A DNA stretch of 32,531 nt from Actinomycetes bacterium (GTDB lineage Bacteria; Actinomycetota; Thermoleophilia; RBG-16-64-13), in assembly GCA_024637095.1 (NCBI GenBank), contig JAGXFV010000032.1, forward strand, positions 68,423 to 100,953, given 5' to 3'. Positions 1 to 32,531 of the stretch are shown here, one piece after another. Every line of letters starts with the position of its first letter. Positions within the stretch are counted from its first letter, which is position 1. A program made the translations under genes and the position numbers. The notes under the pieces were generated by a model. It ran no database searches. It was not told where the DNA came from and saw only the letters and a list, made by a program, of their open reading frames with translations.

Positions 1-165
1 GATACGGATCCAATGGAGGCCGCGATCCTTCTGGATCTGCTCCTCCCCCACGGTGGCTATGTTGTTCTCCGCATAGCAGGCCACCACGCAGGCCTGGCAA
101 GCGGTGCAAAGATCGAGATCAATGGCCATGCCCCAATGGGGCAGGCGCTGCTCGCGCTCGGCTAT
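1..165 (-). CDS. 4Fe-4S dicluster electron-transfer subunit (N-terminal part, runs off left edge)
   Basis: The visible part matches the N-terminus of the iron-sulfur subunit of DmsB/PsrB/ActB-type oxidoreductases, which pass electrons between a membrane quinone module and a molybdopterin catalytic subunit. The first cluster motif is complete: CTACQACVVAC gives Cys-x2-Cys-x2-Cys-x3-Cys, followed by YAENN as is usual in the family. The conserved lead-in HWGMAIDLDLC lies partly upstream of the first ATG (129..127), so that ATG is probably internal. In frame upstream there is no ATG, GTG or TTG before a TGA. A perfect AGGAGG (178..173) sits 7 nt before an ATA codon at 165..163, which I take as the likely start; CTG at 144..142 is an alternative. 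The gene lies 170 nt downstream of the M50 protease gene on the same strand. The partners are outside the window. Confidence 0.75.
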   Translation of the reverse strand, partial: MAEREQRLPHWGMAIDLDLCTACQACVVACYAENNIATVGEEQIQKDRGLHWIRI

Positions 166-335
166 GGCGCTGCCTCCTCCCTCACTTACCCTCCGGCGTG
201 GATACGGCCCTCACGTTCCCCGGCCCGCTACCCGTAAACATCGTCCGCCTACGGCTCGCGTGTTTCGCTGAGCCCGGTCTCCTCCGAAATGGCGCTATCC
301 AGACGGCCCTAGCCGTTGCCCCTGGCGGCGAGTTC

Positions 336-1496
336 TTACTCAGACCCTTCCTTGGCTGGGCGCGGTTCCTCGGGAACCCTTCTGATGAACTCGGTGCCCG
401 CAGCCGAGAGCAGGGCGTAGACCTCGCTGATGTCCTCCAGCGAGACCATTCCCACGAGCTCCCGGCCACGCATGACCGGCATGGCCTTGACGTTCTTCGT
501 GCGCATGCGGACGAAGGCGTCGTAAACGCATTCTTCCAGACCGGCGACCGGGAAGTCAGTGCGCATTGTCTCGCTAACGGGATGGTTGGGACCGAGCGTG
601 CCCAGATTGGAGATCAGGCGTTCGCGGGTGACGATGCCCACCACGGTGCCGGCTTCGTCGACTACGGGGAAATCCTCCTGGTAGGAGTGGAAGAGGCGGG
701 TGGCCAACTGGCCGATCACCTGATCCGGACGGGCGACCTCGATGGAAGTGTTGACTGCCTGACTCACCTTGAGGTTGCCCAGCACGCGCCGCACGCCGTC
801 GCCCTGACCCTCGGCTTGGGCGCCGAAGAAGATGAAGACCGCGATCAGCAACATTACGATGTTGCCGGTCAGGATTCCGAACAGGCCAAGCAGGAGGGCA
901 AAGACCTGCCCGGTGACCACCGCTATGCGGTTCGCGCGGCTACGGCTCAGCCAGAGCTGCAACAAAGAGCGGAAGACCCGGCCGCCGTCCATGGGAAAAG
1001 CGGGAAGCAAGTTGAACACGGCCAGGGCGATATTCGTCACCAGCAAATAGAAGTACGCGCCCCGGACGCTGGGGGAGAGCATGACGCCGATGAAGTCGTC
1101 GAACACAGCGCCAACGTCGAAGAACACGAAGGCGCCCACTGCCATGATGACCGCGAGGACGACGTTCGACAGCGGACCCGCTATCGAGATCACCAGTTCC
1201 TTCATGGGATCACGCGGGAACTCGCCCATCATCGCCATACCTCCGATGGGCAGCAGGGTGATATTCGTGACCTCGATGCCGTAGTACTGGGCAACGCGCG
1301 AGTGCGTCAACTCATGGACGACGACGAGGGCGAACAGCAGGATCACGAGGAGCACCCCGTACAGGGCGCCCGAGACCCCGCCTGGCTCGCGCAGCACTCC
1401 CCAGATGAAGGCGAAGTAGCCGACGATCAGCAAGAAAGTGAGGTGGACGCGTATCTGGATTCCGAAAGCCGAGAATATCCCGTAGGACCACTTCAT
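336..1496 (-). CDS. Site-2 protease family (M50) membrane metalloprotease with two CBS domains
   Basis: This is an intramembrane zinc protease of the SpoIVFB/S2P-like group with a C-terminal nucleotide-sensing pair of CBS domains, 386 residues, the usual size for M50-CBS proteins. Several hydrophobic segments fill residues 1-225. The zinc ligands are visible as HELTH (61-65) and the Asp of LLPAFPMDGGR (Asp170). Residues 243-300 and 305-365 are the two CBS repeats, each with the V/M-G-V/M-V end motif. Family members cleave membrane-bound regulators or chaperone-linked substrates; the substrate here cannot be told. The gene is divergent from the Hsp20-lon pair across 238 nt, which suggests a shared proteostasis or envelope-stress context. 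The start is an ATG, with AGGAG about 12 nt upstream, rather far for a ribosome site. Confidence 0.93.
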   Translation of the reverse strand: MKWSYGIFSAFGIQIRVHLTFLLIVGYFAFIWGVLREPGGVSGALYGVLLVILLFALVVVHELTHSRVAQYYGIEVTNITLLPIGGMAMMGEFPRDPMKELVISIAGPLSNVVLAVIMAVGAFVFFDVGAVFDDFIGVMLSPSVRGAYFYLLVTNIALAVFNLLPAFPMDGGRVFRSLLQLWLSRSRANRIAVVTGQVFALLLGLFGILTGNIVMLLIAVFIFFGAQAEGQGDGVRRVLGNLKVSQAVNTSIEVARPDQVIGQLATRLFHSYQEDFPVVDEAGTVVGIVTRERLISNLGTLGPNHPVSETMRTDFPVAGLEECVYDAFVRMRTKNVKAMPVMRGRELVGMVSLEDISEVYALLSAAGTEFIRRVPEEPRPAKEGSE

Positions 1497-1734
1497 GCTG
1501 GCGCCCCGCTCCTCTCTCCGCGCAGAATGGCATGTCGGCGGCGCCGGCTTGCCTCGCGGTTCGACACCTGCCGCCGCACCAGCCCGCGCATGGCCAATGC
1601 CTTCCGTCGAAGATTCCCTCCCCCTCCCCAGACAAACGCAAATGTGGCAGAGCGGTTTGACGCGAGGCCCCTTCTGGCATCAAAGAGGCAAAGAGAGTTC
1701 CCCGCCCAAACCGTTTCACCCGAGGTGCAGGATT

Positions 1735-2262
1735 ATGGCAACGAGCAAGCGCCGGGAGGAGGGAATCCGCCATCTGCAAAGTGAGATGGATCGGATGCTC
1801 CTCGAGCTCACCGGAGCGCACCGCGTCTACGGTTGCGCTACATGCGCCTTCCGGCCCAACGCAGACGTCTACTTCGCCAAGAGCGACAATGCGATCGTGG
1901 TCAAGCTCGAACTGGCGGGGGTCGACCCCAAGGAAGTTCAACTGGAGGTTAAGAACCGCACGATCCGGATCTGGGGAATTCGGGAGGAGCGGACCCGGTC
2001 GGACAAGGTCTACCAACAGATGGAGATCGCCTACGGCGCCTTCCAGCGGGAGCTGAGGGTCCCCGTCGATGTTAACCTTGACCAGGCCAAAGCGGGCTAT
2101 GAGGCAGGTTTTCTCATCATCACCCTTCCTGTCGTCGAAAGAGAAGCCCGCAAGATCCCCATCGTGCAAAAGACCGGCGCCGACCAGCCGCCCGCCGAGA
2201 GGGCGCAAAAGGACGGCCCCGAAGCCACCGAACTACCGGACGAGGTAGACGATGACCGATAG
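1735..2262 (+). CDS. Small heat-shock protein, Hsp20/alpha-crystallin family
   Basis: A 175-residue ATP-independent holdase chaperone that would bind unfolding proteins in the cytoplasm. The alpha-crystallin domain covers about residues 40-137. It starts with FRPNADVY, contains the core VKLELAGVDPKEV, and ends in GYEAGFLIITLP, a variant of the family's A-x3-n-G-v-L signature. IPI at 141-143 matches the C-terminal I-x-I oligomerisation motif. The tail (150-175) is acidic and probably disordered. The frame is open upstream, but the ATG at 1735 is the first start that gives a normal family length, and GAGGTG lies 8 nt before it. The last 11 nt overlap the start of lon, so the two are almost surely co-translated. 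A TTGACG at 1657-1662 could be a -35 box, but no convincing -10 follows, and no CIRCE or HspR-type inverted repeat is visible. Confidence 0.93.
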   Translation: MATSKRREEGIRHLQSEMDRMLLELTGAHRVYGCATCAFRPNADVYFAKSDNAIVVKLELAGVDPKEVQLEVKNRTIRIWGIREERTRSDKVYQQMEIAYGAFQRELRVPVDVNLDQAKAGYEAGFLIITLPVVEREARKIPIVQKTGADQPPAERAQKDGPEATELPDEVDDDR

Positions 2263-5125
2263 CGAAAAGACGGACAGACCCGAGGAGCAGACGGCCGAGG
2301 AGATCGAAGCGAAGCGGGACGATCCGGGCGCGGAGCCGGACGAGACAGCTGCCGAGGCGCCCGAAGAGACAGCTGCCGAGACGCCCGAAGAGACAGCTGC
2401 CGAGACGCCGGTGGAGAAGGCGGCGGATGAAGACGGGGGGTCCGGGGATTCAGAGCTGAAAACCCCCGAGGTGGTCGCGCTCCTGCCTCTCAAAGAGACC
2501 GTGGTCTTCCCGGAGACCATGATGCCGCTCGCGGTTGGGCAGCCGCGCTCCGTACGTTTGATCGACGACATCCTTCAGGGCGACAAGATGGTCGCGCTGG
2601 TGACGGTCAAGAGCGAAGACGTCGAGAGTCCCGGCCCGGACGACATCTACGAGATCGGCACCCTCTCGGTCATCCAGAAGATGATCAAAGCCCCCGACGA
2701 CACCCTGCGCATCATCGTGCAAGGCATCCGCCGCATCAAGGTGATGGAGGTGACCTCCGAGGAGCCTTACCTGATGGCGCGCGTGCAGGACCTGAGCGAG
2801 ACCGTCGAGGACACCACGGAACTCGAGGCGCTCCACCGCAATTTGGTGTCGGTCTACACCCGAATCATCGAGCTGGTGCCCTACCTCCCGGACGAACTCG
2901 AGATGGCGGCGGCCAATATCGACAACCCCGGAACGCTAGGCTATTTCATCGCTTCGACCATGCGTATAAAGGCCGAGGAGAAGCAGCAGTTGCTGGAAGA
3001 GGGCGACGTGGCCAAACGGCTGCGGCGTTTGACCGAGGTCCTGAATCGCGAACTCGAGGTGCTCGAGCTGGGCTCCAAGATCCAGAACCAGGTCCAGTCG
3101 GAGATGGAGAAGGGCCAGCGGGAATACTTCCTGCGGCAGCAACTCAAAGCCATCCAGGAGGAGCTGGGTGAGACCGACGAGACCCAGGCCGAGGTCAACG
3201 AACTGCGCGAGCGCCTGGACGAAGCCCAGCTTCCCGAGGGAGCCGACAAGCAGGCTCGGCGCGAACTCGACCGTCTAGCCAAGTTGCCCCCCGCGGCTGC
3301 GGAGTACGGCGTCATCCGCACCTATATCGACTGGATCCTCTCGCTACCATGGAACCAGTCGACCGAGGACCAACTGGACATCGCGAATGCCCGTAAGATC
3401 CTGGATGAGGACCACTACGACCTGGAGGACGTCAAAGACCGGATCCTCGAGTTTCTGGCCGTGCAGAAGCTCAAGCGGGAGATCCGCTCCCCCATCCTGA
3501 CCTTCGTGGGGCCTCCGGGAGTGGGCAAGACCAGCCTGGGGCAGAGCGTGGCCCGCGCTCTCGGGCGCAAGTTCGTGCGCATCAGCGTCGGCGGCGTACG
3601 CGACGAGGCCGAGATCCGGGGCCACCGGCGCACTTACATCGGGGCCATGCCCGGCACCATCATCCGCGCTCTGCGCGACACCGAGAGCAACAATCCAGTG
3701 TTCATGATCGACGAGATCGACAAGATGGGCGCCGACTGGCGCGGAGATCCCTCCAGTGCCATGCTCGAGGTGCTGGACCCGGAACAGCACGATACTTTCC
3801 GCGACCACTACCTGGACCTGCCATTCGACCTGTCCCGGGTCTTCTTCATCACGACGGCCAATATGCTCGACACCGTCCCCGGTCCGCTGCGCGACCGGAT
3901 GGAGATCATCCAGATGGCGGGCTATATCGAGGATGACAAACTCAACATCGCCCGGCGTTACCTGATCCCCCGCCAACTCGAGCGTCACGGGCTGATTCCC
4001 GAGCGCGAGGCCGAACCCGAGGGCGGCGAAACCGATCCCGAGCAGGCCGCGAAGCCGACCGAGGGCGAGAACGCACAGAGCGAGAAGGTCGCGGAAGACG
4101 CACAGAGCGAGAAGGTCGGGGAAGACGCGCCTGAGGCTCCCCAAGAGCCAGAAGAGGCCGCCTCGCAAACCGAGGACACCGTCGGCGGCGGCACCGAGCC
4201 CAAAGAAGCGCATGTGCGCGTCGGTGAGCCCTCCCCAGAGGCGCCCGAGGCAGTAAGCGAACTTCCCGAGCTGGACTTCACCGACGAAGCCCTCCGCCTG
4301 ATCATCCAGGGATACACCTCAGAAGCCGGGGTGCGGAACCTCGAAAGGCAGATCGGCACCATCGCCCGTAAGTTCGCCCGAATGGTCGCCGAAGGAGAGG
4401 CCACCCACCTGGAAGTCGACGAGGAGAAGGTCCAGGAGTTCCTGGGCAAACGCCGGGTTTTCAAGGAGAGCAAGCGCAGAACCAGCGATGCGGGCGTTTC
4501 TACCGGTCTTGCCTGGACGCCTACTGGGGGGGATATCCTCTTCATCGAGGCCCGGGCCATGCGGGGGTCGGGCAAGCTAACCTTGACCGGGCAGCTGGGT
4601 GACGTGATGAAGGAGTCCGCGCAGGCCGCGCTCACCTTCATCCGCAGCATCGCCGAAAATCTCGGAGCTCCGACCGATTACTTCCAGGAGCACGACATCC
4701 ACGTGCACGTCCCCGCCGGCGCCATTCCGAAGGACGGTCCCTCCGCGGGTGTGGCCATTACCATGGCTCTGGCCAGCATGGTCACCGGCCGGCCGGTCGA
4801 TTCGAGCTTGGCCATGACGGGCGAGGTAACCCTCACCGGTCAGGTCCTGCCGGTCGGCGGCATCAAAGAGAAGACGCTGGCGGCCCGTCGAGCCGGCCTG
4901 GACAAGGTCTTCCTGCCCGCGCGAAACGAAGCTGACGTCTCTGAGATCAAGGAAGAGTTGGTCGAGGGACTGGAGTTCGTCTACGTGGAGCACGTGGGCG
5001 ACGTGATGGATCGCATCCTGATGAGCGAGGTGCAAGAGAGCGAATCTCCGCACGTGGGCGAGGGTGCGCAGTCCGACTCCTCGCCGGAGCAAGAACCCTC
5101 GCGGGTGGAGGCGGAGAAGATCTAG
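2252..5125 (+). CDS. lon: ATP-dependent protease Lon, with acidic extensions and an acidic insert
   Basis: Hexameric AAA+ serine protease that degrades misfolded and regulatory proteins. At 957 residues it is about 150 longer than typical Lon (roughly 780-820). Residues 1-72 are an acidic extension with three ETAAExPx repeats. The Lon substrate-binding domain starts near 73. Walker A is GPPGVGKTS (420-428) and Walker B is VFMIDEID. The protease domain has the Ser-Lys dyad: Ser831 in KDGPSAG and Lys874 in IKEKTLAA, the same 43-residue spacing as in E. coli Lon. Between HGLIPE (579-584) and LDFTDEAL (674 on) lies an extra Glu/Pro/Ala-rich segment of about 85 residues. This falls within the AAA+ lid (small alpha) subdomain and contains a 9-residue tandem repeat. 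A further acidic tail follows the protease domain. The ATG overlaps the end of the Hsp20 gene by 11 nt, implying coupled translation. Confidence 0.97.
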   Translation: MTDSEKTDRPEEQTAEEIEAKRDDPGAEPDETAAEAPEETAAETPEETAAETPVEKAADEDGGSGDSELKTPEVVALLPLKETVVFPETMMPLAVGQPRSVRLIDDILQGDKMVALVTVKSEDVESPGPDDIYEIGTLSVIQKMIKAPDDTLRIIVQGIRRIKVMEVTSEEPYLMARVQDLSETVEDTTELEALHRNLVSVYTRIIELVPYLPDELEMAAANIDNPGTLGYFIASTMRIKAEEKQQLLEEGDVAKRLRRLTEVLNRELEVLELGSKIQNQVQSEMEKGQREYFLRQQLKAIQEELGETDETQAEVNELRERLDEAQLPEGADKQARRELDRLAKLPPAAAEYGVIRTYIDWILSLPWNQSTEDQLDIANARKILDEDHYDLEDVKDRILEFLAVQKLKREIRSPILTFVGPPGVGKTSLGQSVARALGRKFVRISVGGVRDEAEIRGHRRTYIGAMPGTIIRALRDTESNNPVFMIDEIDKMGADWRGDPSSAMLEVLDPEQHDTFRDHYLDLPFDLSRVFFITTANMLDTVPGPLRDRMEIIQMAGYIEDDKLNIARRYLIPRQLERHGLIPEREAEPEGGETDPEQAAKPTEGENAQSEKVAEDAQSEKVGEDAPEAPQEPEEAASQTEDTVGGGTEPKEAHVRVGEPSPEAPEAVSELPELDFTDEALRLIIQGYTSEAGVRNLERQIGTIARKFARMVAEGEATHLEVDEEKVQEFLGKRRVFKESKRRTSDAGVSTGLAWTPTGGDILFIEARAMRGSGKLTLTGQLGDVMKESAQAALTFIRSIAENLGAPTDYFQEHDIHVHVPAGAIPKDGPSAGVAITMALASMVTGRPVDSSLAMTGEVTLTGQVLPVGGIKEKTLAARRAGLDKVFLPARNEADVSEIKEELVEGLEFVYVEHVGDVMDRILMSEVQESESPHVGEGAQSDSSPEQEPSRVEAEKI
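2342..2413 (+). repeat. 24-bp tandem repeat x3 in the 5' part of lon
   Basis: Three consecutive 24-nt units encode ETAAEAPE, ETAAETPE and ETAAETPV in the acidic N-terminal extension of Lon. The units differ by only a few bases and keep frame, so copy number could vary without breaking the gene. Confidence 0.95.
4073..4126 (+). repeat. 27-bp tandem repeat x2 in the Lon acidic insert
   Basis: Two adjacent 27-nt units with a single base difference encode AQSEKVAED and AQSEKVGED. The repeat lies in the extra acidic segment of the Lon lid region and suggests that the insert grew by local duplication. Confidence 0.95.
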
Positions 5126-5158
5126 AGCACGGCCGACTCAAGGGGCGACTGCGGACTC

Positions 5159-5620
5159 TTAGTGCGCGGCGCCCCCGGCCGCCCGCTCGAGGCACGCCGC
5201 TTGCCGCAGCCAATCCCGGATCTCCCGCGCCTCTGCTTCGGGCAGGTATTCGCTCAGCCGGAGGAGCAGGTCGGGCGGCAGTTCCCGGCGGAAGGCCGCC
5301 AGCACCGCCCGCACCGCGCGCACGGCTTCTTCCGAGCGTGCGTACTCACCCGCGCTCATCACCTCACGCGCGAGCGCTTCCATCTCGACCCTCAGAGCTC
5401 GGACCTCTTCGCGCGCCGCCCGACTCTTCTCGGTCAGCAGATCGCGGGAGGTGGTCGCCAGGCGGAAGTCGAGCGGTTCGCCCCGACGGTGGCCGGCAGC
5501 CACCTCCATGAGGCGTACGCCCAAATCCCAACCCAGGTTGCGAAGGCCTCTTCCCCGCTCGCCTGCCGCGGATAGCCGTCGCCGCAACCTCTCAACCGGC
5601 GTGTTTGATGCCTCGGTCAT
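5159..5620 (-). CDS. Hypothetical helical protein, last gene of the AmmeMemoRadiSam run
   Basis: I do not recognise this 153-residue protein. It is rich in Arg, Glu, Ala and Leu and looks wholly alpha-helical, with a probable coiled coil around residues 60-90 (EKSRAAREEVRALRVEMEAL). A possible second helical bundle follows (ELPPDLLLRLSEYLPEAEAR). There is no signal peptide, membrane segment or cysteine cluster. The ATG at 5620 is preferred because GGGAGAG lies 6 nt before it; an in-frame TTG at 5635 has no ribosome site. The gene begins 17 nt after the stop of the AMMECR1 gene and is probably co-transcribed with it. It converges on lon with 33 nt between the two stops and no clear terminator. 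Confidence 0.7.
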   Translation of the reverse strand: MTEASNTPVERLRRRLSAAGERGRGLRNLGWDLGVRLMEVAAGHRRGEPLDFRLATTSRDLLTEKSRAAREEVRALRVEMEALAREVMSAGEYARSEEAVRAVRAVLAAFRRELPPDLLLRLSEYLPEAEAREIRDWLRQAACLERAAGGAAH

Positions 5621-5637
5621 TTGCCACTCTCCCAATT

Positions 5638-6153
5638 TCAGTCATGCCGCGTCACGGTGAAGCGGTAGAGGCGATAGCGGTCTCGCTCCGGATGGATCCC
5701 AGCTTTTCGGCAGGTGAGGCGGAACTGCTGCTGCGCCTCGTCCACCCCTTCGAGATCCGGCAGCAACAATGCCTGGCGTCCGTCTTCGGTGCGTACAATT
5801 ACACCGTAACGCTTTGGGTCCAGTTCCTCCACCCCCGCTATCTCTTCCGCGGGATGCAGGACGTCCACCTTGACGCGGAGCCCTTCCAGTTCCCGCTCGG
5901 CAAGAGGTGGGAAACGCGGGTCGCGCGTGGCCGCGGCGACCGCGTTGCCCACCACCTCCTCTTCGACGGTGGGCTTGGTCGCCGCGATGGTGCCTAGGCA
6001 GCCCCTCAAGGAGCCATCTGGTGAGTGCAGAGAGACAAAGATCCCGGCGCCTTCGGGCGCCACGCCCGCAGGCAGCTCGGCGGTCACTTGCCCGCCCTCC
6101 TTCACCCATTTCTCAATGGCGCTCCTGGCGAGCTCTACCAGCGGATCAGACAT
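5638..6153 (-). CDS. amrA: AMMECR1-domain protein (AmmeMemoRadiSam system protein A)
   Basis: A 171-residue single-domain AMMECR1 family protein. The family's most conserved motif is present as LRGCLG (49-54), followed by the expected GNAVAAATRDPRFPPL and ELEGLRVKVDVL segments. The biochemical activity is unknown. In bacteria and archaea the gene recurs beside a MEMO/LigB gene and a radical SAM gene, as here, and the trio is named after that association. The frame stays open for 49 codons upstream, but the family N-terminus starts at MSDPLVELAR. That ATG (6153) overlaps the end of the LigB/MEMO gene by 8 nt, which points to coupled translation. In some genomes AMMECR1 and a LigB domain are one polypeptide; here they are separate. 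Confidence 0.93.
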   Translation of the reverse strand: MSDPLVELARSAIEKWVKEGGQVTAELPAGVAPEGAGIFVSLHSPDGSLRGCLGTIAATKPTVEEEVVGNAVAAATRDPRFPPLAERELEGLRVKVDVLHPAEEIAGVEELDPKRYGVIVRTEDGRQALLLPDLEGVDEAQQQFRLTCRKAGIHPERDRYRLYRFTVTRHD

Positions 6154-6988
6154 CGAGGCTCCCCCCGCTCGCGGATCGTTCCGTGTCGAGCATGGCCACC
6201 AGATAGCCCACCCCGAAAGGACCTTCGTACGAAAGGACCTGAGCGCTATAGGGAATATCCTGCAGCATTCCCAGGAGAACCAGGAGCGACCGGTAGCCAC
6301 ACTCGCCCGCGGTTTCCCGAAGGCTTTCAGGGATGGAGAGTAGATCTTCCATCCGATCCCGCCTCACGGCCTCGACCACTCGGGCGTCGAACTCCGCCGC
6401 CTCGGGTGAGTAGCCCGCCGGCGCCTCCGGGCGCAGTCGGTGGCTGAGATCGCCGCTGGCCACGAACAGCACGCGGCCGAGATGCGCCGTCAGAGCCTCG
6501 ACGATGGCCCGGCCGAAGTCCACATGAGCGGGGAGGCTTCGCAGGGAAAAGGCCAGCAGGACCAGACGAGCAGCCGGGCGGATCTCATCAGCCAAAAAGT
6601 AGAGCGGAACCAGAGCCCCGTGATCCAGGGGAAAGGGTTGTCCGTCGCTTCCGCCCAAAGCCCGAACGGACACTTGGTGCTCGAGCGAGCTGCGCATGAT
6701 CGCGTTCGCCAGTTCCGGATTGCCCTCGAGTTCCAGCCTGACCTGGGGTGCACCAAACACGGAGAAGGAGCCCTCGTAGCGATCCGCGACGCAGACGCCC
6801 ATTGCCTCCCTCGTCAGCGGAGCGTGCGGCGAGAGCAGGACAAGGGTGTCCGGTGCCGTTTCTGCCACGAGCCCACTCAACGTCCGCATAGCCCGGATCG
6901 TCGAGTCGACCTCCGGCTGACGTGCGCCCCCAATCTCGGGGACGATGATCGGGGGGTGGGGGGTGATCACGGCGCCGACCAGACTCAT
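6146..6988 (-). CDS. amrB: LigB/MEMO-type protein (AmmeMemoRadiSam system protein B-like)
   Basis: A 280-residue protein with the class III extradiol dioxygenase (LigB) fold shared by MEMO proteins. It keeps the metal-type histidines: His11 in TPHPP, His55 in LSPHAPLT, His123 in LDHGALVPLYFL and His183 in SGDLSHRL. The N-terminus (MSLVGAVITPHPP) resembles the LigB half of LigB-AMMECR1 fusion proteins more than the classical MEMO start (usually RxPAVAGxFYP), so the exact subfamily is uncertain. True ring-cleavage activity is not implied by this context. The ATG overlaps the stop of the radical SAM gene by 4 nt, and the 3' end overlaps the AMMECR1 gene by 8 nt, so all three should be translated together from one mRNA. 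Confidence 0.88.
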   Translation of the reverse strand: MSLVGAVITPHPPIIVPEIGGARQPEVDSTIRAMRTLSGLVAETAPDTLVLLSPHAPLTREAMGVCVADRYEGSFSVFGAPQVRLELEGNPELANAIMRSSLEHQVSVRALGGSDGQPFPLDHGALVPLYFLADEIRPAARLVLLAFSLRSLPAHVDFGRAIVEALTAHLGRVLFVASGDLSHRLRPEAPAGYSPEAAEFDARVVEAVRRDRMEDLLSIPESLRETAGECGYRSLLVLLGMLQDIPYSAQVLSYEGPFGVGYLVAMLDTERSASGGSLDV

Positions 6989-8103
6989 GCCGGCTCCTCC
7001 GCCTCAGCCGCGGCCGCGGACCGCACGGAGTCCGGGGCGTGGGTGTCCGGCACAGCCGCGGCGCCGGCCAAGTCCGAGATGACCATTCGCAGCTCGTATC
7101 CGCAAGAGGCGCAGCGGGCGCCCTCTAGATTCAACCGGCCCAAAGCGTATCCCCGCCTTTCGATCGCGATCTCCCCGCAGGAGGGGCATCTGGTGGACTC
7201 GCCGTCGTGGCCCGGGAGATTGCCCGAGTAGATGTAACGCAGGCCCTCCTCCTTCCCGATACGGAGCGCCCGCTCCACCGCCCTGATCGGCGTAGGCCCC
7301 ACGTCCATCATCCGGTGGGTCGGATAGAAGCGGGAGACGTGCCAGGGGATATCCGGATCGACCGAGGCCAGGAAGCCGGCCAGTTGCCGCAGTTCTTCCT
7401 CGCCGTCGTTCCGGCCGGGAATGAGCAAGGTGGTGACCTCGAGCCAAACCCCCATGTCATGCAGCCGCCGAATGGAATCCAGCACCGGCTTCAGCCGGGC
7501 GCCTACTATCGAGCGGTAGAAGTCGTCCGAGAAAGACTTGAGGTCGACGTTGGCCGCGTGCAGGTAACCTTCCATTTGGGCCAACGCCTCGCCGGTCATA
7601 TACCCGTTGGTCACGAAGACGTTCTTCAGGCCCGCCCGGACCGCTTCGCGCGAACAGTCACGCGCGTACTCGAAGAAGATGGTGGGTTCGGTGTAGGTGT
7701 AGGAGATGCTGCTGCAGCCGCGCTCCTGGGCGCTCTCCACCACCAGGTCCGGCGGGAACAACTTCCCCCGCACCTCACCCTGGTCCCGAGGCATCTGACT
7801 GATATCGGCGTTCTGGCAGAAGCGGCAGGTGAAGTTGCAGCCCACGGTGGCCACGGAGTAGGTCTTGCTCCCCGGGAGGAAGTGAAACAACGGCTTCTTT
7901 TCGATGGGATCGACCGCTGCCGAGATCGCACAAGAGTAGGTGTAGGTATACAGCTTGCCATCGAGGTTCTCCCGCACCCCGCACAGCCCGCGCTCCCCAG
8001 GCTCGATCCTACAGTGATGTGCGCAGAGGAAGCAACGGACCGTTGGTCCGCCCCTCCAGATTTCCCATAGCGCCGCTTCGACCGGCTTGACAGATTGCCC
8101 CAC
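6985..8103 (-). CDS. amrS: AmmeMemoRadiSam system radical SAM enzyme
   Basis: A 372-residue radical SAM protein. The 4Fe-4S/SAM motif is Cys89-x3-Cys93-x2-Cys96 in GCNFTCRFCQNADIS. An N-terminal cysteine set (Cys24, Cys27, Cys31, Cys41, ending in GLCGVRENLDGKLY) is typical of this PflA-like family. Near the C-terminus two CxxC pairs (RCPSCGE and RCASCGYEL) look like a zinc ribbon. The substrate of the family is not known. Beyond this, the last 30 residues are Ala-rich and probably disordered. The start is a GTG at 8103 with GAGGAG 8 nt upstream; an ATG 8 nt before it is out of frame. The gene lies 104 nt after the PHP gene and overlaps the LigB gene by 4 nt. Confidence 0.94.
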   Translation of the reverse strand: MGQSVKPVEAALWEIWRGGPTVRCFLCAHHCRIEPGERGLCGVRENLDGKLYTYTYSCAISAAVDPIEKKPLFHFLPGSKTYSVATVGCNFTCRFCQNADISQMPRDQGEVRGKLFPPDLVVESAQERGCSSISYTYTEPTIFFEYARDCSREAVRAGLKNVFVTNGYMTGEALAQMEGYLHAANVDLKSFSDDFYRSIVGARLKPVLDSIRRLHDMGVWLEVTTLLIPGRNDGEEELRQLAGFLASVDPDIPWHVSRFYPTHRMMDVGPTPIRAVERALRIGKEEGLRYIYSGNLPGHDGESTRCPSCGEIAIERRGYALGRLNLEGARCASCGYELRMVISDLAGAAAVPDTHAPDSVRSAAAAEAEEPA

Positions 8104-8207
8104 GTCGACATCTCCTCGTTCAGGTTCCCGCCTTCGAGCGTGCGTACCGTCGTGTAAGCGTGTCTACCCCAGACAGAGGCGGGAGATTCGCAAGAAGACC
8201 GCGATCG

Positions 8208-8897
8208 TCAAACGGGATAGATGAAGCGCCGGGCTTTGTTCGCTCCCGTTCGCAGGCGATAGGCGCGAGCCCTCACGGTATCCCGCAGGCCGGCTTCGGG
8301 CACGGGACGGGCCACCCGCATCAGCCGCAAGAACGTCGCCCGGGAGGGTAATTCGGTCAGCTCGACAAAGACTCGGCCCACCTCGCCCGCGTAGTGGGCG
8401 TCACTTCCGGCGCCAAGCAGTGCGCCGCTCCGCGCGGCGAGAGCTAGCGCCTGACGGTCGAATGTCGGATCGAGGATACGGCCGTTTCGCACCTCGATGA
8501 CGTCGCAGGAACGAGCCAGTTGCTCCAGATGCTTCCGCCCCATGGTCGAACGGCGCTGGGTGTCGTACGCGTGTGGAAGGTAGACCAGGCCGCCTTGAGC
8601 CCGGATCGACGCAGTGGTCTGCTCGGGCGAGAGGCCTTCGGGAATCCGTTCGGTCAGATACAGCCCAATCAGTTCGCCGCAAGAAGTCGTGATCTCCTGA
8701 CCGGCCACGACGCGGGGCAGCCGGGGGTTCTCCTGAGAAATCCGGAGGCACTCCTCGGCGCCGGAAAACTCATCGTGGTCGGTGACCCCGATCAGGTCGA
8801 TTCCTCGCGCCCCTGCCAGTTCGAGCAGCCGGCGCGGGGATAGTAGGCCGTCCGCGGAGGCGTTCGTATGGTTGTGCAGGTCAAGGCGGAAGCTCAC
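8208..8897 (-). CDS. PHP-domain metal-dependent phosphoesterase
   Basis: A 229-residue stand-alone PHP protein, a fold used for trinuclear-metal phosphoester hydrolysis. The ligand motifs appear in order: HNH (8-10) in DLHNHTNASADG, DHDE in GVTDHDEFSG, Glu in AGQEITT, His in LPHAYD, and GSDAH near the C-terminus. Related enzymes hydrolyse 3',5'-nucleoside bisphosphates or short oligonucleotides; the substrate here is not evident. The start is a GTG with GGGAG 6 nt upstream. It stands between the small Arg-rich gene (56 nt upstream) and the radical SAM gene (104 nt downstream), so it may belong to the same transcription unit, although the 104-nt gap could hold a separate promoter. Confidence 0.9.
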   Translation of the reverse strand: MSFRLDLHNHTNASADGLLSPRRLLELAGARGIDLIGVTDHDEFSGAEECLRISQENPRLPRVVAGQEITTSCGELIGLYLTERIPEGLSPEQTTASIRAQGGLVYLPHAYDTQRRSTMGRKHLEQLARSCDVIEVRNGRILDPTFDRQALALAARSGALLGAGSDAHYAGEVGRVFVELTELPSRATFLRLMRVARPVPEAGLRDTVRARAYRLRTGANKARRFIYPV

Positions 8898-8953
8898 GGG
8901 GTCTCCCGTGCGGGTGCAGGCCGACGCGAACTCAGAGAGACCGTCCCGCCCCG

Positions 8954-9193
8954 CTAGACATCAGGAAATGTGCCGGGGGAACGGCGGCGCCGGCGGTCGC
9001 GTAGTACGCGTTTGCCGCCATAGTCGCCACGTGTGCGGCGCTCGCCCTGACGTCGATCGACTACTACCTCCACGTCCTCGATGTCCGCGAAGCGCTTCCT
9101 GAACTCTTCGTAGTACTCATCGCCGAGTTCGCGGGGTATCACGTAGTAGATCAACTGCCCCTGCCTTTCGCCGTCCGCAACGCCCGCTCGCAT
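8954..9193 (-). CDS. Small Arg-rich protein with DRR...GERR motif
   Basis: A 79-residue basic protein of unknown function. The first half (residues 13-48) looks like a small alpha/beta unit, IYYVIPRELGDEYYEEF then DVEVVVD. The second half carries DRRQGERR and DRRRRR, a repeated Asp-Arg-Arg pattern I associate with short uncharacterised proteins of actinobacteria-like genomes. The clean hydrophobic-then-basic design and in-frame stop just ahead of the PHP gene support a real gene. The ATG at 9193 has no strong ribosome site, so the start is uncertain. Confidence 0.6.
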   Translation of the reverse strand: MRAGVADGERQGQLIYYVIPRELGDEYYEEFRKRFADIEDVEVVVDRRQGERRTRGDYGGKRVLRDRRRRRSPGTFPDV

Positions 9194-9387
9194 AAGCCCG
9201 TAGGGTCTTCGTTACCCATCATAGTCGCCCTCCGGTCTTATTGTCCAAGCACCCGGTTAACCCCTGCAAAGCCGTGCACTATCTTCTGTCGGACGGGGCG
9301 CCCGGTACGAGTTTTGGGAGGCGTCCGCGAGACGAGCGGATATGCTACTGTGCGGTCGATCGATCGGACGGAGCGGCCTTGCAGGAA

Positions 9388-10572
9388 ATGCCTTCGAGGG
9401 ATAAGAAGACCGGGCTCCAGATGCCCTCCCGCCGGCCACTCGCCGGGCTCGTTCTCACCACCCTGGTCCTCCTTCTCTTCGTGGGCCTTCTCAGTTGGTG
9501 GTTCGTTTCATCGCGTGCTCCGGAAGCCGAGGTGCCGGAACTGCGCGGGTTGACGCTTTCCGAAGCCACCTCCCTGGCTCAGCTCGCCGGATTCAGCCTC
9601 ACGCCTGTCGCCGGGAACAGCGCGGCCCAGACGGAAGAACCCAACGCCGTTGTCCGCCAACAGCAACCCGAGTCGGGCTCTAAAGTCACCCAGGGCCAGC
9701 CCATCGTCGTCACGCTGGGTTCCGCCACGGTCCACAACCTCACCATGCCGGATCTCTCCGGCCTCGACCTTGCCCAGGCCACGGACGCACTGGTTCGGGC
9801 AGGGTTGGTCTTGGCAGAGGTGCTCGCGGGCGAGCCGGGCAGCGGCAGCCCGGACAAGGTGGTTAGCCAGCAGCCGGAGGCGGGGCAGGCAATCGCGGCC
9901 GGCGAGGCGGTGACTTTGTGGATACCCCCCGAGCTCGCGAAGGTGCCCCGGCTCGTGGGGTCCACTCCGCAGGAGGCCCGCTCGCTGGTCCGCCGATCGG
10001 GGCTCGAGCTCCAACTGCTCGAGCAGGCCAGCGACAAGAGCCTGCCGGGGACCATCATCCGGCAGAGCCCCGAGCCCGGCAGCGAGATTGCCTCCGGAGG
10101 GCAGGTGGTGTGTGTGGTGAACGCCGCAGTCGATACGGTTGGGGAGGACGGTCCCGAAGCGGGAGGGGCTCCAGATACCCATGAGGATCTCTTCCACTCG
10201 CTTGCCTCCTGGTACTCGTTCCCTGTCCTGCACCCCGCGGTCCTGCCCGGCGACCTAAAGCTCGGTGGCGCCGCCGGAAATCCGCGGCACGTGGCTTCGA
10301 CGGCGGGTGCTTCCGGCTTCGAGGTGACTTACGAGGGGCGCGGCTCGGCTGCTCGGCTCGTTTTGATGGAGGGTAACTGGATAGATCCTCCAGGTGCCCT
10401 GGAGCAGACAACTCTGGACGTGCGGGGCCACGCCGCCACGCTCTTACATGAGGGTGACGAGATCGTACTATTCTGGGAGGAGAGCGGCATCCGCTATGCC
10501 CTACGGGCCTACGGAGTGGAGAAAACCGACGTTGTTGCCGTCGCGAACCAAATGAAAGCCGTCGGAGAATGA
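9388..10572 (+). CDS. Membrane-anchored PASTA-repeat protein with C-terminal DUF4367-like domain
   Basis: A 394-residue single-pass membrane protein. A transmembrane helix at about 20-41 (LVLTTLVLLLFVGLLSWWF) leaves the rest outside the cell. Three PASTA domains follow at about 48-110, 119-178 and 184-244, each with the Q-x-P-E-(A/S)-G-x-x hallmark (QQQPESGS, SQQPEAGQ, RQSPEPGS). PASTA repeats bind peptidoglycan or muropeptides. Residues 268-394 form a separate domain (FPVLHPAVLPGDLKL to VVAVANQMKAV) that resembles DUF4367, found in anti-sigma-like envelope proteins; this is a weak resemblance. The ATG at 9388 is chosen because it precedes the helix by a normal short cytoplasmic tail; 9421 is an alternative, and neither has a well-spaced ribosome site. 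The stop overlaps the kinase ATG (ATGA), so the two are coupled. Confidence 0.88.
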   Translation: MPSRDKKTGLQMPSRRPLAGLVLTTLVLLLFVGLLSWWFVSSRAPEAEVPELRGLTLSEATSLAQLAGFSLTPVAGNSAAQTEEPNAVVRQQQPESGSKVTQGQPIVVTLGSATVHNLTMPDLSGLDLAQATDALVRAGLVLAEVLAGEPGSGSPDKVVSQQPEAGQAIAAGEAVTLWIPPELAKVPRLVGSTPQEARSLVRRSGLELQLLEQASDKSLPGTIIRQSPEPGSEIASGGQVVCVVNAAVDTVGEDGPEAGGAPDTHEDLFHSLASWYSFPVLHPAVLPGDLKLGGAAGNPRHVASTAGASGFEVTYEGRGSAARLVLMEGNWIDPPGALEQTTLDVRGHAATLLHEGDEIVLFWEESGIRYALRAYGVEKTDVVAVANQMKAVGE

Positions 10573-12407
10573 CGAACGAGAAGGATAACCCGGGGCCCGG
10601 CCCGGTTGAAGGCAAGGACCCGGACACTTCCGGCGACCCCGGCCCGAAGGCCGAGGAGCCGCGCGATCTCTACATGAACCGCTACGAACTGACCGAGGTG
10701 GTCGGCCGGGGCGGCACCTGCACGGTGTTCCGGGCGTGGGACACTCGGCTCCAGCGCTACGTCGCCATCAAGCGGCTCGAGGACCCTCTGCTTGAAGATG
10801 CGCACTCCCGGGCCCGCTTCAACCGTGAGGGCCGCGCCATCGCCCGGCTCTCACACCCGCACCTCGTGACCCTGATCGACCGCGGCTCCACGGAGGACGA
10901 GGAGTATCTGGTCTTCGAGTACGTGGAAGGCCGCTCGCTCAAGGATCTTATCCGTGAGGGCGGACCGTTGGAGCCTCGCGACGCGGTGCACATCACCGGA
11001 CAGGTGGCGGAAGGGCTGGCCCAAGCCCATCGGGCGGGGATCGTGCATCGGGACGTGAAGCCCCAGAACATCCTGCTCGATGCCGAAGGCCGAGCCAAGT
11101 TGACCGACTTCGGCATCGCCACCGGCGCCGACCTGACCAAGGTTACCCGCGTGGGCGCCATCATCGGCAGCGGCCGCTACATGTCTCCGGAGCAAGTGCA
11201 AGGAAGGCCCGTGGACGGGCGCTCCGACCTTTACTCCCTGGGCATCGTGCTCTACGAGATGCTGACCGGCAGCCCGCCCTTCGACGCCACCAGCATGGCC
11301 GATATCGGCCGGCAGCACGTCAAAGACCGGCCGGCACTACCCACCGAGCTGCGGCCGGACCTTCCGCCGGCACTCGCCCGGGTAGTGATGCGTTGCCTGG
11401 AGAAGTTGCCCGAGAGCCGCTTCCAGTCGATGGACGAACTGTTGGGTGCGTTCGTGGGCCTGGATCTCTACCGCCTGGAACGGACCTCCGGCGGCCTGGT
11501 CGAGAACCTGCGCCGGGTTGGATTAGGCCGCCGTGAGCGCAGCGGCGAGAGCGGTGAATGGACACCGCCTCCGCTTGAGCCGCCGGACGAAGCCATGCCG
11601 GAACCGCCTCGAGGCGAGGTGGCCCGCGGACGTCGTGGCGGCGAGACCCCTTCTCGCCGGACGGCCACGGGACGGCGGGTGGACCGACGGCGGGAACCGG
11701 GCAGAAACAACTCCCGATACCTGTGGGCCGCCCTCCTGGCAGGTGTCGTCGCGGTGATAGTCCTGGCAGGCCTGCTGCTATTCTCCGGCCCCGGAGATGC
11801 CCCCGACGTGGTCGGGCTTACCCTGGACGAGGCCAATGCCCAGGCGAGTGAGGAGGGCCTCGATCTCGAAGTAGAGGTGGTTCCCTCTTTCGATACCGCA
11901 GCCACCGTCATCTCCCAGGATCCGGCGCCTGGTGAAGACGCCCCGGGGGGCGTGCTGCGGGTGACCGCCACCAAGGAACCCGAGGCGGTGTCCGTCGCTG
12001 ATCTGTCTGCCTTGGATCCCGAGGGTGACCAGGAAGAGCACTCCGAGGAACTGAATAACCTGACCGACGATCAGGCGGATACCGCCTGGTCCAGCGAAGG
12101 CTACGGCACCGCAGACTTTGGCGCCACCGGCAAGAGCGGCGTCGGCGTTTCGTTCACCCTCTCCGGGGCCGCCACCCTGGTCCGGCTGCTGCAGACGGGA
12201 CAGACCGGTTGGCAGGGGTCGCTCCAGGTGCAGGATTCCGGCGGTGCCTGGCAGCCTCTCGGCGAACTGGGTGGCGAGGATACCCAGACTCTCACGCTGG
12301 AACAGCCGATCGCGGCCGGGCGCATCTGGATCACGGCGCTGCCGCCCGAGGCGGGGGAGGACGGGCGGCACCGAGTATCGATCAGCGAGTTGGGCTTCTA
12401 TCGCTAA
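10569..12407 (+). CDS. PknB-type Ser/Thr protein kinase with one PASTA and a discoidin-like C-terminal domain
   Basis: A 612-residue transmembrane receptor kinase. The kinase domain (about 39-300) has the glycine loop GRGGTCTVF (46-54), VAIK (Lys68), HRDVKPQN (160-167), DFG (180-182), and SPE in place of APE (206-208), so it should be active. A basic/Pro-rich juxtamembrane linker (320-382) leads to a helix at 384-406, one external PASTA domain (411-468, SQDPAPGE) and a C-terminal beta-rich domain (475-612). That last domain has a coagulation factor 5/8 (discoidin)-like pattern: NNLTDDQADTAWSSEGY at its start and RIWITALPPE...ISELGFYR at its end. Such domains bind carbohydrate or other surface ligands. 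Most PknB relatives have several PASTA repeats; here three more sit on the co-translated upstream protein. The stop faces the thiamine-binding gene across 85 nt. Confidence 0.95.
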   Translation: MTNEKDNPGPGPVEGKDPDTSGDPGPKAEEPRDLYMNRYELTEVVGRGGTCTVFRAWDTRLQRYVAIKRLEDPLLEDAHSRARFNREGRAIARLSHPHLVTLIDRGSTEDEEYLVFEYVEGRSLKDLIREGGPLEPRDAVHITGQVAEGLAQAHRAGIVHRDVKPQNILLDAEGRAKLTDFGIATGADLTKVTRVGAIIGSGRYMSPEQVQGRPVDGRSDLYSLGIVLYEMLTGSPPFDATSMADIGRQHVKDRPALPTELRPDLPPALARVVMRCLEKLPESRFQSMDELLGAFVGLDLYRLERTSGGLVENLRRVGLGRRERSGESGEWTPPPLEPPDEAMPEPPRGEVARGRRGGETPSRRTATGRRVDRRREPGRNNSRYLWAALLAGVVAVIVLAGLLLFSGPGDAPDVVGLTLDEANAQASEEGLDLEVEVVPSFDTAATVISQDPAPGEDAPGGVLRVTATKEPEAVSVADLSALDPEGDQEEHSEELNNLTDDQADTAWSSEGYGTADFGATGKSGVGVSFTLSGAATLVRLLQTGQTGWQGSLQVQDSGGAWQPLGELGGEDTQTLTLEQPIAAGRIWITALPPEAGEDGRHRVSISELGFYR

Positions 12408-12492
12408 CCCAAGATGGGCGCCAAGATGCGCGCCGCGCCCCTCGCGAGTCTTGGGCGCGCCCCTGGGCCCGCGCATCGCGGCCCGCGGGCGC

Positions 12493-12804
12493 CTACGAAT
12501 CCGTGCCCTGCTGGATCTCAGCCACGCGCTGGTCGCTGGGCAGGCCAGTGCTCAGGGTGGCGACCATGATCGTGTCCCCCTCGGACCGCGCGGCCCTGAA
12601 AGCGGCGCGCAGGGCGTCGAAGACCTGCTCCTCGGGTCCGTGGATGAGCGTGCTCAGATTCTGCACCCTGACCTCGACGCCGCTCGTCTTCGCGGCGTCA
12701 ACCGCCGCCTCCACCCCCGGCGACAGGTGCTCCTGCCTCAGGGGGTATACGGAGAATTGAAGCGCCATCCGCGGGCTTTCCTGGGCGGACTTGGGCTGTC
12801 CCAT
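12493..12804 (-). CDS. Thiamine-binding protein (MTH1187/YkoF-like family)
   Basis: A 103-residue protein of the MTH1187/YkoF-like ferredoxin-fold family, members of which bind thiamine. The conserved strand FSVYPLRQ at the start, the pattern VEVRVQNLSTLIHG in the middle and the closing IMVATLSTG support this. The likely role is to bind thiamine or a precursor in the cytoplasm next to the enzyme that activates it. The ATG at 12804 has GAGGAG 7 nt upstream and begins one nucleotide after the stop of the thiamine pyrophosphokinase gene, so the pair forms a coupled operon. A second in-frame ATG at 12768 starts closer to the family's usual N-terminus and is possible. Confidence 0.82.
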   Translation of the reverse strand: MGQPKSAQESPRMALQFSVYPLRQEHLSPGVEAAVDAAKTSGVEVRVQNLSTLIHGPEEQVFDALRAAFRAARSEGDTIMVATLSTGLPSDQRVAEIQQGTDS

Positions 12805-12805
12805 G

Positions 12806-13489
12806 TCATGACTCCTCTGCTTGACTCTGCCGGAAGCGCACTGAAGGCTTCTCGAGACGCCTGTAGTGCATGACCAAGAGGCGACCCGCGCCATGCGTGA
12901 CCTTGGCCTTTTCCCCGGTCAGGGCGTTGCTCACCCCTCGCGTGGTGCCCTGGTGAAGGGTCTCACCCTCGAGTGGGTAGAGGAGACCTTCCGTCCATAC
13001 CTCGCGGACCTCGCGGCTAAGGGGCAGCAGCGACAGGGTCTCCCCCACCGCTCCCTCGATGAGGGTCTCTCCGCGAGCCAGGTAGACCTCGTGCCAGGGA
13101 TCCATGAGGCGCACCCGCATCCGGGACAACCAGGGGGCAGTCAGCAGAAGCAGGGTGGCGACGAGATGATCGAGCCGGGGTCCTCCCAGCGCTCCAAAAA
13201 CCGTGACCTCCTCGGCCCGGAGTTCGACCGCCAACCGAAGCGCAGTCTCCAGGTCGGTCTCGTCCTTGGCGGTCGGCAGAACCCGGATCTCCACCCCCTC
13301 GCTTTGCAGTGCCTCGAGGGTGGCATGGTCGATCGAATCCATGTCGCCCACGAGCAGGTCCGGACTGCGGCCAACGAGCCTGAGGGCGTCGGCGCCGCCA
13401 TCCGCGGCAACCAACCGGTCGGCGCGGTCGATCAGATCCACATCCAGCGGTTCCTCGAGCTGAGAGCCGGCGACGATGACTAGGTGCAA
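12806..13489 (-). CDS. thiN: Thiamine pyrophosphokinase
   Basis: Transfers pyrophosphate from ATP to thiamine to make thiamine diphosphate. The 227-residue protein has the catalytic-domain motifs AADGGAD (28-34), VGDMDSID (47-54) and KDETDLE (75-81). The C-terminal beta-sandwich thiamine-binding segment includes GVSNALTGEKAKVTHGAG. The frame is open far upstream, but the family N-terminus matches MHLVIVAGSQ when the TTG at 13489 is used, and AGGGGA lies about 5 nt before that TTG. The next gene on the strand, one nucleotide away, encodes a thiamine-binding protein, which supports the assignment. It is divergent from the Eis-like gene over 84 nt containing a short dyad. Confidence 0.93.
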   Translation of the reverse strand: MHLVIVAGSQLEEPLDVDLIDRADRLVAADGGADALRLVGRSPDLLVGDMDSIDHATLEALQSEGVEIRVLPTAKDETDLETALRLAVELRAEEVTVFGALGGPRLDHLVATLLLLTAPWLSRMRVRLMDPWHEVYLARGETLIEGAVGETLSLLPLSREVREVWTEGLLYPLEGETLHQGTTRGVSNALTGEKAKVTHGAGRLLVMHYRRLEKPSVRFRQSQAEES

Positions 13490-13510
13490 GCTTTCCCCTT
13501 TCGCGGATGG

Positions 13511-13525
13511 CTGCCCTTGGGGCAG
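13511..13525. promoter_or_regulatory. 6-bp inverted repeat between thiN and eis-like gene
   Basis: CTGCCC-TTG-GGGCAG is a perfect dyad in the short divergent intergenic region. It could be an operator for one or both genes, but a 6-bp dyad can occur by chance in GC-rich DNA. Confidence 0.3.
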
Positions 13526-13573
13526 GATGTATCCTTGCCAGCGTACCAATCCGCCCGGAGAACGGTAGTCACG

Positions 13574-14893
13574 ATGAAGGATCACAGTCAGGGACCCACC
13601 CAGCCACCAACCGGCGAATCGCCCGGGATCGCCCCGAGTGCAGCCGAAAAGCGGCCGCCATATGCCCTTCGCCGGGCGGACCAAAGCGATCTGGGCGACG
13701 TCATCCGCGTGGTTAGCGAGGCTTTCGGCCATCCCTATGATCCCAAGTTGGTCGAGGTCTACGAGAAGATGTTCTCGCCCGGCGCCACCTGGCTGGCGAC
13801 CGACGACGAGGCCGTCGTCGGTTCGGCCGCGGGCGCCGAACTACGGCTGGCACTCCCAGGAGGTCGAGAGACCACCGGCTGGGGCCTCACCTGGGTGGGG
13901 GTGGCGCCGACCCACCGGCGTCAGGGGATCCTGCGCAGCCTGATGACACGGCACCTGGAGCAAGGCCGGGCACAGGGCCTACCGCTGGGTCTCTTGTTCG
14001 CCGCCGAAAGCAGTATCTACGGCCGCTTCGGTTACGGCGCCGCCACCCACTACGCCAGCTACGAATTGAGCCGGCGCGACGCGGACCTGCGCGATGACCT
14101 CAGCCTGCCGGCGGCCGACTACCGGGTCGATCTGCTGTCCCTCGACCAGGCGCGAGCGCGACTTCCCGACGCCTGGGAGCGCCTGCGCCTGGAGCGCGTG
14201 GGAGAATTGTCGCGGCCAGACTGGGTGTGGGCCGACTGGTTCTTCGAACTCGAGCAGGATGCCGCCCGCGCCAATGCCGCACTCTTCATAGCCGCCTGCA
14301 GTTCGCACGGCAAATGCATCGAGGGTTTCACCGCCTATTACCTGGAAGAGAATTGGGAGCGCGGATATCCGGAGCACACCCTCCAGGTGCGGGAGGTCGT
14401 GGGGTCTCCTCCGGCCCGGTTCCGGCTGTGGTCCTACTTGCTCCAACTCGATCTCGTGGGTACGCTCGCCGTCCAAAGCGCACCGCTCGACGAGCCGCTG
14501 CGCTGGATGCTTCGCGATCCGCGGAGATTGCGCACTAAACGCACGGCCGACGGCCTCTACGTGCGGCTATTCGATGTGCCGAAGGCCCTCGCGCAGAGGG
14601 CTTACCGCGGGGAGGGGCGAATCGTGCTGGAGGTGGAGGACCCGCTGCTGCCGGAAGTCGGCGGACTGTTTGAGTTGCGGGTAGAGAACGGAGGGACAGA
14701 GTGTCGCCGAACGAGTCCCGAGCCGGACCTGTGGCTCTCGGCCGAAGCCCTGGGAGCGGTCTACCTTGGCGGCGTGAGTTTCTCCGTCCTGGCCCAGGCC
14801 GGCAGGATTCGCGAGCTGCGGCCCCAGGCGCTTGCCCGCGCCGACTCCCTCTTCCTATGGTCGCCTGCACCCTGGTGCGCCACGGTCTTCTAG
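13574..14893 (+). CDS. eis: Eis-like GNAT N-acetyltransferase
   Basis: A 439-residue tripartite acetyltransferase of the Eis family: two GNAT folds and a sterol-carrier-like C-terminal domain. Acetyl-CoA binding is seen in VGVAPTHRRQGILRSL (108-123). The catalytic pair is present: Tyr149 in SSIYGRFGYG as general acid and the C-terminal Phe (ending APWCATVF), whose free carboxylate acts as base in mycobacterial Eis. Eis enzymes acetylate aminoglycosides at several positions and also protein or small-amine substrates; which applies here is unknown. The ATG at 13574 lacks an obvious ribosome site, and the first 30 residues are Pro/Gly-rich and variable. The 3' end lies 4 nt from the converging FCD gene with no terminator between. 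Confidence 0.92.
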   Translation: MKDHSQGPTQPPTGESPGIAPSAAEKRPPYALRRADQSDLGDVIRVVSEAFGHPYDPKLVEVYEKMFSPGATWLATDDEAVVGSAAGAELRLALPGGRETTGWGLTWVGVAPTHRRQGILRSLMTRHLEQGRAQGLPLGLLFAAESSIYGRFGYGAATHYASYELSRRDADLRDDLSLPAADYRVDLLSLDQARARLPDAWERLRLERVGELSRPDWVWADWFFELEQDAARANAALFIAACSSHGKCIEGFTAYYLEENWERGYPEHTLQVREVVGSPPARFRLWSYLLQLDLVGTLAVQSAPLDEPLRWMLRDPRRLRTKRTADGLYVRLFDVPKALAQRAYRGEGRIVLEVEDPLLPEVGGLFELRVENGGTECRRTSPEPDLWLSAEALGAVYLGGVSFSVLAQAGRIRELRPQALARADSLFLWSPAPWCATVF

Positions 14894-14897
14894 CCGG

Positions 14898-15470
14898 TCA
14901 GGATCCTCCGGACTCGCGTTCGACGAGGGCGAGGTGCACGTACATGGCCTGCCGCGCCTTCTCCGGGTCCCGCGCCTCCAGGCCTTCCAGCACCTCACGA
15001 TGCTGCTCGACAAAGGACTGACGCTTGTCGTCCGCGCTCACCATCTCCTGCCGGCCCGGGCGCACCAGCTCGTCCAGCACCGCGAAGATGCCGTCCATGA
15101 TCCGCTCGAGCAGAGGATTTCCGCTGGCCTCGGCCACGTGCAGATGAAAACCGGCATCGGCGGCGTCCACCGCGCCCCCCGCCTCTACCGCTCTCTCCAT
15201 GACCGCCATGTCTTCGCGGAGGGCGGCCAGGTGGTGAGCGTCGGCACGGAGGGCGGCCAGCCAGGCCGCTTCGGCCTCGAGAACCTTGCGCACTTCGAGC
15301 AGATGAGACACTCCGTCCTCGGTGAATTCGGCGAGGGTCAGCAGGGGCCGGAAGAATTCTTCGAGACCCCTCCCCGCTTCCGGAGATGAGACCTCGGTGC
15401 CGTCTCGAGCATCTCCGGCGCGGGCCGGCAGATCGTTCGATCCGGGCTGGGGCGGGAAGCGTGCGCTCAT
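14898..15470 (-). CDS. FCD-domain protein lacking the GntR winged helix
   Basis: A 190-residue protein whose residues from about 40 to the end form the FCD ligand-binding domain of FadR/LldR-type GntR regulators. Conserved features include LLEVRKVLEAEAAWLAAL, DAGFHLHVAEASGNPLLERI, EQHREVLEGLEARD and the final MYVHL. The Asp/His metal ligands are kept. The first 35 residues are low-complexity and not a helix-turn-helix, so the roughly 70-residue DNA-binding domain normally found in front is missing. Upstream there is no room for it in another frame before the divergent gene. It may be a ligand-binding partner of another regulator, or a decayed regulator. The ATG at 15470 (or GTG at 15476) has no ribosome site; a TATTAT box ends 6 nt before the ATG, suggesting a leaderless mRNA. 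Confidence 0.85.
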   Translation of the reverse strand: MSARFPPQPGSNDLPARAGDARDGTEVSSPEAGRGLEEFFRPLLTLAEFTEDGVSHLLEVRKVLEAEAAWLAALRADAHHLAALREDMAVMERAVEAGGAVDAADAGFHLHVAEASGNPLLERIMDGIFAVLDELVRPGRQEMVSADDKRQSFVEQHREVLEGLEARDPEKARQAMYVHLALVERESGGS

Positions 15471-15476
15471 GGACAC

Positions 15477-15482
15477 ATAATA
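15477..15482 (-). promoter_or_regulatory. -10 box TATTAT placed for a leaderless FCD transcript
   Basis: TATTAT (5 of 6 to consensus) is followed by 6 nt and then the ATG of the FCD gene, so transcription would start at or next to the A of the ATG. No good -35 match is present at 17-19 nt. Confidence 0.45.
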
Positions 15483-15580
15483 CCGGGAGAGGTGCGGATA
15501 GACACCATTTCCTCACACTTTGCCCACATCCTTCGCTTACGCTAAGAACCGTGAAGTAACCTGGAGACGGAGGATCGTCA

Positions 15581-16108
15581 ATGCCATCAAGCAAGAAACT
15601 TGTAGTCGGAGCGGTTTTGATAGGCGCCTTCCTGGCGCTTGCCGCTCCCGCGCTCGCGCAATCCGGTGCTCCTGGGCCGGCCCCTGGGGTGGCCGCCGGA
15701 ATCTGCAACGGTGTCGGGGCAGCGGCCGAGCGGGTCACCGACCTGCTGGGCCTTTCTTCCGAAGAGATCCAGGACGAGCGGCTGTCGGGCAAGAGCCTCG
15801 CCGACATCGCCGCCGATAAGGACGTGTCTCAGGACGAGCTGGTCGAGGCGATGTTGGAGCCTCGCCGAGCGGCCATGGAGCAGGCCGTCGCCGACGGCCG
15901 GATCACCCAAGAGCAGTCTGAGTTGAGGCTCGAGCAGATGGAGCAAATGGTGCGCGAGCGCACCTCCTCGGAGGAACTCGGCAATGGATTCGGCCGCGGC
16001 GGCGCCAGGGATGGCCTTGGGGGCGGCTGCGGTGGCGGTGCCGGCATGGGCGGCGGCATGGGCGGCGGCTGCGGTGGCGCACCTTCAGCGGAGGCCACCA
16101 GCCTCTAG
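15581..16108 (+). CDS. Secreted protein with helical repeat region and Gly/Cys-rich tail
   Basis: A 175-residue exported protein. The signal peptide (1-26) has KK, a hydrophobic core and an ALA-Q cleavage site. Residues 53-125 are helical and follow a pattern I have seen in uncharacterised secreted proteins: LLGLSSEEIQDERLSGKSL, then ADIAADKDVSQDELVEAM, then AVADGRITQEQSELRLEQM. The C-terminal 40 residues are Gly-rich with single Met and Cys residues (GGGCGGGAGMGGGMGGGCGG) and could bind metal or be disordered. The function is unknown. GGAGGATCGTCA precedes the ATG with good spacing. A strong terminator follows 27 nt after the stop, so it is probably a one-gene unit, divergent from the FCD gene. 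Confidence 0.88.
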   Translation: MPSSKKLVVGAVLIGAFLALAAPALAQSGAPGPAPGVAAGICNGVGAAAERVTDLLGLSSEEIQDERLSGKSLADIAADKDVSQDELVEAMLEPRRAAMEQAVADGRITQEQSELRLEQMEQMVRERTSSEELGNGFGRGGARDGLGGGCGGGAGMGGGMGGGCGGAPSAEATSL

Positions 16109-16134
16109 ACCAGTCAGTCGATCTCTCGCCTCTT

Positions 16135-16174
16135 GAAGACCGGCGGATCATGGATCCGCCGGTCTTCTCTTCTT
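16135..16174 (+). terminator. Strong intrinsic terminator after the secreted-protein gene
   Basis: A perfect 15-bp stem (16135-16149 with 16153-16167) closes on a 3-nt ATG loop and is followed by TCTTCTT. It stands 27 nt after the stop and is the clearest terminator in the window. Confidence 0.92.
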
Positions 16175-16214
16175 GGGGGCGAGTGCTTTTCCAGGCCTGT
16201 GGTACAAACTCCTC

Positions 16215-16643
16215 ATGCTCGCCGTTGCCGAAAATGTCACCATCCCGGAACAGGAACTGGAATACACCACCTCCCGGAGTAGCGGGCCCGGCGGGCAGCA
16301 CGTCAACACCACCGATACCCGCGTCACCTTGCGCTTCGACCTCGCGGCCACCGAAACCCTGAACGAAGAACAGAAGGCGCGTATTCAAGAGCGTCTCTCT
16401 GGAAGGATCAGTCGGGCCGGCATTCTCCGGGTGACCTCCCAACGCCATCGCAGTCAGCACGCCAACAAAGAGGCGGCCACAGGGAGGTTCGTGCAACTCC
16501 TTGCCGAAGCCCTCGAAGAAAGCCCGCCTCGGCGGCCGACCTCGCCACCTCGCTCCCAGCAGCGTAAACGGCTCGAGGAGAAGAAGCGCTTGGCCCAGAA
16601 GAAGCGCGGGCGCAGCCGAGATTACACCGCTGAGGACTTCTAG
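16215..16643 (+). CDS. arfB: Peptidyl-tRNA hydrolase ArfB (ribosome rescue)
   Basis: A 142-residue class I release-factor-like hydrolase that frees nascent chains from ribosomes stalled on mRNAs without a stop codon. The GGQ loop is present in SSGPGGQHVNTTDTRVTLRFD, the region that hydrolyses the ester bond. The basic tail needed to enter the empty mRNA channel is present as KRLEEKKRLAQKKRGR. Length is normal for ArfB and far too short for RF1/RF2, and no codon-recognition domain is present. The ATG at 16215 fits the family N-terminus. It has no ribosome site; TACAAA (16203-16208) ends 6 nt before it, which would fit a leaderless message. The terminator just upstream separates it from the secreted-protein gene. 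Confidence 0.93.
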   Translation: MLAVAENVTIPEQELEYTTSRSSGPGGQHVNTTDTRVTLRFDLAATETLNEEQKARIQERLSGRISRAGILRVTSQRHRSQHANKEAATGRFVQLLAEALEESPPRRPTSPPRSQQRKRLEEKKRLAQKKRGRSRDYTAEDF

Positions 16644-16659
16644 CTTCCTGGTATTTCAG

Positions 16660-16709
16660 CCCATCCCTTGATTCTCCGGTTCATCCCATCCCTTGATTCC
16701 CCGGTTCAT
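16660..16709 (+). repeat. 25-bp tandem direct repeat x2 upstream of the Fe-S/cytochrome operon
   Basis: Two adjacent 25-nt units (16660-16684 and 16685-16709) differ at one base. Each contains CCTTGATT, and the second supplies the apparent -35 box of the promoter for the following operon. The arrangement looks like paired regulator sites, or a duplication that doubled the -35 region. Confidence 0.9.
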
Positions 16710-16722
16710 CCTTTGTTACCAT
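16693..16722 (+). promoter_or_regulatory. Promoter for the Fe-S/cytochrome operon
   Basis: TTGATT (16693-16698), an 18-nt spacer and TACCAT (16717-16722) give 4 of 6 matches in each box. The predicted start site lies near 16729, next to a small dyad. Confidence 0.5.
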
Positions 16723-16729
16723 GGCGGAC

Positions 16730-16745
16730 ATACCGGGGGGGGTAT
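16730..16745. promoter_or_regulatory. Dyad ATACC-G6-GGTAT at the predicted start site
   Basis: A 5-bp inverted repeat around six G residues sits at about +1 to +17 of the predicted transcript. Its position suits a repressor site or a short leader hairpin. The arms are short, so the call is tentative. Confidence 0.3.
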
Positions 16746-16814
16746 CGCCTTTCTTCCCGGGTCCGCTGAACAGGGCCGCGAGGCCCCGGGATGAAGAGGG
16801 AGGAAGACCCCACG

Positions 16815-17885
16815 ATGGGAAGCATTTCTCGACGTGACTTCTTGAAGCGCAGCATGGGGGCGGGCCTTGCCGGAGGAGTGATCCTCACAGGCATGGACAA
16901 GGTCGCTCTCGCGTCGACCGGCGAACCGGTGGGCACTTTCATCGATCTCACCAAATGCGACGGCTGTCCGGGCAAGGACACGCCGGCCTGCGTGGCCGGC
17001 TGCCGTACGGCCAACCAGCACAAGTTTCCCGAGCCCGCGGTTGAGAATATCGCCGACTACTGGCCGCAGAAGAAGCACGAGGATTGGACGGACAAGAAGG
17101 GGCTGACGACGCGGCTCACCCCTTACAACTGGACCTTCGTGCAGAAGGTCAAGGTGGAGCACGAGGGAGCGGTGCACGAAGTATCGCTACCCCGCCGCTG
17201 CATGCACTGCGATAACCCGCCCTGCGTGAAGGTCTGCCCCTTCAGCGCCCAGGAGAAGAAGCCCGAAGGCCCCGTCGTCATCGACGACGAGCTCTGCTTC
17301 GGCGGCGCCAAGTGCCGCGACGTCTGTCCCTGGGGGATCCCCGCGCGACAGGCAGGCGTCGGTCTGTACTTGAAGCTCGCGCCGCAGCTCGCCGGGGGCG
17401 GCGCGATGTACAAGTGCGACCTCTGCTACGACCGGCTCGAGCAGGGCAAGCTGCCCGCCTGCATAGAGGCCTGCCCCAACGAAGCCATGCAGATCGGGGA
17501 GCAGTCAGAGATGCTCGAAGCGGCGAAGGCCCGCGCCACCGAGACCGACGGATACGTCTACGGCGAGAAGGAGAACGGCGGCACCTCCACCTTCTACGTC
17601 TCGCCGGTGCCCTTCGAAAAGGTGCACAAGGCCCTGATGGAGCAAAAGCAACAGCAAGAGAACCCGCAGGCCCCCGGCTTCCCGGGAATGCCCGTGAATG
17701 CTGAGAACTTCCTCGAAAGCACCAACGGGTTGGCAATCAGCCTGTTGGTGGCGCCCCTAGCGGGGATGGTCGGGGCCGGAGCCGCAGCCTACCGCACGAT
17801 GAAGGGACAAGGGCAGGAAGAACCGCCCCCCATATCGAGTGGCGATACCGAGCACGAACAAGAGGTGGAGGCCGGCGATGAGTAG
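16815..17885 (+). CDS. Tat-exported four-cluster Fe-S electron-transfer protein (FdhB/TtrB/HybA-like)
   Basis: A 356-residue beta subunit of the kind that links a periplasmic molybdoenzyme or hydrogenase to a membrane cytochrome. The Tat signal is SRRDFLKRS (5-13) followed by a hydrophobic stretch. Cysteine groups: I, Cys48/51/59/63; II, Cys129/132/137/141; III, Cys161/167/171; IV, Cys201/204/216/220. Group III has Gly164 where the second Cys is expected (CFGGAKCRDVCP), so it may hold a 3Fe-4S cluster. A C-terminal transmembrane anchor covers about 306-326. The ATG at 16815 is preferred to 16791 because it puts the twin-arginine motif near the N-terminus; GGAGG is about 14 nt upstream. The last 8 nt overlap the cytochrome gene. 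No catalytic subunit gene is adjacent. Confidence 0.9.
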   Translation: MGSISRRDFLKRSMGAGLAGGVILTGMDKVALASTGEPVGTFIDLTKCDGCPGKDTPACVAGCRTANQHKFPEPAVENIADYWPQKKHEDWTDKKGLTTRLTPYNWTFVQKVKVEHEGAVHEVSLPRRCMHCDNPPCVKVCPFSAQEKKPEGPVVIDDELCFGGAKCRDVCPWGIPARQAGVGLYLKLAPQLAGGGAMYKCDLCYDRLEQGKLPACIEACPNEAMQIGEQSEMLEAAKARATETDGYVYGEKENGGTSTFYVSPVPFEKVHKALMEQKQQQENPQAPGFPGMPVNAENFLESTNGLAISLLVAPLAGMVGAGAAAYRTMKGQGQEEPPPISSGDTEHEQEVEAGDE

Positions 17886-18660
17886 AACGATCGACGTGCG
17901 GCAGGAGAGGATCAAACGCCACGGTTTTTCCGGCCGCTTCGTTCACTGGACGGTGGCGCTGTCAACTGTGGTTCTCGTCATCAGCGGCCTGGGCCAGTTG
18001 CCTCTGTTCAAGCGCTACTTCGTGGACACGCTTCCCGGGTTGGGATGGACCTCGGACTTCGGCGTCACGCTCCAGCTCCATTATTTTGCGGCCGCGGCGC
18101 TGACCCTGGCAGTCGTCTACCACGTGATCTTTCACTCACTGCGGCGCGAGTTCGACATCGTGCCCCGGCGGGGCGACCTCAAGGAGTCCTACCAGATCAT
18201 CAAGGCGATGTTCGGTCGAGGGGAAGAGCCCGACAGCGATAAGTATCTGGCCGAACAGCGGGTGGCCTACGCCTTCATTGGCGGAGCCATCCTCCTCGTG
18301 ATCGCCACCGGTTACCTCAAGGCCGTCAAGAACCTGCCGGGGGTCGAACTGTCCTACTGGCTGCTGTGGACGACCACCACGCTGCACAACCTGGCAATGT
18401 TCCTCATCATCATGGGTATCGGGGGGCACCTGGCCGCTTTCTTGATCAAAGAAAATCGCGCTCTGCTACCGGGGATGTTCACCGGACGGGTGAGCCTCGC
18501 GTACGCCCGGGAGCGCCACTGCCTTTGGTGCGAGGGGCTGGGTTTGTCCGGCCGGTCGGGGTCCGCGTCCGACCCTGACGCCGGCGGGCGGGAGGGCGCC
18601 GCCGCGGGCGGCGCAGCAATGGCCTCGCCCGGGCAGACCGGCGATAGCCGAGCCGCGTAG
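17878..18660 (+). CDS. Cytochrome b subunit, formate dehydrogenase gamma-like
   Basis: A 260-residue membrane diheme cytochrome b of the FdnI/b561 type, which takes electrons from the Fe-S subunit and passes them to quinone, or the reverse. Four hydrophobic helices lie at about 21-42, 65-88, 131-150 and 168-190. Candidate heme ligands are His23 (RFVHW), His68, His82 and His184; His170 is also in a helix. After the last helix the usual family motif near HPLWYEEL reads HCLWCEGL (214-221), adding a Cys-x2-Cys pair. The final 35 residues are Gly/Ala-rich. The ATG at 17878 overlaps the Fe-S gene by 8 nt, so the two are a coupled pair. A GC-rich hairpin follows the stop. Confidence 0.92.
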   Translation: MSRTIDVRQERIKRHGFSGRFVHWTVALSTVVLVISGLGQLPLFKRYFVDTLPGLGWTSDFGVTLQLHYFAAAALTLAVVYHVIFHSLRREFDIVPRRGDLKESYQIIKAMFGRGEEPDSDKYLAEQRVAYAFIGGAILLVIATGYLKAVKNLPGVELSYWLLWTTTTLHNLAMFLIIMGIGGHLAAFLIKENRALLPGMFTGRVSLAYARERHCLWCEGLGLSGRSGSASDPDAGGREGAAAGGAAMASPGQTGDSRAA

Positions 18661-18677
18661 CCGGGATCCTCGAGTCG

Positions 18678-18703
18678 GCCCGCCCGGGACGAGCCGGGCG
18701 GGC
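18678..18703. terminator. Bidirectional GC-rich hairpin between convergent genes
   Basis: A perfect 10-bp stem (GCCCGCCCGG with CCGGGCGGGC) and a 6-nt loop lie in the 46-nt gap between the convergent cytochrome and GyrI-like genes. There is no U-tract on either side, so termination may be weak or factor-assisted. Confidence 0.6.
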
Positions 18704-18706
18704 GGC

Positions 18707-19270
18707 CTAATCCTCTCCAGCCGACTCACCGGCGGTTGACGGTCCGCGCGAACTCGAGCGCCACTCCGGAGCCGGATGGGTTCCCCCCTCCTCAAAATCG
18801 GGTTCGCTCTCGCCGATCGGCCAGATGATGTGGGTTCGCCAATGGTCTGGATCGGGGTCTTTCAGGGGATCGGTGACGTAGACCTCCCAGGGCCCGTCCC
18901 CCTGGACCTTGCGGAACTTCGCAAACCACGAGGACAGATAGCCGAAGCTTTCACCGATGGTGGCATAGGAGCCTACGTGCCAGATGGTCGCGGCCTCGCC
19001 ACCCGGCAGTTCCGAGGCCCGCACTCGGCCACCTCCAGCCACTCGCGCCCCGACCGGCAGTCCTGCCTCGATCTCCAGGCTCTTGCCCTCGCTGCGGTGA
19101 AAGCGGGTGAACGGAGGGCCGGTGGCCTCCACGCCTTCCCGACTGAGTTGCTCCATGATCTCGGGCAGGACCTCGTCCAGCGCGGATCCCAGTTCGTCGC
19201 GGTCAACGGTCAAGCGCACGCTGGCCACGGTCTGCGCGTCGACCCGGATGGTCTCGACTTCCTTCTCCAT
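18707..19270 (-). CDS. GyrI-like small-molecule-binding domain protein
   Basis: A 187-residue stand-alone GyrI-like (AraC effector-binding) domain. The opening EVETIRVDAQTVASVRLTV is the typical first strand, and GGEAATIWHVGSYATIG and EVYVTDP match the conserved core near the ligand pocket. There is no DNA-binding part, so it probably binds a hydrophobic cation-like ligand or acts as an effector-binding partner. The last 30 residues are polar and disordered-looking. The ATG at 19270 follows GGGGGAG closely; longer in-frame starts upstream lack family similarity. It diverges from the fructose-bisphosphatase gene over 200 nt. Confidence 0.82.
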   Translation of the reverse strand: MEKEVETIRVDAQTVASVRLTVDRDELGSALDEVLPEIMEQLSREGVEATGPPFTRFHRSEGKSLEIEAGLPVGARVAGGGRVRASELPGGEAATIWHVGSYATIGESFGYLSSWFAKFRKVQGDGPWEVYVTDPLKDPDPDHWRTHIIWPIGESEPDFEEGGTHPAPEWRSSSRGPSTAGESAGED

Positions 19271-19402
19271 GTCTCCCCCTGTTTGGGCAGATCGCGCGGC
19301 AGGCGCGCCGCACATCACCAACTGCTCGGGTTCTTCTCCACCCTGAGACCGAGCTCCAAACCTGTTCGGCGTGCGCAGTCCGCTCGGAGCCAATACGGTC
19401 GA

Positions 19403-19431
19403 TTGAGCAGGCTAAACCAACGGTATACGAT
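19403..19431 (+). promoter_or_regulatory. Promoter for fbp
   Basis: TTGAGC (19403-19408), a 17-nt spacer and TACGAT (19426-19431) form a good sigma-70-type promoter. The -10 ends 39 nt before the fbp ATG. The same -10 hexamer occurs before the phosphate transporter gene. Confidence 0.55.
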
Positions 19432-19470
19432 GTTTTCCATCCGCTGGGACAAGCTCTAACGAGGGGAGGC

Positions 19471-20544
19471 ATGGTGGAGGGACGGATCGGGATGACGTTG
19501 ACCCGCCACATCTACGAGGGTCAGCTGGAGCACCCACAGGCAACCGGACAGCTCACCGGGATTCTCAACCAGATAGCGCTGGCGGCGAAGATCGTCTCGC
19601 GGGAGGTGAACAAAGCCGGCCTGGTGGAGGCTTTGGGCTTCACCGGGGATGAGAACATCCAGGGCGAAGAAGTCCGGAAACTGGACCAGTTCGCGCAGGA
19701 CGTCTTCTACGCGGCCTTCGACCACCCCGGTCATTTCTGCATCATGGTCTCCGAAGAAGAGGATGCCGCGATCCCCATACCGGACGAGTTCGAGAAGGGG
19801 CCCTACACCATCGCCTTCGATCCTCTGGACGGTTCTTCCAACATTGACGCCAACATCACCGTCGGCACCATCTTCGCGATCTGGCGGCGGCGGAGCGAGG
19901 GCCAGGAGGGCTGCGAGGAGGACCTCCTGCAACCCGCGCGCGCCCTCGCGGCGGCAGGCTATGTGGTCTACGGCACCAGCACCATGCTGGTGGCAAGCAC
20001 CGGGCACGGGGTGCACGGCTTTACCCTGGACCCCTCAGTGGGCGAATTCCTGGAGTCCCACCACGACATCGTCATCCCGGAGCGGGGAAAGATCTACTCG
20101 GTGAACGAGGGCAACTACCCCTACTGGTCCAAGGGCGTACAAGGCTACGTCCGCTGGATCAAAGAGCCGGACGAGAGCAGTGACCGGCCCTACAGTGCGC
20201 GCTACGTCGGCTCGATGGTGGCGGACATTCACCGCACCCTGCTCTACGGCGGGATCTTCATGTACCCGGCCGACTCAAAGAAGGGCGAGATGAACACGGG
20301 CAAGCTGCGGCTTCTCTACGAGTGCGCCCCCATGGGCTATCTGATAGAGCAGGCGGGAGGTGCGGCCAGCACCGGCGATTCATCGATTCTGGACGTGGTT
20401 CCCACCGAACTGCACCAGCGCGTCCCCTTCTTCGCGGGTTCCAAGACCAACGTGGCCGATCTGGAACACTTCGTCGCGGAGCATGACGGCACCGAGAGCC
20501 CTTCCCGCAGAGCTGAGAGAGCGGCGAGGGCGATGGCTTCCTGA
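19471..20544 (+). CDS. fbp: Fructose-1,6-bisphosphatase, class I
   Basis: Hydrolyses fructose 1,6-bisphosphate to fructose 6-phosphate in gluconeogenesis or the Calvin cycle. The 357-residue protein has the metal/phosphate motif DPLDGSSNIDAN with the earlier acidic loop MVSEEEDA, and the substrate segments NEGNYPYW, YGGIFMYPADSKKGEMNTGKL and YECAPM. These are class I features; class II (GlpX) and class III enzymes lack them. The C-terminal 20 residues are a non-conserved extension. The ATG at 19471 follows GGGGAGG very closely; the in-frame ATG at 19492, with GGAGGG about 10 nt upstream, is an equally reasonable start. It converges on the ABC permease gene across 74 nt holding two small hairpins. 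Confidence 0.95.
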   Translation: MVEGRIGMTLTRHIYEGQLEHPQATGQLTGILNQIALAAKIVSREVNKAGLVEALGFTGDENIQGEEVRKLDQFAQDVFYAAFDHPGHFCIMVSEEEDAAIPIPDEFEKGPYTIAFDPLDGSSNIDANITVGTIFAIWRRRSEGQEGCEEDLLQPARALAAAGYVVYGTSTMLVASTGHGVHGFTLDPSVGEFLESHHDIVIPERGKIYSVNEGNYPYWSKGVQGYVRWIKEPDESSDRPYSARYVGSMVADIHRTLLYGGIFMYPADSKKGEMNTGKLRLLYECAPMGYLIEQAGGAASTGDSSILDVVPTELHQRVPFFAGSKTNVADLEHFVAEHDGTESPSRRAERAARAMAS

Positions 20545-20558
20545 GCAGCCCGGTTGGA

Positions 20559-20607
20559 GGGGATGGCGGCGATCCCCCGGCTTCAGGAAGTCGGGATCGT
20601 CCCCGAC
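20559..20607. terminator. Two small hairpins between convergent fbp and ABC permease genes
   Basis: GGGGAT/ATCCCC (20559-20564 with 20572-20577) and GTCGGG/CCCGAC (20590-20595 with 20602-20607) lie in the convergent gap. Stems are only 6 bp and no U-run follows, so terminator function is tentative. Confidence 0.4.
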
Positions 20608-20618
20608 CAACGCCGTGC

Positions 20619-21914
20619 TCAGGCCCGCCCGCTCCGGCGGAACTCGTCCACCAACCGACCCCAGCGCATCGCCTGGGTGGAGAGCAGGGTGTCCGAGCGA
20701 AAGAGCCGTGCCCCGATCAGTACGAAGAAGTAGGCGATCAGCGCGAGGCCCACAAGCGCGGCCAATGGCTGCCAGAGGGGGACCGCACCCGCAGCGAGTC
20801 GGGTGATCATCGCCACGGGGGCAGACAGCGGGAATAGGCTGAGCGCGACCGAGAGCCAACCGTTGGGATCGGCGGTCAGAGCGTAGTTAAACCACACCGG
20901 CAGGATAAGCGGGAAAAGGACGACGAAGAGCAACTGCGTTCCCTCCCGTTGACTGGGAACCATCGCCCCCAGCGCGGCGACCAGAGCTCCGTAGGCGACA
21001 TAACCCAGCGCCAAAAACGCGAGCAGCCAGCCGATCAGGCTGCCGGACAGCCCCACCGCGGCCAGGTCGGGTATGCCGGCGTACTGATAGAGCACCAGCA
21101 GGCTGCCGGCGATCCAAACCGTGATTTGGAGCAGGGCCACCGCTCCCAAACCGAGGACCTTGCCGAGCATGAGTTCGCGAGGTTTGACGCTTACGAGCAG
21201 GACCTCGGCGGTGCGGTTTTCCTTCTCCGCCGAGACGCTCTGCAGCAGATAGCTGCTGCTGGTGGTGATCACGAAGAAGAGGATGAAGAGCACGCCGAAA
21301 GGCACCAGGTCGGCGATGGCCGCGAAGGACGGGTCGGCGGCGCTCGACTGCGGCGTCTCCTCCGCGTTACCGTTGTCGGGAGCGCTCCCATCAGTCTTCT
21401 CTCCCGGGGAAGAGACCAGCTGTAACCGGGTATCCCCGATCGGCTCGACCGCGGCCGCAGCCTTTGCAGCGTCGCCGAGCAGGGCGTAGTTCATCACGTA
21501 CTCGAAGAGGGGACCGGCAGAACCGGCCGAGAGCGGAGAGAAATCGTCCTGAACAAGCGTGGCCTCGCCGGTCGCCAGATAATCCTCCTCGACAATGTAG
21601 AAGCCCGCGATCTCTCCCGCGGCGACCGCGGCACGCGCCTCCCCCTCGCCGGAGAAGGCGGGAAAGATTTCCGGCGGCACGTCGGGGGGCAGCTGCTCGA
21701 CCAGGCCGGCCCGGTCGACGTAGCCAAAGATCTCGGCCTCGGCCGAGGGTTTCAGCACTTCCTCCAGGGCATCGCCCTCCAGATCGGTGACGAAACTGCT
21801 GCCGAAGCTCATAGCCAGGATCAGCACCGGAAAGAGGAAAGTCATGAACCAGAAGGAGCGCTTGCGGACTATGGAAAGGAACTCGTGACGAAGCACGATT
21901 GCCGTGGTTCTCAT
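20619..21914 (-). CDS. ABC-2 type permease, NatB-like (second of two)
   Basis: A 431-residue permease subunit of an exporter of the NatAB type. It has one N-terminal helix (SFWFMTFLFPVLILAMSF), a large extracytoplasmic domain (about 45-200), then a cluster of five or six helices to the C-terminus. The family motif at the first inner loop reads SAEKENRTAEVLLVSVKP. The ATG at 21914 overlaps the preceding permease gene by 4 nt, and MRTTAIVLRHEF aligns with the other permease's start. The external loop contains an acidic, Gly/Asn-rich stretch (about 185-210) absent from its neighbour. Substrate is unknown; Na+ is exported by B. subtilis NatAB but cannot be assumed here. Confidence 0.9.
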   Translation of the reverse strand: MRTTAIVLRHEFLSIVRKRSFWFMTFLFPVLILAMSFGSSFVTDLEGDALEEVLKPSAEAEIFGYVDRAGLVEQLPPDVPPEIFPAFSGEGEARAAVAAGEIAGFYIVEEDYLATGEATLVQDDFSPLSAGSAGPLFEYVMNYALLGDAAKAAAAVEPIGDTRLQLVSSPGEKTDGSAPDNGNAEETPQSSAADPSFAAIADLVPFGVLFILFFVITTSSSYLLQSVSAEKENRTAEVLLVSVKPRELMLGKVLGLGAVALLQITVWIAGSLLVLYQYAGIPDLAAVGLSGSLIGWLLAFLALGYVAYGALVAALGAMVPSQREGTQLLFVVLFPLILPVWFNYALTADPNGWLSVALSLFPLSAPVAMITRLAAGAVPLWQPLAALVGLALIAYFFVLIGARLFRSDTLLSTQAMRWGRLVDEFRRSGRA

Positions 21915-23125
21915 GCCCTTCTGCCTCCCCGCAACGCCCGCCAGGAGTCGGCCAGGTCGAGCCGCTGTCCGTAACGCAGCATTCCCGCCCGGAAGATCCG
22001 AGGAGCCATCCAGATGCTTAAGCCGGCGGAGAGGACAAGGATGAACCAGGAGCCGGCGATTTGCCAAAACGGGATTTCCGCCGCCCCCCAACGCATGGCT
22101 ATGGTGAGAAGCGACGTAGTGGGAAAGAAGCTCAGAGCCACGGCGAGGGTCCCGTTCGGGTCTTGGAGCAGGATCGTGGCAACGAAGAAGGGGATGAAGA
22201 AAAGGATGTTGATGATCGCCACCACCTGCTGACTCTGCTTGTACTCGGGAAAGGCGCTGCCGATGCAGATCATCGTTCCCGCGATCAGCAGGTAGGAGGG
22301 GATGAAGAAGGCGAACACCACTCCCAGCAGCGCCCAGGGCACGTCGACTCCGGATATCGAACCGAGGAATCGGACCCCTACAACCAGGGCGAGCACCATG
22401 CCCAGCCCCCAGACCAGAAGTTGGGTGGCGGCAACGCCGATCAGACCCAGCGCCTTGCCAAAGATCAGTTGGCCGGAGGAGACCGAGGTGGTGAGAACCT
22501 CGACCGTGCGGTTCTCTTTCTCGTCGCTGATGGTCTGCAGCAGATAACCCCCCGAGATTATTGCCGCGAAGATAAAGAGAAAACCGGCGGCGAAGGGTAC
22601 GAGCACGTCGAGGAAGGCACCCGGCCCGATCTCCCGGTCACCGCTCAGTGTCCTCACGGTCACTTCCGCGCCCTCGCGGACACGCTCGGAGACCTTGGCA
22701 TCTTCGCCGGCGAGCAGACTCGCGCGCAGGAAGCCACGCATGGGTTGCCAAACCTCGTCCCCGGGAGCCTCGCCCTCGTAGTAGGCGCGCAGCGTCCGGT
22801 CCTGCGGGTAGCCGTCAGGGACGATCACGAGCCCGGCCACCTCGCCCTCCGACAGGGCGGTGCGACCCGCCTGCTCGGTCTCGAAAACCACCATTTCGTC
22901 GGCAGACACGTCCTCCACGCCTCCGGCCTCGAGCACCGCGCGGTCGAGCACGCCCGCATGATCGACATAGCCGACGACTACGTCACCGCCTCCCATCGAG
23001 GTCAGCGCGCCCGCGGCCACCATGAACACCAGGAAGAGCGGCAGTCCTGCCAGCGCCAGGAGAAAGGAGCGGCGGCGCACGAAGCGGGAATACTCGTGAC
23101 CTGCGACCAGCAGCAGACTACGCAT
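21911..23125 (-). CDS. ABC-2 type permease, NatB-like (first of two)
   Basis: A 404-residue membrane subunit paralogous to the following gene. It has the same layout: N-terminal helix (FLLALAGLPLFLVFMVAAG), a large external domain (about 45-185), then a helix cluster with the motif SDEKENRTVEVLTTSVSS. The two presumably form a heterodimeric channel driven by the ATPase encoded upstream. The ATG at 23125 (MRSLLLVAGHEY) overlaps the end of the ATPase gene by 8 nt, and its own end overlaps the next permease by 4 nt. Confidence 0.92.
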   Translation of the reverse strand: MRSLLLVAGHEYSRFVRRRSFLLALAGLPLFLVFMVAAGALTSMGGGDVVVGYVDHAGVLDRAVLEAGGVEDVSADEMVVFETEQAGRTALSEGEVAGLVIVPDGYPQDRTLRAYYEGEAPGDEVWQPMRGFLRASLLAGEDAKVSERVREGAEVTVRTLSGDREIGPGAFLDVLVPFAAGFLFIFAAIISGGYLLQTISDEKENRTVEVLTTSVSSGQLIFGKALGLIGVAATQLLVWGLGMVLALVVGVRFLGSISGVDVPWALLGVVFAFFIPSYLLIAGTMICIGSAFPEYKQSQQVVAIINILFFIPFFVATILLQDPNGTLAVALSFFPTTSLLTIAMRWGAAEIPFWQIAGSWFILVLSAGLSIWMAPRIFRAGMLRYGQRLDLADSWRALRGGRRA

Positions 23126-24119
23126 CTCGTCCCGCCTCCGCGCCCGCTCTCGCGAGGCCCAGGTCTTCGGCACCGACCTCGAAGGCCCGCGCGCCTTCCT
23201 GCACCACGCTCACGAAGATGTCATCCAGCGAAGCTTCGGCGAGTTCGAAGCGGTCAAGGCGCACGTCCTCGCGCTCCACCAGGGTGCGCAGGATTTCGTG
23301 CGGATCGGCGTCCGGGGCCAGCGCCAGGTGCCATACCCCATTGGTTTGCCGCGCGTCGACCACGCCGGACAGATCGGCGAAGCTGCCTTTCCCCTGGACC
23401 ACCACGGCGTTGCCGGCGAAGCGGCGCCGTATCTCCTCGACCTCGCCGTAGAGAACGACCTCGCCCTGATTGATCAGAGCGATGCGGCTGCATAGCGCCT
23501 CCACCTGATACATCTGGTGGGTGGACATGATGATGCTCTTGCCCGCGTCGCGCTGCTCGTCGAAGACCTCTTTGATGATGCGGGTATTAACCGGGTCCAG
23601 TCCGGAAAAGGGCTCGTCGACCACAATCAGGTCGGGGTCGTGGAGCAGCGTCGCGATCACCTGAGCCTTCTGTTGCATGCCTTTGGAAAGCTCCTGCACC
23701 TTCTTCTCGCGATGCTCCAAGAGATCCAGACGCCGCAGCCAGCTCTCGAGCCGCTCGGCGACCGTGGGCTCGTCGAGTCCTTTCAGCCGGCCCAGATAGG
23801 TCAGTACCGTGTCCAGCCTCTGATCTTTGTAAAGACCGCGGTCCTCGGGCAGATAGCCGATGCGGTCCTTGCGAGCCTGATCGAGCGTGCCGCCGAGCAC
23901 CTGGACCGTGCCGGTGTCGGGCTCGAAGATATCGAGCATCATGCGGATGGTGGTCGTCTTGCCCGAGCCGTTCGGGCCCAGCAAACCGAAGATCTCGCCC
24001 GGGTAGACGTCGAAAGATACATCCTGAACCGCGCGCACCGGCCCAAAAGACTTGGCCAGGTTTCGCACGGAGACGCTGGGGACTGTTCCGGCACCCGCCG
24101 CAGAGGTTGGACTCGCCAC
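23118..24119 (-). CDS. ABC transporter ATP-binding protein, NatA-like
   Basis: A 333-residue ATPase that powers the two downstream permeases. Motifs: Walker A GPNGSGKTT (48-56), signature LSKGMQQK (about 144), Walker B LIVVDEP followed by FSGLDP, and the switch His in MSTHQM. The C-terminal 110 residues form the accessory domain common to NatA/COG4152-type ATPases, with EASLDDIFVSVV near the end. The start is a GTG at 24119 with AGGAG 7 nt upstream. It heads a three-gene, overlapping operon. The 177 nt before it contain no gene and no convincing promoter. Confidence 0.94.
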   Translation of the reverse strand: MASPTSAAGAGTVPSVSVRNLAKSFGPVRAVQDVSFDVYPGEIFGLLGPNGSGKTTTIRMMLDIFEPDTGTVQVLGGTLDQARKDRIGYLPEDRGLYKDQRLDTVLTYLGRLKGLDEPTVAERLESWLRRLDLLEHREKKVQELSKGMQQKAQVIATLLHDPDLIVVDEPFSGLDPVNTRIIKEVFDEQRDAGKSIIMSTHQMYQVEALCSRIALINQGEVVLYGEVEEIRRRFAGNAVVVQGKGSFADLSGVVDARQTNGVWHLALAPDADPHEILRTLVEREDVRLDRFELAEASLDDIFVSVVQEGARAFEVGAEDLGLARAGAEAGRDA

Positions 24120-24296
24120 GCGATTCTCCTGCCGTTAGCTAATCAGGTCTCCCTGGAGCATACCGGCAAAAGTGGGAGCGTGGCTCGGCCGGGCCGGGAG
24201 TCCGTCACCTGTCCGGGTGGCTAGTTGGGCTCATCGCAAAATGATGGCCTCGATCGCACGGTCCAGGGCAACCCCGCACCGGGAGGCGACCGCAGC

Positions 24297-25412
24297 TCAT
24301 CGGCGTCGCTTGGGCGCGCGCTTGATCTCGCGGCTCCGCCCGCGCTCCCGCCCACGTTCTTCGCGGCGGGCCTGCTCGTCCCGCCGCGCCGACAGTTGCT
24401 CCAACTCGACTTTGAGCCGCATATAGCCTTCGAGTCTGGCGATGGAGAGGTCGCCCGATTCGACCGCGGCTTTCACCGCGCAGCCAGGCTCGGACTGGTG
24501 CCCACAATCACGGAAGCGGCAGAGGGCGGTCAGTTCCTCCACGTCTCCGTAGGACTCCTCCAGCCCCTCGTCATCCGCCCAAAGACCGAGCTCGCGCATT
24601 CCCGGGGTATCGATTACCAGGGCCCCGGAGGGTAGAACGAAAATCTGGCGGTGGCTGGTGGTGTGTCTGCCCTTGCCGTCCGCGCGGACGGCGTTGACGT
24701 CTTGGGCCGCCTGGCCGAGCCAGTGATTGACCAGCGTCGATTTTCCCACTCCCGAGGAACCGACAAGGGCCAGGGTTTCTCCCGGTCGCAGATAACGGTC
24801 GAGCTCTTCAAGGCCATCGCCGCTGAGCGCGCTCACGCCGTGGACGGGGATGCGGCCCGTCAGATGCTCGATGCTGCGTCTGGCCACTTCGACGTCATCC
24901 GACAGGTCGGTCTTAGTCAAGACCAGGACAGGGCGGGCGCCGCCTTCCCAGACTGCTGCCAGGTAGCGCTCCAGGCGGCGCGGATTGAACTCGTCCTGAC
25001 CGAGCGAGGTGACCACGAACACGGTGTCAAGATTGGCGGCGATCACCTGCTCGATCGCTTCCTGGCCCGCCGCTCGACGGGAGAGCTTGCTCTTCCGCGG
25101 GAGGACGCGGTGGATCAGGCCAAGTCCGTCGTTCTCATCCCCGCCGCCTCCCGCCGGAATGAAGGCCACCCAATCACCCACCGCAGGCTGCTCGCCTCGT
25201 TCCGTGCGGGTGTCATGACGCAGGCGGCCGGCAATCCGAGCCTCGGTCTCACCGTGCTCTCCCCAAACCACGAAGGCACCGGCGTACTCGGCAACCACGC
25301 GGCCCACGCGGGCTTCCGGCTCAGCCATTTCTTCCCACGCGGAGCGGGTCTCCTCGTCCCAGCCGTAGCGGGCCAGTGCGGCGTCCAGATCGGAGTCTTC
25401 CAGGTGCTTCAG
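24297..25412 (-). CDS. rsgA: Small ribosomal subunit biogenesis GTPase RsgA, probable CTG start
   Basis: Circularly permuted GTPase that checks late 30S subunit maturation. OB-fold N-domain, then the permuted G motifs: G4 TKTD, G1 GSSGVGKST, G3 DTPGM. The zinc-binding domain has CRFRDCGHQSEPGC. A very basic tail (RGRERGRSREIKRAPKRRR) ends the protein. The first ATG is at 25328, but the family-like sequence RYGWDEETRSAW continues upstream of it in the same frame. Between that ATG and an in-frame TGA there is no ATG, GTG or TTG. TGAGG (25424-25420) stands 7 nt before a CTG at 25412, which I take as the start, giving 371 residues; starting at 25328 gives 343. It is divergent from the phosphate transporter gene, with tandem repeats between. 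Confidence 0.9.
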   Translation of the reverse strand: MKHLEDSDLDAALARYGWDEETRSAWEEMAEPEARVGRVVAEYAGAFVVWGEHGETEARIAGRLRHDTRTERGEQPAVGDWVAFIPAGGGGDENDGLGLIHRVLPRKSKLSRRAAGQEAIEQVIAANLDTVFVVTSLGQDEFNPRRLERYLAAVWEGGARPVLVLTKTDLSDDVEVARRSIEHLTGRIPVHGVSALSGDGLEELDRYLRPGETLALVGSSGVGKSTLVNHWLGQAAQDVNAVRADGKGRHTTSHRQIFVLPSGALVIDTPGMRELGLWADDEGLEESYGDVEELTALCRFRDCGHQSEPGCAVKAAVESGDLSIARLEGYMRLKVELEQLSARRDEQARREERGRERGRSREIKRAPKRRR

Positions 25413-25421
25413 CAGAGTGCC

Positions 25422-25467
25422 TCACAGTACACGCGCAGGGCAATTCACAGTACACGCGCGGGGCAAT
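25422..25467. repeat. 23-bp tandem direct repeat x2 between rsgA and pit
   Basis: Two adjacent 23-nt units (25422-25444, 25445-25467) with one mismatch, containing CACAGTACACGCGC. The right copy overlaps a small dyad, GCGGGGC-AATCGC-GCCCCGC. They lie in the 5' leader or promoter region of rsgA and about 70 nt upstream of the pit promoter, and could be regulator-binding sites. Confidence 0.9.
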
Positions 25468-25537
25468 CGCGCCCCGCCTTCAACTATCCACAGTCTACCA
25501 ACCGGGGGCCCGGCTCACGCCTCCGCTCAAAGGGGAT

Positions 25538-25567
25538 TTGTTTATTCGGTTCCTTATGGACTACGAT
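25538..25567 (+). promoter_or_regulatory. Promoter for the pit-DUF47 operon
   Basis: TTGTTT (25538-25543), an 18-nt spacer and TACGAT (25562-25567). Transcription from here would begin near 25574, downstream of the ATG at 25556. That fits translation starting at the TTG at 25598 rather than at that ATG. Confidence 0.5.
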
Positions 25568-25597
25568 CTACGCGTTTATCGATCCTGGAGAGTGCGC

Positions 25598-26620
25598 TTG
25601 GATACCGATGTCCTTCTGTTGGTCGCGGTCGTCGCCGTGGCCCTCCTGTTCGACATGATGAACGGCTTCCACGACGGTGCGAACGCGGTCTCTACCGTGA
25701 TCTACACCGGCGCGCTGCCCCCTCGCATCGCGATCGGCATCTCCGCCTTCTTCAACTTCATCGGGCCTCTGGTGATCGGCGTCGCGGTGGCCCAGACCAT
25801 TGGAGGAGTGGTCGACGCCTCGGAGGCGACTGCGCACTTGGTCATCGCCGCCATGTTGGGAGCGCTGCTCTGGGACACACTCACCTGGATCTGGGCACTC
25901 CCGGTGAGCTCCTCCCACGCCCTGGTCGGCGGTCTGCTGGGAGCCGGCTTCGCCGGGCTCGGACTGAACGGCATCAACATGGACAAGCTGGCCTTGGTCA
26001 TGGCCTCCCTGCTGGTGTCGCCTTTCCTCGGAATCCTGGCCGGATTCATTCTGATGAAGGGCGCCCGGGCATTCTTTCACGTGGTCAAGATGGATCTGCG
26101 GCGCGCCGACAGCTTCTACAAGCACATGCAGATTCTCTCTTCCAGCTGGGTCTCTTTCAGCCACGGATCGAACGATGCCACCAAGGTGATGGGCATTATC
26201 GTCATCTTTCTCGCCGCCAAAGAAGACCTGAGCGTGAGCGCTTACGTCGACGAGTTCGGCTTTCCCCTCTGGGTAATCCTCTCAGCCGCGTCGGCCATGG
26301 CCTTCGGCACCTACCTCTCGGTGCGCTCCTTCAGGCTCATCCGCACCATGGGGGAGCGCATCACGCACCTCCACCCGATCAACGGCTTCAGCGCGGAATC
26401 CGGCGGAGCCATCATCATTCAGCTGGCCTCGGTGTTCGGCCTGCCCGTTTCCACCACCCACGTGGTCACCTCCTCGGTGACCGGGACCGGCCTCGCCACC
26501 GGACTGTCCGCTGTCAGCTGGAAGGTCTTCCGGGCTATCATGCTTGCCTGGGTGATTACGTTGCCTTTTTGCGCGGTCACGGCATACCTCTTCTACCAGG
26601 TCCTCGACCTCTTCCTCTAG
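25598..26620 (+). CDS. pit: Low-affinity inorganic phosphate transporter, Pit family
   Basis: A 340-residue PiT-family permease that imports phosphate (as metal-phosphate with protons, or with Na+). Both signature repeats are present: GFHDGANAVSTV near residue 23 and SHGSNDATKVMG in the second half, within about ten hydrophobic helices. The second-half sequence PVSTTHVVTSSVTGTG mirrors PVSSSHALVGGLLGAG in the first half, showing the internal duplication. The TTG at 25598 has GGAGAG 5 nt upstream and gives the family N-terminus (MDTDVLLLVAVV); the upstream ATG at 25556 has no ribosome site and lies before the predicted transcription start. The DUF47 partner gene follows 25 nt later. Confidence 0.95.
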   Translation: MDTDVLLLVAVVAVALLFDMMNGFHDGANAVSTVIYTGALPPRIAIGISAFFNFIGPLVIGVAVAQTIGGVVDASEATAHLVIAAMLGALLWDTLTWIWALPVSSSHALVGGLLGAGFAGLGLNGINMDKLALVMASLLVSPFLGILAGFILMKGARAFFHVVKMDLRRADSFYKHMQILSSSWVSFSHGSNDATKVMGIIVIFLAAKEDLSVSAYVDEFGFPLWVILSAASAMAFGTYLSVRSFRLIRTMGERITHLHPINGFSAESGGAIIIQLASVFGLPVSTTHVVTSSVTGTGLATGLSAVSWKVFRAIMLAWVITLPFCAVTAYLFYQVLDLFL

Positions 26621-26645
26621 TCTCCAGTATCGATAGGAGTGCGAC

Positions 26646-27359
26646 ATGGACAAGTCTCCGCTAGACAGAATCCGCAAGAGCCTGGGGGGCCCTACCGGTC
26701 TGGACAGTGCAATAGACGCGATGGCACAGGAACGGCAGGAACAGATCCTCGAGCGGATCTTCGACTTCAGCGACTTCGTGGTGGTCATCGTCAAGGCGCT
26801 GGAAGAGGTGGTCGAGAGCTACGTAGCCGACGACTATCAATCGATGAACCGCAAGGTAGAGGAGATGGAGCGTCTGGAAGACGAGGCCGATGACCGCAAG
26901 CAGGAGATCGCGGATCGTCTCTCCGTGTCCGGGGCCTTCCATATCGGCCGGGGCGACCTGGCCCGCCTGGTAACCTCGCTCGATATCATCGCCAACTACG
27001 CGGTTGGCGCCGCCGACCGGATGGCCATGCGGCCCTTCACTCTGCCCGAGGAAATCAACGACAAGCTCTTGCGGATGGCCGGCGTCTGCGTGGAGGCCGT
27101 GGAGCGCCTGCGCGACGCGATTCGCGCCCTGGACGAGAGCTTCCGCAAGGCCATCGAGGTGGCGGGCGAGGTGGACGCCATCGAGAGCAAGGCCGACAAG
27201 CTCTACGCCGACATCTACACATTCATGTTCGAGTGGGAGACCGACTTCAAGACCTTCCACCAACTGAAGTCGATCATCGACCGTCTGGAGTCGGTGGCCG
27301 ACCGCGCCGCCGAAAACGCGGAGATCATCCGGCACATGTCGCTCGAGTACCTGGAGTAG
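26646..27359 (+). CDS. DUF47/PhoU-like Pit accessory protein
   Basis: A 237-residue cytoplasmic all-helical protein of the TIGR00153/DUF47 family, PhoU-like, that pairs with Pit transporters and is thought to modulate them. Family features include the acidic EMERLEDEADDRKQEI segment, VTSLDIIANYAVGAADRM in the middle and the closing LKSIIDRLESVADRAAENAE, with Asp/Glu-rich faces expected to bind metal. AGGAG lies 6 nt before the ATG. It is cotranscribed with pit and converges on lhr across 105 GC-rich nt that hold no obvious hairpin with a U-tract. Confidence 0.94.
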   Translation: MDKSPLDRIRKSLGGPTGLDSAIDAMAQERQEQILERIFDFSDFVVVIVKALEEVVESYVADDYQSMNRKVEEMERLEDEADDRKQEIADRLSVSGAFHIGRGDLARLVTSLDIIANYAVGAADRMAMRPFTLPEEINDKLLRMAGVCVEAVERLRDAIRALDESFRKAIEVAGEVDAIESKADKLYADIYTFMFEWETDFKTFHQLKSIIDRLESVADRAAENAEIIRHMSLEYLE

Positions 27360-27464
27360 CCGGAACGACTCGACGCCGCCGGGCCCTTGCTCGCGGCTCG
27401 GCGCGGCGCGACACGGCTAAGCGGGGCGGCTCGGCGCAGCGGCTTCGCGGGCTCGCCGGTGCGC

Positions 27465-30400
27465 CTAAGTTGGCGGAGCTTCCCACACCCAGCCTCGGGG
27501 CCCGCGGTGAAAGCCGTGACGGGTCATCAGGCCCCTCGCCTCCTTGGGCGGGGGACCGCCGTTCCAGCGCTCAACCGAGATCCGCGAAAGCCGCGTCCCC
27601 AGGTAATCGATCAGAGCTGCAAAGCCCTCGTCGACCAACTCCGCCGACGCCCCCGTGCGCACCTCGATTCGGGCGCCGCTGTCCGCCGCGACCAAAAGGG
27701 GCAGGCCTCGCTGCTGCACCACCCAGGTGGACGGAACCCTGCTGAAGGTCAACCGGCCCTCCTCCGCCGTCTCCTCGATGGCCTTCAGCAGAGCGGGGTC
27801 GAGGGCGTTCATGACCACGAAACGCGCGGGGTCTTCCTCGAAGGACCGGAGGGCCTCGACCGTGTCGGGCAGGGCATGCTGGACCCCGGGTAGGCCGGCG
27901 ACGAAGTATCCCCGGCGGACCTCGGCGCGCATCTCCATGCGTTCCAAGGTGCGCTCGGCCGAGTATAAATCCCAGGCTCCTTTCTCCCTCTCGCGAGAGC
28001 GCCGGGTAACCACCGCCCAACGCTCGAGCAGCTGCCGGGCCTGACGCCGGGCCCGCTCTTCGGGCTCGAGTTCCGGTCCCAGCACGGGCAATCGATGGAC
28101 GAGCGTCCAGCGGCCTTCGTGGAGGTGACGAAGCTGCTCCTCGACCGGCTCCGTCTGGCCCAGCCTCTCCCGAACCCTGCGGGAGGCGGAGCGCAGGGCG
28201 GTCCGGCTGGGGCGGGCGCCCATCCGGGTGCGCCCGGGACGAGGACCGAAGCCATGGGAATGCCGCGCTCCCGGCATATCCCCCGGTCGGCGCTCGGAAC
28301 GCAGCCGCTGGAGATCCTCCTCCAGGGAGCTCCTCTGACCGGAAACGCTCCCGCCTCTACGCGAAGGGGGACCCATGTGCGCGGACAAGCGGCGAAGCAC
28401 ATCAAGGCTATCGTTTGTGGTCATTCCCGCGGCGGCGAGTTCGGCGAGAGCCGCTTCCGCGGCGGCGGGCGAGAGACCCAGGGCCGCCGCGATGTCGGCC
28501 AAGAAGAGCGCGCCCTCTCCGGCAAGCAGTTCATGCACCCGACGGGCATTCTCACTGAAGGCGGCGATCTCCGGGGGAAGGCCAAGGAAGGCACGCGCCT
28601 CCCCCCGGAAGAAGAAGGCCACCGCCCCGCGCGCGAGATCCTGTCCCGCCTCGGCCACCCAGACGACTTCCCCTTGGCGGCTCAGTCCGTCCAGCAGGGC
28701 GGGCCGGTAGCCAGGTACCCGGGAGGGCAGCACGTCCCGCTCCCAGACGCTCATCGGGAGGAAGAAACCGCGCAGCTGCCCCAGCACCTCGCGCAAGGCC
28801 GCGGGGCCGGGGGCGCCGGGGGCGCCGGGGGCGAGATGCTGGTGAGCGGTGAGGAAATCGGCATACGCGCTAAGGGGCACGGCGCGGACCTGGCGCCGAA
28901 GCTGAGCCAGGGAGCGGCGATGCATGCGCTCGAGGTTGCCCACCTCGACGTATTCGACGGAGCGCTCGCCGGCCCAGGCGCGAGGACCGCCGGCCCAGGC
29001 GCGGGGATGATCTTCCGCCGGGCCTTCCCCGGGGACGCCGGCGGCTCCACGGGGTCCGGCCTCCGCCCCTTCCCCGCGGAAGCGGCCCCTGGCCACCAGG
29101 CGTTCGTCTACTAGTCGTTCGAGTTCCGCGCGCACCCGATCCTCGGGCAGGCCGTAACGCGCCGCCGGCTCGCGTGCCTCGAGCACGCCGCGCCGCCGAA
29201 TGTATCGCGCGATCAGCCGCCGCAGATTCTCCTCGTCCACCTCGTCCTCGTCCGAGGCCAGGGGTCGGTAATCGTCCAGATACTCCACGGGCACCCAGCG
29301 CAGTTCGGGGTGCCCCTCAGACCCGGAGAGCTCCACCTGCGCGACGCGGCCCTGAGCCGCCAGCCGCTCGAGCCACTCCCCCGGATCGACTTCCGATCTC
29401 GCCCCGAGTTCCGCCTGCGACAGGTCCCCCAACTGCTCGAGCACCAGCAGCAACTCCTCCGCCGTGCGCGCCCGCGCCCCCGGGGCCGTGCGCTGAAGAG
29501 ACTCCTCCACCTCGCTGAGCGCCTCCGGTTGGAGAAGATCGCCCAGGTCCACGCCCCGCAGCAGATCGCCCAGCAGTTCGCGGCTGACCTGCAGTCTCCC
29601 CAGGCGGCCTTCGGCCTTGGGCGTATCCCACTCATAGAGATACTGGTTGGTGAAATTCCAGATGAGGCTCGCAGCAACAGGAGAGGGCGTAGATGAGTGA
29701 ACGATCCTCACCTCGATGGCGCCGCTCCGCACCTCGGCCAGCACCTGTTCGAGCGCGGGCAGGTCCATTACGTCCTCGAGCACGTCCCGGTAGGTCTCCG
29801 CCACCATCGGAAAGTCGGGGAAGCCCTTGACCGCCTGAAGCAGGTCTTTGGCGCGCAGCCGCTGAAGCCAGAAGGGAGTGCGCCGGCCCCGCGACGCCGG
29901 CAGCAGCAGCGCCCGCGCCGCGTTCTGCCGGAAGCGGGCACCGAATACGGGTGAGCTAGGCAGGTCGGCCAACAAGCGTTGGCGAGCCTCCTCCGGACCG
30001 ATCGAGGTGACCAGGTCATCCGGGAAGGCCGCCTCCGCCTCGGGGAAGCGCAGGAGAATACCGTCGTCGCCCGCCTGGGCCTCTACCTCGACGCCGGTCC
30101 GCTCCCGCAGAGCGTCCCGCAGGACCACCGACCAGGCCCCGTTCACCCGCCCTCCGAAGGGAGAATGCAGCACCATGCGGGGATCGCCCACGGCATCCTC
30201 GAAGAACTCGACCACGAGCCGGAGGTCGGTGGCCAGCGCTTCCCGCTCCACCTGCCCGGCCAGATACTGGAGTAAGTGGCGGGCGGAATTCTCGTCCAGC
30301 GCGTGCTCCTGCCCCAGCCAGTCGACCACCTCTCGCACCGCGGAGGCCTCCCAGTGACGGCCTATCTCGCGCAGGTCGTCGAACTCGAGCTGCTCTCCCA

Positions 30401-32354
30401 CCCGCTCCAGCCGCTCCCCCACCTGCCGGCGAAAAGCCCCCAGACGACGCCCCAGAGCCGGCTGACGCCAGGGAAGATCTCCGTGCCAGAAGGGCATGCG
30501 GGCGAAGGCGCCCGGTGCCTCGGAGACCACCACTCGGTCGTCGTTGATGTCGAGCACCCGCCAGACCCGGCTGCCCAGCATGAAGCAGTCCCCCACCCTC
30601 GTCTCGAAGACGAACTCCTCGTCGAGCTCCCCCACCTTGGTCTTGCGGTCCGGCAGGTACGCGCCGAACATGCCCGTGTCGGGGATGGTCCCGCCGTTGG
30701 TCAACGCAAGCATGCGCGATCCCGGAAGGGCGATCAGCCGATCGTTGACCCGGTCCCAGGCGAGCCGTGGCCGGAGCTCCCCGTGGGCCTCGCTGGGATA
30801 GCGTCCCGAGAGCATCTCGAGCACCCCGCGGAAGGCCCGCTCGCTCAGCTGATGGTAGGGATAGGCCCGCCGGACGAGCCGCAGTAGCTCCGCCGTGTCC
30901 CACTCCTCCACGGAAACCATGGCCACGATTTGCTGGGCCAGGACGTCGAGCGCGTTCTGGGGCGTGCTCACCTCCTCGACCTCGCCGGCGAGCATCCCGC
31001 CCGCCACCGCAGCAGCCTCCACCAGATCCTCTCGGTGGGTCGGAAAGATGCGGCCCTTGCTGGTCTGGCCCACCAGGTGACCCGACCGGCCGACCCGCTG
31101 CAATCCTTGCGAAACCCCCTTGGGAGACTGCAGTTGCACGACCAGGTCGACCGAACCGATGTCGATGCCCAGTTCGAGAGAGGAGGTGCCGACGAGCGCC
31201 CGCATCCGTCCAGCCTTGAGATCTCGCTCAAGCCGCAGGCGGACCTCCTTGGACATGCTGCCGTGATGGGCCCGTATCGGATTCTCGTACAGACCGCGTC
31301 CCAGTGCCGCGGTGCCGATCCCCAAAGCCACTCCGTCTGCCATCAGACCCGAAGCGTCACCGCGGGCCTCGGCCGCGAACTGCTCGTTCAACCGGTCCGC
31401 AGTGCGCTCCGCGAGTCGACGGTTGTTGGTGAAAATCAGCGTGGTGCGGTGTTGGCGGATGAGTTCGGTCAGCCTTGGAATGATCGCCGGCCAGATGGAA
31501 TCGCCGGGTGGCCGCATGTAGTCTTCGAGCACGGTCTCCACTCGCAGTTCGAGCGGCTTGTGGTAACCCGAGTCCACGATGGTGACCGGGCGGGACGGCG
31601 CGGGTTGTTCATCGCCCAGAGGGCCGGGCCCGTCCAGGTCGGGCGATTCGCCGAAGCCGCCGAGAAAGCGGGCAACCTCCTCCAATGGGCTGATGGTCGC
31701 CGAGAGCCCAATGCGCTGAACGGGCTCGGCGGCCAGCCGCTCCAGCCTCTCCAGACTCAAGGCCAGGTGCACGCCACGCTTGCTCCCGGCCATCGTGTGA
31801 ATCTCGTCCACGATCACCGTGTGGACCGTGCGAAACATTTCCCGGGCGCGCGGACTGCTCAGCAGGAGATACAGAGACTCGGGTGTGGTAACCAGGATGT
31901 GTGGCGGACGGTTGGCCAGAGACCGCCGTTCCCGGGCCGGGGTGTCGCCGGAGCGAACCGCCGCACGCACTTCGGGAAAGGGAAGGCCGAGCTCTTCGCC
32001 GTGGTCGCGAATCCCCCGGAGCGGCACCCTTAGATTGCGGTGGATGTCGTTGTTCAGAGCCTTGAGCGGGGAGAGGTAGACGATGCGGACACCAGGCTCG
32101 GGGGCGCCCCCGGCCCCCGCAGTCGACCCCTGCGGTGCGGCGGGTGCGGCGGACGCCGCGAGCTCTCGCCCCAGGCGATCGATTCCCCAGAGGAAAGCGG
32201 CCAGCGTCTTGCCCGAACCGGTCGGAGCCAAGATGAGGGTGTGCTCGCCCGCCTGAATGGCCGGCCAGCCGCGCTCCTGCGGGGGCGTGGGGCTGCCAAA
32301 GGCCTCGGCAAACCAGGCACGAACAGGGGCAGAGAAGCTATCGAGAGCTGTCAT
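27465..32354 (-). CDS. lhr: Lhr-type large superfamily 2 DEAD/DEAH helicase
   Basis: A 1629-residue ATP-dependent 3'-5' helicase of the bacterial Lhr family, linked to DNA repair; mycobacterial Lhr is about 1500. The helicase core is N-terminal: Walker A APTGSGKT (43-50), DEIH in VIVDEIHTM, and the late motifs GTSSLELGIDIG and QRVGRSGH. It is followed by the winged-helix and Lhr-specific C-terminal regions. The extra length includes low-complexity inserts, GAPGAPG and a duplicated RAWAG segment, plus an Ala/Gly-rich stretch soon after the Walker A region. The ATG at 32354 precedes the conserved LDSFSAPVRAWF; an in-frame ATG at 32402 is an alternative, and neither has a clear ribosome site. 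No neighbouring exonuclease or MPE gene is seen. Confidence 0.95.
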   Translation of the reverse strand: MTALDSFSAPVRAWFAEAFGSPTPPQERGWPAIQAGEHTLILAPTGSGKTLAAFLWGIDRLGRELAASAAPAAPQGSTAGAGGAPEPGVRIVYLSPLKALNNDIHRNLRVPLRGIRDHGEELGLPFPEVRAAVRSGDTPARERRSLANRPPHILVTTPESLYLLLSSPRAREMFRTVHTVIVDEIHTMAGSKRGVHLALSLERLERLAAEPVQRIGLSATISPLEEVARFLGGFGESPDLDGPGPLGDEQPAPSRPVTIVDSGYHKPLELRVETVLEDYMRPPGDSIWPAIIPRLTELIRQHRTTLIFTNNRRLAERTADRLNEQFAAEARGDASGLMADGVALGIGTAALGRGLYENPIRAHHGSMSKEVRLRLERDLKAGRMRALVGTSSLELGIDIGSVDLVVQLQSPKGVSQGLQRVGRSGHLVGQTSKGRIFPTHREDLVEAAAVAGGMLAGEVEEVSTPQNALDVLAQQIVAMVSVEEWDTAELLRLVRRAYPYHQLSERAFRGVLEMLSGRYPSEAHGELRPRLAWDRVNDRLIALPGSRMLALTNGGTIPDTGMFGAYLPDRKTKVGELDEEFVFETRVGDCFMLGSRVWRVLDINDDRVVVSEAPGAFARMPFWHGDLPWRQPALGRRLGAFRRQVGERLERVGEQLEFDDLREIGRHWEASAVREVVDWLGQEHALDENSARHLLQYLAGQVEREALATDLRLVVEFFEDAVGDPRMVLHSPFGGRVNGAWSVVLRDALRERTGVEVEAQAGDDGILLRFPEAEAAFPDDLVTSIGPEEARQRLLADLPSSPVFGARFRQNAARALLLPASRGRRTPFWLQRLRAKDLLQAVKGFPDFPMVAETYRDVLEDVMDLPALEQVLAEVRSGAIEVRIVHSSTPSPVAASLIWNFTNQYLYEWDTPKAEGRLGRLQVSRELLGDLLRGVDLGDLLQPEALSEVEESLQRTAPGARARTAEELLLVLEQLGDLSQAELGARSEVDPGEWLERLAAQGRVAQVELSGSEGHPELRWVPVEYLDDYRPLASDEDEVDEENLRRLIARYIRRRGVLEAREPAARYGLPEDRVRAELERLVDERLVARGRFRGEGAEAGPRGAAGVPGEGPAEDHPRAWAGGPRAWAGERSVEYVEVGNLERMHRRSLAQLRRQVRAVPLSAYADFLTAHQHLAPGAPGAPGPAALREVLGQLRGFFLPMSVWERDVLPSRVPGYRPALLDGLSRQGEVVWVAEAGQDLARGAVAFFFRGEARAFLGLPPEIAAFSENARRVHELLAGEGALFLADIAAALGLSPAAAEAALAELAAAGMTTNDSLDVLRRLSAHMGPPSRRGGSVSGQRSSLEEDLQRLRSERRPGDMPGARHSHGFGPRPGRTRMGARPSRTALRSASRRVRERLGQTEPVEEQLRHLHEGRWTLVHRLPVLGPELEPEERARRQARQLLERWAVVTRRSREREKGAWDLYSAERTLERMEMRAEVRRGYFVAGLPGVQHALPDTVEALRSFEEDPARFVVMNALDPALLKAIEETAEEGRLTFSRVPSTWVVQQRGLPLLVAADSGARIEVRTGASAELVDEGFAALIDYLGTRLSRISVERWNGGPPPKEARGLMTRHGFHRGPRGWVWEAPPT
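28808..28833. repeat. 9-bp tandem repeat within lhr (Gly-Ala-Pro codons)
   Basis: About three copies of a 9-nt GC-only unit encode GAPGAPGAP in the C-terminal half of Lhr. It is an in-frame microsatellite-like expansion in a linker. Confidence 0.85.
28967..29007. repeat. 21-bp tandem repeat x2 within lhr
   Basis: Two 20-nt copies (28967-28986, 28988-29007) with one mismatch and a 21-nt period encode a repeated RAWAG segment in the long linker before SVEYVEVGN. The period keeps frame. Confidence 0.9.
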
Positions 32355-32489
32355 GTCACTAATGGTACCCGTGGGCGCGGCGGTCGGCGCAAGCGTGGCC
32401 ATTGGCGACAGCGCCCGCGGAGCTCCTGCGGTTGCGGGAGGCCGACCGACACTCTTCGGGCTTGCCGCAAGAGGGTATGCTCAAAGGCA

Positions 32490-32531
32490 ATGGAGGCAAC
32501 CACCCGCCCCAATAGGCCCGCCGAATCCGCA
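32490..32531 (+). CDS. Possible start of a gene running off the right edge
   Basis: An ATG at 32490 opens a frame of 14 codons (MEATTRPNRPAESA) to the end of the window, divergent from lhr. TATGCT (32476-32481) lies 8 nt before the ATG and could be a -10 box, giving a nearly leaderless transcript; AAAGG is only 2 nt from the ATG. Too little is visible to name a product. Confidence 0.4.
   Translation, partial: MEATTRPNRPAESA

Follow-up and report, generated by a model that had tools for sequence, protein, structure and literature searches.

A predicted five-gene AmmeMemoRadiSam operon in a Thermoleophilia genome, and the position of its LigB/AMMECR1 pair beside mia genes in relatives

Gene content of the locus

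The six same-strand open reading frames of the initial annotation were confirmed, all of them on the minus strand of the window (the whole 32,531-nucleotide stretch analysed here), where amrS overlaps the LigB gene by 4 nt (6985-6988) and the latter overlaps the AMMECR1 gene by 8 nt (6146-6153). These genes and their boundaries are listed in Table 1. All six are under purifying selection, with dN/dS values of 0.12-0.18 against the sister species.

Table 1. Features of the locus and its boundaries, in window positions
Feature	Position	Strand	Basis
Lon protease, convergent, operon boundary	2252..5125	+	Pfam Lon
HEL, DUF2267-related helical protein, 153 aa	5159..5620	-	DUF2267 29.4 bits, cut-off 29.8
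amrA, AMMECR1-domain protein, 171 aa	5638..6153	-	PF01871 144 bits; TIGR04335 125, cut-off 99
amrB-like LigB/extradiol-dioxygenase-type protein, 280 aa	6146..6988	-	PF02900 152 bits
amrS, AmmeMemoRadiSam radical SAM enzyme, 372 aa	6985..8103	-	TIGR04337 338 bits, cut-off 220
PHP-family metallo-phosphoesterase, 229 aa, metal ligands intact	8208..8897	-	PF02811 and PF13263 above cut-off
DRR, 66 aa, beta-alpha-beta start, then Arg/Asp-rich tail	8954..9154	-	Alignment of 16 orthologues
Promoter-like site TGGACA-N18-TATGAT, upstream of DRR	9218..9247	-	
PASTA protein and Ser/Thr kinase, divergent, operon boundary	9241..12407	+	Pfam

All three components of the widespread AmmeMemoRadiSam system (TIGR04335/04336/04337) are present in the window, adjacent and overlapping, with the A component and the radical SAM enzyme clearly above their cut-offs. 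The locus departs from that system in the clade of its radical SAM enzyme, in the DRR and PHP genes that lead the operon, and in its B component, which narrowly exceeds TIGR04336 (29.9 against 26) but falls below Pfam Memo (23.0 against 27). PF01875 (Memo) had no match among the window-family genomes searched, and judged by its sequence the window's B component is of the LigB type. Its conserved residues are H11, H55, H123, D180, H183, E229 and C230. The metal-site residues of human MEMO1 and of class III extradiol dioxygenases are conserved in the window protein, which differs from these enzymes in keeping an invariant E229-C230 pair; its third metal ligand could thus be Glu, as in the dioxygenases, or Cys, as in Memo. 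LigB and AMMECR1 are fused in four relatives. The three cysteines of the amrS CX3CX2C motif (CNFTCRFC) are conserved in all 16 family sequences.

The metal-binding motifs of the PHP protein (HNH, TDH, G.E, LPH, EV.NG and GSDAH) are invariant among 16 orthologues, and its structural model (pLDDT 90) finds its nearest folds in the PHP domain of RNase AM (top structural match 7ug9) and in TM0559. The operon PHP shares its fold and metal ligands with RNase AM/3',5'-nucleoside bisphosphate phosphatase, but it is shorter, lies far under the curated cut-offs (NF047791, 47.2 against 375 bits; NF041577, 45.6 against 400 bits) and has its closest sequences (158-203 bits) among PHP domains that form fusions with GT4 glycosyltransferases. 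In the window's genome such a GT4-linked PHP sits beside myo-inositol-1-phosphate synthase and a CDP-alcohol phosphatidyltransferase. Because operon and GT4-linked PHPs form two distinct clades (support 100/100), recent duplication of the GT4-linked gene within these genomes is not supported as the source of the operon PHP.

The start of DRR had been placed at the ATG at 9193; the alignment of 16 orthologues begins at MIYYVIP, which makes the TTG at 9154 the likely start. Thirty of the 66 positions are invariant in this alignment. The AlphaFold model (pLDDT 75) shows an E-H-E arrangement followed by a stretch without regular secondary structure, and no fold could be assigned at E < 0.001 against the PDB. 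DRR homologues occur in about half of the genomes of the window's class and were not found in other classes of the phylum. Outside the window's family, DRR is flanked by an EF-G-like gene and a zinc-ribbon protein on one side and by an RNase H gene on the other. As for HEL, previously described as a helical protein of unknown family, the gene stands and its label becomes a DUF2267-related half-domain, the DUF2267 cut-off being exceeded in three of five orthologues scanned and narrowly missed in the window.

Transcription unit and conservation of gene order

The promoter-like site upstream of DRR is the only sigma-70-like site between 5000 and 9400, where 0.3 would be expected. A TATNAT -10 motif lies 5' of DRR in 16 of 16 family genomes (1.3 expected), and none of the 18 DRR-PHP and PHP-amrS gaps of at least 12 nt in these genomes contains a promoter motif. 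The gap between AMMECR1 and HEL carries TATNAT in 12 of the 13 relatives in which a real gap exists. Considering that the -10 motif precedes DRR and HEL and no internal gap, the footprint points to a transcription unit of five genes, DRR-PHP-amrS-LigB-AMMECR1, expressed from one promoter 5' of DRR. HEL, given its own promoter-like motif, is probably a separate unit in relatives; its membership in a six-gene unit, as originally proposed, was not borne out, and HEL as a fixed member of the transcript is rejected for most relatives.

The order and strand DRR-PHP-amrS-LigB-AMMECR1-HEL are kept in all 15 relatives with an operon amrS, which span 11 genera of one family, a count that includes one genome lacking HEL where the locus reaches the contig end. 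This unbroken order, together with the sole promoter-like motif 5' of DRR, supports the earlier placement of DRR and PHP in the transcription unit of the trio. The suggestion that these neighbours recur beside amrS holds throughout the window's family and fails beyond it: around the nearest amrS outside the family (76 loci, up to 8 kb), no DRR, LigB, AMMECR1 or HEL match was found, and PHP appeared once, 4 kb distant, so that a broad DRR-PHP-amrS association is rejected. The Ser/Thr kinase occupies the divergent side of the operon in 14 of 15 relatives, and in relatives HEL and Lon are separated by an RtcB gene. Since the conservation is limited to one family and takes in the kinase and Lon genes on either side as well, gene order on its own is a weak argument that these genes act together.

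Origins of amrS and AMMECR1

The operon amrS falls in a cross-phylum clade together with stand-alone copies from other phyla (support 99/95) and was probably acquired horizontally, as far as the phylogeny can tell; vertical inheritance is rejected, the class-native copy being a second, stand-alone paralogue. This clade differs from that of the trio amrS that accompany Memo-AMMECR1 fusions in other phyla, of which the tree contained only three from outside. Sharing a clade with the trios of other phyla is a feature of lineage and lies outside the NCBIfam definition of the system. For the window's AMMECR1 the tree gives a place in the mia-linked clade (100/99), separate from the sequences of other phyla, in which the Memo fusion and the amrS trio are found. 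Within the class, 32 genomes have both AMMECR1 and amrS, 3 have amrS only, none has AMMECR1 only and 26 have neither.

Linkage of the LigB/AMMECR1 pair to mia genes in relatives

The main new result is the position of the LigB/AMMECR1 pair beside mia genes in relatives. Two further families of the class, f3 and f6, have miaB directly upstream of LigB or Memo plus AMMECR1 in 21 of 22 loci, and dapF downstream of the pair in 21 of 22. Family f6 carries a canonical Memo (303 bits) where f3 carries the LigB type, and this occupation of the same slot suggests that the two types are functionally equivalent. Extended loci from other families of the phylum (27 in total) contain AMMECR1 in 26 cases, miaB in 23, miaA in 23 and dapF in 22, and the miaA and miaB proteins were above curated cut-offs in the cases scanned. 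An RNase-AM-type PHP directly precedes miaB in 12 of these 27 loci.

The window shares with this actinomycetotal miaB-LigB/Memo-AMMECR1-miaA-dapF cluster the LigB-AMMECR1 pair, split or fused, and the order radical SAM, LigB, AMMECR1, often with PHP in front; it differs in having amrS in the place of miaB, no miaA, and a PHP from a different subfamily. No mia gene lies within or near the window operon, and the miaB and dapF of the family are found elsewhere, separated by a gap only large enough for miaA (0.7-1.0 kb), from which it follows that the pair sits elsewhere in the window's family. AMMECR1 loci outside the phylum showed no mia gene within 1.5 kb, so the linkage may be a phylum-specific synteny.

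Proposed function and alternatives

Conservation of Memo and AMMECR1 reaches from archaea to humans, and none of the papers covered by our literature search dealt with the function of AmmeMemoRadiSam. A reading in which the five-gene operon is a family-specific build of this system acting on RNA (tRNA adenosine 37 or its product) is one that we hold tentatively, at somewhat less than even probability, with the mia linkage as context. The module would combine a mia-type LigB/AMMECR1 pair with an acquired amrS, PHP and the class-specific, Arg-rich DRR, the DUF2267 gene trailing behind. Its substrate would be RNA, in particular tRNA at its modified adenosine 37 or a product of that base. AmrS would carry out a radical step, and another, a redox step on the modified base, would fall to the iron-binding LigB/Memo-type protein with AMMECR1; dephosphorylation or RNA trimming would be the part of PHP, and DRR may be an accessory facing RNA or the ribosome. 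Gene content, operon footprint, conservation, the origins of amrS and AMMECR1 and the mia linkage in relatives are computed results, whereas what the module acts on, its chemistry at each step and the part played by DRR are what we infer. That a PHP enzyme implies a phosphorylated substrate, an idea of the initial annotation, is still an inference; it gains weight from the RNase-AM-type PHP that directly precedes miaB-LigB-AMMECR1 in other families, a recurrence that points to RNA or nucleotides over any phosphorylated metabolite.

The operon may instead belong to a small-molecule pathway whose phosphorylated substrate (a sugar, an inositol or a prenyl compound) is altered by AmrS together with the LigB-type enzyme and dephosphorylated by PHP, the mia linkage being old synteny. 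The GT4-fused relatives of the operon PHP, with the genes named above as their neighbours in this genome, favour such a pathway, as do the small aromatic substrates of homologous LigB/extradiol enzymes; the separation of the two PHP clades means that the substrate may differ, and drift hardly explains the tight placement of the B and A genes between miaB and miaA or the LigB/Memo swap in one slot. We regard this pathway as unlikely. Improbable, too, is a trio that functions jointly while DRR and PHP ride as passengers on a shared promoter, their conservation being family-level synteny. Their absence from the vicinity of amrS outside the family, the similar synteny of the flanking kinase and Lon genes, and PHP-amrS gaps of up to 202 nt in some family genomes would all agree with passengers; against them stand the arrangement unbroken in 15 relatives, the promoter-free internal gaps, and the independent order PHP-radical SAM-LigB-AMMECR1 with miaB in 12 loci.

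Human MEMO1 uses H49, H81 and C244 to bind iron and influences iron homeostasis, its primary molecular function being stated as unknown in 2024 (PMC11081632). A housekeeping module for iron, copper or redox, of the kind proposed for MEMO1 and with no dedicated RNA substrate, would suit the equivalent His, His, Asp, His and Cys residues retained in the window LigB, but it accounts neither for the linkage to mia genes, nor for the EF-G-like and RNase H neighbours of DRR, nor for the presence of PHP, and we consider it highly improbable.

The phylum-wide miaB-pair-miaA placement gives Memo/AMMECR1 a concrete, testable candidate role in tRNA base modification. A broader version, in which the AmmeMemo pair is a tRNA position-37 modification enzyme working with a radical SAM protein (miaB or amrS) and often PHP, and the operon is a self-contained, relocated form of it, strikes us as somewhat doubtful. 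Memo and AMMECR1 were present in archaea in control searches, AMMECR1 for example in Haloferax volcanii and Sulfolobus acidocaldarius, and archaea are not known to have the i6A pathway, so that a role in i6A only cannot hold for the entire Memo/AMMECR1 family. Burroughs and colleagues, in the Journal of Biological Chemistry in 2019, reportedly linked Memo to the modification of nucleotide bases as well as isoprenoids; linkage to mia genes would agree with both, and that work may already note it in part. Among the points counted against the RNA reading were the archaeal Memo and AMMECR1, the GT4-linked PHP as closest sequence, the RNase AM cut-offs missed and the operon's distance from mia genes; those counted for it included the surroundings of DRR elsewhere, the RNase AM-like fold of PHP, the co-occurrence of AMMECR1 with amrS, the mia-linked clade of AMMECR1 and the miaA-sized gap.

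The AmmeMemoRadiSam locus comprises a five-gene unit

All six minus-strand genes that the initial annotation had assigned to the AmmeMemoRadiSam locus are real, the overlaps of 4 and 8 nt that it had described are both present (window coordinates G000:C4:68423-100953), and dN/dS values of 0.12-0.18 against the sister species indicate purifying selection on every one of them. The small Arg/Asp-rich protein (DRR) probably starts at the TTG codon at 9154, because 16 orthologous sequences align from MIYYVIP.

Genes of the AmmeMemoRadiSam locus, in order of transcription; family assignments by Pfam and NCBIfam.
Gene	Position	Strand	Remarks
DRR	8954-9154	minus	most upstream of the six
PHP	8208-8897	minus	second, between DRR and amrS
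amrS	6985-8103	minus	third
LigB	6146-6988	minus	fourth
AMMECR1	5638-6153	minus	fifth
HEL	5159-5620	minus	most downstream; DUF2267-related

The order DRR-PHP-amrS-LigB-AMMECR1 is kept in all 15 relatives with the close amrS, which span 11 genera of one family; in four of them LigB and AMMECR1 are fused into a single protein. Among the named relatives are Actinobacteria bacterium RBG_16_64_13 and a Thermoleophilia MAG. The helical protein (HEL) comes next in 14 of the 15, and in the fifteenth the contig ends at that point. Conserved order is by itself limited evidence, since synteny in these relatives extends to the divergent kinase and the convergent Lon. The sole promoter-like site within 5000-9400 was found at 9247-9218. 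All 16 genomes have a TATNAT -10 motif upstream of DRR (1.3 expected); the motif recurs in the AMMECR1-HEL gap of 12 of the 13 relatives having a real gap (0.6 expected), but is missing from the internal gaps (DRR-PHP 0/7, PHP-amrS 0/11, amrS-LigB 0/3, LigB-AMMECR1 0/8). The natural unit is therefore the five genes from DRR to AMMECR1, with HEL usually separate. For this narrower unit the initial interpretation is partly right. Relatives carry a gene for an RtcB RNA ligase between HEL and Lon (L130:5726-7213 in one relative, the same place in others); it is missing there from the window and its sister species.

Origin of amrS and of its neighbors

The operon neighbors of amrS do not recur outside the family: up to 8 kb around the 76 nearest amrS loci of other lineages, no homologues of DRR, LigB, AMMECR1 or HEL were detected, and there was a single, distant PHP. 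The amrS tree places the operon copy among stand-alone genes of Thermodesulfobacteriota, Planctomycetota and others (99/96) and the second amrS of the family as the class-native copy (100/100), a topology from which horizontal acquisition of the operon amrS appears probable. The class-native paralogue (L111:7896-9467; G000:C24:115453-116472) shares 36% identity with the operon copy and is a stand-alone gene in the window genome and across its family.

DRR was present in 124 of the 249 genomes of the class and, in a 246-genome draw, in none from other classes of the phylum; judged from these sequences, it is restricted to the window's class. At most loci read outside the family it sits in a class-specific run (L179:6960-10362 and loci L178-L197) made up, in this order, of an EF-G-like GTPase, a zinc-ribbon protein that has no Pfam match, DRR itself and RNase H. 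In the DRR model a short beta-alpha-beta unit leads into a tail rich in Arg; no match to it was found in the PDB.

The PHP-family phosphoesterase (PHP) retains every metal-site motif, and its predicted structure resembles RNase AM and TM0559. Its closest sequence kin in the class are the PHP domains of GT4 glycosyltransferase fusions, from which it forms a separate clade. One such fusion in the window genome (L252:1771-5749, on G000:C23) follows a CDP-alcohol phosphatidyltransferase and a myo-inositol-1-phosphate synthase, and comparable fusions occur in other families of the class.

Linkage to tRNA A37 modification genes

In two other families of the class (f3 and f6), 21 of 22 AMMECR1 loci have miaB as the immediate upstream neighbor of the B gene, the sole exception stopping at a contig edge, and 21/22 have dapF downstream; NCBIfam upheld the miaA and miaB identities in the cases scanned. 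With 303 bits on TIGR04336, the B gene scanned in f6 is a canonical Memo; that in f3 is LigB-type. Their occupying one slot suggests that the two types are functionally equivalent. Among 27 extended loci of other families of the phylum, which describe close LigB types because they come from the best-scoring LigB loci in an even draw across the phylum, AMMECR1 is found in 26, miaA and miaB in 23 each and dapF in 22; miaB stands immediately upstream in 22, and in 12 it is directly preceded by an RNase-AM-type PHP. The value of the finding lies in this phylum-wide mia linkage; the function becomes directly testable.

In the window's own family, the gap between miaB and dapF is only miaA-sized, and its AMMECR1 falls in the mia-linked clade (100/99) and not with the Memo-AMMECR1 sequences that form a clade in other phyla. 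Three other-phylum sequences group with the mia-linked clade, and outside the phylum no mia genes were seen within 1.5 kb of AMMECR1. Four large (7-9.5 Mb) actinobacterial genomes (loci L376-L379) show a miaB-LigB-dapF arrangement with a LigB-like protein and no AMMECR1 beside it; the metal-site residues of this protein are lost in 3/3 aligned.

Proposed function

MEMO1 binds iron through two His and one Cys (PMC11081632). Compared with the human protein, the LigB-type protein of the window has retained the corresponding residues (His, His, Asp-x-x-His and Cys) and has a Glu adjoining the Cys, making a redox step at iron plausible. The radical SAM enzyme, this putative iron site and the mia context together point to RNA-base modification related to tRNA A37 as the best reading of the operon, for which we infer the substrate and each catalytic step. 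The LigB-type protein would perform its redox step alongside the radical SAM enzyme, PHP would act as a nucleotide phosphatase or RNase, and DRR would serve as an RNA-facing accessory. Control searches found Memo and AMMECR1 in archaea, which are not known to have i6A, and for this reason the exact modified base may differ between lineages.

Other genes in the window

The Lon protease (2252-5125) is extended at its N-terminus by an acidic stretch of low complexity, and a long acidic segment (approximately residues 590-680) separates its AAA module from the lid. A large Lhr-type helicase of 1645 aa is encoded on the minus strand at 27465-32402.
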